A stretch of DNA of 64,000 nucleotides from Blastomussa wellsi (GCA_947652115.1 OX393570.1:4685259-4749258); one strand, 5' to 3'; shown: positions 1 to 64,000, numbered from the stretch's first letter. The notes: generated from the sequence alone by a model not told the origin. A program made the numbers and translations.

Positions 1-1043
1 AGCAGTCTCTTCAACATTCTATGTGTTCATTAGTGGGACATCTAATTTGGGAGATTTTTAGGTGAAACTGATTGCTGTAAGATTAGAAGCAAATTTATAG
101 CGACCTCGAAAGTAATCATCTTTCATCGGAACGTTTTACTGGATAATAGTACCTATTTTCAACACGTTTGGGGTAAATGTTACTCTTATTTTCTTTTCAA
201 TATATTTGTTTCACTGTGTCGACAAATTTTATTATTAAAAATGACCTGTAAACGGATGCTTGAAGTCTTCCCTAAATCTAAACCTTGTAGACTTGCAAGT
301 GAAACTCCGCGAGAAATCCCGCCGTATCAGGATAATTTTGATCATTTCAATCCAAATCGCAAAGAAATATTCGACATGAAAATTTACCTTTAACTTAGAC
401 CAGCATTGTTTATCGCTATTACATGTAACAGCATATTAACGCGATGCAATTTCATGTTCAAGTATGTTTTACTGGAATATACTGTTCTACCCACACAAAA
501 TAGCTCAGTCTTTATTTGATCAAGGAGCGGTTCGTCAATCAGTGTCAAAAGGAGGGTAGAACGTTTTCTAAATAAACGAATGCTTGCAAAGTGCCACCCC
601 TTTTATTTTGTTGTCGTGGAGAGACTTCGGTCGAATAGAAAACAGCAAGTATAGAATAAAATCATGCAATTTTTAGGTCAAACGAAAGCGATTGTTGTTG
701 TTGTGATATAGTTCAGGACTGAGTTTTGACCAAGTGTTTGTATGTATTTGTTTCTGTAAAAAGGACATGACGGGGTATTTAGTGTCTTTAATTAGGATTT
801 AGTTCTGGTGCTACGGATCATACGGAATGAGGGACGCGCTCAAATTTTTCGTGCGTGTTGTATGCCATTAAAGTCATTAATTGACTAATAGCGCCGAAAA
901 ACCATTTTATGATAATTATTTCCAAAACAGTACAATTCAATTTCCTTGATGAAGTCAGCTATTGTACCAGTCGTCTGTTGCCATGGAGTTTGAGAGAGAA
1001 TTGACGACTTCTTCTCCGTGCATGGCCTACATGGGTTTGTGAT

Positions 1044-1076
1044 AACGATGTTATTTGAAAACGAAATAACATCGTT
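1044..1076. repeat. Perfect 13-bp hairpin
   Basis: The arm aacgatgttattt at 1044-1056 is followed by a 7-base loop and its exact reverse complement at 1064-1076. No gene is nearby; function is unknown. Confidence 0.7.
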
Positions 1077-2232
1077 TTAATCACTTTTCGAGTCTTTGTA
1101 TTAAACATCTTCTCGTGAATGCTTGAATTAAACTGGGATATTTCAAATAGCTGCATTTGCGCTTGAACCTTGAGTGGAATCCGTTGAGTGTAATCTAGGT
1201 TAACTCTAGAGGAGATTTTTTTCCGGATTCCTAAATGTTTCCGGATTCATCATTCGGGTTCGTCATAGGCTCCCCAAGGTCAAATTGTATATATAGAGAA
1301 TTGTATGGGAAAGTCACCGATCGTAAAAAATTGTGTAAGTAACTATCTAATCTGAAATAAAATTTTCCTACCTCAAATACTTGTCTCTTGTGCCGATTGT
1401 GAAGCCATTCTGTCACCGTTTAGTGAAGTTATTCGTAATCGTTGTCTCTCCTTCTAAAGAAGGGAAGGCCAGACCACTCCATCGAACGATCGCCAGACGT
1501 CACTCCACAAATCGCTCTCTCCTCAAAAGGAAAAGTCCCGAATCGCAATAAAACCAACAGTCCCATAAAGCCCAATAAATTTCACTCCATATACATGTGC
1601 TTCGGTGGTCGAAAGACTCGTGAAGAACGAAAAATTTGGCTTAAAGTTCGCCTCTTCGGTTTTCCTAAAGTTCTTGTGACCGGCCTGAAGCCGACGGCCG
1701 TTTCGCAAGGTCAAGTATCTGGTTCTATCCTCAACTCTGATTGGTCCATTTGAACCAAGTCACGGGCTGACAATAACTATGTACTTTTGCACCTTGTACC
1801 TTTCCCTCTTTATATAAACAAGCTGTCCCATACAGCACGTATGGTGCTTCGAATTTTGAGCTTGGGTACCCTGTGGATTCGCAGGCGTTTTCATTGAAAG
1901 GATATTCGGATTCCTGACCGTTTACACATAACGACAAGAGGCCATCAGACTCGGACAGTCCTGAGTTAAATAGCTAGTGCATTTTTCGTGTCAGTTAACC
2001 CACTTGTTGCTATTCCTTATCACCTCTTCGACTCTTTTTTTACCTTAGCCGATTATCTTTAAATTTCTTTCGATATTTGATGAAAATCATGTACATTCAT
2101 AAACTAACTAAAGATTGAGCTCCATTCAAATTATGATCTATATGATATCTCTTGGCGATCATGTGATTGTTCTCGTTGTTTGTTAGTGTCTTTAGCTAGG
2201 TGCCAACAAAACCTCACAGACGCTTGAGACCG

Positions 2233-2462
2233 TTTAAAGGAGCTACCTCACGATATTTTGAGTTATTTCTTCGACAACCTAAATTACCCTTAAAATGCAG
2301 GGAACCTAAAAATAATAATTTGCTAAGGAAGGAAAACACCAAAGGAGTGATACTAAACCAAAAAGGAACAAGGATGGCAGAGGATGGAGAAGATTGAAAC
2401 GGATTGGAAATGACGATTTTGAAAATTAAGGCTAAATTTTTTAAAGTGCACGAACGATGACC
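2233..2462 (+). repeat. Dispersed repeat, copy 1 of 2
   Basis: This stretch matches 58462-58700 in the same orientation, sharing blocks such as acgatattttgagttatt, gatactaaacc, aaaaggaacaa and atgacgattttgaaaa. By eye the copies are roughly 75-80% identical. Short open frames on both strands look like chance products of the repeat. Confidence 0.7.
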
Positions 2463-3073
2463 TATCTTCTTTAACCGCGGAAACGCTAAAAACAAGGAAA
2501 GATCAAATGATATTTATACTCGGCAACTATTATGCCCTTTTCTACCTTCAGTTTATCGCAACTGATATCTTCCGAAAGGAAAGAGAGGTTTGATTGGGTC
2601 AGAAACAGGTGTATAATAATAGTCTAATCCCGATCAAACACGTCATAAGAAATAATTAAATTCAAGAAGTACCAGTACGCCATTTTATAATCGAGAGTTA
2701 TTTTTTCCATTTCTAGGATTTTTTTGTCACTTTGTAAGAAAAGGAAAGTGAATAAAAAGATATCGTCTGTAAGAGTACTTTGTTTGAAACGCGTAATAGC
2801 AAAGTTCTCAGACATAACTAGCAGTTGATGTCCACACAAAGGTCCCGTTTGAAATTTGTGTTGCGTTTCCTTGTTTAATACACCTTGTAGACCTGTTTAA
2901 AATGGCTTAGAAAAAATAGAAAGATAGATATTTGTATATAATCAAATTATTTACGAAAAATGCAAGAAAATTGACTTTGTTTCAGATTTAGTAGTCAAGG
3001 AGTCTAAACACGTTTTGTTCAAAAAACTAATCTTGATCTTTTTAGTGTAAAACGTTTGGGCTTTATTCCGGTC

Positions 3074-3130
3074 GTGTGAACCGTTCACACATTTATTTAT
3101 TTAGACGTTCAACGTCTAAATAAATAAATG
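3074..3130. repeat. Two adjoining perfect palindromes
   Basis: A short palindrome, gtgtgaac-c-gttcacac (3074-3090), abuts a second one with 20-bp arms at 3090-3109 and 3111-3130 around a single C. Such arms can extrude as cruciforms. No gene is adjacent. Confidence 0.75.
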
Positions 3131-5194
3131 TTAATAGCCGAATAGAATACACAACGTAAATTTACAAGAGTTAAAGTTAGTAATTTTAAATGGTATTTTT
3201 AAAATAACAATTTATGTCTTTTTTATGCTACATGCTACAGGTAGAATATCAATTTGGGGGCTCGATTTTTTTTTTTTATTTTTATCGATTTTTGAAAATA
3301 CGTGACTTTTTCACCGTATGTTCTTTGATTTGTTGTCGCGAGGTCGCCCACTGTTTTCGTGTAGCATGTGGTTATCGTTTAATCTGTTGTCAAATTTGGA
3401 CGTTTTGTTTTCCAAATCACGTTATTTTAAGCATTATCAGAAATTGTTAAAAAATTTTTGATGAAAATAGGGTTATATACATGATTTACATTCTAGCTAA
3501 TGGGAAAGTGATACTTTTCTGCCTTCCTTAATCTTAAACTGTCACTGTACACTAATTAAGAACAATTTTTCAACAAAATATTTTCGTTTTTCGTTTGGGT
3601 TCCTGGTTTCATCACGATTGCGGCATGCAAAGCAAAACATACGAAAAATGACAATAAATTCTAGCATTTGCTGCTTGTAGAGAAACGTTTCAGAGGCCTT
3701 TCTAATAAATATTAAACACAATGCTTTTGTTTGATTGGGGCTTTCACATTGATGTCACTGTTCAGTTAGGAAGCTTCAACTGTTTTCATTCAGCGCTTAA
3801 TAGGTCTCGTGTGCGATACCCAGTATTTGAGCCTTTTAACCCACGGAAGGGAAGTAACTGATATCAAACACATTAAAGTAATAACAATGATACTAGTATT
3901 TCCGTACCACTCTAACCCGCCGTGGGAATTCCACATTACAAGACACGTGTAGCACCCGCTATTACTTCATAATAAATTAAACTGCTTCGCGTTGTACTGT
4001 TGTTCCTAGAACGCCACCACAGAAGGCTCGTTATCGTACAAATATTCCATCACCAAAAATATCAAAGCTTGGATCAAAAAAATTTCACTTTTCGGACTTC
4101 AGTGCTGGTTAACACACCGAAATCTTTGGCATCCGATTTTTGGCATGTATGTACATGTATTTACTTTATATATATGCACTTTCAAATGAGTGTGACTAAA
4201 CGGTTCTGTGTTTATTTAATGACGTATATTTGTAGTCAGACTCTGTTAGGACATCAATCCTGCGGGGGCCTCGCTGTTTCTAGTCATTCTATTAGCATGT
4301 ATTGTATATAAATTTTTCAAACTGAACAAGTTTGTCGTACGACAGTTCAGCAATCTCAAAATAAAATATAATGTAGAAGTCTGATCAAACTTTCGAACAG
4401 GAAAAGAAATAATCATTCCGTGAGGGAACTGAATGGTATTTTCATGTAATTTGAATAAGGAACATTCCCAGAATCACTTTTTTGGGCTTTTCCTCAGGTT
4501 TTGGAATATGTATTGTTTGATCCCTTTTTAGTTTTACTGTAGGAGATAAAATCGAAATAAAATCCGATTTTCCAAATTTATATTTTAAAATTTACTTGGG
4601 ATGCACAATATTAACATTTTAAAAACTTTACGACTTTAATTGCCAAAAAGAGGTTTTGTTTTATTAAAAGCCGAAACTCAAATAATGTCAAACGTATTTA
4701 CTTTGTTAGATTATAACGTCGACTTTATTCCATTTCAGTTCTGTGGTTTTCCTTAGCTAGACTCACGGATAAATTCCACTCAAATTTTTCTCTAAAAATT
4801 CCTTTTACTGATTTTGTGAGTCGTGGCATCTCTATTGAAACGGAAAAAAATACTACTAATATCAGATTTCACAAATAATACAAAGTAAATAGCATATCCT
4901 GAATGGTATAAAAGGTTTGCACTTTTTTTTTTCCATCTAGCTGCAGAAAAAAAGACCAATTGACTTAGGCATCGGACCACAAGAGGTAAGTTTTTAAAAA
5001 TTCGGTCAAAAATTAGCTTTAACGCTAATCTCTACAAAACAATGAGACAATGCAAAAAGCCTACCCAGTTTCTATTTAGTACCAGTTCATTCCATATTCA
5101 ATTAATAATCATGGTATCAATATCAGTCGACAAAGACGTTTTTTATCTGCTACTTCTCTCCGTCATTTTTGAATTTTTAATTGTAGTCTATCGC

Positions 5195-5354
5195 AATAGA
5201 CCAATTTAAATATTCTAACATGTCACCGAGGCTTGGGGGAATAAAACAAAAGATTTTGCATCGAGGCTTAGGGATGAATAAATAATTTCTTTTGTTTTAT
5301 TCCCCTAAGCCTCGGCGCCATGTTAGAATTTTAATATATCGGAATTGGTCAATT
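5195..5354. mobile_element. Hairpin MITE, copy 1
   Basis: A foldback element: aatagaccaatt at the left end is mirrored by aattggtc at the right, and the interior is also inverted (gaggcttgggggaataaaac against ttttattcccctaagcctc). A second, nearly identical copy lies at 10626-10795 inside paralogue 1. There is no coding capacity, so it is probably a non-autonomous DNA element. Confidence 0.8.
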
Positions 5355-5639
5355 CTTTGTTTTTCTAATACAGCCACGTACGTTGATATGAGAAATAATT
5401 AAGAATTTGTCTTTGAATTATACTTTTTTTCAAATGACCCAAATTTCCTTACCTCTCCATACCTAATCCTATAAAAGATATATTCAATATGAAATACGTA
5501 AATTATTTTTAATTTTAAATGCAAACATATGCTTTATTCGGTCTTACTCAGCTTGCCAAATAGCAGCTGAATAACTTAGTCGTGAAATAACTTTAATTAT
5601 TGCCACGAGTAGAGCTTAAGTGAAAATTTTAGTTTCAAG

Positions 5640-5810
5640 GTTATTCCCATATATTTCAGTTGCGCCATTAGTCATTGAAATGAAGACATTCGAGTGTTCT
5701 CGTTCGATCGTATTCACTGTAATACTGACAATCGCACCACAGCAATAATCACCAAGAGAGAGCCATGGACTCCCTACCCACACCCTATTGAGTGGAATAG
5801 TTCGCAGCTA
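5640..5810 (+). other. Possible 5' UTR exon of ADAMTS paralogue 1
   Basis: The first coding exon starts right after an acceptor AG at 6035-6036, so a non-coding exon upstream is expected. A strong donor, GTAAGT, sits at 5811-5816. The preceding stretch contains only short upstream reading frames, one from an ATG at 5681 that closes after 22 codons. The 5' limit is a guess; no TATA box or initiator was identified with confidence. Confidence 0.3.
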
Positions 5811-6037
5811 GTAAGTACTTGGAAAGAAATGTTGCAACTGAATAGATACTATACTGTATTTGCTCGACACTTTTGAGTCTCGCAATACATAGATGCATGC
5901 AAAATGCTGCACAAATCAAACAGATCTATAGTAAAACAGAGAAATGTCTGATATTAACATTCTTATTTCTTAATTTAATTCTAACACAACTGATTCATAA
6001 ACAAAATGCAGCAGCCTGTTGAATTTGTTTTCTTAGG

Positions 6038-6092
6038 ATGGCTGCACTCTCAGCGATGATCGCTGTCACTCTACTAACGATGCTTCACACAC
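6038..6092 (+). CDS. Paralogue 1 exon 1: signal peptide
   Basis: An ATG directly follows an acceptor AG (6035-6036). It encodes [18 protein letters not shown], a short hydrophobic leader typical of a secreted protein. The donor gtaaat follows; 55 nt, ending in phase 1, the same phase as exon 1 of paralogue 2. Confidence 0.8.
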
Positions 6093-7807
6093 GTAAATAT
6101 TTCATCTTTCATATATTATCTGGTTTCTGTTCTATTTATACAAGCAACCGGAAACGTTTTTGATTTCCTGCTTCGATTTTTAATAAACTTTAGAAATGTA
6201 GTTAGGATACCAGGCTTCATAGTATAGCATTACGTTCTTGTAATGACTTTCGATTCAAACTTCAAACACAAACTGCCAGATTTTCACACGTCTGTTTTAT
6301 ACTGAACTTACTGACAGTGAATAGACCTCTTTAGCTACGCCATGATGGTTTTCATATTGTAATGCAAACTAACCACGTTGTCTGCCAGGGGGCAAACATT
6401 GAAATAATGCCGTTTCTTGGAAAATCGGACGGTCTAAATAGTGGCGAAGTCCTGTTAAAAATTGCTATGTCAGTGAAATACACCTTATTCTAAAATGGCC
6501 GCTGATTTATGCACATACAAATTGGCCCTTGTTGCCTCGTTCAAGATAAAATATTCTTTTCATTTTTGAGCTTAACAACGAGGCAAGGAGGGCTAATTTG
6601 AATACCAAAAAAGGATCTTAAGATGGTAGCCATTTTTGGAATAAGGTGTATGAAGCTATGAAAAGAGTGATATCACTGTGATACCGCCAGAAGTTCTGAA
6701 TCTCAACTTGAAAAAGTCAACCTGACTTTTTCAAGTTCTCCCCTATAAATTAATTATGGTTTCCACTTCTTTCAATAATTGTTTTAGGTATTCAGTACTT
6801 AAGCGCTCTACTACAATGTGGTTATTTTTTAATTTACAGATGCCACAGTAAAAGGACTACCGACACAGGTAGATATCTACTTTTTAGCTAAAAAAAATCT
6901 CTATATATAAATAAGTCGATAAAATGATTTAAATCGGTGTTGGAACGTAATTAAGGTTCTTCACAGTTTAGAAGAGACAGCTCAATACTGCTGGTTTTCT
7001 ACATATTTCAAAGTTCAATCCGGGACGTAGTCTCTTATTACTACATTGTAAAAACATTCAGTAAATGTTAAACATTGGTCATTTCGCTTTGAAATACGTA
7101 ATCAAATCAAAGTAGGTTTTCCTTTCTAAGGGAAAAAAGGCTGTTTTTTTTTAAACAATATATACCTACGATGAATCAATTATAAGTTTTCATTTATGGA
7201 CTTTGCTTTTCTGCGTTCTTGTTTCTTTTTTTCAGAATCTTCATCGCCACATGACCAAGTCAGAGATTCAATATTATTTTAATGTAGATGATCACGACAA
7301 AGGTAGTTAAAGGAGTGATGTAACTTACAAACAATTTTTAGTAATGGCTGATAATAGCTGATAATGAATCGGGGAAACATGTGGTTATAATTGCTCGTTC
7401 GAAGGACTGACTTTTTATTTCGAGCTCGGCACCTCTCACTCTGGCAGTGGATTTTATCTAATCTATAAGTGAGAGTATAGAGGTCCCCTTTGAAGAAACC
7501 TGACAAATATACATCCCATGCACAAGAGGGAGCAGCATACCTTAATTCTAAGTCCCTTCATGTTAGCTACAGAATATGGATTTTTGTCTCACTTAGGTTG
7601 TTCAAAATAGAACGATAATACAGATCTATCAAGCATGGAAAATAGTGGGTCAAAAAGGGTTAAGCCACTCACAGATCTTTCTCCTTTTTAAGGTTTTTTT
7701 TTCAGATTCCAGACCCCACCCCACTTCTCAGTTTATACGGTGTATTCCAGGAGACGAACGTAAAGTTTACATAACAATTAGGCTGCGAGCCCGAGTTTTC
7801 TGAGCGA

Positions 7808-7843
<36 letters not shown>

Positions 7844-8927
7844 ATAGAAAAAGAGGGCGAGTAGTCTAATTGTTTTAGTAGAAACTCTGAAGGCTTACAT
7901 TCCAAAAGCTACAATTTTAAGTATTTTTTGAGCCAAAAATCAAGAAAAATATTGCATTCAAAGAGTAACGCGCGCGCGACCGCTTTCTATCAGCGAATAG
8001 AACACAGTGGGAGAACCAATCAGATTCACGGATTTTCAATGGAACACAGCTGAGTTTCTACTAATATTTGTTAGACTACGAGCCCGAGTTTTCTACTAGC
8101 GAATAGTCAACGAGGCATAGCCGAGTTTACTATTGCTCATAGAAAACGAGGGTGAGTAGTATAATTGTTTTAGTAGAAACGCAAAAGGATTGCATTCCAT
8201 AAGCTGCCATTTTATATTAGTAGTTTTAAGTCAAAAATCAAGAAAAATTATGCCTTCAAAGAGCAACGTGCGCACAATCGTTTCCTATCGGCGGATAGAA
8301 AACAGTCGGCGAACCAATCAGATTCAAGGATTTCCAATAGAACACATCTGAGTTTCTGGTAACACTTACGATCTTGTGCATGTTCCAATTTCACGATTTT
8401 TATTTTTAGTTCCAGAGTATCACGTGACCAATCCGTACCAATCTAACGACGCAGGAGATTTCGTGGCGTATTCCATGCATCAAACGAGAGAAAAGCGAAG
8501 TCCTGATGACCATTCCTTTTATAGGCTGGACGCATTCGGATCAAAACTTCACTTGAAAGTGAAAAAGAACGAGCACTTGATGGCTCCAGGGATGAAAGTT
8601 CTCAGAGAGCACAGCGACGGTACAGTGACGTCACATCCAGCACCAGAAAACACGTTTTATTTAGGACACGTTGTTTCTGATCCTCGCTCCATCGTCGCGG
8701 TCAGCAAAAATGGAGGTTTGGTAAGTTATATTTCGATTGCTTGATATTCCATAACTGCTTGCTTGATATTCCATAACTGGTCTATTCAGGTCTGGTATAC
8801 TGAACTTCCAACACTCGAAGATAAATTTCGTATATAAATGGAATACTTAACAATTATTCCATGAGCGCGCGTTGGATATCAGATGGTAGATAGCCAACGA
8901 GGCGCATAGCGCTGAGTTGGCTATAAC

Positions 8928-8959
<32 letters not shown>

Positions 8960-11900
8960 CTGTTTTATTAAAAACGCCCAAAAGATATTGTACAAACATT
9001 GCAAAGAATGCATTCTTTTACGCGTACACCCACCATATTTGTAGGTCAATGGTATATGAGCGCATATAACACTGCCTCTAAACCAATCAAAACTCAGGAA
9101 ATGAAATATACCACAGCCAGTTTTTAATAAAATAGAATAGAATAGAACAGGAAATTTTATTTAATCACGGTGATTTTGCGCAAAAATTACAGTAATTACA
9201 ATTGCACGTTTTCTTGGATGGATGGATGGATTACTCAAACTATTGACTAGTCTGACTTACAAACGGCATTACTAACTGTCAACTGACTGTCAGATAGTTG
9301 ACTTAAGGCTGGTTTTCACTAGCACATAAGCATAACGATATAAGGATAAGTACAAGAAGAACGGACACTGTCGCCTAATGTCGCGGTGATTCCTAGTGAA
9401 AACAACATGAGAAAAACAAGTGTGTTTGTTCTTCTTATGCTCGTGCTTATATCTTTATGCATAATAATATAATATTGTGCGCTGGTGAAAACCAGCCTTT
9501 AAAATGGATAACCCATATAGATTGTAACGATTTTTGAGACTTCCGTCTGACTGTTTTACTCGATTAACGACTCGTAAAGAATCATCAATACTTAAAGAAT
9601 CTAACTAACAGTATACCTTTCAATCTCAGACTGGTAGCGTGAAGACGTCACGTGAGACTCTTTTTGTTCATCCTCTTCCCGCACATTTGGCTAAACACGT
9701 GCACAGCAATGATGATTCTACACCCCACCTCGTGTACAGGAGATCTCATGAAGAGGATGCCTCTTTGATAAATGATGCCTTGTACCCAACAACCGAAGGT
9801 AAGAGAAACAGTTTTGTTTTCAATGAATGAATTAATTAATCAATAAATTAATCCGCCATCAGTCAGACAGTCGGTCGGTCGGTCAGTCAGTCAGTCAGTC
9901 GGTCAAACAGTCAGTCAGTCACATGTCTCGTCAGGAGGCACACAAATCTTAGAATCTTGATGGGTGCATCCTGAATAACTTTGTCCAATAAGAACGACCG
10001 TTTAAAAACAATTAAATTTTGATAAGACTTTCTGAAAGATACTTCTGGACTATATCAATATATTAATATAACCCTTTCTTAATATTTGTTTGTGTCTCTT
10101 TGCAGATGAAAAGAATGGTCGGCTTAGCAGTTTATTGGAGGCTGACGATTCTTCCGAAAATTATTATCCAGACCCAAAATTCAAAATCCTTAAAGTGGCG
10201 TTGATGTGCCCACCCTTTCTCGTAGCAAAATTTGCTTCAGGGAACTTGCATACGATTACAGGAGGTGCTGAAAATTTCCTGATGCTTCTTGCCAATATGG
10301 TAGGTTCTAGTTTTGTTTATTTGGTTCGTTTGACCATGCTTTTATTGTTTAATAGTGGCACTCTCGTGAATAGAAAATTTTGTAATATTGGACTTAAGTA
10401 AGCCTCAGTGTAGGATTGGGGTAAAAGCCCTTGTGCAGGCATGGAATACGATCAAGCCAACCGATGAAACTTCAAAATATGACCAAGTGTCATAAAGCTC
10501 ATAAATCTTTAAACTTTCAGTAATCATGATTTATACACGGTTAAAATCATCAGGTACAATAACAACCCTTCCCCTCTCTCCAGGTTTCTCCCTCAAGCCA
10601 ATGGGCACCCCCATTGGCGTTTACAAATAGACCAATTCCGATATATTAATATTCTAACATGTCACCGAGGCTTGGGGGAATAAAACAAAAGATTTTGCAT
10701 CGAGACTTAGGGATGAATAAATAATTTCTTTTGTTTTATTCCCCTAAGCCTCGGCGCCATGTTAGAATTTTAATATATCGGAATTGGTCTATTCTAGATT
10801 AACGTTCTTCGTCTCACCCTACCCGCCCATTATGGCACCAAGAAGCAAGACCTCTAGTCGCCCGGAACCCAACTTTTGAGCATGCGCAGAGTACTCGGTT
10901 TAATGTTTTCAGCCAATCGGATTTGTTAGATTTGACAACAAAACCGTAAATCGCGGAATTCCAGGGTTGGGATCGGCCAGAGGTCTCGGTTCTTGTCACT
11001 GACGAGAAGCATCGCAGCATCCGAGGACGAGAATGAGTATGACAAAAATGATTGTAGAAACCAACAAGCCGAAATATAATTAACATGTTGAAACAAACAG
11101 TATACCGTGTACTGGAGTTATTTTGATCTACGGACTATAGTATATTTTAAACTCATGATACAATTTGTTCATGCATATACGGTAGATTTCAAGCTGCGTT
11201 TTGTACTTGTAAAAGTAAAGTCTGCACTCGAGCCTAAGTGGCTCATCAGGCGGCGCTTATCTCTGGTTTCCGTAGCATGAAGCGACTAGGAGTATTTCTA
11301 CTCCCCCCTGGATGGGATGCTAGTCCATCGCAAGGTTACCCCAGCATTAAATTCGCCGGTACCCATTTACACACCTGTCCGAGTAAAGTGTCTTGTCCAA
11401 GAACACAACACAATGTCCCCGGCTAGGGTTCGAACCCGGACTGTTCGACCCGGTAGATTTCTAGGTGCATTTTTTCAAATGTTCGTCTGTTTTTCTTTAG
11501 GTTGCTGGCATGTTTCAAGACCCCTCATTTGGAGAGATTAAGCTCACCTACCTTGTCACCAGCATTATTATAATTGAACCGGCAAACGTATGTATCTTTT
11601 CAACAAACACCTCTCCAATCTGGTGCAAAGTAATTTATAATTATTTCCTGGACACTTCTAGCTGTTTTGCATGGCAGCGTCTTTTCTGGGGTCAGTTTAA
11701 CAACATACCGTTTCATTTTCTCGATATTGTACTGTTACTAGCTTGCAAGGGAGGCTAATGCAGGGGAATCCTTTTGATTAAATGCAAAATTAAAGGGACG
11801 ATGACATTCTATTTTCAGCGGTCTCTCTCACTATATAAGCTGATCATGCGTGTTAACCCTTTCACTCCCAGAATCAGACGTCAACTAAATGAATTGGTTG

Positions 11901-14900
11901 TAACTTTCGCATCTGTGGATAAAACTCTAGTGTGTGGCCATTCAAATAAAAGCTATTGAGCAGTACATATATACTTTACTATGTGTTTTTGTCAATTTTG
12001 TCAAAATGAAATTCAAGCATTCTTACTTACTTTTGACTTAGCACTCTTAGGAGTGAAGGGGTTAATTCACTTCACTTCACACGAAGAGTCGCTCGGCTGG
12101 CATGCCCCCTCCGATTATAGACAAGGAAGAACCACAGACTATCGCTACTCGTCTTATTGAAGATGTTTTTAAAACAAAAAAAAAACATCTTATGTTGCTG
12201 AAGATGCTTTAGACTCCAGCCAGGAGGTTGTCACTCCCCGGGATATAAATTTTCAATTTGGTTTCTGGATTTCCACTTTTTAATAAATCATTTTCGTTTG
12301 TTCTCTCATACCCCACTCTTTAAACATAGCAAATATTCTCGTCCGGAAATGTGGCTGTGTTTTAAAGTGATGGGTATCTCAGTACTAGTACGGTGGTGCT
12401 CTGGGTCTTTTAGCCCATTCCTGCATTGTATGTCAGGTCGTATCTCCAGTGCTTGATCCATTTTTGGCGTGGATAATGCTTTAATTTGGAGCCGATTCTT
12501 TTTTAAAAACTTTTGCTTTTTCGACCTAACGGCTTTCCTCGTTTTTAATTCAATCCTTGATTGTGATTGTATAGACCCTATGCATGAGTAGTTGCCAGTT
12601 TAAAATTATTTTGTATTCATTTAAATTAGCCCTATTGACTTCGTTTTTGAGTTGGTAATTCTGATGAAGTTTTACTTTTAAACGAGGTTAGTGACGCTAA
12701 TTTAAATACAGATCTGAAAATAATTTAAAATTGGCAGTAATTTATGCATAGGGTCTATAAGCCTTGTACCTCTGTTTCTGCGCTACAATGGTCGCCTGAA
12801 GTCGTGATGAATTTTCTTTTACAACTCTTGCAAGTTTTTCACACCCTTTTCGCCATCTCATGCCTCCTAGTGCTATATTACTTTTATTAAAATTAGGAAC
12901 GGCATTCGTACGTTCACTAAAGTTGATAGCCAAAAGTAATTATATTCGTGGGGTATTTATGCATTTTCCGCCTCCATGGGGATCAAGCAACGTTTTCCCC
13001 CATAGCTTATTTAGTGGAGAGAGGATCGATGGAAATAGATCGCTATTTATGACCCCGCTTTAGTCTCCATTGCACGTAAGTACCAAAACCAAACGCAACG
13101 AATTAGACCTCGAATCAAAAACATGCAACTGGCGTCAAATGCGGGAATATCCATGTTGACCATTTTTAAAATCAGTTCTGCATTTGCTCCATGTTTGTGA
13201 TTTGTGATTTGCGAACACGGTTGGGAATACAAAGATAACCTAATGTTTGTTCTCTCATTTGCACCCTAGTACGGATTTTCCCCGAAAGATAGTAACAGCT
13301 TCAAACTGACAAAGATAACTAGAAAAGTGGCGAGTGACAATGCAGTCCAAAATGTAGCCTATGATATCTTCACCTACGTTTCAAAGTAAGAACCTTTTGT
13401 CACAGGATTAATGGGTAAAGCATTTTTTTTACTTTCGGTATCGGCAAATAATTAATGGTTACCTCATTATATTTAACTCAATAAACCGTTGGCGTTTTTC
13501 TCACGTTACAACCAAGTCGTGTTGGGCTTAGACAAATAAAAGAATGGAATCTGCAGTATCTCTAAAAACCCATCGTCATCACTAAGTATTAGGGCGCGTT
13601 CCTTTGGGATGATCCGGATCAGGATCCGAGATCACTCAGATCAGAGTGGATTCGCCGGCGCCTTTGATGCACCATGATCCCAGAGCGACCTCGGATCACT
13701 GTTCTTGATCTAGGTCATCCCTAAGGAACGCACCTTTAGATAATGCTGTTTAATACGTAAATTTTGTGATCCAAGATGTGTTTACTCATTAGTGCTTGTA
13801 TTTGACTGAGGTTTTGCAATCTAGATTTGGGAAGGTGGTGCTCTCCTCAATGAGACATTTTTCGTGTTGCTCAGTCGACTCCAGATAGCTAAACACTTTA
13901 GCACTGGGATTATTTCCAGGCACGGATCTAGGGGGAGGATGCAGGGGTTGCACACCACTCCTGAGATGATCTACGGCTTTCTAATACTGCTAGTATTCTG
14001 CTTACGTCACCCATCAGTTACGTCATTCCTTAGTGGTGCATCCCCTCTTGAGAAAAATCTCAGATCCGCCCCTGATTTCTGTTAAGAAACTCGAGCTTTT
14101 ATTGGCTACTGGTATTCCTAAGTAATTTAAATTCCTTTATCCATGTTTTACTGAAAGGAATATCAAAGGAAAAGGGTTCAATACCCCCATCCCCCCTTCC
14201 CTCCTTGGCATACCATGGTATGGATGATACCATGGTACCATGGTGTTGCACATCCGATGGTTAAAAAAGAAACATTTTCAAAATGATAAATAAGTTTTAG
14301 CTCATACTACAGACTATCCTTTTGTGTTTTTTATATATTTCAGTGCAGTCAGCGGCGGAGGTAAGAAAGTTTTTCTATACCTACCTTATTGCTTGCACCA
14401 CTATTAGTGAATTGTTTCAGTGTCACGATGAATCACTCTTATGCGTGGCTACACGCGGTATCCTCGTGAGCTCTCAAGCATATACAATTTGTTGTGTGCA
14501 TAAGCAATACCGCGAAACTGCTGGGGCATTTTATTCGTATAGCGGTCCTGGTTAAAAAGATGACATTTGTTTACCAAAATTGACCTGCGCTATCTATGAA
14601 AAACAGAGAATATTAATCCAGGATAAAATGGTTCATCGTAGGTCAGTTGGTTAGAGCGCCCGACCAGAATTTGGGAGGTCATGAGTTCGAATCCTTTTTT
14701 ATGGGTTCGCATTCTGTTGGGGACTCTGGGAGGATGGGGTTAGGGAGGGTGGAAAACAATTCTACACAACACCGGTGCTGGAAAGATGGGGTTAAGAAAC
14801 TAGACACAATGCATACACGCAACGCTTGATAAAATGAAAATAACACCATGGAAAATATGATATTCTTTCCAGCGATCGCCGCCTTCAATGTGATTTGTAG

Positions 14901-17900
14901 AGGGCCTGGGGGAAATGTGAATCAGGAAATAGGTTTGCAGACAGCCCTGCATATCGCACATGAGACAGGACATAAGTGAGTTGTCATTGATAGTTAAATG
15001 GTTTGTTATAAACGGTAATTTGAGGATTCAAATAAGTTTAATTTGTGAATAGGGTATTAACATGACCTTGAGGGATTATTGTTTATTGGCGCCAATAAGC
15101 AATAAACAATATTCCTGATAAAAGTCATGTTAATGTCATTATTATCCATATACAAGGTCAAATAACATCCTGATGACTCACAAATTTAATAATGTTTTCA
15201 AGAATACAAGTAAGAACTTACTTCGCGCTGAAAATATTATAATTGTAAAAGCCGGACCGTTATCTTCTGAGCAGGTGCAGAACTTTGCCGATATAGCTAC
15301 AAAGTCTCTGAAAATAATCGCCAATGAGCTAACAACTCGTAGATAATCAATATTTAACGAACTTACAATTTCCAGTTGATCGTCGGTGTAAAATTCCCGC
15401 TTACTTCAATGAAGTGAACGACGTTTCGCTTCTTGTAAAGACGACAAGAACTTGCTTTCTTTGTTTTTTCTGCATCGTGCTCTTGCTTCTAGCCTATCTT
15501 CAAGTCTAAATCAGAATTTTTTGTCTGTATTCTTCCCATTTATAACAAGTAGGCCGATTTTTCTATGTGAAAACTATGCGTTTTGTGTGAAACTGAACTT
15601 CAAAGCTTGCTGTTCGCTCGTACGCACCTCGATGGTTTTCCTTCTTCAAACGGTCTAAACGTAATCTGATTGGTTTAAATTCATCGCGTGAACCAATCAG
15701 CTTCAGGGCCGTTGCGGCCCGCACAGCGTGTGTTTTGACGATCAATTTGACCGAGTATGTGGATAATAATGGTATTTATATCGATGCCTATTGTTAACAA
15801 TTTCATCATTTACCTGTTCAATTTTTTCTTGGTAAGTTTGACAGTCTTTTATGAAGTCAGTGCTTTCTTTTTGACATGCAGGTATGGATGGTGTATAAAG
15901 CACCAAATGCATGGTTATTTTGCATTAATTATTTAGAGAGAGAGAGAGTGTTTTGTCACATAATTCAGAATAGAGTTGGCAATTCTCTCCCCCAATCGAA
16001 ACGGCTCTGGTATTCTTTGTTTTAATTTGTTGAATAAATATGACTTCCCTACATGTTTTCCAGTTTTGGACTCTCCCACGACGCTGGTGACTGCGCAAAA
16101 CATGCGTACATCATGAAAGCACAGCTTCCAGGCGGTGAACATGCCACAGAGTGGTCAGACTGTTCTAGAAATACGTTTCAACGTTTACTGAACGACAAGT
16201 ACGTAGAATAGAATATTCTCACACAAGTCGACTTTTATATATACTAATGCATACATTTAAATGTAAACGAGAAAAGCAATATAGAATTACGTAGGATGAA
16301 AATACTTGTGTGCCAACGTGCGTTGGCTGGCGTTCGAGCCAAGAACTGCATAGGACATGTATACAAGCGTTGAAGTGAAAGCAAACTCAATCTAGGGTGC
16401 ATTCGATTGGGAATTTCCCAAAAACGGATTTTGAAATTGGCAATTTCCTCGGATTTTGTGTTTTATTTTGAAACCCGAAATCCTTTGATAGCGTGCCTTA
16501 ATATGTGGCACGTTTGGTTAGTTTCGCCCGTAAAACAGAATTAGCCATTTTCTAAACGAGCAGGGAACTGGGTACGAACATATTTCTCTTTGGTACAAAC
16601 ATTCAGTATCGATTGAATTCCAAAAATTGGGAAGGTCATCTGAAAGAGCATCCAAAAATTAGTAAATTTACCAAATTTGACGGTTATTGGTTTAAACCCA
16701 AAGGCACGGTACACTTAGTATGGATTGGAGGGACAGGCGTCCTCCAATCCATACTAAGCTCTCTTATTTTAAAAGTGTACCATGCCTTTGCGTTAAAATC
16801 AATAACCATCACATTTGGTAAATTTACTAATTTTTGAAGGCTCTTTCAGATGACATGCCCCATTTTCAATCAATCGATATTGACTATTCGTACCAAGAAA
16901 AAATATATTTGTACCCAGTCCCTGCTCGTTTAGAAAATGGCTAAATAATATCCTATCATTTTTTGCTTCTGTTTCAGTAGGTTGATCAATTATTGATAAT
17001 TTCATGGTGTGTTTATTCTTATATTAACTGTCTCTTTTTTTTAATTGCCTGTATTTCTTTTGTCTAGTATCTATTTCTTTTGCTTTATTCCCTTTTCTCT
17101 CTTCTTCATTCCATTTTCGTTTTACTTTTTTTTCTCCATTTTCTATCCAGTTAATTCTCGTATTTTCCATAATGTCATCGATTGACCAGATAGCATCAAA
17201 GATGTCCTTTGTTCAACATATGTGTATTGTTCTTCGTTAACGCAATAAAAGGCAGGACTTTCTATTGCTTGCTTTTGGCACTTAGATAATTCTCCATGTT
17301 TATTAAGGTAAATTAGTGAGCCATGATTTTCGACACACGGGTAAAATAACGATTGCCCGTTAATTTACACTGACATACCTGTATTTCAAAACAACCACCA
17401 AGTAGGCACACAACTGGGAAAACTTTAATTGCTAGAAACATGGTTCAGTTTCGAACTCTCTTTCTCTCTGGTCAATGTGCAAGCACACAAAAGCACTTGT
17501 CATGCGTCCTTGACGTATCCGCTGACTACCACCCGAATGATTGCTTTTCAAGTGGTGAAAACGTAGAAGTTTGTTCTATCGTTTCCAACCCCTCCCTGGC
17601 GTGAACTAAGTTGATTGCGTGGCTCTGCTACATATGTTATAAAGTGACATAATAGATAAAAACGTCCTATTTACAGTCAAGTCAGTGGTGCAGTCTTATC
17701 ACGTGACGCGTTTCTCCGCAGAGCTAGATCGAGTTGTTTAAATGACGCCCCTTTTGGCGATCGCCCAACTCTTCCACCGCACTTCCGCAACAAACTTCCC
17801 GGCAACATTATTGACGGTGACAAGCAGTGTGCGGAAATGGCTTACGGGGAAGGCTGGAAAAGATATAAAACGGTATCGAGACTTATTTTTCTCCACCTTC

Positions 17901-20900
17901 ATGTTATATTTAGGAAAGAAAATCTACGTTTTGTTCCTCCTATTCCGACGTCTTTACCACTAATCGAGCGGTGAAAGGCAGCCTGAATTTAATAATTTGA
18001 CGTATATAGTTGACTGTTTTCTAATTGATTAAACATCATACTTATATTTTACATCGCAGTTTACCAAAATTTGTGAAACTGTCTTTACCAATCATTTAAC
18101 ATTGGTAATTTGTCTTGTTGGACGCACGGTAATTTTAACTTTCTTTAATTTCTCATTTTAGGAGCAATGTAGTGTCTTGTACTGCATCAAGGATTATACG
18201 GTGCTTAGCAGAACTTCAATTGTTGCAGATGGGACTGAATGCGGAGTAGGTCGGGTAAGCATGTATCCCAGCTGTGGACCCAGCTGATAAAGATATGATG
18301 AAAGAAAAACCAGCGAGTGAGCGAACGGGCTAATGAAACGGGCCGACGGGCCGACGAGCTCACGGGCTAACGGGCCAACGGGCCAACGGGCCAATGAGCC
18401 AACGAGCCAACGGGCCAACGGGCCAATGAGCCAACGAGCCTACGAGCCTACGAGCCTACGAGCCAACGAGCCAACGAGCCAACGAGCCAACACGCCAACG
18501 AGTCAGTGAGCCACAACGAGCCAACAACACATGCATAAATGGGCCCTTTGCACGACCCAGTCATATGGTGCAAAATAACAACTTGCTGGTGAGCAAGCTA
18601 CGCTCTGGGACATGAAGTGGCTTTGTTTTGGATGTCCCAGCGCATGGCTTGCTCACCAGCAGGGTGTTATTTTGTACCATGTGACTGGGTCGTGCAAAGG
18701 GCCTATTACAGCTGCATTTGCGTGCGTGCGTTTCGTAGGTTGATCCGTCTGTGCGTCCGTCCGTTCGGTCGTTCGTTTGTTGGTTCGTTTGTTAATCCAT
18801 TCGCTTTTTTTCCTTGAACTCGTTTGATTTACTTGTTCGTTTAGTCAATTCTATTTTTATTTTCTAAGTGGTGCATAAAAGGAAAGTGTGAACACTCAGG
18901 AATTCAAATTCCTCCAATCGACGGTGAATGGTCAGAGTGGAGCTCATACACGAACTGTACACATGAGTGTGGAGGAGGCGTTCAATCCAGAACAAGAAAA
19001 TGCGACAATCCGAAGTAAGTAATTCTACTGTTGCTACTGATCCGGAGAAATTGATATTGAGTTACCTGAAACTTTTATACTAGTAGCGAGGGGACCCCCA
19101 GGGGGTACTCCAATTTATGGGCTCTGTAGCTATGTGCCGCGGGATAGGGTATGGTAATCTGAGGTTCCCGATCCCTTAATAAATAGGGTATCATTTTTGC
19201 CCCTTTTGGCATTGTTCCTGGTGTGATCCTTAGATAGGGTATCGTACTTGTATCGTCTAAAATTGCATTAAGTAAACGGCAAGTGAGAAACGGTCTGAAC
19301 AACCCGTTAGATATTCACGTTACAGAACCGCAATGAGCTTGACTCGTCCGTACTTTTCGTAGTTTTCGTTTTTGTCCTTAAGTAGGGTGTCATTTTTCGA
19401 GTTTGGGCCTTCAATAGGGTATCAAATTCCGTTTTCTTTATCCTTACAAACAAACAAACCCCATCATTCCACTCCTCACGGGAAGATATGAACTCAGTAA
19501 ATTGACCTCGCTCCCAATGTGTAGTTTCATATAGCTCAGTTGATAGAGGCTTCTTCTTTCCAATTTCTTAAAATAGGAAATTAACTGCCATGATCATTCT
19601 TCACTTTCCATAGAATGTTATTGGCTATAGCGTACCGGTCACCTGTATAGCATACTGGCCATGTCAGTGACGTAGTATCGTAGGATAGGTTAAAACTGCA
19701 TACGAACCTATTTAGCTAGGGGCCCATAAGGCCGCAGCTTATCCCATGCAGTTTCTGAAGCATGAATCGACGTCTAGGAGTATTTATATTTCCCCTAGCT
19801 ACCCTGGCTGGGATGCTAGTCCATCGCGGGGTTACTCCCAGCAGTAAATTGGCGGTACCTATTTATATACATGGGTGAAGAGAGGCACTAACTGAGAGTT
19901 AAGCATTTTGTCTAACACAACACCAACGCCTCAGCCAAGGCTCAAGCAGGGGCGTAGCCACGATAACACGCCTCCCCCCCCCCCCCAAGACCGTTGAAAC
20001 CGTAGTCAAGCACACTAAGCAGATTCCAAATTCGATACTCTGACGTAGCTTACCTGTTTTGGTGGTGTCCATTACAACGGCGGTGACTATGCACGAACCG
20101 TTTTTGTTCTGGTTCATTTTTTCAGGCCGTTCCATGGAAAAGATTGCCATGGCAAAAGTAAGGAAAACAGAATCTGTAATCCGCAGGTAACTACGTCAAC
20201 AAATGATATTTATTTGTTATTGCAACCCTCCAGTACACCCTCCGTGATGTGTTCTTGACTCATATTTGGGCATAGGAGTGCCGCTGGGAGTTTGAAATCC
20301 TGACCCTGTTGGTAGGGACAAAAAGACCGTTAAACATCTACCCTGTTTCATAGTAGGAGAAATGAAATGTTTTTATACTATAGCGCTAATATTTAAAACT
20401 AAGTTAACTTCGTTTGTCACTCCTAGTTTTACTTTTAAAACTCGACGAAGCCCATACCCTTTCTAAGACGGCTCCAGAGGAAAAACTTACTTGAAATTAT
20501 ATCCCCTCGTATCTCAGGACTGACGAGTAAAAATCCATACCCTACCCGTCCCATATAGCCCATACAAGGGAGTACCCTTCTCACCCCGCCCCACAGGCTC
20601 TACACTTCTCAGTTATGCTGTTCGTGTTATTTTTTACAAACAAAGCGTGACGAAGTATTATCTTTTAAATTAAATTTATACTTTGGTCTCATTTTGTGAT
20701 AATCTAACTTATATTTGAAATCCAAGATGAAGATGGCGGATCCAAGATGGCGGCTTTATTGAGGGCGGTATGACGTCATACCCAACATAAATTAAATGTG
20801 TTTTTTTTCCAGACGTGTGCAAGTGTAGCGGAAGTCGACTACCGACAAAAGCAATGCGACGCAAAGATGCCGGGTACCTCTGTGTATTACTTCGGAAAGG

Positions 20901-23900
20901 ATAGTAAGATATTAATAAATGCAAGATATTTTAGTGAATGGAAATATGAACAACGCGCAAAATGACGCACATCACCACCACAAACGTTATCCATTCGCAA
21001 AGTTGTTACATGTTGGTGATCTCAGCCTAAGGAGATTGACCGTTAGCCGTAAAGCGGCGAAACATTTAACCGTTACACGTAAAAACTGAAAAAATACCAT
21101 TCACCGTAAAAGAAATTTAACTATAAAAACCCAATCCTTGAAGTCGGCCTCACAATCGCTTGTAATTAATTTTTTGGGTGTTTCCTTTAATTTGAAGTGG
21201 TACCAAGAAAGGCTGTCACTCGTAATTTGGTCGAAAGTGACTACCGAATATTAATGTATCGTTTAAAGAAGTTGACAGTTATGTGTGTTGCTCTTTGTCT
21301 CTAAATCTTCGATTTGGTGTTCCAAAGACCTTCGGCATTGAGGCCCTCTATATACATTAACATCTGCCATGTTGTTTATTTTTAGTCTGTGGCGTATATT
21401 GCAGAGCTGGTGCTACAGTAACACGTCTTGCAACTGTGCCGGACGGCAATAGATGCACGCGCAATAAAAAGGACTTAAGCGTCTGTATGAATGGCAAATG
21501 CAGGGTAAGTTTGTTGTTGGTATAACTTATAGAAACGTCACACGTCAAAATTTTGGTCATTGGATTTGAGAGACACTAAGGAACGATACTATTCTTTCTG
21601 GCTCGAGCTCATCGCGGTTCCTTTTCATAGCACTCCATTCGCTTACATGATGCCACCACGAAATATCATACCGGCACGAGCTCTCGCCAGAGCGAGATTT
21701 TCAGTCTCATGTAAATGTTGTATGACTGTTTTTACAGCAGACTTTAGGGCAGAATAAAACCTGGACACCAATAAAAACATTTCTCAAATTAATTAATAAT
21801 AATTAATAATTCTATAATTTGGTTTTATCAACTGGGTTGATAATGTGAATTGGCCACCGTAAAGAGATTCAAGAGCTGACGTTTCGAGCGTTAGCCCTTC
21901 ATCGAGTTAGCAAGAGACCATGATCTATCGATTGCATAATTTTAGCCCAAACGTGCGAACTTTGCGGCGCTTATAATTATTGCAAACAATTAAAGTAAAA
22001 TTGTAAAGGTGGAAATTTATAGGTAAAACAATATTACAGTCTGCCTTCAGTTTAGTTCAGGGATTTCCTTTCCTTGCCATTTTCTGTCATTCTCTGTTTT
22101 TTTAATTAACCTAAACAAATAATTTCTTACGGAGCGAGCTTTTTGACTTTTATTGCTTTTTCTTTGTTTTTTTTTAACGGTTACAACAACTATGCATACC
22201 ATGCGCATTAAGTTATTTTATTAAGCCTTTTTAACTTATATCACCTATTGCTTCCATGTACATTTTAGCGTTTTCAACTACATTTAATACATGAAATTTT
22301 ATTCCGCTTTTACCGTACGTACTTGAACGTTGTTCTTCTATTACATGCATATAGCTTATTGTATTAACACAAAATCAATTTCAAAGATAGTATAGCTGGA
22401 GTACTATTATTATGGATTTGTTATTAGCCTGTAGGCTGTGATCACGTACTGGACAGTAAAACATTAGAAGATCGTTGCGGAGTATGCGGAGGCGACGGGA
22501 ACACATGCACGAGGGTGACATCGAAATACACAGACTCCCCAAGTCTAAAGGGTAAAGAATGTTTTGTGAGATTTTCCGCTGTGTATTTCAAAAAACATAT
22601 ATATGGCTTAATATACGGCGAGGTGACCTCTGGAAACCACCAGGCTTAGTGTTGAGGCCACCTCGTACATCACAATATTTTAACAAAAGATAGTGCTACG
22701 AGTTTAACCACCTATAGTAGCAAGAACATCATCCAATGAAAGTAGATGTTCTAGAGAACTGCGAACTATCTCAGAGCATTAAATGCAAGCTAGCAAAGCG
22801 GAGTTTTCCGCCTGATTGTTGAAGAAAGTTTGTTTTAAATGATGACGTAATGATTCACGTGTAAGGTACGGCGACGCCGAGAACAACGTCGATTAAAACT
22901 TGAATTTATATTTTACCTACGAATCTCTCGATACTCTTAAGTCATGTAGTCTGTTTCTTACTGTCAAAACTATCTCAAATTTAAACAATTAGCCTTCGTG
23001 TTCACGGCAAAGAAATGTCCCAATGCTATTCTGGCGTTACAAAAAAGCATACGTGTTGTGCACACTGTTATAAGGAGGGGTTTCCTCGTTATAATAGCTT
23101 ACTTTATTGCAAATTCATCAAGTTGATTTCAATTCAAATCGCGTTTAAATGCGTACTGTTCTCTGCAAGAAAACTGAAATATGTATATTTTATTATATGG
23201 CCATGCCTCGCAAGGACTGGTCACCGAATTCGCGAATTTGATTCGCTAAAATCGATATTGACCGCGGTATATATTTTCCCATCAAGCTAGACCAGCATCT
23301 AGATCGGTTAATCATTTTGCGGTTAAAAAAAAAAACAAAAAACAAAGGGATTGACATTTTTCTACTTAACGGGATTCGAATCGGTGGAAATCTTCTGATT
23401 CTTTGAAATTTTTCGGAAAACAACCGGAGATCTTCGGAAAATCGTCGAACATCTTCTGAAAATCATCAAAAGCTTCATTATTAATATATTTATTAAATAA
23501 ACAAAATAATAATATGTGGTTGCTTGGACATATGAAATTTCTCTTCTCGTGTGGAAGTGAGCCCAGCTCACTCGTGAGATATCGAGTTACATGAAACACG
23601 AGAAGAGAAGTTTCATATTCCCACACTATGAATTATTCTATATTTATTTGCCAAATGTTTCTTAATTAAAGGTCCTGAAAACGCTGCCTTGGTGGCTGAA
23701 CTTCCTGTTGGAACTAAGGACGCTCTCTTTGTAATGGCAAATTTTACTTTTAACTTTCTTGGTAAGTACACTGACTTCACTTAGGCTGGAAAGGAATCGA
23801 ACGAAATAGAGAAGAGAAGTTCAAGAGCCTTGCCATTGTTTATCGAAATGTGATGATAATCCGCCTATAAAAATATTCACTTGTTTGGAATTAAGACAAT

Positions 23901-26900
23901 GCATCCCCAACCATACGAAGCCTTTAAATTTATTTATTTAGAAATATAGCCTTTTATTCTGCATATATTGACAAACGTTACTAACTTTGATTGATTATTT
24001 TTGAACGCCTTATGACTTACAGGGCACTCGTTTGTTCATTCCTTCATTCACTCACCCGTTTATCCATCCATTCATCCAGCCATGGCCATCCATCCATCCA
24101 TGGCTATCCATCCATCCATCCATCCAGCCATCCATCCATCCAGCCATCCATCCATCCATCCATCCATCCATCCAGCCATCCATCCATCCATCCATCCATC
24201 CAGCCATCCATCCATCTATGGCCATCCATCCATCCATCCAGCCATCCATCCATCCATCTATCCATCCATCCAGCCATCCATCCATCCATCCAGTCATCCA
24301 TCCATCCATCCATCCAGCCATCCATCCATCTATGGCCATCCATCCATCCATCCAGCCATCCATCCATCCATCCATCCAGCCATCCATCCATCCATCCATC
24401 CATCCATCCATGGCCATCCATCCATCCAGCCATCCATCCATCCATCCGTCCATCCATCCATGGCCATCCATCCATCCATCCATCCATCCATGGCCATCCA
24501 TCTATCCATCCATGGCTATCCATCCATCCATCCATCCGGCCATCCAGCCATCCAGCCATCCAGCCATCCATCCATCCATCCATCCATCCATGGCCATCCA
24601 TCCATCCAGCCATCCATCCATCCACCCATCCACCCATCCATCCAGCCAGCCATCCATCCATCCATCCATCCAGCCATCCATCCATCCATCCATGGCCATC
24701 CATCCATCCATGGCCATCCATCCATTCATCCCTTCCAACATTCATCCATCCATCCATCCATCCATCCGTCCCTTCAAACATTCATCCATCCATTCATGCA
24801 TCAATCCACCCCTACAAACATTCCTCCATCCATCCATTCATCCCTTCAAACATTCATCCATCCATCAATCCATCAATCCTTCCATCCGTCCGTTCATTCG
24901 TGTAATTACTCATCCATTCGCTTGTTCGGTCGTTTGTTTGTTTAACTGATTGATTGTTTGTTTATTTATTTATCATTTTCAAAATTGCTTACTGCTTACC
25001 TTACATGTTTTTACTTCACCTCACTTCGATTGTTTGTTTGTTTTGTTTTGTTTTGTTATATAGCTATCCCTTTGTTACTCTCTTTGTTTCCACAGGAGTG
25101 CAGGATGCCGAGGGAAATTATATAGTTGGGGGACATTTAGGTGGGAATCAAGTTAAACCTGCCGCTGGCACAGTAATTCATTATAAGCATAAAAAAAAGA
25201 AACCGTACCAGGACAGTATTGCAATATTGGAGCCCACACACAAGGTTTTAAAAGTGGTGGTGAGTAAATAACGAATGTATTCGTAAATTATAAAATTAAC
25301 TGACAATGACTATAATCGTTGTAGGGAACTACACTCTTTTTTTTTATAAGAACCGTTTTTTATAACAACGTTGAGGCTGAAATTAACCTCAATTTTAAGA
25401 ACGTATTAAGAACATTCCCCAGGCTGGGACCCGATTAAGAACGTTTTTATTTTGTTCACTTAAAGCTTTATATTAAAATGTTGGTTAACGAGAGCCTTGC
25501 TGCATGTATTGCTTGTGAACATTTTCTACGTTTTTGCCACAAAATCTGGTAAATTTATGTCCCGTTGCAAACCTCTATGTTCATTGCCTTTTCTAAAGCC
25601 AAATTGAGCCCGTGTAATGGTTGACGAGACATCTCGCACGCAGCATCAGAGCAAGTCTCGCAGGTATGTGCAAGCAACTTGATACCATATCTCAGCAAGC
25701 AATGCACTTTGATAGGTTTCCTGGTCACGCCCGCATTATGTTTTAAAAATACTAGACCATGTAAATTTAAGAACATCTTAAGAATGTTTTCAGCCTCAAA
25801 TCGCCAAAAAAAATATAAGAACGTCAGCCTCAGCTCCAAAATTAGACGTTCTTATAAAAAAATAAGAGTGTATACGACAGTATTTCATTCTAGATGGTTT
25901 ATTTCAACGTAGTTCGCATATATGACTAAATATACAGTATTAATATTAATATACGTGACTAAATATACCGTATTAAGAGAACTTGCAATGGCTTCATAGT
26001 GGAGTTGTACATTTTTTATCTCGGAGGCGCTATTCTTTCCAGGCTTTTTTTTTTCAGCTGTTTAATATTTTTATCCAGTTTTTATTGATTGTTTGACTGA
26101 CTGACTGACTGACTGATTAACTGACTAACTGACTGACCAACCAACCGGCCGACCAATCTGCACCAATTGTTCATTTTCTTGTAAATAAACTTAGTTTTGG
26201 TGATAGACGTTTATTTTATTTTATTTTATATTGTTCCTTAATTCTAAACCATTTGTAAGTGAATGTTGACAAAAACAGAATAATGTTCTCTTTTCTGATT
26301 AAGTACGTTAAAAAGTCTGACAAATCTGGTGGCAATCCTGGCGTTGGGTATCATTACCTGGTTCTGGGCCAAGCTGAAGGGTCTTCATCTGGTTTTAAGT
26401 GGGTGACAGGAAGTTGGTCTACTTGTTCCAGGACTTGTGCTGTCGGTGAGGTTATTGAATTCTTGGCTGTTAATTAACAGTGAGTTATTCGTCAAAATAT
26501 TGATAGATAGAGGAAGATATTAGTGTTCGTTTGTCCGTTTTTATGTTGTAAAGACAAGATGCTTTACTCTCAAAGTCTTTTAGTCTATATCCAGGGATAT
26601 AAATGGGTACATGGCGCATTGTCATGATGGACCATATATGATCTCATTGGGTGGGTTACAGGGGGGGGGAAGCACCACTTCAATCTGTTTCATACAAAGG
26701 TAACCGGTGTTAATGGTGATTTCTTAGTTAGCAAGTAGTAACGCCTGCGAGAGATCTTGGGACTGGACTTCTCTGTCACAAAGGAAGTTTAAAAAAGAGG
26801 ATGGCAATGGATTGGCTATATTTTGAGGATGAAGCCACGCGATGATCCATTCGACCAAGAAAATCATTGACGACGACGTCGACGATGACGACGCGATGAT

Positions 26901-29803
26901 GATGATGATGATGATGATGAAACCGTTACGCTGTAAAAATTTCTCGTCAATCAGCCACCAAAATGTTAAGAGCTGACCACCAATCTGTGTTTTCATCCAA
27001 CCGTTACTAATAAATGCGCTCCATTTTTTCCAGGAATGTTCTGTTAGTTATTTACATTTGAATCGTATTATTGCTACAAACCTCGAGCGTAAGAGTTAAA
27101 ATTTTAATTTTAATTTTACACAGGAACTTTGATAATTGCGGAGTTACCATCCCTTTCAAAGAGGGCTCCTAATAGGAAATGCTTTACATTTTTCAGGAAT
27201 CAAAAGACGAGATGTACGCTGTATTAGAGTAGATGATGAAAGTCCTGCTAGTAACTCGGCATGTCCTGGAAAAATGCCAGCTGTTGAATCATGCAATACT
27301 CAACCATGCGAGGCAAGGTAAGCCATTCACATCACAGGCAGCCAAAGCTCAGGCGAGTGGTAGTAGGCAAGAGGTGCCGTGCGAGATTACGCCAGCGGTT
27401 TTCACGAAAATTTCCTTGAACACCACTACGTAACTACAGACTGACCCAAAGATGACAAAGTCGGTTCATGTTATCGATTTTTTTTTAAATTAAAGGCTGA
27501 ATGATGCCGCAAAATCATTGCATTTCTTATTGTCACACAGCCAACTCGTGGTTCTGCGTACTACCGCTTACCTACTTGCTCGTTACGTTAGCTCGGCCTT
27601 GCCTTAAAGCTTCCTCGAGAGTATCGATATCCGCCTGTTCTCCTGTTTACTCTGGCTTACATTGTGTCCTTATTTCCGTACGTTCGTCAGATGGGTGTTC
27701 TCGAAATGGACGCCATGTTCGAAAACCTGTGGACGTGGAAATCAAGAGCGTAAACTGCAGTGTCTAGAAGAAGTAGCCCCAAATGATTTCAGAGAAACTA
27801 TGTCGTGTTCGACACCGAAACCACAAGAATCCACTTCTGCTGTTTGCAATAGGTATCCATGCCCAGCAAAATGGCACACGCTGGCGTGGTCTGCGGTAAG
27901 CTGTTTTTATTTATAGTAGAAGATTGCTGGAGGATCCTTGAACGCTAAACTATCAGTGTCAACGCCGTGTTAATACTAAAAGGAAGCAGCTGGTGTCCGT
28001 CAAGAAAATTGAGAAATCAGTGTAATCAAACCGTGGCGGTAAATTTGGTACGCAGGAAACCCGGAATGCCGTTTGGTTCATTTTCGTCCCCAAAGACGGC
28101 AGTACTTGGTCAGTACCAAGAATCGAGACGTCTTCTGGCCGCCTCCAACGCTGAAAGTCCGCAATTCACGGACTCATTTTCAAATCTGACAAATTTGATG
28201 GCTAAAACCTACAAAACAAGAACGCTGCGAAAGCTTAAAAATTGGGTCCGGCCAGAGGTGTTAATCCCTGTTGCAAACCATAAGGATCCTGCAATTTAGA
28301 TACCATATATGTATTTGGTTATAGCATCGGGTTCCATCAACCAGAATTTATTCTGACCATCATGCGTAGTCAAACAGTGTCCACATATACATGCATGATT
28401 CGAAACTAGCGAAAGGCTTTGACTGGTAGGTAAAAGCACATTTTAAGTCTAGACATTACGGGTTGGAATGTTCTGGTCCGTCCGTTTTGGAAATCCGGCA
28501 CGATCAAGCAAGTCATCATTTTAACGTAATCCATGAACGCTATGTTATAAACACATTTTGTTTTTATTTTGCAGTGCTCAACACAGTGTGCGATTGGATC
28601 AAAACTTCGTCAGGTCCTATGTTCACGAGTCGATGAAGCTGGAAACTTTTCCATTATCGATGACGAATTCTGTCGATATTTTATCAAACCTGCAGCACAA
28701 TCGTCGTGTAATGAAGACAGTCCTTGTGGGCGTAAGAAACTTTTTTTAAACACGCAAAATCGCGCGATTGGAATACTGTGCCTTAGCTATAATATGCTTT
28801 GGAATGAAGTGGAACGCTATAAATTTTTAGATTAGAGGATTTGAGCCTAAATTTGACCTGCAGAACATGCAGTTTCAAATTAAATTATTCACTTTCATTT
28901 GTGAACTTTCTTTATTAATATATATTAAAGTTATTTTGAGTTTTTGAGTGCAACATCTAATCAGTTACTAAGGTTTTTGTTTACACGTTCAGGTCACTCC
29001 CTATTGTTGAAAAATTTTGGTTTGATCAATATTACATATCACGGGCACTGGTGGCTCTATTACCCGGGAGGTGGGGGTACCCCTATAAATGACAGGGGAA
29101 ATTAGCAGGGGAAGTCGTGGAAACTTTTGAAATTATCCCTCATAAGGTGAAAATTCCCTGACCTATTTCCTTTTCTTCTGTTAACTCAGCGAGCCCTCCC
29201 CTCTGCCCACATGACCATCATTGTTCTAATGGAGGAACTTGTGTACCGGACCCCGCTGGGTACAAGTGCATTTGCGACAGAGGATTTGAAGGCATGGAGT
29301 GCGAGAGTAAGCTAAAAGTGACAAAGAATTACCTTCAATAACTAAACGTGCGAGCAAAGCCTGACGTTCTTTCAGCGAAAATGATTTCGAAATTTATAGC
29401 ATCACAATCAGGCAAAATGCAGCAACATAATTTTAATAACTAACCTTTATCAGGAGCGTTCGGAAATTTGTCATTTACGTGTATGTCCTCTGGTAAAACA
29501 CGAGCATTAGCTAATGAGCGCGCGAAAATTTCTACACTTATGGTAAAATATGCTATCTAAGTCCCGGTATCCAAACCTCCGTTACGGTTACGAATGCCTT
29601 TGTTTTAACTTGAGTAATTGTTGCTGCGTTTGAGATTAACCTGTCACCCGTATTTCAAATGTATGACTCAACTCGTGTACTCTATATTCTATAATTTGGT
29701 TTTATCAACTGGGTTGATAATGTCAATTGGCCACCGTAAAGAGATTCAAGAGCTGACGTTTCGAGCGTTAGCCCTTCGTCGGAGCGATTTTATTTTGTTA
29801 TAC

Positions 29804-29847
<44 letters not shown>

Positions 29848-32048
29848 GCTACTCTATATTCTTTTACTGGAAAATTATAATCGCACAAAATGTCCCGTTC
29901 CCAGTTGCCTTCTGTTGATAGATTGGTTGCACCAGTATTATCACACTGGTTATGGGTTCAAGAACTGCCTCACCACATTATGCTTAAATTCCTCCACTTT
30001 TCTTCCTTTCAGTCAAACTGGATCCATGTGAGAAGAATCCTTGTTCAAATGGTGGTACATGTTCGCCGGGTGTCAGTCATCATTACGACCACATTTGTCA
30101 GTGTCCACCGCTGTTCACGGGAAGAAATTGTGAAAGTAAGTGCTTTATTGAAGGATAACATAATTGCCTTGCAGTGAAAACCGGAAAACATACTCATAAA
30201 TTTAATAGCGATCATAGCCACAAGGTAAGCGCATTGCCAATTGATAATCTGATTATTTTTATTTTGATTATTTTCCTAACACTTGTTCACAGCTAAGATA
30301 ACAGCCTGTATGAGCAGCCCCTGTCTTAATGGGGCTACCTGTGCTGACGACGGTTCCTATGACAAATACACCTGTACGTGCTTAGAAGGGTATCAAGGGC
30401 CGCGGTGCCAAGGTAAATATTAGCCGACTTTTGCTAACGCTACACTACCACAATTAAGATGATTTCAAGTCCATACTGCGCAATCTCCGCCTTCAGTGTT
30501 TATGTGAGGCTCACATGAAAGAATGTATAGTCAAAATGAAACTTACCTTTTCTTCATTATTGACAACAGATATCCTAGGCTTGTAAAACAATAATAAAGA
30601 GTAGAGGAATGTTGACGGTATTCCAAACCGACGTTTCAGCTCATTCCGCCCTCGTAAACGAAACGACCCGCAATGGCGAACTCCAAATTTTCATGTACGC
30701 TATTACCGAAGCTTGTGTAACACATATCAACGGAAATGTGAAGAAATTCCGAGACAGCGCAGTACGTGCGGACTGGTTTGAGGGCCAAAGTCCATCTTAT
30801 CTGTTGCCTCTCTTTTCGCACTACCTTCCTCTACGTAAGTTTCTTGTCCCGATTTTATTTTGACATGCCTGATTCTTTCACGTTTCACAGTTTCCAAATT
30901 GTATCCTATTGGATGTTTTAATCATCATGCAAGTATAATGCCGTCACTGGAACAACGGAAAAGAGAACTGGACATTAACAACGTCGCCTCCGCAGTTATA
31001 AAGTGTGCAGAACTCGCCCAAGGCATAGGCTATGATTACTTTTCTGTAGGGCTGAAGGGAATATGCTACTCTGGTCCAAACGCAGGCGAAACGTATTTCA
31101 AGAAGGGCCCGGCCTCCAAGAAAAAATGCAACTCAAACGGTGTCGGGAAAAAAGGCGCATCGGTTGTTTACACTTTTGGTAAGTCTCTGTTTAAACAGAT
31201 GATAGAGGCAATACTTAACATACAAGCAACAACTGAATCATGTTGTAGACGATTTTGCTTGTCTCGGGGTGTTTTATTACTTGTTTATTGCTTTCTGCCT
31301 TATTAGAAAAATATTTAGAGATTTCCTTAACTTTTAAAATATCGTGACAGAACTCCTTTAACGTTATTTGATCATTTTGGGGCAAGAAGTCAGGAACCTG
31401 GAAACAAATTACTTGACCACTAAAACACGACGGACAAGAGTCGAGAACATGTTGTTGTTGTTCTTTAATAATCCTCATGTAATATTCATCTTCGAAATTC
31501 TATATCCATGAGAGTTTTTCGTGTTGGGTTTATAATTGTAATTCACTGTTTTCTACCGAACTAATAATTATCTGTTATTGGCTATGTTTTTACCTTGGAA
31601 TATATAGGTTTTGGTTTAAATTTTTCTTCGACTATTTTTCTAAACCAGTTTGCCTTTGTTTATTTTTCATTCACAATTAAAAATAACACTAGTTTGATTT
31701 TAATCACGTCTTGTAGAGCCAGTTCCCGCCTACGAGAAATTGGGCTGCTTCCGTGCCGCCGCCAAGAAAAAACCTAAGCCATTGCGAACCAAATACATGA
31801 AGTTCAGTAACCAAGGCAACAAGAAGCAGCAAACCACTATCGATCAATGTGCACGTGTTGCACACGCCAAAGGCTTCACATATTTCGCAGTGCAGAATAA
31901 AGCGGAATGTTGGTCGGATGTAAACGCAGAGGATAGCTACCAAGCGCTGGGTCCTTCTGAAAACTGCAACAATGGAGTAGGATTGAAAGGGGCGAACATG
32001 GTTTATCGATTTACAGGTAAGATTAGAAGTTCGTTACATCTGTGGTAA
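6038..32048 (+). CDS. Secreted ADAMTS-type metalloproteinase, paralogue 1 (gene span, 29 coding exons)
   Basis: This gene encodes a secreted zinc metalloproteinase of the M12B/ADAMTS type, acting outside the cell on matrix or matrix-bound substrates. The joined exons give about 1300 residues in the order: signal peptide (1-20), propeptide (about 30-230), metalloproteinase (about 245-425), disintegrin-like (425-515), TSP1-1 (about 525-580), Cys-rich (580-685), spacer (685-800), TSP1-2 to -4 (805-982), three EGF-like modules (983-1102), and two unassigned four-Cys modules (1103-1298). The zinc site HETGHNFGLSHD gives ligands His378, His382 and His388 with Glu379, and Met400 is a candidate Met-turn. 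The fusion to EGF and four-Cys modules is unlike vertebrate ADAMTS proteins, and I see no PLAC domain. Exon order and phases match paralogue 2 downstream. All junctions keep frame. The start is the only in-frame ATG before a hydrophobic leader. The 3' end is uncertain: either read-through to TAA at 32046-32048 or splicing at 32016. Confidence 0.85.
6840..6868 (+). CDS. Paralogue 1 exon 2: leader/propeptide link
   Basis: A 29-nt exon between tttacag and gtagat, reading on from exon 1 in phase 1 and ending in phase 0. Its counterpart in paralogue 2 has 26 nt and the same phases, which supports this very short exon. Confidence 0.7.
7236..7302 (+). CDS. Paralogue 1 exon 3: N-terminal propeptide
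   Basis: 67 nt between tttcag and gtagtt, phase 0 to 1. It encodes [15 protein letters not shown] and following residues. The matching exon of paralogue 2 is also 67 nt and shares the xLHxxMTxxE pattern. Confidence 0.8.
7778..8358. mobile_element. Tandem pair of MITE-like repeats
   Basis: Two copies of a unit of about 285 bp (7778-8060 and 8071-8358) lie side by side in the same orientation. Shared blocks include gagcccgagttttct, gcgaatagtcaacgaggc, ttgttttagtagaaac and gaaccaatcagattca. Each copy has inverted sub-repeats around gaatagtcaac / gttgactatcgc. The second copy ends about 50 bp before the acceptor of exon 4. Confidence 0.75.
8410..8720 (+). CDS. Paralogue 1 exon 4: M12B propeptide
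   Basis: 311 nt after tttttag, phase 1 to 0. It encodes the reprolysin-type propeptide: [18 protein letters not shown] near the start and [14 protein letters not shown] near the end, matching the family pattern of a Gly/Ser-Val-Ala-Ser stretch. A basic REKRS site lies inside it and could be cut by a furin-like protease. Confidence 0.88.
8846..9130. mobile_element. MITE-like element with inverted ends
   Basis: An intronic stretch beginning ttattccatgagcgcgcgttggatat; the inverted match catatccaacaagcgcgagtggaataa follows about 90 bases later. The gcgcgcgttgga block recurs at 57755. It is non-coding. Confidence 0.55.
9307..9499. mobile_element. MITE with ctggttttcac inverted ends
   Basis: The left end ggctggttttcactagc is mirrored at the right by gctggtgaaaaccagcc. 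About 190 bp, no coding capacity, in the intron between exons 4 and 5. Confidence 0.7.
9630..9798 (+). CDS. Paralogue 1 exon 5: C-terminal propeptide
   Basis: 169 nt, phase 0 to 1. It encodes a segment with [15 protein letters not shown] and [10 protein letters not shown], the usual ADAMTS propeptide ending (xFxxxPLP then HxVYxR). The YRR|S dibasic site is shared with paralogue 2. Confidence 0.88.
9866..9920. repeat. TCAG/TCGG microsatellite
   Basis: Imperfect tandem copies of a 4-bp unit (cagt/cggt) in the intron after exon 5. Confidence 0.8.
10106..10299 (+). CDS. Paralogue 1 exon 6: start of metalloproteinase domain
   Basis: 194 nt after tgcag, phase 1 to 0. It encodes [18 protein letters not shown], the first beta strand region of the catalytic domain (family pattern VALVADxxLV). 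A cysteine and two prolines replace the usual Ala-Asp; paralogue 2 keeps the common form. There is no RxKR site just before the domain. Confidence 0.85.
10626..10795. mobile_element. Hairpin MITE, copy 2
   Basis: A nearly identical copy of 5195-5354, again with inverted ends (aatagaccaattccgatata / tatatcggaattggtctatt). The ends are better preserved here than in copy 1. It lies in the intron between exons 6 and 7. Confidence 0.85.
11222..11455 (-). mobile_element. tRNA-derived SINE, minus orientation
   Basis: Read on the minus strand it starts with a pol III B-box-like cgggttcgaaccctag, then the conserved body (ggacattgtgttgtgttc, gcgatggactagcatcc, agtagaaatactcctagtcg). Copies of the body occur at 19722-19945 (minus) and 52905-53170 (plus). 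A SINE of this general type is common in cnidarian and other invertebrate genomes; that part is background knowledge. Confidence 0.75.
11501..11587 (+). CDS. Paralogue 1 exon 7: metalloproteinase
   Basis: 87 nt, phase 0 to 0, the same length as its counterpart. It encodes [20 protein letters not shown], the helix-turn region of the family (vaxixxdxsiGxxixxxvxr). Confidence 0.88.
12570..12759. mobile_element. MITE with tatagaccctatgcat inverted ends
   Basis: Perfect 16-bp ends at 12570-12585 and 12744-12759, continued by an imperfect stem (ttaaaattatttt against aataatttaaaa). A lone end-like sequence, atagaccctatgcaat, occurs at 50092. Confidence 0.8.
13270..13385 (+). CDS. Paralogue 1 exon 8: metalloproteinase
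   Basis: 116 nt after ccctag, phase 0 to 2. It covers the middle of the catalytic domain, ending YDIFTYVS. In most ADAMTS proteins this segment carries LTRxDIC; here that cysteine is absent, as it is in paralogue 2. Confidence 0.8.
13591..13738. mobile_element. MITE with gcgttccttTGGGATGA inverted ends
   Basis: The left end gcgttcctttgggatgat is mirrored by gtcatccctaaggaacgc at the right, around a core rich in gatc motifs. About 148 bp, non-coding, in the intron after exon 8. Confidence 0.7.
13918..14078. repeat. Dispersed repeat with ggatctaggggg / cagatccgcccc ends
   Basis: A sequence starting cacggatctagggggagg and ending ctcagatccgcccctgat. A related stretch occurs at 40387-40530. No coding capacity. 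Confidence 0.6.
14344..14360 (+). CDS. Paralogue 1 exon 9: 17-nt microexon
   Basis: Bounded by tttcag and gtaaga, entering in phase 2 and leaving in phase 1. It encodes about A-V-S-G-G just before the zinc site. Paralogue 2 has a 14-nt exon with the same phases at the same place, which makes both credible despite their size. Confidence 0.7.
14637..14790 (+). mobile_element. tRNA-like SINE fragment
   Basis: It contains a box-A-like taggtcagttggttagagcg and a B-box-like gagttcgaatcc in the spacing of a tRNA. A possible five-pair anticodon stem exists, but acceptor and T stems do not pair, so this is a tRNA-derived repeat rather than a working tRNA. Confidence 0.6.
14873..14975 (+). CDS. Paralogue 1 exon 10: catalytic site
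   Basis: 103 nt after tttccag, phase 1 to 2. It ends with [14 protein letters not shown], holding zinc ligands His378 and His382 and catalytic Glu379. The third histidine is in the next exon, so the active-site motif is split by an intron, as it is in paralogue 2. Confidence 0.93.
16064..16198 (+). CDS. Paralogue 1 exon 11: third zinc ligand and Met-turn
   Basis: 135 nt, the same length as its counterpart, phase 2 to 2. It encodes [10 protein letters not shown] (third ligand His388), then AYIMKAQ as the likely Met-turn and [14 protein letters not shown] at the domain end, a typical ADAMTS pattern (WSxCSxxxxxxFL). Confidence 0.93.
16541..16944. mobile_element. 404-bp foldback element
   Basis: A long imperfect inverted repeat centred near 16742: ttagccattttctaaacgag at the left end mirrors ctcgtttagaaaatggctaa at the right, and the inner arms tagtatggattggagg / cctccaatccatacta are exact. 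Open frames across it are by-products of the fold. It lies within the intron after exon 11. Confidence 0.85.
17722..17872 (+). CDS. Paralogue 1 exon 12: start of disintegrin-like region
   Basis: 151 nt after ctccgcag, phase 2 to 0. It encodes [10 protein letters not shown], then a proline-rich link, then [16 protein letters not shown], matching the ADAMTS pattern cLxdxP...LPGxxydxdxQC. Confidence 0.9.
18162..18254 (+). CDS. Paralogue 1 exon 13: disintegrin-like region
   Basis: 93 nt, phase 0 to 0. It encodes [13 protein letters not shown] and [10 protein letters not shown], the usual CxxLwC...xxaaDGTxCg pattern. Confidence 0.9.
18310..18520. repeat. 10-bp tandem repeat (acgagccaac / acgggccaac)
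   Basis: About 20 imperfect copies of a 10-bp unit in the intron between exons 13 and 14, immediately left of a foldback. Open frames across it are repeat artefacts. Confidence 0.85.
18541..18704. mobile_element. Foldback element
   Basis: gggccctttgcacgaccca at the left is mirrored by tgggtcgtgcaaagggcc at the right, and further inside gctggtgagcaagc mirrors gcttgctcaccagc. About 164 bp, non-coding. Confidence 0.8.
18869..19014 (+). CDS. Paralogue 1 exon 14: end of disintegrin-like region and TSP1-1
   Basis: 146 nt, phase 0 to 2. It starts WCIKGKC (family pattern WCxxgxC) and continues into a thrombospondin type 1 repeat, [20 protein letters not shown], with the WSxWSxxxxC core. Confidence 0.93.
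19089..19445. repeat. Dispersed repeat, cccagggggtactcc type, copy 1
   Basis: It begins with acccccagggggtactcc and holds several atagggtatc blocks. The same ends occur in opposite orientation at 20255-20590 and 51592-51945. Such repeats are frequent in anthozoan genomes as far as I recall; the family name is not known to me. Confidence 0.65.
19722..19945 (-). mobile_element. tRNA-derived SINE, second minus-strand copy
   Basis: It shares the body blocks gctgggatgctagtccatcgc, ggggttactcccagcagtaaa and cggtacctatttata with the SINE at 11222-11455. The tRNA-like head at the right end is eroded. Confidence 0.7.
20126..20186 (+). CDS. Paralogue 1 exon 15: end of TSP1-1
   Basis: 61 nt after tttcag, phase 2 to 0. 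It encodes [20 protein letters not shown], the last part of the first TSP1 repeat (GxxCxGxxxxxxxCN). Confidence 0.85.
20255..20590. repeat. Dispersed repeat, cccagggggtactcc type, copy 2
   Basis: An inverted relative of 19089-19445 and of 51592-51945, with tatagcgctaatattt, aaaactcgacgaag, cataccct and a right end reading atacaagggagtaccc. Confidence 0.6.
20813..20903 (+). CDS. Paralogue 1 exon 16: start of Cys-rich region
   Basis: 91 nt after ttttccag, phase 0 to 1. It encodes [20 protein letters not shown], matching the ADAMTS Cys-rich start (fRxxQCxxxn). Confidence 0.88.
21386..21504 (+). CDS. Paralogue 1 exon 17: Cys-rich region
   Basis: 119 nt, phase 1 to 0. Blocks [20 protein letters not shown] and VCMNGKC follow the family pattern CxLxCxxxgxxxxxxxxvxDGTxC...vCvxGxC. 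Confidence 0.9.
21815..21905 (+). repeat. Dispersed repeat, atcaactgggttgataatgt type, copy 1
   Basis: The run from tttggttttatcaactgg to tttcgagcgttagcccttc is repeated almost exactly at 29691-29790. I recall this sequence as common in coral genomes; it may be one end of a retroelement. Confidence 0.7.
22428..22551 (+). CDS. Paralogue 1 exon 18: end of Cys-rich region
   Basis: 124 nt, phase 0 to 1. It encodes [20 protein letters not shown] and GDGNTC, the hallmark ADAMTS junction to the spacer (vGCDxxlxSxxxxDxCGvCgGdxxxC). Confidence 0.95.
23202..23310. repeat. Dispersed repeat related (inverted) to 46960-47090
   Basis: Blocks tatatggccatg, gaattcgcgaatttgatt and atcgatattgaccgcggt appear in reverse complement at 46960-47090. 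Non-coding, in the intron between exons 18 and 19. Confidence 0.6.
23531..23617. repeat. Inverted repeat with ctcttctcgtgt arms
   Basis: A 22-bp arm at 23531-23552 pairs with 23596-23617 with one mismatch. The acacgag ends resemble the foldback at 56369-56536. Confidence 0.75.
23672..23761 (+). CDS. Paralogue 1 exon 19: spacer
   Basis: 90 nt after attaaag, phase 1 to 1. It encodes [17 protein letters not shown], equal in position to the spacer strand of other ADAMTS proteins (vtxIPxGAxxIxv). Confidence 0.85.
24050..24890. repeat. CCAT tetranucleotide satellite, about 840 bp
   Basis: Nearly uninterrupted tandem copies of catc with interspersed gccatc and tggccatc variants, ending in a looser block with cttcaaacattcatcc. 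Because the unit is 4 bp without stop codons, long open frames appear in several frames on both strands; none is a gene. It lies in the intron between exons 19 and 20. Confidence 0.95.
25096..25259 (+). CDS. Paralogue 1 exon 20: spacer
   Basis: 164 nt after tccacag, phase 1 to 0. It encodes [13 protein letters not shown], a lysine-rich stretch HKKKKP and an ending LKVVV-like strand. The basic patch could bind glycosaminoglycans; paralogue 2 lacks it. Confidence 0.88.
25336..25870. mobile_element. Foldback-type element, copy 1
   Basis: The left end ttttttataagaac with gaacgtattaagaacattcc is mirrored at the right by gaacatcttaagaatgtttt and gacgttcttataaaaaa. Parts recur in the same order at 37948-38292 (atctggtaaatttatg, aacctctatgttca, gcatcagagcaagt). 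Confidence 0.7.
26304..26445 (+). CDS. Paralogue 1 exon 21: end of spacer and start of TSP1-2
   Basis: 142 nt, phase 0 to 1. It begins YVKKSDKSG, passes [10 protein letters not shown], and enters TSP1-2 with [16 protein letters not shown], a clear WxxCSxTC core. Confidence 0.88.
26875..26922. repeat. GAC/GAT trinucleotide repeat
   Basis: Imperfect gacgacgac units turn into nine or so gat copies. Intronic, between exons 21 and 22. Confidence 0.85.
27197..27317 (+). CDS. Paralogue 1 exon 22: rest of TSP1-2
   Basis: 121 nt after tttcag, phase 1 to 2. [13 protein letters not shown], then [20 protein letters not shown]: the C-terminal cysteines of the repeat (CN...PC). Confidence 0.88.
27691..27895 (+). 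CDS. Paralogue 1 exon 23: TSP1-3 and start of TSP1-4
   Basis: 205 nt after cgtcag, phase 2 to 0. [18 protein letters not shown] opens TSP1-3, [10 protein letters not shown] closes it, and WHTLAWSA begins TSP1-4. Confidence 0.9.
28575..28731 (+). CDS. Paralogue 1 exon 24: TSP1-4
   Basis: 157 nt after ttgcag, phase 0 to 1. It starts [16 protein letters not shown] and ends SCNEDSPCG, completing the fourth TSP1 repeat. Confidence 0.88.
29190..29306 (+). CDS. Paralogue 1 exon 25: EGF-like module 1
   Basis: 117 nt after actcag, phase 1 to 1. It encodes a six-cysteine EGF-like module: [18 protein letters not shown], then DRGFEGMEC. The symmetric 1-1 exon can be inserted or lost without shifting frame. 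No counterpart in paralogue 2. Confidence 0.93.
29691..29870 (+). repeat. Dispersed repeat, atcaactgggttgataatgt type, copy 2
   Basis: It repeats 21815-21905 and extends to cgacgcagcaccacag and gtttctttagaaacttaccc. Lies in the intron between EGF exons 25 and 26. Confidence 0.7.
30013..30135 (+). CDS. Paralogue 1 exon 26: EGF-like module 2
   Basis: 123 nt, phase 1 to 1. [14 protein letters not shown], then [14 protein letters not shown]: all six EGF cysteines are present. Confidence 0.93.
30293..30412 (+). CDS. Paralogue 1 exon 27: EGF-like module 3
   Basis: 120 nt, phase 1 to 1. [19 protein letters not shown], then [15 protein letters not shown]: a third complete EGF-like module. Confidence 0.93.
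30891..31178 (+). CDS. Paralogue 1 exon 28: four-Cys module A
   Basis: 288 nt after ttcacag, phase 1 to 1, about 96 residues. Pattern: YPIGCF, then a 35-40 residue link, [48 protein letters not shown]. Four cysteines are conserved with module B and with paralogue 2. I do not know a named family. The spacing is reminiscent of small PAN/WSC-like disulfide modules, but that is only a guess. Confidence 0.85.
31717..32016 (+). CDS. Paralogue 1 exon 29: four-Cys module B
   Basis: 300 nt after cttgtag, entering in phase 1. It starts [12 protein letters not shown], then [45 protein letters not shown]: the same pattern as module A. A strong donor, gtaaga, follows at 32017. Either it is used (an acceptor at 33241-33243 would give one Glu codon then TAA, with aataaa at 33395) or it is read through to TAA at 32046-32048, adding about ten residues. 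Confidence 0.85.
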
Positions 32049-33044
32049 TGAGTCTTGAGATATGCCTTTCGTTCTCCGAATTTTTTGGGCAAATTATTCA
32101 ACATATACTTCCCCTGGCAAAAAATACCTGTACGTCTACGGCAAGTAGGCTATTTGAAGACTGCTTTTTTAATTCGCGTACGAAGGGAATTTGCTTGCTC
32201 AAAATGTCGAACTGAACATACGCGACCAAGGGCGGAACTAAATGCAAGGAAAACTGCCTTTCTCGACCAAATCCAGTTTATGAATTCATTAACTAGGAAC
32301 ACCGGAAAAACAATACATCAGTAATAACCGCTAGAAACTAGAAACTGATTACCACATAAAGCGGAGTGGACGCGCCAAAAGGATAACTAAAGGCTACACG
32401 TCATCTTCTCGCGCGGAAGGTTTGTTCTAAAATAGCCTACTCTCCCCTTTATGTGGACTTCAAGTTAATCTCGTACCCAGATTTTCTCGACCCTCAGGAG
32501 ATAACACTGGTTAAAGCCGATTTTACACACGTCGAATGTGCCGGAATTTTGGCACACGATGCCACAACGCATGCTCAGCAATTTAAGTTGATGGAAAGCT
32601 CACTTTAAGTAATATTCTGTGTAAGAAGTAGGCAGAAATCGCCATGCGAATGCAAAATCTTCCGTTGAGATCAAAACTGCCAATTGCTTATTAATAGAAT
32701 TCCACCGATTTCATTGGTTGACGTATATAAGAGCGCGAAATTTGAATTTACTCGTATCACCACTCCTAAGACCCGTACGAAAACAAAACGAGGCCTCTGC
32801 GGAGGAGAGAGGTTGGGGAAGATGTTGCCTACGAAGTGAAGTGAACGTCTGAGTACGATATTAACTTCTAGTAAGAGTAGTGACCATATTTTTGAAAGGT
32901 TTTGCCGGAGAACTAGCGGAGCCAGTATAAAAGATGGTAATGAGGGTGTTAAAGCAAGCTAGAAGCGAGCCGAGCGACTGCATGACTTACGGTAATTGGC
33001 AGATTGACTAACTGACTGGCCGACCGACCGCGCGGCCGGCCGAC

Positions 33045-33105
33045 TGACCGAGCGACCGAGCGACCGAGCGACCGAGCGACCGAGCGACCGACGGACCGCT
33101 CGGCC
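33045..33105. repeat. 8-bp tandem repeat (gaccgagc)
   Basis: Six or seven copies of gaccgagc, flanked by related gaccgaccg and gactgac runs from 33003 to 33122. Confidence 0.9.
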
Positions 33106-33619
33106 GACCGATTGACTGACTGCCTATAAGTTCGCGCCTGCCCTTCTTCCGCGTGACTGACTGGCTGAACGAAATATGTTTAACTAATTATTGTTTCTGA
33201 AGCTTTACAAAGTACATAAATTAAAATGATTTATATCTTGCAGAATAAACCACAAGCCTCACTAAATGGACTGGACACTTGGCCACGTTACGTCACCGTT
33301 ATATAACGGACTGATACATTTTGAAATCCACTAAAATATTTAGCATTCAAGAATAATATTATCGCTTTAGAGCATTGAAAAACAGAATTATGGAAATAAA
33401 GCTTACGCTTTTGCCTTAAATGAATTACGTCAATAGTAGCCGCTCAACAGTAGCACGAAAAAGCAAAATGTAATTGAAAATAATTATAAGTACTTGGGAA
33501 TGCTTGCTTTATAGCTGATAATTTGTAAATTAAACTTCTTGAGAATAAAAATAAATGATTATACACGTATATGGTATAGCCTTCTTGTCTTTTTAGCGCG
33601 AGGTTTTTTTTTTCCTGCA

Positions 33620-33655
33620 GATGGGGAGGGGAGGGGAGGGGAGGGGAGGGGGAGA
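33620..33655. repeat. GGGGA run, potential G-quadruplex
   Basis: Five tracts of four or more G separated by single A (ggggaggggaggggagggga) on the + strand. It fits the sequence rule for a G-quadruplex. Confidence 0.75.
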
Positions 33656-34082
33656 GTGAGGCGTAGTACCGAGAGGGGTGCTATTACTAGGGGGTCTTAC
33701 AACTTTACAGTTTTCGTAGAAGACCCACTTCCCCTACATTCCTGTATACAACTGGTATATGCTGGCAGCCAAGCGTTGGCCTTTGTTGTGTTTTAGCGTG
33801 TGACGTTTCAGGATTTCCAAGACGACGAGTCGCCGTGAGTGTGGCGAAAATCTTTGTATCGTGGACCGAGAGGGCTTGGAGACGGCTCTATACATGCAGC
33901 CATTTCAATAGGCCACTTTCGATATATTCAAATTTTGCTTAGGAATACTTGAACCTGAGGAAAACTTCGAGTGAAAACGAGAACTCCCTGGGGATAGAAT
34001 TTTATCAGGTCAGTTCCAAACAGTTCTCTGCAGGCAAGAGGCGTGTCCAAAATAAATAAGATTATAGCTCGCACCTTTCGGC

Positions 34083-34300
34083 TTGGTGATAGCTAAAATG
34101 GATGGCGGAGAAGGACGCTGCTAACCATGAACAGATTGAGTTGTCTTACACGAAGTGTGGAATCGTTGATGGCTCAGCCCTTTCAGTGGCTGCCGAGGCT
34201 ACAACGATTCCACGCTTCGTGTAAGACAACTCAATCTGTTCATGGTTAGAAACGTCCCTCTCAGCCATCCCTTTTAGGCATCACCTATAGCCTCAATTAC
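34083..34300. mobile_element. Foldback element with 46-bp arms
   Basis: The arm at 34123-34168 is mirrored at 34202-34247 with about one mismatch (caacgattccacgcttcgtg). Outer, weaker pairing extends to ttggtgatagct / ggcatcacctatag. No coding capacity. Confidence 0.85.
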
Positions 34301-36123
34301 CAGCCGCTGCTCCTGAAATGAGCCTGCGCTCCACCCCGAACTCGAAACGAATGAAAACCAGACTGTCCGAATAAGCGGCACTTTTAACTCGTTGAATGAA
34401 ACGTGTATACAAGACTCAACTGAACCGTCAATCTAATGGATGAAGCAACTAGAAATTAAATGTTTAGTCTAACTTTTTTGAAGTTCTGTTACCTGTTTGG
34501 CGGTGTTTTTCTACCTTGGTAAATTATTATTCTTGGGTTTACTTTGATTTGAAAGCAATTATATACATCTCCAAAATGGCTTCATTACCCTTTATAGCGC
34601 CTCTAAATCACATATTGGGTGGCGTAGTATTAAGAGCCTTCGTCTCCCAACCAATGTTACCCAGATAAGTTGGATAATCCTGGATCCGGTGTCGTATGTG
34701 TGTTGCGTTTATCACTGGTTCTCGCCCTTGTTGCGTGGTTCTCTGGTTTTCTTCACCAACAGAAACCAACATAGAAAAGTTAAATTCGTTGTCGATATAG
34801 GTGACTACACTTTACAACAAGCTTTGGTTTCAGTGCTCAGCTAAATAAACTAATTATAAATTTTTTGTCAGCAATCCGTCTATTTGCAAATCAAGCTTAA
34901 TAGTCATCGGCTAGGGATCAAAATTGACGTACGTGTTCAAACAGCCCTTGATTGCCAACCAAAGTGAAACAGTGACACTGGATGTTTATCGAACAATATT
35001 TAATTAAGTTTAAACTCTTCATAAAGGCGACAATTAGAGCTTGAAACAACAGAATATGCAATAATCAATAATAATAAGATTCGCTTTTCGCTGCTAGAAC
35101 AATGGAATTTGTCACTGAAATGTCACTGAGGTATATTGCATTCACTCATACAAGTATTTAGATGTATCATAATTGGGCGAGACCAAGGTACCGTCAATGT
35201 GGATCATTCTAAGCAAAATGAAGCTTACCAATTTAATTGCTCATTTATAGCAACCTGAACATCTGGATTCTCTTACGAAATTACTTTCAAGTTAAGAACC
35301 TTACGGGAGAAAGCTGTTGGTGGCAAAAAAACGAAGTTATCTTGGAGGTAAGGAAACGTTTAAAGTTGTACAAGGTAAAAATGTCACAAACAAACGGGTT
35401 TCTGTTAAATATAGTAAGATAGTTTTACCACTTTATAAAATTTAAATTTTCAGATTTGAGCAAATACTGAATATTCGTTGTAGTATAAGTTTTCATCATA
35501 GAATATACGGATTTCTTCTTCCGAATCCTTAAGAAATATAATGTTCTGGAGATTGTTGTTCAAAGCAGCAGCCAAATTTATAAATTCGTGTAACGGCTTC
35601 CTTAACAGCTGGGTGAATAGTTACAACTAATGATTTCTTTATAATTGTTTGCTGGATTATACTCCATTTTTTCTTTTCATGTAAAGCGCAAATTATATAT
35701 AATGGACGCGTTAATTGTAAACGAAGATTCTTTTAAAAGGTGTAGGTAAATCAACTACTTTTTTCTTTCACGATTCTTGCATCATAAACTACTTCTCGCC
35801 ATTCCCTTTCTGGTTCAAACAATTTGCATAAAATAAAGGAAATGTCTCATTTAAATTCCTACTTAACCTTTGCATAATTTCTGCAGGGAGCAACCTATTT
35901 ACTTCATATACACGCATTTAATATGTACGCACGAATGATCACGCAAAACAAACTTCCCGCCTAATCATTATAGGTGTATGTTGTCTCCGAATTCTCTTTA
36001 GCCGAGGAAAAGACGAAAAGATATCAGGCCATTCTGTTCAGTTGCAACTGTTACAGCAGTTTGATGTAATCAGTTTTTATCTTTTCATTGCCTGTGTTCT
36101 TTTTTAAATAGTTTGAATCATTT

Positions 36124-36315
36124 AGGGTACATCGGATTGGGAAATTCAGGAATTGGATTTTGAAATCCGGATTTCGGAATTCAAAATGAAACACAATCCA
36201 AAACTGTTTTTGACAGATTTCAAAGTCGACTGACCGTTTTTTTTTTAATTTTGTGTTTTAATGGGAAATCCGAAATCATTATTTCAAAATCCAGTGCATC
36301 GAGTGCACCCTAGGT
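36124..36315. mobile_element. MITE-like element, gggtgcactcgatg type ends
   Basis: The left end tagggtacatcggattggg is mirrored by cagtgcatcgagtgcaccct at the right. The interior has inverted gattttgaaatccgga / aatccgaaatcattatt blocks. A related piece is at 16393-16490. Confidence 0.65.
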
Positions 36316-36857
36316 GTATGTTTCAAGAACATACAGTTCGTACTAGATACTTAAGCCTGCTATTGAATCTTTGCGAATTGAATCTGATCAACTAAAGGTC
36401 TATGATCTGATTAATTCTCTTAGCTTGCCTTGTGCTTTCGGTGATGGAACACAAACTCGCGCGTGTTCACCTTTTAAAGAGAAAATGATATTCTTGATCA
36501 CTCACATGCAAACATTATAGAGTTCTTGTCATTGTCTATATTATTCGGCTTCTGTCTATCGAAAGCACCTGGTTGCTCAAAATCTGTCAAATTGAAGAGC
36601 ATAGTGCGTCTTCTGTTAAGCCAATATAGGCCGACATTCACTGCACGTTAATGTCGGCTGAAATTACTGAAATGACTTGATAGAAACAACTCTCTGAAAT
36701 TCCCGCTTTTTAAAATGGCAGAAGTAAACCGTGGAGAAATATATTTAACTAAATTCTGAAAAAATCGTCACTTTTTGTTATTTTAAAATGCCTCTTTACT
36801 TCCGTTTGAAGAAACGGTATCGAATTAATTCTATTGTGGTACTGTAACTGGGGTACG

Positions 36858-37015
36858 AGCGACGGAGGAGGAGTCGGAGTTGTCTGCATGGGGAGTCGTA
36901 AGCGTTATGATCGAGTGAAACTCAAATCGAGGGAGTCGTAAGCAGAGTTCCGATTCCGCTTATGACTCCGTTGCTTACGATCAAGTGAAAACTAGATTGT
37001 CGGAGTCGCAAACAG
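36858..37015. repeat. Dispersed ggagtcgtaagc repeat
   Basis: Several direct and inverted copies of ggagtcgtaagc and gatcgagtgaaa. Common-looking repeat; short open frames in both directions around it are not genes. Confidence 0.6.
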
Positions 37016-37947
37016 ACAGGAAACACTCGAAGTGTCTGAAAATGAAGATAAGTTCCTTTTCGAAATGCCCATGTGTCATGGTTTCATTTGGAGTTCGAGA
37101 GGAGAGGCGGGAGTTTGGGCCGGCTTTGCTTTGTTTAATTACTCTTGTGGTTAAATTTGGCTTGGTAATACCGGAGTGAATCCCTGGCAAACATGCAATG
37201 AGGTTTCACAAGGAAGAGGGCCGTTTTAAAAGCCACGAAGACTTGCCGGCTCCAGACAAAGTAAATTGATCGAGCTCACAGGGGCATAACGTGGAGTGTT
37301 CATATTTGAAGCCTTTCAAACGGTATTGGAAGGTTCAAACTTCAAAGTAACACAACTTGGATTATCATTATTACACAGATGGCATAACCCGTTAAAATTA
37401 AGTTAGAATGAAAACGTTTTGCCGATGAAAATGACTTCCTGAAAGATAGATAAGATAAGATAATTTTATTTAATGCCAATTACACAGGGGGTGGTGTCCC
37501 AGTCCTCCGAGCCGGAGGCTGTAAAACAACATGGTAAAACAAGATGAAACTTGGTAAAACAAGGGCGTATATGACATTTTGTAGACTTCACGGGACTGAG
37601 CCGACTCACACTCCAGAGTCAATCTTACTTTTGCGGAATTGACGTATAATAGCCAACACCGCCCTCTCGTTTGTCTTGGTTACAGGATGTTGCTACTTCT
37701 TTCACGGTTTCTGGCGTTATATTACGCTTATCACAAAACTGGGAAAGGACTTATTTAGGATTTCGCGGCGGCCGTTTCTTTAAGCCTCTATTGCAGGAAA
37801 ACTTAAAGAAACGATTTTGAAAATCACTCGGCGTTATTTGGTAGAAGAAGCTTTTTAGATCTTTCTTTTTTAAGTGTCCGCGTGGGCGGAGTGAAAGATA
37901 GAAAGACGCTGCGTCTTCAAATAATGATATGCAATCTTTTTCATACA

Positions 37948-38292
37948 AGAACCTTTTTTATAAGGACGTCAAGGCTTAAATTAGCCAAAATTTTGAGAAC
38001 GTATCAAGAACATTCCTTAGGCTCAGAGTCGACGAAGAACGTTTTATTTTGAATTTTTTTCTGCGCTTTTTGCCACTATATATCTGGTAAATTTATGCTG
38101 CATTGTGAACCTCTATGTTCAATGCTTTTTAAAAGCCAAATATTTAGCCAGTGTTGCTGGTGTTGGTTGGCGCGACATCTTGCACGTGGCATCAGAGCAA
38201 GTCGCGCAAGTATGTGACAAGCCACCTCAAGCAACAGCAATCAGCCTCATCTCAAAAAATAGACTTTCTTATATAAAAAAATAGTTTAAATT
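37948..38292. mobile_element. Foldback-type element, copy 2
   Basis: Related to 25336-25870 (tataaggacgtcaaggc, gaacgtatcaagaacattcc, atctggtaaatttatg, gcatcagagcaagtcgcgca) and bounded by ttttttataagg and ttatataaaaaaatag. Confidence 0.65.
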
Positions 38293-40189
38293 AACATACA
38301 GAAGCAAATCGCCAGTTTGCTGTATACATATTTGAGCCGACGGTTTCTTGATTTGATTTTGTTTTGCCACGTCGCCCTTAATTTAATCCGTCTAATCTCT
38401 TTACAACCGTCGTGATCGTCAACGTTCATATCGCTTTCTCTGATCGTGATAGAACGTCAAATTAAAATTAGGCAAGAACATGATTTGCGAGGATCATTTT
38501 AAGTCAATTTTAAATGCCAGATTTAGAACGGGGTATTCATAACGTAAAAACCCGTCAAACATACAAGGATTTATTTGACCACGAAGAATCATTTCCCAAG
38601 ATTGGAGTCAGGCAACTATTTCTCCACTTGTTTAATACCGGTGAATTTCGTATAGTTCTGTTTTCAGTAATAGCATTCCACGGTTTTGTGCGATATGTTT
38701 CTTTTAAAGACTGGCAACATTTAATAGATCTCTTTCTAATCCGTATATTGAAAGAAAAGCCGCCTCTCGTGATGTTTATAAAATCCTTAACAGCATTATA
38801 ATAAATATTTTGAGAAGCAATTAAAATGTTGTTCCTGTATAAAAAGAGAAATACTAAATTACTTTTGAATGACATGCTGTTAGTTTTAGAGCCTAGCTGT
38901 CCCCTAAAGGTAATCGCTGTCATTGCCTTGTCAAAGTTGGCACGTGGTTTGAATATAAACCAGTTTCCACTGAACTTTATCTCGAAAGCGCGTGTTTCTT
39001 TGTTATCAAAACGTTTCCTTGAGAAGTAATGAGATTTTTGCACCTGGTGGCATAAGTCAAACCGATTAATTATATGATAAGGTGGCGGTTCCCGTAAGAC
39101 CCTTTTGCTTTAAAAGGGCGGCTATAATTTCCACAGATCGTCAAGGAAGTTAACATTTTCAACTATCCAACGCAAAGCTTAGACGAATAGCTGAAACAGG
39201 CAATCTACAAGGAAAAAGTTCAAACATTTTTTCCCATCATCTAAGTTAGCGTAAGGCGGTGAGTATTGGCTGCATAATTTTATTTGTTCTGCACTTGATT
39301 TCCTTGTGTTTTCGAGGCTTACAGTGACGGAAAAGAACAATAAGAACAATATTATAACTCGACAGTATCATTTCAACACCAATACAACTGTTATAATCTC
39401 ATTTAAGCATTGTTACTCTCGCTTTAATTAAGCAGTTTCCCTCCAACCAGAAATTCAAATCACTTATAACTGGTGAAAGACCAGCCAAAAGTAAGTTTAT
39501 ATGTGGGTAAATCACGGCTATCGTGTTGACGAGAGCACATGAGAGCAGCATCCAAATTGCCGGCGGATGCAGAACACTTTTTCGATTTAGTTATTTTGTT
39601 TATTTAACGTTGTAAAACTACTGCCTAAAAGCGACTGCTTATCTGTTTATATACAGAACAAAATCGCCTTATGGACAAAATTGTTATATTCCATGCCACT
39701 TACTATACTAAATATACCGAATATATCTAAAGGCGCGTACTTTAGGTATGTGTTCCTGTTCACACCTCCAATTGGGCGTTTCCCCTTGCGGCGTTACGTA
39801 AAAAGCTGGTTATGATCTCCCATTTAAAAACATCCGCATTATTTTATTCCACAAGATTTTAAAGAAACCTATTTTAGCGCTCGTTTTACACTGTCAGCAT
39901 GAAATTTAAAAGAAGAAAACGTCCTTTGGGATCTTTGGAAGCAATCTAGAGTTTCACTCCAGCTCGAATAAGCTTTTTTAATCATCTAAACATTTTCAAA
40001 CCTCTCTGTTTCGGGGTTTGTTCGTTTTTTATTATATAAATGTGTGTTTGTTTCGCTTTGTATTGCACTGTTGTTCGTTGAAACTAATTTGCACAATTAT
40101 TGAAAGAGCCAGTCTCCAGAACAAAGAGAGCCTAAAGCCTTCATAAAACTGCGCGAAAAAAGAGAGACTGCCTTTACAAGGGTGTGCTA

Positions 40190-40310
40190 TGGGGTTAACT
40201 GATAGCTGAGAATCGACTAAAATTTTAACTGTCAGCTGAGAAATAGCGGATTTTTTAACTTCTAGCTGAGAAACGTTCAGATAACTGTCAGCTGAGATGT
40301 TTGACCTTGC
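40190..40310. repeat. Imperfect tandem taactgtcagctgaga repeat
   Basis: Four spaced copies of a core reading (t)aactgtcagctgagaa or tgatagctgagaa, roughly 30 bp apart. Confidence 0.7.
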
Positions 40311-40386
40311 TGCCTGGATCGTAACTTTTACGTACTTAGCAGCAATTAATTCAAGCCAATTTGCGTCTGTCTAGACAAATGGAATT

Positions 40387-40530
40387 GCGGGGGCCGGATC
40401 CAGGATTTTTCTCAGGAGGGGGTGCACCACTAAGGAAGGACGTAGTAGATGGGTTACGCAGGTCTTCTCATGAGAGGGTGCATGCGCACCCCTGCAAACT
40501 CCCCCCCCCCCCCCTCTAGATCCGCCCCTT
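40387..40530. repeat. Dispersed repeat with ggatccagg / ctagatccgcccc ends
   Basis: Related to 13918-14078; both contain a ggtgcaccactaagga-like block and end in gatccgccc. A third trace is at 40860. Confidence 0.6.
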
Positions 40531-40800
40531 AATAGACAGTGCTAAACGCCATGGCTATCCGTTACCTGTAGCTAGCCATAAAGAAATATTTATATCTTGT
40601 ACTCGTTTTATATTTAGTATGTTAAAACAAAGCCGGTTGACGGCAAAAGATCGCCGGCGCTAAGGGTAGTCAAAGCCATATCGTTAAAGCAAAGAATGGT
40701 CAAGTGTTGAACGCATTGTTATAATTAAAAGTGTTATGTCTGTAAAAGGAGATACTCCATGTATCACAGCTTAGATGTTGCGTTAGCCAATGAATAACAA

Positions 40801-40832
40801 CAGAAGCTTATCGCCTAGGTGATAAGCTTCTG
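40801..40832. repeat. Perfect 12-bp hairpin
   Basis: cagaagcttatc and gataagcttctg around the 8-base loop gcctaggt. No gene nearby. Confidence 0.75.
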
Positions 40833-41337
40833 ATAGCAACAATGAGCACATATATCAGTGGCGGATCTACGGGAGGGGGCCGCCCCCTCCAACTCCGTTA
40901 TTTTTTGGAGGTTTTGGTAATGGTCCATGTATTTGGCATAGTAGATTACACCCCGCCAAAATGTTTCAAAACGACGAATAGATATTAGCTCTATAGTACA
41001 AAAAGCGTTTTCCAGGTTCATTCATTCATTCATCCTCTTTGTTCCTTGAGTGGAGCATAAGGCCACAGGTTATTTGTTATTAATTTTTTTTTTCACTAAT
41101 CAGGGTCAGGGTTTCAAACCCCCGTCGGCACTCCTATACCCAAACATGGATCTTAGAAAAAAAAAATTTTTAAGGAAGACAGCTAAGAGATCTTCGATGG
41201 CGATCAACTGTAAACGTTGAACCTTCGGAGCCACTGATGCTACTCGACACTTTTAGGCTAATAAGATGGACATCGTTGGAGAATGAAAGGCTTAGACATT
41301 TGTCATTGATTTATTTTTCTTCTTTACTAGTGACAAG

Positions 41338-41398
41338 ATGAAGCTACCACTGTTTTTGATGTGTATACTTATTCATTTATCATCACTTATCCATAACG
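41338..41398 (+). CDS. Paralogue 2 exon 1: signal peptide
   Basis: The ATG lies 7 bases after acceptor AG 41329-41330. [20 protein letters not shown] is a clear signal peptide. 61 nt, ending in phase 1 before gtacgt. Confidence 0.85.
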
Positions 41399-44300
41399 GT
41401 ACGTTAAAGGGTCGGCACTGTCACGCTATTGTAACAAAAAAACTTAAAACTGCATGTCTATATCCCTGGGGGGAGGACTTCCCTATAAAAATGACGGGGG
41501 TGCTCGTCGTACCTTTTAGGTGGTAAAATTGAAGGATTAGTACCACTGTTGTCGCGGTACGTTTTAGGGTATTGAGCCAAGAAATGACAGGACCTGTGTG
41601 TGACTCCGACGCCTCTTAAACAAATTATAAATGGAAGGTGAAACTTGTCAATGTTGGTTAATTTGGTGTTTTAAAATTGGTTTCTCCAGTAGAAGGGGTG
41701 GTACTTTCTAGGGTTGAAAATTTTGGGGGGCCACGCCCACTTATCGAGATTCTGGTACCTTTTAGGGGTACTTTTAATAGGGGATTTCCGTGCTAAGTTC
41801 CGTGCCAATTTCATCTCGGTATGAGCGTGTTTCCACGCCGGATCAACAGGTTTGACAGGGCTGACACGCTGAGAGGACGGTTGGAATGTCAGTGTTCCTG
41901 GGCAACAGACTTGTTTTCTCCCTTTTCTTTTGTAATCGATTTTAATCAATTTTTACCAATTCCCCTTTTTAAACGCATAGCTACACACTTCAGAAAATAA
42001 CGGAAGTAAAGTCGCATAAGTCTGCTTGACGTATTACATATACGTTTATAAAATAACAGAAATACTACGCGCGCTCTCATTGGTTGAGAGGTGTGTTTAG
42101 ATGAGAGTATGTAAACACGGTTCTGAAGTTTCAGAGTCGAGGGTAAATTTGAGAAATATTTTATAAAAGCAATAGACGACAGTCTTTTTCCGTGTATATT
42201 TAACCTCATTTAAACATTCAAGGGTTTTATTTGGAGAGTTCTACGTCATGGGTTTGCAAAACTGTCTCGAATTCTCCCAGCCCAGCCCCCCTCGTGTTTG
42301 GATGGGGCCAAACAAACACGGAAAAAGTCCCCTATTGCATAAGTTTCTCTCTCAATAATATTAATTTCGATAATTTCATTATTATTATTTATTTAGGTGA
42401 AAACCATCTCATCAATGGGAAGGTAAGACGTCAATTTAGTTTGCAATAAAGTGTATATAAATGAATGAGATGACTGATTTAAAAACGTACAAGTTACCAG
42501 TTTGTTTACACAAAACGTTCCGGTATAAAGGAACTTGGCTTCGCTCTTCTTGTGTCCAGTTGTAAACAAGGCACATGAGCGTAGCCAGGATTTTTCAATG
42601 GGGAGGAGGGGGAGTCACACCCATTTTACTCACCAGATTGTCATGTCGACATCCACACTGTCTTTTACTTGTTTACTTTGAATAAGTGTCACAAGGAGGG
42701 GGGGTCGCGGGCACCCCAGGACACCCCCGTGGCTACGCCCTTGAGTCATCAACAGTTTGCGTATTTTATAATAAAACTGTAATAGGACATCAGATGTGTG
42801 TTATCTATTCATTTGTATTCTAATCGAATATCAGAATCGTACGTGCCTCTCACAGAAAAGAAATCGGGTAACAAAGCGTTTGCTGAATAAAGAAAATACC
42901 CCTTTACAAAGTAGTCACCTGCATGGTGCGAGTATATAAAAACGTTTATGAATCTCTCCAGGTTACATATATAGTTTATACAAACAGTAAGCAGAACATT
43001 TACGGATATACCATTAACAGATTCAGTTTATCAGATAATATTAACTGGCCACAACTAAAAACAGAAATCATTTAAAAGTCCATTCTTTGAATATGTAATC
43101 TTCCCCAATCTTAACTATTCTTGTCCTCTTTTAGTTTGTTATAGCAAACGTACTTCTTTTAAGGTTCCGTTTTTCTTTCCGCAGTTCTATTTGCAAATTT
43201 AAATTATCCAAATGTAGAAAATATACTCGGCTTAGGACCGTTTCCATAGAAACGGTCCATACGACAAAATCCCGACCAAGATAGGACCAATCACAACGCT
43301 CGGATTTTCGTTGCCATATAATAAATCCCTTTTTCGATTCCAATAACGTGTATATATGTCTTGACTTAGTTTCTCACGTTTTCAATTATACTTACTATGA
43401 AAACATAGCCTAAACAGATCGTGATAGTTACCAACATATCATTGATATGTAAGATAATGTAGTGGAGGAAATAGACACTGATCTGTATCACAGTGACTGT
43501 TTTATCGGTTGCGTGTTATTTTGAGAAGTCTCTAACATTTCCTTCCAGCCACTTCATCATCTAATGACAAGAGAAGAATTAAAACGCATTTTCGGAGACG
43601 AACAGCTGTCCAATGGTATGGTTATCATCTTATCACATTGTGCATTGATATTCTCTGTTAAGTAGTATATTTTTACAACACTAAGTACAAAGAGTACAAA
43701 GAACAAGACGGACATGCCCTGGCTGTTTAATGCGAATGTTTCTGTATTTTTTTGTACCACTTTTAAACAAACATCATTTTGTGTTTCTTTTTTAACAAAT
43801 GTATTTTAAAGTCATTTCTTAAAGCCTCAATTTGGAACGATATTATTAAAAATACTAAACGCTCAAGTTGACGTGAGAAAATTTTACATTATAGGTGTAA
43901 CTAAATTTTGGCTACCACCTTTCCTTTTATATTTGCACCGGTTGCAGAATTGTATCAATACTACCGCTGAACCCGATGATTAAGTGCATGGGCCTGATAC
44001 CAAAGGCTGGTTATCGCGGGTATATTGTTATTTTCATGAACCTGTTTGAGTTTAAATTGTTCCGAAAAGGGAGTTAAATGTTGATTAATATCGACTGTAA
44101 GGCATGAAATTCCGAAAGTATATACCCCCTTTATATACATTCGGATTATGCCTTTTCTCTCAGGTGCATACGGAGAAACAACTTACGAGGGAGCAGGGGC
44201 GGGGGAGGGGGAGGCCGCTGCTTTTGAGTTGCTTAATTAAACACCTGTAAAACGTGTGCCACGTGATGTGGGCCAATCCATCTTAGTCCACAAAGTTCAT

Positions 44301-47300
44301 AACCTGCAGCACAAACCTTCTCCAATGACTTGTTATATGACAGCAGAAACAACTAGCATTGTCCTTGCGAATACATTTTAAAAATCAGTCCAGTATGCTG
44401 GTAGACCTGGCACAGCTTGCTGAACCAATTAGCTATTGCCATTGTTTCCTTGCAAAGATTCAATTAACACTTTTTATAGGCCTCTACGTTCGGGATTGAC
44501 TAGCTGTCGTGAATCTCCATCGCTTATTTTTCGGAGGTTGCAGGGGTGGGGGGGAGGTCTCCTACTAACTTCGGTAATTGTCCTCAAATTGTGGTACCTG
44601 TCTGTCTACTTTTTTCAGTTCCTGAATACGAGGTCGCTTTACCGTTTGAGGCCAACGATGAAGGTAGCTTTCTCACATATTCACTAAACCATCGATCAAA
44701 ACGAAGTCTTGCTGACGATGATGACGACGATGTGACGCCATACCGTTACGTGATCAACGTCAAAGGAGAAAAACTGGATCTTCGGGTTAGACGAAACACG
44801 AAATTCATGGCTCCTGGTCTTCAGCTGGAAACACGTGATGAAGAAGGCCGGCCATTAACTAAACCAGTGTCCAGAAATTCGTTCGTAACTGGAAAGCTAG
44901 CTTCGGACCCACATTCCATGGTGGTACTGAGTGTCACTGACGGATTGGTAAGACCAGGACAAAGTGCATCATTGCATTAAAAGAACTGAATACAGAAAGG
45001 CTGACCGTACATTTGGGGTTAACTAATATATTTTTCCAATATTTCGTCGGGCACGGCCCGACTTCTTCAGGGATTTGATTCAACCTGAGAAAAATCGTTA
45101 CAATCTGAACAACCAAGACAAAAGGCTATAATATTATAATCCCAACTTTACGGTCAGCCTTTCTGTATTCAATTTTTTTAATAAGTTATATTTGCTGATC
45201 AGATCCAACCAGGATCCGGTGCTTTTGTATTGTCCGTTGGCCCTTTCTGAAATCTGTAGACAGTGTTCTTCAAAGTTGCATTAACAAAAGTTTTCCTTGA
45301 TTCTTACATAAAAGTTCGCGAACTCTTCTGGTTGGCTTAGAAAAATTCGAAACCGACGTGAGTCAATCAAATCGCGATTAATCCTGGCTAACGAATAGTA
45401 CTGACTTGCAACAAGGCGGATGTTATTGCTATGTTATTGTTTTACAGAAGGGTATAGTGAAACGATCACATGACACTTTTGTGATCCACCCTCTGCCTGC
45501 ACGTCTGGTTCAACATTTCGAAAGCAAGGAAGGCGCAATGCCACATTTGGTTTATAGACGATCATCCCAGGAAGCCATCGAATGTCAAACCAAACCAGGT
45601 CAGAGGCGCGCACATATATTAATTTGATGGTCGAACGCGAATCAGGTTAAGAGCCTTCGAGTGGCATTTTGCGGTTGCCTCTAAAAAGTTGTTTACTTTT
45701 TATTTAAAGTAATTATTAATGAACATTAGCAGAAAACCGTAAAATCAAATCTGTCAGGTTGCATCTAGACTGTTCACAGTCTCCTATTTTTCCGTGTAAT
45801 AACCGAAGTCCAACACATCGTTTGACGGTCGGTTTGTTTCTCGAGACGAGCGAAACCTGCAGGATAGAGAACAAAACTCCCGCCGTCTCCGCACTCCAGT
45901 GCCCCTGCCCAAGGGAGTTTTGTTCTCTCTGCGCTCGTCTCGACCAACTTGGAGGTCTGTCGAACGATACGTTGGACCTCGGCTATTATACGGAAAATAG
46001 GAGACTGTGAACAGTCTAGGTTGCATCATATATACAGAGAAAGCGCATCGAAGTGAGAATATAAAACTGGAAGGGAGCTCATAAATCTTTTATTGTTTTT
46101 CTTTCTCTTCAACTACATTAATTAAAAAAAGTCGCCTCAGCAAAGAGAGATTTGAGCCCTGTTGAGTCAGCAAGCAAGCTGCAAGATGATAGCGACATTG
46201 GAATAACAAATAAGTACGTGGAGGTTGCTTTACTCGCTGATGAACAATATGTTGTCAACCATGGGAACAAGACAGAGGAATCCCTCTTACTTATAGGAAG
46301 TATTGTGAGTGTTAAAAAGGTTACAAAGTTATTTAAAGCAAATTATTCGGAAATTTATAGTTAAGAATGAAATGAACCGACTAAATCAAGGGATCTCAGT
46401 GGTCGAAGAAACCATGGATGTAAGGCAAAGGAAAACGATGCACTCAGAATTGACAAGAAGTTCTGATTATTGATGGAGAAGTTCTCAAATGACTTAAATG
46501 AGCAAAGAAATCAACAGTTTTTGCGTGCCGGTGTATCGACTTCTATCTTTTATTCTACAGGCAGATGCAATTTACCAAGATGCGACAATTGGAAAAATAA
46601 AGATCAATTTCGTAATTACTCGCCTTGTCCTTGTTACAAATAAAGAGGTATGTGAACGCAGTGAGGTCTGTACTCACGACCGAGGTCAAGATTCCCTCAT
46701 ACAGACCGACCAAGCTCGGTTAATAAGATGTTTATTACATGGCCAAACGGAAACTTAAATTTGCTTAACGAGACTGTTTCCTTCTCGCTGACGTTTTGCA
46801 GAATTGTTTGCGAACGGCAATGAGCTGAACCACTGGCTGAACTTAAATTTGCAAAAGTTTTGTCGTATCTTTACTTTTCATTCTTGGCAAGTGTTTTCAA
46901 TTTTCCGTTTAGTATTAGGGGGCAATGTGTTCCTGTTTTGTTTGTAACTTTCTGACCCCAAAATGCAACCGATCTAGATGCCGGTCTGGATGGGAAAATC
47001 TAGACCGCGGTCAATATCGACTTTAGCCAATCAAATTCGTAAATTCGCTAGTTTCCAGTCCACGTGAGACACGGCCATATAATAATGATTAATAGTGATT
47101 GGGTCACAAATGCTATACGAGATTAATTGAGGTCAAGCATAGGTTTTTACAGTTTGTATCATTTTAGCAAGGTTGTGCGTAGTCTAAAGTTAACCCTTCG
47201 GACGTCCAGGGGCACCCAACGAACAAACTGTATTCTTTTACCCAAATGAATGAAAATATATGATATTAAAACATTAACTGGTGTTCTTGAGTGTTGCTGG

Positions 47301-50300
47301 GAAAAATTTATCTGTTCCTTAAATTTTTTCAGCACATGATCTATAAATTTTTCCCTGCCGGCGCCAGCAATTAGAACAAACAACAAACGAGCGAAAATGC
47401 GACTGAAAACCGTTGAAATCCAGTCTTCTCAACGAGACTCGAGCCTTCGTCGAGAAGTTTCTTCAGTCGCCTTTCCGAGTTTCAATCAGCCAGCGCAAAA
47501 AAAGTATTTTTTCAGTGACAACTCCAATGAAAAAACATGTACTGAAACATATTGCCAGCCAGCAACATTTGGGCTGGGCAACACATAAACTGAGAAACAG
47601 ACTCGTTGGGTGCCCCTGGACGTCCAAGCTGTTTTAAATACCTCGGCCGTATTCATTTTGGAGAGGGTGGTAACGTTGACGGCAATCCTCCTTTAAAGCT
47701 TCGCTCTGTTGAGACACAAACTAATACCCGATCCACACCAAAGCTTAAACACGTTTAAAAGCAGTATAGTTAAACACGGTTTAAAAATGTTTTTGTTCGT
47801 GAAAGTTACTAACTGATGATTGCTGACTTCAAATTTGGCACAATGAAAGAACACATTAGAACTTACTCGAATCCTATGTAAAATTCAGTCTTTCAGTCTT
47901 CTGTTGCTTATTTTCATTTTGTCTAACCTGGTTTAACTAAACAAGTTTTGTTGGTGTGAATGGCGTATACGTATTTTTCATTTAGTAGATAACCCTGAGC
48001 TTTCTCCAAGAGGCGAGAGATTTTTAACGATTGGTTCGGATGTTGAATCAACTGCTATACCCCACTGCACTACCCTGGACCTTCGCTTTTTTACTTCAAA
48101 TGCAAACTGCTGAAGCACAGCAAGCCTAAAAAAATAGGAGCTCCAAGATGCTCTATGGCCATCAGAAGGCCGCTTCTAATGCCATCATAATCAGTATTTA
48201 GATTAGTTAGATTTATTTAAGATTGCTCCTTGTAAACCTAGCTCGTTAATTCAGTCTTTTCTGAGGCTGCCAGAGAGTTGTAATAAACTACTTTACTTTA
48301 TCTTAATCCGACAATGATGCCAAGATTTAACTATTTCTTGTTACAGCTTGGTGTTGATCCTTCTAATTCAAGTATCAGACATCGTAGAGTTATCTCGGAT
48401 TTAGCTAAATGGGCTCGAAGAAACAACAAACATGATGAATCTGATCCATTGCAATTCGACGTAGCTTCCCTTATCCGTAGGTAAGTAACGTATTGAAATG
48501 CTCAGGTGAGTTCAAGTTGCGGTTTTATCGGGGTTTCAGTAACGAACTTTCTAAACACGACAAAGAAGGACAAAACCATATTATTTATCTGTTCCTTTTT
48601 GCCAGCACATGATCCATTATTTTTTCTCATCCAGCAACTATGATTACTATACAACCAACAACAAACGCGCGCGGAATTGGCACTGAAATCCGTTGAAATC
48701 TAATCTAATTCGGCCAGTGCGTCAGTTGTTTTGTTTTCTCATAAGAGACGACTGGGGTCGAGTCAGGACGGGCAGTTTGATTTTTAAACCAACCACAGTC
48801 TGTCGATGGTCACATAAGTAGTTGTAGCTAACACCTTGTATGAGCCGATATTCCGCAGCAAGACCACGTTAAGACGAACCCGGTGTAAGACGTCTGATAT
48901 TTGGTTTAGATCCGCAGAATGCGTAGCCTGCGTGCTGTAGTCTACTATTTGCGCAGGCTACAGAATGCGGCAGTCTTGACGGTTGTGGATTCGACGGCAG
49001 ACGCGCGACGCTTCCGAACAGTGTTGGTTGCCTAGCAACATTTGATCGACTTGGCGCCTACGAACTTTTCATTTTCTGTCACCCTTTAATAGTTGTATGC
49101 GTACATTGACACTAAATGCTATATCCACGATGTGCTTTTTTCGTGTTATTTGCAAAATTACTGAGTAATCCAAATGAACACAAATTTCTTAGGCAGAAAA
49201 TAAGTTGATACAAGCAGTCAATATAAGTTTTGACTAATCATTTATTACTATTTTCACTTTTATCTTTAAAGTGGATCAAATAATGGTAAGTTGAAGCATT
49301 TCTCTCATCTTTATTATTTCAGATCAATCAATTGATTTCCAATTTATGAATTACCCAAAAACTAATAAGTTTTTTTTTGTTTCTGCTATTTTTTGCGTAA
49401 TTTCAGGTTTAGCAGTGTTTAAAGGAATTTGCCATAGGGACAATATTGTCAGCGTGGTGGGAGAAAACGGTCTCCAGACTGCTTATACCATCGCACATGA
49501 AATAGCGCACAAGTAAGTAAACGCCGAGACTGCTATATGAAAGAGACGGATTTCTGATCTCAACCCAATATTTTTAACCATCAAGGCCTTATTTAGGCTA
49601 GTACACTGTAAATGTAAGTTTTATTTATTTTAAGTATTTTGGCCAACAGTGTTAGCCATCAAGGTGTTTGTATTTTAAGGCGGGGATAAACCTGAATGCC
49701 TTCGTTCCGTCGGCATTTAAAATGGGTTTAATGCAAATACGTCGTTTTGCGTTTCAAGGAATGCCAACACCCGTAGCTCAAAACACCAATCAATGTTTTG
49801 TACATTTTTGGATAATTTTTGGGTTTATGATGATAATGATAATGATAACAATGATGATGCGTTTTGAGATAATATATGTAGATGAATAATTGTTTTTATG
49901 CCAAACTAATTTCGTTTATAAATTTGCCTTTTTCACAGCCTCGGTGTAGGTCATGATTCTCAAGGAAACAATTGCTCTAATTTTGTCAATCTTATGTCTA
50001 CGGTCCTACAAGGAGGGGTTGGGTCGGTGGAATGGTCATCGTGCAGCATGGCGAGAATTCAAAACTTTCTAATGTAAGATTTTAGTCGCAATAGACCCTA
50101 TGCAATTAATTGATTATTTTGTCTTAAAGATTTTAAGTCAAAGTAAATCAATGTATGGAGTTTTGAAGCCCTACTTCAAACTACTGGAAAGTTACAGGAA
50201 CATTTATATTAGCAAAAACAATAATCAATTGTTCTTAAACAATGCAAAAAATGCAACATTTTTTAAGTTGTCTAATCAAGACAAAACGTAAGCACATTTT

Positions 50301-53300
50301 CCGTTAGGAAATTCCGTTTGGGAATTTTGGTCTACCTTTCAAGAAATCCCGTTTTCGCGAGAAAATTTCCGTTCGGGGCGACAAAATTAGTCTTTCCATT
50401 TACATACCATCCGAAATTTCCGGATTTTTTAGGTAAATGGTAAAAAACAAACTCTTTTAACATGACTGGTACGCATTTCGTTTAAGGAGCATCGATTCGG
50501 TATGTTTGGATGACGCTCCTTCTTCAACCCGCCCCAAGCCTCCTTCTTCATTCTACACCAAGCTCCCGGGTGAACTTGTTGACGCGGATGCGCAGTGCCG
50601 ATACCAGAATGGGCCTGGATTCAAAAGATGTCCTCAAAGAGCGGTAGGAATGGATATTTGTTGGAGGAAATCAGGGAATATGTTGATACAGCTCTGTAAT
50701 TATAGGAAGCTTGAAACTTTTCAGACGGAACTGAATACAAATATCAACAATGAAAGGAAAAAAATTATAATATTCATTTTTTTATTATTGTTATTTTCGC
50801 GTACAACTTGATTCTCTTAATCATCTAGATAAATTTCAATCTATTCTGAAATTGAGAAGTCATAATTTTTAAACTTTTACTTCCGGTATTTTATGGACGC
50901 CATTAATTTGGCTTGTTGCAAGGCTTGGTTGCGATTTGGAGTTCAAAGTGACGTCAAAGGCTCGATTAGAGGCGTGCATGCATCACCTGTTGTTGAACCA
51001 AATTTACTTTTCTTGAATCGAAAATAAATTCAAAAAACAGTACCAATGGACCCTAGACCTAAAACAATAGAGCTGCGTGCTATTAAGATCCAATGAAATT
51101 AGAAGTTCTAGAGAGCTGCGAACTTTTCCCATTTAAAATGGGTTTAAAGCAATATCACGTGAGCGTTTCAAGAAATGTCAAAAACAATAGCTCAAACACC
51201 AATCAATTTTTCGTGGTGCTTTGTAAATTTTTGGATGATTTTTGGGTATATTTGGGAGGAGGGTGTTTTTCTTAAAGGAGAAGGAAAATTTGGAGAAATA
51301 AGAAATAGAGAAGATTTAATGTAGTTTTAAAATTAGAATTTGAGGTTTAAAATTAGAATATGCACACCCAAACAGTCCCCCTACCAAGCTGGGGTGCTCT
51401 TGGGTAGGGGTCAATTTCTTTTATACCTTCCCTAAACCTCTCAAATTTCATTCAAATTCAGGTATACCCCCGCCTTAATGGGGTGCGGCCGAATTTTAAT
51501 AGTGTGGCCGTATTAACTTTCATAGCTGGCTTACTTACACCTCTAAGCAACTAGCATCGAAATGCATATACATTTTCAATTAGTGAAACTTCCCTGGGGG
51601 GTACTTGACCCATGTTTGGGTATAGGGGTTGAGGACCAAAATAACCTCAAACATATACTCTGTTTAAGCGCTATAGCGCTAATATCTAGTCCTGAAAATG
51701 ATCTAATGTTGACTGATGACCGGCTAAATAAATACTGATGAACGTTTCTGATTTCGGACATGCTTAAAACTCGACGAAAGTCTTGAAGCCATACCCTGTA
51801 CAGGACGACTCCTCAATATATTCATACCCTGTTTAGGACAGCCTCGCTTGAATTATATCCCTTTGCAGGACTGAAGGGTCAAAAACCCTACCCTATCAAG
51901 CGGCACGTCCCCGTATATCCCATATAAGGGAGTATCCCCCCCCCCCTTCAATCGCTATAAAGAGTATTATCGTGTAAGGATGAAATAACTGGATTCTATT
52001 TTTTTTTATTCCAGAGTAGTTGCGGTACTCTTTCCTGTACACCAGATGGCTTCCGATGTTCGTCTATTGAAGCAAGAGTTCTTGATGGCACAGCATGTGG
52101 AGCCCGCAGCGTAAGTCTTCAAAATCTAACCTGGGATGGATTAATTAGAATCCGTTATGTCGGAAAATCTATTTTGGAGTTGTGGGGCTGATCACACTTA
52201 TATTATTTTTATATTTATTTTCTATTTTTGTGTGTATCGTTCTTATCTATAGTTTAGAATTTTGAATTATTTAAAGTAATTTGTGGAACAAGATTTTTGA
52301 AGCACAAAATTAATTTTTAGTATATGGTATTTTTTTAAGCACAACTCTTGTGCTGTAATTAATTGTGGTAATTATTCACTTAAAAGATAAATCTTATGCA
52401 ATTTTACCGTATTTTTTAAGCCTAATTTTAGTATTGTAACTCGATGAAGGTTAGCTTTAGTTATTTACTGTTAGCCTAGCTTATAAAATAAATACTTTAC
52501 TTACTTACTTGCCACGCTTGTGAAACTCACTTCGCCAATGAGAAGACAATGAGAAGACGTATGCATTGGCTAACTCCTGAGGAAACATAAGCGACTTCCT
52601 GCTGCAAATTAGAGCTCAAGAAAAGCTCATTCAAATAGTATCTTTTGAGATCTTTTGCTTTATTTTATTTTGAGATCTTTTTTCTTTATTTTCCTAAGTG
52701 GTGTATTAAAGGCCACTGTGTCGATAATGGCTCGCCTTTGATCAATGGCGGCTGGAGCACGTGGTCTGACGCGTACTCCGCATGCTCTCAATCATGTGAG
52801 GGAGGAGTTCGCTACCGAGAAAGAACATGCACTAATCCACCGTAAGTAAATTAAACTTATTTGAAATGTAGTTTTAACTAACTCTATAGCTAGGATGGGT
52901 AGGAACGAAATCGACGCCTGTCGGAAGAAGAGAACAGTCTGTGTGAGTCTCCGGATCAAGTGGTGCGGGTTCGAGCCCTGGCCGAGGCACTGCGTTGTGT
53001 TCTAAATGGGAAAGACACTGAATTCTCATAGCGCCCTCTACCTAGGAGTATTAATGGGTACCAGTGAATTTACTGCTGGGGGTAACCCTGCGATGGACTA
53101 GCATCCAATCCAGGGGAGAGTAGAAATACTTACAGACACTCAATGCTCTAGAAACCGACTTCCTATTGTGTCCCAAAACAACCCTAGTCAATCTCAAAAA
53201 GTCACATAAAAATCAGTGAGGTGAGAAAATGTATGTAGACGTCAATACACTGGAAAAAAACACAAGAGAGAATAAGAGATGATTGCTTCTGGTTTCACTC

Positions 53301-56300
53301 CTGACTAATTGAGAAAGTGGGGTGACCAATAACTAAGCTATTAACTTTGTTTGTGTTTCTTTATCGCCAGACCACAAAACGAAGGTGATAACTGTGAGGG
53401 GCCATCGAAAGCTTTCTGGGAAACATGCAACACTGATGTAAGACCACCGATATTGTCCTGTTGCAATGGGCCCTTTTATTTTATGATAAGTTTAATAATC
53501 ATAACTATAACAACATTCTCGAATCTGATTGGTTCTTAGCACGCCCTATTTTTGACCAAATCGGAGCGCGCGCAGCTTAAGTGTCCAGTAACAAGGTTTT
53601 TGTGCTACGCATGACCGCACTCTTTCTTTGGTTCCTCGATACGACTGAAACTCCTTGATATCGACAACAGGTTCTGCTTTGCGGAAGTTTTTCTCGAATT
53701 TTGTTATAGTTATGATTAATTGGTAACAGGGATTTGTGCCGTCCAATTCTTTCTGTAATCATACTCGTGATTAATCAAATCGGAATCCCGCTGCGCGGTC
53801 GTCCGATTTTGTCAATCATCCGTATGATTACAGACCGAATTGGACTCCACTTAGTCCTATTACCATTACTTATTTATTAATGTTTTTTCTCTGTCTATTT
53901 CAGGTGCTGTGTGATCCATCTGAACCATCTTTTCGTGACCAACAATGCAAGCAAATAAGTTCCAACCACGCAGTCCACTATCCTGCAAGTACGAAATGAA
54001 TTAAGTCTTATTCGAGCTTTTAATTAGTTGATGCAAATCATTAGCTAGTAATAGAGCAGAAAAGCCAGGGACGTAACAAGTAAGAGGCGAGACGTGGTAG
54101 CTGCCTCGTCTAGATTCTATCCAGCTTTTGTTAAAGTACTTTTAGTTGGAAAATAGTTTCCAGAAAGCAATTGTCGCACTAACCCATAAAACCGGCACCA
54201 GAAGAAAAAAATATAACGAAGCGATTTGTCCATGTTATCAGCGTGCCCCACTGGATTAAGGAGCGCGCTTACGAATACTGAATTTGATTGCGCGGTTGTA
54301 AATTAAACTAGTTTACGTAAAGAAGCCTTCGCGTGAATATACCATGTATAAAATACGAGTCCTCTTGCATGTTGTTCATGTCTTCTAGATAAAAATCCTT
54401 GTAAACTCTTCTGTCGACTTGGAGGCTACTATAAAGTCTATGGAGACGTGATCGACGGGACCCGGTGCAGCACGGATCGCTCTGTTTATGATGTCTGCAT
54501 ACGGGGAAAGTGTCAGGTATTGAATATTTCCGGCCTTCCTTTGTTGCGATTTGGCAACAGTTGCAATTGATCGATCCATTCAATTAGACTTGAATAGATG
54601 GGTAACCATTTGGAGCGCATCAGTAACTAATTTATACATTCAGTGACTAGATCGATATTAAACGAACGTTTAATATAGTTCTTAACGAGCTTTCATCGAG
54701 CCCAGCTAGGATTCATACAGAAAGCCGTCAGCAAGAGCTTTGGAGAGGCTTTTAAACATAGGAAAAATTGTTTCCATGTTTCCACGTCTCACCCATACAC
54801 CTCAGTTATAAAAATAACGAAAATAAAAAAATAAAATAAATAAATCGACTTTATTTAACGAGGGTAGTATACAATAGTCTTTCGGCTAACAAACCTGTGG
54901 CCCTCTGTTTCCTGTTCGAATTATTGGAATTTAGAAGTGTCCAGGGGCGTATCGGGCGAGTTTTTTAACTGACACGTTCAAATGTAAAGCGGTGCATTTT
55001 TGTACGAAGTTGTTTTCTGCAGTGACGTAGTGATCTCTGAACCAATTAAAAGTGTAAATAACATAAATCAGACGATAAAAACGCAGCTTTTATATATATG
55101 CAAGCGTTCGTACTTTATTCAGGGTTTTCTTGTTCTAGGCTGTCGGTTGTGATCATGGACTAAATTCTGGAAAGGTAAAGGACAGATGTGGAATTTGCGA
55201 TGGGAATGGAGAGTCGTGTACTTTTGTGCAATCCAGCTACACGAAGGACTATATGACGTGTAAGGTTTTATAAGGGTAAAAACTAGTAAATTGGACGTGC
55301 TTTATAATATTTTTGAAGGGAATTCTGTACATATCACTAAAGAAATTAATTGACCTAAATAAACGTTGGTGAGGAGAAAACAACACGGCTACGAGACATT
55401 GTGCACGCGGTTATAGCAAGAGAAAACCTGTTATAGTAGAGGTACTACGAGACAATACGCTAATACTGTTATTAGCGTTAGGGTTAGGGTTGGTGGGGAA
55501 AACAGCTTACGAGAGCTGCTACACTACCGAAAACAACACGCGTACGGCCACGAAACATTCCGCACGCGGTTATAGCAGGGAAATAAGCTGTTATAGTACT
55601 GCGAAACAGAACGCTTATACTGTACACGCAAAAAAATAAAACAAAATAAAAGAAAGGGGGGTTGGGTCGAGTGGCTGATATCTAATTCGTTTGCCAAAGG
55701 GCGCCCAAATAGAAAAGTATAGACTTCATGCCAAGATCCCCTGAAAAACTAAGCTCTTTTAAAACTCAGGTTTCTGTAGCATAAGACAACCTGGAGTCTT
55801 TCTACTCCTTCTGTGTTAATACTGCAGAGAGACAGCGTAAATCCCGGGCCAACCGAGGATGGGAGTTGGTGGCGTACAAACTGTCACTCTCGTTTTTAAA
55901 GCTTTCATGCCCTTTCATCGACTTTGAACATGCTCATTTTCTTATTTAATATGAGAATCAGTGAGACTTGGTCCGAGTCAATGGTAATCAATGAGAGTTG
56001 AAGAAAACTCTCATGAGAGTCAAGACACTTGACCCGTGTAGCAAAGTTTTTAGCTCAAAAAGGCAGGGGACACAATGACCCCGGTCAAAGCGTAAACGTA
56101 GCATTTCCTTAATTAAGTTTTATTTTTATTATTTATTTTATTATTATATTTTATTATTTTTATTTTGTTTTACAGATTACGCTCCTCCTGACACCATTGT
56201 TACTCTACCTGTGAATACTTCCAATGCTGTATTCCAACAAAGAAATATAAAGCAGTACAATATTATTGGTAAGAATTTCATAAATCCCTTCAGTGCTGGA

Positions 56301-59300
56301 ACAAATTGCGTTGAGAAAAAAATGATAAAGATGAATTTCCATCACGTTAATCACCAGATTGTACTTAAGAAATAGAAAACATGTACCGTGTTTCTATCGA
56401 GTTATGGAAACACGAGTGGAAGTTTGGGAGAACGAGTACGGCTCGTGTTCCCACAGCTTTTTCGAGTTCTCCCAAACTTTCACGAGTGTTTCTATAATTC
56501 GATAGAAACACGAAGTATATGTTTTCTATTTCTTTTAGAAAACACCGCGACGAGAAAAAGGAAAACAACTTGTTAACTTTGATTATCAAAATGTAAATTC
56601 TCTTTAATCGCGCCATCATTACGTCAACAGCTCGTGCTGTGTCTCCATCGAGTTATAGAAACACGATAGCGCGACATTGGGATTAAAACATTAGAGCGGT
56701 TTTCACTCCAGTGTCAAAAGTAATTCTGAATTTCCCTTGGGTTTGCATTGCTCCGCTTAGTGATTGGTTTAAAAAACTCGCGTTACTTATTCAACCAATC
56801 GGGAGCAAAACCAAAACCAATCGAGACTCGTGCGCTCACGTTTTCCCGCGCTTTCTACCAGCTTCGTGTAATTACTTCGAGTTTTGATTGGAACACTGAA
56901 TTGTCTCCGTCCTTTCTGATTGGCCAAAGTAATTACTCTGGCTTGGTTTTACGACCCTCAGTTGAAACTCGCTCTAGCTATTAATTGTAAAACGTTGGCT
57001 TTAAACTAAAGTTTTGATCATAAACTTTTCTAAAGCAACAGCAACGACGTATTTAGAACACTGCTTTTGATTCTTTTGTTCCCAGGTATTCAGGATGAAA
57101 ACGGAAAGTATTTGATTCCAATTCCAACATGGACAAGGAAGGTCATCCACAAAGCTGGCACAAAGATAGTATACATCAATGGTTACGACTCCCCTGACCG
57201 CCTTGAAATTGAAGGGCCAACCAACATGATTCTTAAAATAGTGGTAGGTAATAGAGTGGTTATGAGATTTACTGAGATATTCTGAAAGTGCATGATAAAG
57301 AATACCCAAAAATCAGCATCTTATTTCAATTTGAGGGTGCGATATTGGCTCTTTAAGTGACTCCACACAAATCCTTGTAATTTTGTCTTGTTCTAAACCG
57401 TTTTTTTTTTCACTGTACATTATTTCCCCAGTATGTGCACTTGCAGAAGCCGAACGTTGCAGTTGACTATCATTATGCCATACAACTTGGATCAAACGAA
57501 ACTCCGGTACCACCAACATGTCACTGGGAAACAAGTGATTTCGATTGGACGGACTGTTCAACAGGTCTGTAAAACTCCATTTTAAAGTCTTGCCGTGATC
57601 GAGTCTTTTCACTTTTGTTTTAGTCGACCTACTTTTATTGATCGATAATTATGATATGTTAATTACTAAATCGTTAAGTCACATGTATAGGATGATTGTT
57701 GAACTTTCGCTAAATGGGGTTAGTCACCAGCTGGATATTTAAAATTATTACACGAGCGCGCGTTGGATGTGGGATGTTATATAATAACAAAATCAATTTG
57801 CGCGCTCTGATTGGTGAATCAGGTATGGTTTATTGTGTCGGTAAACCCATGGAAACATTTCTCGTCTTCTGAATTATCATATCATATTATTAATCATAAT
57901 CATATTATTACACGAAAAGTTTGTAAATCACTCGCCTGCGGCTCGTGATTTACAAACTTTTCTCGTGTTCTCCCAAACATCCCGCGTGGGTTATTACCCC
58001 TATAAACCCATAGAAAGTGTTGTCTATTGCCTATCCTGGCTTGGCTGCATTGAAAATAATTATGCTCGTGCTATTATCTGAACACTGTTCATCTATTCGG
58101 TGGTTCATGTTGTGTTATCGTGTTAAACAGGCCAACAGACAAGAGAGGCCCGTTGCGTGAGATCTGATGATTTGACCTCCGCTAGTGCTAGCTGCTGTGG
58201 TAAAGATTTGAAGCCGAACACGATAAAACTTTGCTATGGGTAAGTCCGGAAAGGACGAGTTCTGATGTATGATCGTAATCTTTTGCGTTGTTTTAATTTG
58301 TTTCTTAGCTAAGTTTGTTTTTTAATGTCTGATCTAGTCATCGCAATGTGAAGTGATGTGTGGTCTTTGGAGTATTCTACATTTGATGCATGCAATCGGA
58401 TTTTGGTAAATTTAAGAGGGTCACCGTTCACGCTGTGGCATCGTCCTAGAAAACGTTAAATTAAAGGCGCTACGTCACGATATTTTGAGTTATTTTTTGT
58501 TACGAACCTAATTACCTTTAAAACGTAGGAAACCTAAAACTAATAGTTTACCAAGGAAGAAAAAACGTTAAAGAGTTGATACTAAACCGAAAAGGAACAA
58601 TGATGGTTGTGGATGAAGAAGATTGAGACGGATTGAAAATGACGATTTTGAAAAATTGAGGCTAAATTTTTCAAAAGGAGCAAACCGTGACGTAGCTCAT
58701 TCGAGCATTTATGGCAAAACAACCTAACTTCTGTAACTTGGCAAATGTAGGAACCTTCAATGTCTGAGAAAAGTAAACAGATGTTCTGTAAAGAAAGCAG
58801 AACATAGAAACAAACCTTTCATCGTTGTTGTAACTGTTGTTGCAACTGTTATTGTAGTTGTGGTGTTGGTGGTGGTTGTGTTGTCCTTGTTATTGGGTTT
58901 TCACTATATAACACTAACCGCGTATTTCTACTTTTCTTTCTGCATAAACATTGGAACTTACAGATGGCACGTGTCTGGTTGGCAGTCTTGTACGAAGACG
59001 TGTGGGAAAGGCAGTCAATCGCGATCAGTTGTTTGTCGTACAAAGATTAACGATACTCACTACCAGATAGAACCAGATTCATTTTGTGACGCTACACCAA
59101 AACCAGATCTAGAAGAACTACGCTCCTGCAACGAAATTAACTGCCCTGGTCACTGGATAACCAATTGGTCTGAGGTATGAGATGTACCAATTAGAATTTT
59201 AAGTTTAAAATTATAATATGCACATCCTGCCATGCTGGGGTGCTCTTGGGTGGGGGACAACTGTCTGTGGGTGTTTTAAAACTTATTTTCTTCCTTTTAT

Positions 59301-62300
59301 ACCTTTTCCAAACCTCTCAAAATTTCATTCAAATTCTGGTATACCCCCGCCTTAAAGTTACATATGGGCAAAGTTTTAATTACCTGCTTTTAGAGCTATA
59401 CATAAGAAGGTTATACCAGCTGATGTACATTGATGTGGGAGGGACTATAACCTATGTTTGAATTACATAGGCGTACGGGCACCTTCGGACTTGGAGGGGC
59501 TGTAACCTGCCTACCCGAGAAAATTACACAATTACCGAATGCGTTAGCATTGAACAGGTATAAAACCGTCCAGAAATTGCAACTGCTGTTGCCCGAGTCC
59601 TGAGTGTTTTGCCCAAAAAAATGTCAAAAATTTTCCAAACTGGGGGGGTGGCTGTAGCCCCCCCCCCGGCCCCCCAGCTCGTACATCTATGTTGAATTAG
59701 CTATATTGTATACAGCTTTTTCAATTAACGTTTTCGGATCAAAGCTTCAAGCTACAGGTTCCGTTTTCCTTTCTTCAGACCACGCATTGGAGTCAAAGTA
59801 TTTTTAGCCACGCCGAATGTTGGAAAAATTTTCCAAACTGCAAGCCATGTAACAGAAAGAATGAAAGAGTTACAAGCCTGCGCCGAATAGTGATCTGACT
59901 TTTTACCATAACCGCAGAAATTTTCGCGCGCTCATTGGCTAATATTCGCGGTCGAAAAATTCATCGAAACACAAAAGAGAGAAAGCCTGGGTTCGAGGTT
60001 GTACAGGCGTTGAAAACATTCAAAAACAGCTTCAGTCGCTCAAACTGTTTACAGTCTTTGGTGCTGTTAGTTCTCATAAGCAACAAATTTCATCCAAAGG
60101 GACTCATTTAAACGGGAAATCATCAAATTCGTTTTAGCGGCCGCGGCGGCCTCGCGAGCTGCCCAAAATTTGACAATGAAATGAAGAAATTCGTGGTCGA
60201 TTAGAGGACGTAGTACAACAGGCACACGTCTATTTGTTAAATTCACTAAAAATTTGTACGTGACTATGTGTTTTCAAGGCAGTGGCAAACGAGGACACAT
60301 TGTTGCTCAAGACGTTTCCTTTCGCGTGCAAACGAGGAAACATTTCTGGCGGACACAAAATGTTTCTGAATAAAAGCAGAAACAATTTTTCACCGCAACA
60401 ATGTTACGCGCGAGGACAAACAGGGAAACATTTGTGTCCGCAACAGTTTGTCCGCCACTCTCGTGAGACCTTTCTCCGTAGCTTTTTGGCACTGCAGACC
60501 CTTGAGTTTGAAAAACTCTTCCAAATTTAACGTGGCGCGCTAAACAATACACCTTTTTTTCCGCATGAATAAAGATAGAAAGGAAATGTTCTCCACGTCG
60601 TTTATATCTCATTAGTATTCAGCGCGTGCAGCAACCCTCTACTTCAACCCAGAGTACCTTTCGGTCTTGTCTTGTTGCTTGAAGTTTTGATCCAACGACA
60701 TTAAATGAAATAGCTGTAAAACTAAAAGCGTTTAAGTAAAAGTAAATTTTAGGTAGATTTAAGAAACATTTTTAAATAGTTTAGTATTTTAGTTTGTGTC
60801 CCCAAAAAGTGCTGATTATCTTGAGCTCTAGATAGAGCGACTGGACGCTCTAATAAAATTTAAAAAACATTGAATTAATTCAGACTGGGTTTATCGAAAT
60901 GAATGGTTTGCCGTTTGGGTTTTACAGCTGCGTTGTTTACTTAAAAGCACAGTGGATTCCCGAACCTCTAAGAGAAATGAAAACAGATTTGAGGAACCGG
61001 ACGGTGGGGTTAAATTAGTGTCCGAGTGAGAGAATGGAAATGAATCAGTGTTGGTTCGGATCCCTTGCTAATCGCCTCCGCTTGGTGAATCATTGCTAAA
61101 TATACTGTTTAATTCCTTACACAGTGTCCTACTTTCTGCCTTCCCGGAAACCGATCAAGATACACCAAATGTTCAAGAACAACCGAACTGGGAGGAACCG
61201 AAGACGTTTCGGATATACAGTGTGGATATGAACCCAAGCCCCCATCAATTACTGAACAGTGCAATGATGACAACCCTTGTAAAAGTATGTAGACTGCGCA
61301 CATTTCAAACAACAACAAAAAAATCAACAATAACAACTTTAACTTGTATTTTTTTTTTGGGGGGGAGGGGTGGGGAAGTCGAGGGGGCTTATCTACGTCA
61401 TTTAGGTTAAGCGCAAATAAGGTATCTCGTTCATATGTCAAGCAATCCAAAACTCGATGCTCAAAACTAAACTTAACATGACAAGAATTTACCTAAAGCC
61501 TGTGATGAAAAACTAATATTGCGTAGCAAACATTCCAGCATTTTTCTTCCAGAAAACGAGATCGGCTGTTTCAAGACACCAAATGGCTTGTTCTCCGAGA
61601 CACTCGGTGACTTCACACATGAAGCGGATCCGGACCGAGCCCTAATGGAGTGCGGTGAGCTGGCTCACATGAAAGGCTACCAGGTGTTCGCTCTCGGTTT
61701 TGGAGGAATGTGTCTGTCAGGGCCTGATGCCCAGGACAATTATTATCGGGACGGGACACCTACCAGAAAAAACATGTGCAAACATGGGATCGGATTAGGG
61801 TCGCATAGTGTGGTTTATTCGCTCGGTAAGTCTTTCTATTTTAGATCCTTACACATGGTAGGTTTATAGGATGGTGTAAATAGAGAGCTATGTAAGGGCT
61901 TATTTGTCTTTTTATTGTTAAGGATGGAGAAAAGACTCTTTAAATTGCCCTAAGCAGCCACGCCTTTGTTATTGTTTACATGCGAGAGCTTCAGTATTAT
62001 ATTTTACGCAGACCGTGTCAAAACGGAAGAGATCACTGAGAAACTTGCTCAATAGGACCATTGTACGTTCCATGAGAAAGTGGAAACAATGCTTATGCAA
62101 ATTTTTGGGTACAAACAAAGAGTATTATGGTATTTTCCGAAGTGGCTTATGTAAGTCAAACGTTTCCAGTGACATAACTTGCAACAATGCAAAAAGTTAC
62201 GCTTCACCAGACAATTTCCATAATTTCAATGGCATCGAAAATGGTGGAGGCTGTCCTTCGATGTTCGTTAATTAGGTGCCAGGTTTCGTTTTGGTTTGAC

Positions 62301-64000
62301 TTATAGTGTGAAGTGTGTAGTGTGAAGTGCGAGGTGTAAAGTGCGAAGTGTGATGTTCAAAGTGTGAAGATTTTGTCTTAATTTAGATCAGTTATTATTT
62401 TACGTAGTAGGTTTATGCGATAGTTTGAAAAGAGGTATTTCAATTGCAAACATCAGCAAAAAAATGTGCTAATTTCCTGTTTACTGACATAGCTGAAAAT
62501 CGAGTATAGGGCCTGATTCATTATTAAACCGTTTTGGTATTTTGTCAGACTTCAGTTTGGGGTTTGGCCTTTTCCATTTAGTGCGAAGTGTAAATTATGC
62601 CAGCACTACTGATGGGCAACGTTTTGGCTGTACCTTTTTTGCAAAACAAATACCTCACATTATGGGAAGCAAGCGATAGGGTGATGCTCCATATGAGGGT
62701 CTCAATGGGGTAGTGGCTTTTACGGTTAACGGTTAACGTTTTGGCTTTTTTACGGCTAACGGTTAATTTTGTTCCATTGCGGTTAACAGGAGGAGTTAAA
62801 AAATAATTGCTATTGTTTTAAGAAGTTAAATATTAATTTCCATTGTTGTAAAACATACTGAAAGTCTTTGGACCATTTTGAGATAAAAAAGTATTTGTGT
62901 GTGTGTGTGTGTGTGTACACTCCCAGTGAACTATATAACTCTTATGATTTTACTGAGGTGGAAAAATATTGAGAATACCAAAATAAGATAGAGTTTAAAT
63001 TACTTAAAGAAAAATAAACAAGGAAATTATCCTGACACTTACGACACTTCCGGTTTCGATCGGCTTTTCTCGCTACCAGAACACATAAGGCACAACACAT
63101 CAGACTCAAGAAAGTTCTCGAGGCATTTACTTTTGTACTTAGATTTTTTACGGTTAACATTTTTTACGGCTAACGGTTAAAATTCTTTCCTTTTTTGCGC
63201 CTAACGGCTAAATTTTTGGCATTTTACGGCTAACGGTTAACCCCATTGAGACCCTCCCATATACCAAGTCAGTATATGCACTATTGTGTCGTTCTATTGT
63301 GTGAAGTCTATTGTGCTATTGTTTAAGGGCTAGACCCCATTGTTGTGTTCTTTGTGACGTACACTTCAGGACTTGATTTATGACGTACGAACCAGGCAAT
63401 AGTGAACGCCTAACGGGAATACCGGGGATTTCTCTACTCAATGTAATATCCTCCGGAATTGTGTCTATGACTGAGTTGACCGAGTTCACATCACTTGTTG
63501 TCCATGCACTGGTACCCGGGAACCAAAAAAATTAGCGGCATGTTACTACGCTGGAAACCAAAGTTCCCAAGTACTGTCAATTGCCCGAGTTCCGGGTGAT
63601 GCTCCATATATGTGCATTATTTTGTCGTCCTATTGTGTGACGTCTATTGTGCTATTGTTTAAGGGCTAAGCCCCATTGTTGTGTTCTTTGTGATGTACTT
63701 CGGGACTCGCTGTTGACTTGGTATATGGCGCTCGACCCCGAGTTCCTGCCAAGTGCCCTGGACACAGCATCGTGCCCAAATTCTGTCGTGGACACTTGAC
63801 AAAATGGTGTGTTCACATTAATTCGAACACAGCTTCTGAATATGCCACTGGTGCCTTCTGAATGACAGAGTTGAATGACGGCTTGCACACATGCATCGAA
63901 CCGTGGAGCCGTCCCTTTAAGCCAGCACTCTACAAACAGAGACAGAAATTTATGCATTAATTCATTTTTCCCTAACAGAGCCACTTCCTGAGTTTGAGCC
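41338..64000 (+). CDS. Secreted ADAMTS-type metalloproteinase, paralogue 2 (gene span, partial at 3' end)
   Basis: A second secreted M12B/ADAMTS metalloproteinase, tandem to paralogue 1. Joined exons give signal peptide (1-20), propeptide with an RSKRS furin-like site, metalloproteinase (about 235-424) with zinc site HEIAHNLGVGHD (His375, Glu376, His379, His385) and likely Met-turn Met399, disintegrin-like region, TSP1-1, Cys-rich (580-690), spacer (690-800), TSP1-2 to -4 (to 978), and four-Cys module A (979-1069). Exon order and phases equal those of paralogue 1 through exon 24; both reach exactly 2322 coding bases at the end of the spacer exon. The EGF exons are missing. TSP1-2 and TSP1-4 are degenerate. 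The 3' end is unresolved: the last 22 bases of the window look like the module B exon (EPLPEFE against EPVPAYE), while 61995-62275 offers an alternative ending. Confidence 0.85.
42397..42422 (+). CDS. Paralogue 2 exon 2
   Basis: A 26-nt exon between atttag and gtaaga, phase 1 to 0, encoding about GENHLINGK. It parallels the 29-nt exon 2 of paralogue 1. Confidence 0.7.
42565..42745. repeat. Dispersed repeat with gcgtagccaggatt / gtggctacgccc ends
   Basis: Inverted ends gagcgtagccagg and gtggctacgcccttgag with C- and G-rich interior runs. A trace with ggcgtagccacg is at 19950. Confidence 0.6.
43549..43615 (+). CDS. Paralogue 2 exon 3: N-terminal propeptide
   Basis: 67 nt after ccttccag, phase 0 to 1, identical in length to its counterpart. 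It encodes [20 protein letters not shown]. Confidence 0.82.
44619..44947 (+). CDS. Paralogue 2 exon 4: M12B propeptide
   Basis: 329 nt after ttttcag, phase 1 to 0. [18 protein letters not shown] near the start; a [15 protein letters not shown] stretch provides a furin-like RSKR|S site followed by a short acidic run; [14 protein letters not shown] near the end. Confidence 0.9.
44987..45171. mobile_element. 185-bp element with perfect 22-bp inverted ends
   Basis: The arms at 44987-45008 and 45150-45171 are exact reverse complements (core cagaaaggctgaccgt). The interior holds cgtcgggcacggcccgac, itself a short palindrome. It lies 40 bp after the donor of exon 4. Non-autonomous. Confidence 0.88.
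45448..45598 (+). CDS. Paralogue 2 exon 5: C-terminal propeptide
   Basis: 151 nt, phase 0 to 1. [16 protein letters not shown] and [12 protein letters not shown] match paralogue 1. A free cysteine in IECQTKP is a candidate cysteine-switch residue that paralogue 1 lacks. Confidence 0.88.
45760..46024. mobile_element. Foldback element, agactgttcacagtc ends
   Basis: tgcatctagactgttcacag at the left is mirrored by ctgtgaacagtctaggttgca at the right; inner arms gggagttttgttctctctgc and gagaacaaaactcccg also pair. It ends about 115 bp before exon 6. The type is familiar from coral genomes. Confidence 0.85.
46141..46304 (+). CDS. Paralogue 2 exon 6: start of metalloproteinase domain
   Basis: 164 nt after gcctcag, phase 1 to 0. 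A KR|D dibasic step at the exon start is a possible activation site. [15 protein letters not shown] is the standard first strand of the catalytic domain. Confidence 0.88.
46561..46647 (+). CDS. Paralogue 2 exon 7: metalloproteinase
   Basis: 87 nt after ctacag, phase 0 to 0. [20 protein letters not shown], matching the family pattern closely. Confidence 0.9.
46960..47090. repeat. Dispersed repeat related (inverted) to 23202-23310
   Basis: Contains gatgccggtctggatggg, tctagaccgcggtcaatatcg and cacggccatataata, reverse complements of blocks at 23202-23310. Confidence 0.6.
47198..47627. mobile_element. Element with gacgtccaggggcacccaac inverted ends
   Basis: The left end gacgtccaggggcacccaac is mirrored at 47603-47625 by gttgggtgcccctggacgtc. 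A partial internal copy (ttatctgttcctt, agcacatgat, acaacaaacg, ccgttgaaatc) is at 48585-48705. No transposase frame seen. Confidence 0.75.
48347..48480 (+). CDS. Paralogue 2 exon 8: metalloproteinase
   Basis: 134 nt after gttacag, phase 0 to 2. [20 protein letters not shown], ending FDVASLIR. As in paralogue 1, the LTRxDIC cysteine is absent. Confidence 0.85.
49272..49285 (+). CDS. Paralogue 2 exon 9: 14-nt microexon
   Basis: Between tttaaag and gtaagt, phase 2 to 1, encoding about S-G-S-N-N. Same position and phases as the 17-nt exon of paralogue 1. Skipping it would shift the frame before the zinc site. Confidence 0.65.
49407..49512 (+). CDS. Paralogue 2 exon 10: catalytic site
   Basis: 106 nt after tttcag, phase 1 to 2. 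It ends [14 protein letters not shown] with His375, Glu376 and His379. Confidence 0.93.
49939..50073 (+). CDS. Paralogue 2 exon 11: third zinc ligand and Met-turn
   Basis: 135 nt after tcacag, phase 2 to 2. [12 protein letters not shown] (His385), VNLMSTV (Met399), [14 protein letters not shown]. Confidence 0.93.
50487..50643 (+). CDS. Paralogue 2 exon 12: start of disintegrin-like region
   Basis: 157 nt after tttaag, phase 2 to 0. [11 protein letters not shown], a proline-rich link, [16 protein letters not shown]. The ORF runs on past the donor gtagga, but homology stops there. Confidence 0.88.
51092..51260. repeat. Dispersed repeat, related to 49710-49840
   Basis: Blocks gaagttctagagagctgcgaa, aaaatgggttta and aaacaccaatcaat are shared with 49710-49840 and, for the first block, with 22740-22765. 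Non-coding. Confidence 0.6.
51320..51485 (+). repeat. Dispersed repeat, copy 1 (pair with 59195-59355)
   Basis: Shares ttaaaattagaatatgcaca, gctggggtgctcttgggt, ccttttatacctt-like and ggtatacccccgccttaa with 59195-59355 in the same orientation. Confidence 0.7.
51592..51945. repeat. Dispersed repeat, ccctggggggtac type, complete copy
   Basis: Bounded by ccctggggggtacttgaccc and ccatataagggagtatcccc, with tatagcgctaatatct and cataccctg blocks shared with 20255-20590. Confidence 0.7.
52015..52110 (+). CDS. Paralogue 2 exon 13: disintegrin-like region
   Basis: 96 nt after ttccag, phase 0 to 0. [13 protein letters not shown], then [11 protein letters not shown]. Confidence 0.9.
52699..52841 (+). 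CDS. Paralogue 2 exon 14: end of disintegrin-like region and TSP1-1
   Basis: 143 nt, phase 0 to 2. [11 protein letters not shown], then [20 protein letters not shown]: a complete TSP1 core. Confidence 0.93.
52905..53170 (+). mobile_element. tRNA-derived SINE, plus orientation
   Basis: B-box-like gcgggttcgagccctgg, then actgcgttgtgttct, gggtaccagtgaattta, ctgcgatggactagcatcc and agtagaaatactt. It is the same family as the minus copies at 11222 and 19722. Confidence 0.75.
53371..53437 (+). CDS. Paralogue 2 exon 15: end of TSP1-1
   Basis: 67 nt after cgccag, phase 2 to 0. [20 protein letters not shown], closing the repeat (GxxCxGxxxxxxxCN). Confidence 0.88.
53904..53988 (+). CDS. Paralogue 2 exon 16: start of Cys-rich region
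   Basis: 85 nt after tttcag, phase 0 to 1. [20 protein letters not shown]: fits the fRxxQC opening. Confidence 0.88.
54389..54516 (+). CDS. Paralogue 2 exon 17: Cys-rich region
   Basis: 128 nt after cttctag, phase 1 to 0. [35 protein letters not shown]. Confidence 0.92.
55139..55259 (+). CDS. Paralogue 2 exon 18: end of Cys-rich region
   Basis: 121 nt after ttctag, phase 0 to 1. [20 protein letters not shown] then GNGESC. The donor is gtaagg at 55260; phase and homology pick it over a nearby alternative. Confidence 0.93.
55376..55620. repeat. Duplicated block around a telomere-like gttagggttagggtt
   Basis: Two related blocks (55376-55470 and 55527-55620) share gaaaacaacacg, gcacgcggttatagca and ctgttatagta. 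Between them is gttagggttagggttgg at 55478-55494. Intronic, between exons 18 and 19. Confidence 0.65.
56176..56268 (+). CDS. Paralogue 2 exon 19: spacer
   Basis: 93 nt after tttacag, phase 1 to 1. [18 protein letters not shown], the first spacer strands. One NxS sequon (NTS). Confidence 0.88.
56369..56536. mobile_element. Foldback element, agaaaacatgta ends
   Basis: aaatagaaaacatgtaccgt mirrors atatgttttctattt; inner arms gtttctatcgagttatgg and ctataattcgatagaaac, and aagtttgggagaac / gttctcccaaactt, also pair. Confidence 0.85.
57086..57243 (+). CDS. Paralogue 2 exon 20: spacer
   Basis: 158 nt after cccag, phase 1 to 0. [14 protein letters not shown], then strands ending MILKIV. The lysine patch of paralogue 1 is missing. 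Confidence 0.9.
57432..57564 (+). CDS. Paralogue 2 exon 21: end of spacer and start of TSP1-2
   Basis: 133 nt after cccag, phase 0 to 1. [20 protein letters not shown], then [14 protein letters not shown], a degenerate TSP1 start without the second core cysteine. Confidence 0.88.
57895..57975. repeat. Hairpin with aaaagtttgtaaatca arms
   Basis: acgaaaagtttgtaaatcac and gtgatttacaaacttttctcgt around ctcgcctgcggct. Related in its cgtgttctcccaaa end to 56369-56536. Confidence 0.75.
58131..58239 (+). CDS. Paralogue 2 exon 22: rest of TSP1-2
   Basis: 109 nt after taaacag, phase 1 to 2. [32 protein letters not shown]. Confidence 0.88.
58462..58700 (+). repeat. Dispersed repeat, copy 2 of 2
   Basis: Partner of 2233-2462, same orientation, in the intron after exon 22. 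Confidence 0.7.
58964..59174 (+). CDS. Paralogue 2 exon 23: TSP1-3 and start of TSP1-4
   Basis: 211 nt after ttacag, phase 2 to 0. [18 protein letters not shown] opens a standard TSP1 repeat; [10 protein letters not shown] closes it; ITNWSE begins TSP1-4. Confidence 0.92.
59195..59355 (+). repeat. Dispersed repeat, copy 2 (pair with 51320-51485)
   Basis: Shares its blocks and orientation with 51320-51485; starts about 20 bp after the donor of exon 23. Confidence 0.7.
61125..61284 (+). CDS. Paralogue 2 exon 24: degenerate TSP1-4
   Basis: 160 nt after acacag, phase 0 to 1. [20 protein letters not shown], ending [12 protein letters not shown]. Same length class, phases and closing cysteines as exon 24 of paralogue 1, but the CSxTC core has become CPTFC. 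Confidence 0.85.
61553..61825 (+). CDS. Paralogue 2 exon 25: four-Cys module A
   Basis: 273 nt after cttccag, phase 1 to 1. [59 protein letters not shown]. It follows directly after TSP1-4; the intron before it (268 bp) has no EGF remnant. Confidence 0.88.
61995..62275 (+). CDS. Candidate alternative terminal exon of paralogue 2 (diverged four-Cys module)
   Basis: An acceptor at 61993-61994 (gcttcag) lets exon 25 read on in phase 1 into an 84-codon-plus frame ending at TAG 62273-62275. It is lysine/arginine-rich at first, then [24 protein letters not shown], and [11 protein letters not shown], loosely following the four-Cys pattern. A second acceptor at 62009-62011 would give a stop after 14 codons in the required phase. 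It could be a true alternative end, or a decayed module exon skipped in favour of 63979. Confidence 0.4.
62300..62372. repeat. Imperfect gtgtgaagtg tandem repeat
   Basis: About seven loose copies of gtgtgaagtg / gcgaagtgt just after the TAG at 62275. Confidence 0.75.
62695..63256. mobile_element. 562-bp element with perfect inverted ends and target duplication
   Basis: The 16-bp ends gagggtctcaatgggg and ccccattgagaccctc are exact reverse complements and are flanked on both sides by ccatat (62689-62694, 63257-63262), a likely 6-bp target duplication. Near both ends are copies of acggctaacggttaa. The empty-site sequence tgatgctccatat recurs at 63597. No transposase frame, so it is non-autonomous. 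A related tract is at 21040-21110. Confidence 0.88.
62897..62917. repeat. GT dinucleotide repeat
   Basis: About ten gt units, inside the 62695-63256 element. Confidence 0.9.
63277..63708 (+). repeat. Direct repeat pair of about 95 bp
   Basis: Copies at 63277-63374 and 63613-63708 share gtctattgtgctattgttta, agggct, ccccattgttgtgttctttg. The second copy is preceded by tgatgctccatat, as was the first before the 62695 insertion. Confidence 0.8.
63979..64000 (+). CDS. Paralogue 2, start of module B exon (cut by window edge)
   Basis: After acceptor cctaacag, 22 bases entering in phase 1 encode EPLPEFE, matching EPVPAYE at the same place in paralogue 1 exon 29. The rest lies outside the window. 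Confidence 0.65.

Follow-up and report, generated by a model that had tools for sequence, protein, structure and literature searches.

A four-cysteine module at the C terminus of two ADAMTS-like proteases predicted in the window (the whole 64,000-nucleotide stretch of Blastomussa wellsi DNA that was analysed) is very probably a WSC-fold domain that keeps two of the four WSC disulfides. We place the joint probability of this identity and of the disulfide scheme given below at about 0.87.

Module copies and host genes in the window

The window contains three complete modules and the start of a fourth:

30891..31178, plus strand: module 1, gene 1, four-cysteine WSC-like domain labelled A-type, one phase 1-1 exon
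31717..32016, plus strand: module 2, gene 1, four-cysteine WSC-like domain, one phase 1-1 exon
61553..61825, plus strand: module 3, gene 2, four-cysteine WSC-like domain labelled A-type, one phase 1-1 exon
63979..64000, plus strand: module 4, gene 2, first 22 bases; the rest lies past the window (match G000:C16:4749236-4749538)

Modules 1, 2 and 3 are open exons with an AG acceptor, a GTAAG donor, a length divisible by three, phase 1 at each end and exactly four cysteines. A module profile, whose scores are not independent because the window copies were included in building it, gave 106.9 bits for module 2, 93.6 for module 3 and 92.3 for module 1; the next-best window ORF among the matches listed had 4.1 bits. 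An independent genome search with a module of the database protein P0001 recovered all three (E 2.7e-11, 5.9e-8 and 1.2e-4 for modules 2, 1 and 3), confirming the clear copies proposed in the sequence-only reading. The 22-base stub was also correctly taken as a module start: its exon runs on beyond the window edge and encodes a complete module (L009; 33.2 bits with Pfam WSC), and the homolog P0001 joins a module like copy 3 to one like module 4, the same order as in gene 2. The description of every copy as a single 1-1 phase exon holds for modules 1 to 3 but not for module 4, whose edge exon apparently ends in phase 0 by our reading of the profile match, nor for some genome copies that introns seem to interrupt, as at C16:4059822 and C16:4058749, where the matches are partial.

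The stretch at 61995-62275, noted as a partial or diverged copy, was not confirmed. Scored with the other ORFs of the window it reached 2.4 bits (E 29), and alone 3.2 bits; it lacks the GCF start, its five cysteines are differently arranged and it ends in a stop codon, and P0001 has nothing resembling the stretch between its two modules.

The exons and ORFs preceding the modules were as follows:

8352..8741, plus strand: M12B propeptide ORF, gene 1 (Pfam Pep_M12B_propep, E 4.1e-17)
14833..14975, plus strand: catalytic exon, gene 1, taken from the start of the ORF up to the donor, with the first half of the zinc site at its end
22428..22646, plus strand: ADAMTS cysteine-rich region ORF, gene 1 (Pfam ADAMTS_CR_3, E 8.2e-10, when part of it was joined to part of ORF 21361-21522)
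27608..27913, plus strand: ADAMTS-type TSP1 repeat ORF, gene 1 (Pfam TSP1_ADAMTS, E 3.6e-11)
30013..30135, plus strand: EGF exon, phase 1-1, gene 1, directly upstream of module 1 (Pfam EGF, E 1.9e-8)
44513..61289, plus strand: gene 2, ADAMTS paralog in tandem with gene 1, ahead of modules 3 and 4
44513-44977, plus strand: propeptide ORF, gene 2, paired with gene 1
within ORF 49295-49513, plus strand: zinc exon, gene 2
55139-55270, plus strand: cysteine-rich ORF, gene 2, paired with gene 1
58737-59177 and 61113-61289, plus strand: TSP1 ORFs, gene 2, paired with gene 1

In gene 1, 14833-14975 joined to 16064-16198 reads HETGHNFGLSHD, and Pfam Reprolysin was matched above the cut-off (E 2.9e-5, 24.6 bits) with slightly more of the two ORFs included. 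Gene 1 matched PF01562, PF01421, PF19236, PF00090 and PF19030, all above Pfam cut-offs, and the homolog P0041 has EGF, module 1 and module 2 in succession with nothing in between. In gene 2, the splice divides the zinc site into the halves HEIAH and LGVGHD, and the paired exon ORFs of genes 2 and 1 matched with a best E of 4.4e-24. By sequence, the two genes are ADAMTS-like paralogs, gene 1 by its Pfam matches and gene 2 by the pairing of its exon ORFs with gene 1 rather than by Pfam. In agreement with the sequence-only reading, the module is not known from vertebrate ADAMTS proteins.

WSC identity and disulfide scheme

WSC (PF01822) was the best Pfam family for modules 1, 2, 3 and 4. Modules 2 (E 2.2e-7, 31.4 bits) and 4 exceeded the curated cut-off of 27.8 bits, and modules 1 (E 1.1e-3, 19.6 bits) and 3 (16.0 bits) fell below it. 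Pfam WSC was found at E <= 0.01 in 34 of 43 module sequences. Profile-profile comparison (hhalign) of the four-cysteine modules with eight-cysteine WSC domains gave a probability of 98.4% and E 1e-14 (score 75.2 vs. at most 15.75 in 50 shuffles), and the four-cysteine profile matched L004, an eight-cysteine WSC domain of the same genome, at E 5.7e-6. These alignments point to common descent of the modules with eight-cysteine WSC domains. The earlier statement that no named family has this pattern is not supported, since WSC tops Pfam for every copy and the predicted fold and hhalign agree; the impression of something unnamed is partly right, in that this is a four-cysteine WSC branch that Pfam annotation often misses (PF01822 was precomputed for 13 of 40 homologs; for genome matches, the figure was 17 of 122).

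The predicted fold of module 3 is PAN-like, with WSC rather than Apple geometry, and the best Foldseek row for this model had E 1.7e-3, with none at E <= 1e-3. The top PDB phmmer row for module 2 was Wsc1 (7pz2) at E 0.46, which alone is not significant, and a PDB sequence search with the four-cysteine profile gave no WSC structure at E <= 1, which slightly lowers our confidence in the identity and the disulfide scheme. HGF NK1, factor XI, plasma kallikrein, an Eimeria PAN module and leech anti-platelet protein, all chains that we take to be PAN/Apple, appeared lower in the structural list. The modules would share the PAN/Apple core fold (PF00024; HGF NK1, factor XI), and WSC and PAN are described as sharing a common fold (PMC9024836). 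It is nonetheless improbable that the modules are PAN/Apple domains proper, converged on or ancestral to a WSC-like sequence, as the structural list and the hhalign comparison both speak against it.

Four cysteines were present in all 34 complete module rows (the other nine of the 43 lack the N-terminal part). Of 30 genome copies, one of them truncated, 29, 30, 30 and 30 had cysteine in these same four columns. Nineteen of 20 further genome copies had four and one had six. Cysteine never occurred at the equivalents of positions 53 or 71 in the genome copies aligned, nor, in modules 1 to 3, after the C86 equivalent; the hhalign alignment has a gap across the C90 stretch and a non-cysteine at C98. 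The modules do not have the eight cysteines and four disulfides of WSC, nor the C90-C98 bond and the loop L5 CGG motif (C98-G100). Compared with the yeast Wsc1 CRD (PF01822, PDB 7pz2), they have four cysteines instead of eight, and both the CGG motif and an 8-column stretch within loop L5 are missing. Alignment to Wsc1 suggests that C27-C86 and C49-C69 are retained, the latter being the helix-to-strand disulfide described as common to WSC and PAN/Apple (PMC9024836), and that C53-C71, C90-C98 and the CGG loop would have been lost.

The loss of half the WSC cysteines and the CGG motif, the two of three window copies below the curated cut-off, the lack of a PDB match by sequence and L051, one of three further genome copies, for which no Pfam family was found at E <= 1, could also suggest a categorically new cnidarian family; with the top Pfam family, the fold matches and hhalign all naming WSC, and L004 matched within the same genome, this is the least probable reading.

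Among known systems, the Kremen WSC domain (PDB 5fws, 5fwt, 5fwu, 5fwv) has eight cysteines rather than four and sits in a kringle-WSC-CUB Wnt co-receptor, not a protease, whereas the window modules are on proteases. Hydra XM_002168659 and XM_002157460 are described as zinc-metalloproteases of a TSR set with WSC and MAM in common and expression in the hypostome (PMC4820225). Like the window genes, they combine a metalloprotease with TSR and WSC; unlike them, they carry MAM, and the likeness in WSC is at the level of the domain name. Nematostella transcript Nv326, labelled 'TSP1, WSC super family', likewise has TSP1 and WSC in one protein, but its label lists no protease domain (PMC4877951).

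Genome-wide copies and putative role

About a hundred module copies were found across the genome; the 122 matches included clusters of 20, 15 and 14 on C19 and C1. Modules were repeatedly linked to ADAMTS exons. At C4:24.21 Mb, cysteine-rich and TSP1 exons lie near the modules, and a catalytic exon was not seen in the 20 kb upstream. The first modules of several ADAMTS loci formed one group in the tree (support 99/96) and the second modules a separate one (88/82) that excludes module 2 of gene 1.

The paired modules would form a C-terminal ancillary domain of secreted ADAMTS metalloproteases. After secretion, they may serve as exosite or anchor: by holding a partner, whether glycan or protein, on a surface or in the extracellular matrix, they would bring the zinc protease at the N terminus to its substrate, a role that we somewhat favour. 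That the unit may bind matrix or carbohydrate, as first suggested, is plausible by analogy, because a root fungus has WSC proteins described as lectins that bind glucan (PMC9252488) and Kremen WSC is described as contacting Dkk1 (PMC9024836). A narrower role, overlapping this ligand-open reading, is a serious but less favoured contender: the modules may bind a protein partner or one another, not glycan. The Dkk1 contacts, the account of Wsc1 clustering as CRD-dependent with no apparent glycan pocket (PMC9024836) and the separate tree groups of first and second modules argue for it, and the fungal lectins argue against it. An aromatic residue (W, F or Y) at the equivalent of position 70, part of the functional cluster in Wsc1, was present in only 17 of 30 copies; therefore, the Wsc1 binding surface is not simply transferable to the modules.

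SRCR, a class used in recognition, is encoded by exons near one module (L020). Together with the large clusters, this hints that the arrays are a fast-evolving repertoire for binding symbionts or microbes, with the ADAMTS copies a side branch, which we regard as unlikely. Somewhat less doubtful, though still tentative, is that a two-disulfide WSC branch often missed by Pfam grew to at least a hundred exons and spread by shuffling to proteases and to places beside EGF, SRCR and uromodulin-like exons, giving a large unrecognised extracellular recognition set, part of which may direct ADAMTS proteases to glycans of the matrix or of microbes. As single exons of symmetric phase, the modules could easily be duplicated and shuffled, and they probably help to steer secreted proteins to their targets.

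Modules in the two ADAMTS genes

On the evidence of their sequences, the two genes are ADAMTS paralogs arranged in tandem (gene 1 and gene 2). A paired comparison of open reading frames (ORFs) matched thirteen exon ORFs in the same order, in addition to the modules; three further ORF pairs were short or out of order and chance-like. The propeptide, reprolysin, ADAMTS cysteine-rich and TSP1 families were detected above Pfam cut-offs in gene 1, whose zinc site is HETGHNFGLSHD once the exons are joined, and the zinc site of gene 2, read by eye from the DNA, is HEIAHNLGVGHD. About 202 ATCC-type tetranucleotide units also lie inside gene 1 (24062-24891); they keep all three plus-strand frames open for about 300 codons, an openness that does not indicate coding.

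EGF and module exons, in window positions (window at G000:C16:4685259-4749258 of the genome)
30013-30135, EGF exon of gene 1, ahead of modules 1 and 2
30891-31178, module 1, gene 1
31717-32016, module 2, gene 1
61553-61825, module 3, gene 2
63979-64000, start of module 4, gene 2

The three clear copies recognized in the sequence-only reading (modules 1-3) are real: in the window sequence each is an exon flanked by good splice sites, with phase 1 at both ends. The stub at 63979-64000, taken there for a partial copy, proved from the surrounding contig to be the start of a full fourth module just beyond the window. The supposed diverged copy at 61995-62275 was rejected because its profile score of only 2.4-3.2 bits was not above chance. 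TTAACGG-like units are repeated (GGTTAACGGTTAACG) at 62700-63250, between modules 3 and 4.

Two homologous database proteins, which we infer to be spliced products because introns are missing, have corresponding arrangements. P0041 has the order EGF-module-module with no insert between, and P0001 has a module like copy 3 followed by one like copy 4. A putative exon ahead of module 1 (30640-30834) had no Pfam match and is contradicted by P0041, in which EGF leads directly to module 1.

A WSC-type domain with four cysteines

The module had been regarded as an unnamed domain, a label now superseded by a known fold with a testable disulfide scheme. The answer to the family question is the ordinary one, WSC (PF01822); the twist is a reduced-disulfide branch, which has many copies and frequently escapes the standard model. 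The fold class comes from structure prediction. Searches of NCBIfam and of phage records gave no match, a PDB sequence search with copy 2 gave nothing significant, and a PDB search with the four-Cys profile found no WSC structure.

In a profile-profile comparison, 30 four-Cys modules aligned to 16 eight-Cys WSC domains from this genome with Prob 98.4 and E 1e-14, and the score was 75.2 vs. at most 15.75 in 50 shuffled controls; the four-Cys set was selected by the four-Cys profile from the examined loci, and an eight-Cys copy that also matched (L004) was excluded from it. Read by eye, the profile alignment places the module cysteines at C27, C49, C69, and C86 of yeast Wsc1; at C53, C71, C90, and C98 the modules have another residue or a gap. 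The disulfides of Wsc1 are reported to be C27-C86, C90-C98, C49-C69, and C53-C71 (PMC9024836).

The second and third cysteines are 20 residues apart in all 30 modules and in 17 of 20 additional copies. The C49-C69 spacing is likewise 20 in 13 of the 15 parsed eight-Cys copies (L036, a ten-Cys sequence in the eight-Cys profile set, was left out of the spacing counts), and C53-C69 would be about 16. A small MAFFT alignment that included a single eight-Cys sequence assigned the second module cysteine to C53; the 20-residue spacing, which equals that of C49-C69, argues against this. Two complete disulfides have thus been lost and two kept. By arithmetic, if four of eight cysteines are retained, 6 of the 70 possible choices lose two whole bonds and keep two, and the fit to this scheme is therefore supportive and not decisive alone.

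None of 47 copies read outside the window (27 chosen by the four-Cys profile and 20 sampled from genome matches) had a cysteine at the equivalents of C53 or C71. A simple sequence pattern matched 16 of the 20 sampled copies; by alignment, 19 of the 20 contained exactly four cysteines. The exception, L056 (G000:C2:20531149-20531568), has six; its two extra cysteines are at new positions (YPCFG, NAC) and possibly form a replacement disulfide.

Copies in the genome and their relationships

A search of the genome (367.8 Mb, 124 contigs) with the second P0001 module gave at least 122 matches at E <= 1e-3, 93 of which span at least 210 bases; 150 of 170 candidates were scored, and repeat counts are lower bounds. 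The matches, of which only a sample was read, are not all complete or strong: some are partial, some contain stops and some score close to the threshold. Under a 30-kb rule they fall into 48 clusters among the matches listed, including the following.

Clusters of module matches
G000:C19:16009357-16063376, at least 20 matches
C1:41468560-41513005, at least 15 matches
C1:1735009-1753563, at least 14 matches

Several C19 copies that were read are Arg-rich and end in GGPWANDVY or GGPWANQVY. No Pfam family was found for one of these copies, L051.

PF01822 matched the genome 39 times at the same threshold, and 17 of the 122 module matches coincide with these, both lists depending on the loose initial screen of the search. 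Sorted by hand, the 39 comprise 16 of the eight-Cys type, 19 of the four-Cys type and 4 fitting neither pattern. Precomputed PF01822 was present on 13 of 40 homologs, which were found with the four-Cys profile and whose Cys pattern is thus partly a product of selection. PF01822 annotation misses many module copies.

A tree was built from 29 copies of the four-Cys type and 5 of the eight-Cys type (5 of 9 available eight-Cys sequences; the incomplete L019 row was omitted). In it, a branch supported at 99/97 separated the four-Cys copies from the eight-Cys ones. Seven first-position modules grouped together (99/96) and three second-position modules grouped more weakly (88/82), which suggests that an ancestral module pair was copied along with its gene. 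The module-module-EGF-EGF block at L014 (G000:C16:111000-120500), with identical or nearly identical module copies, is an apparent recent tandem duplication.

Genomic neighbors and possible role

The modules are genomically associated with ADAMTS exons elsewhere in the genome.

ADAMTS-type exons upstream of a module pair
C4:24.16-24.17 Mb, zinc-site, cysteine-rich and TSP1 exons
C16:0.11-0.14 Mb, zinc-site, cysteine-rich and TSP1 exons
C4:24.21-24.22 Mb, cysteine-rich and TSP1 exons only

The sole ADAMTS_CR_3 genome match is at C16:4064896, and about 5 kb downstream of it, on the same strand, are split module matches. Further neighbors include EGF, SRCR and uromodulin D8C exons, which, judged by strand and distance, probably belong to module genes; at L014, EGF is in one open frame with a module.

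Related combinations reported in cnidarians include Hydra metalloproteases that belong to a TSR set and carry WSC and MAM (PMC4820225), a TSP1+WSC transcript (PMC4877951) and a trypsin-WSC combination (PMC6767649) in Nematostella, and WSC proteins among the listed components of sea anemone venom (PMC6627431). A survey of cnidarian TSR proteins described a large ADAMTS repertoire, and a word search of its main text did not return "WSC" (PMC5446238). No description of a four-Cys WSC or of WSC on ADAMTS was found in the literature searched, a collection with most subscription journals outside its coverage.

WSC proteins of a root fungus were termed glucan-binding lectins (PMC9252488) and the WSC domain of Kremen is reported to contact Dkk1 (PMC9024836); by analogy, a glycan or a protein ligand is possible for the modules. 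The module-bearing proteases would be secreted, the module would bind its ligand, and this binding may target the protease. The modules matter as a WSC branch in which the loss of two of the four disulfides was followed by multiplication. A dedicated four-Cys profile would allow the secreted proteins of such animals to be re-annotated and would make the targeting of ADAMTS proteases testable.
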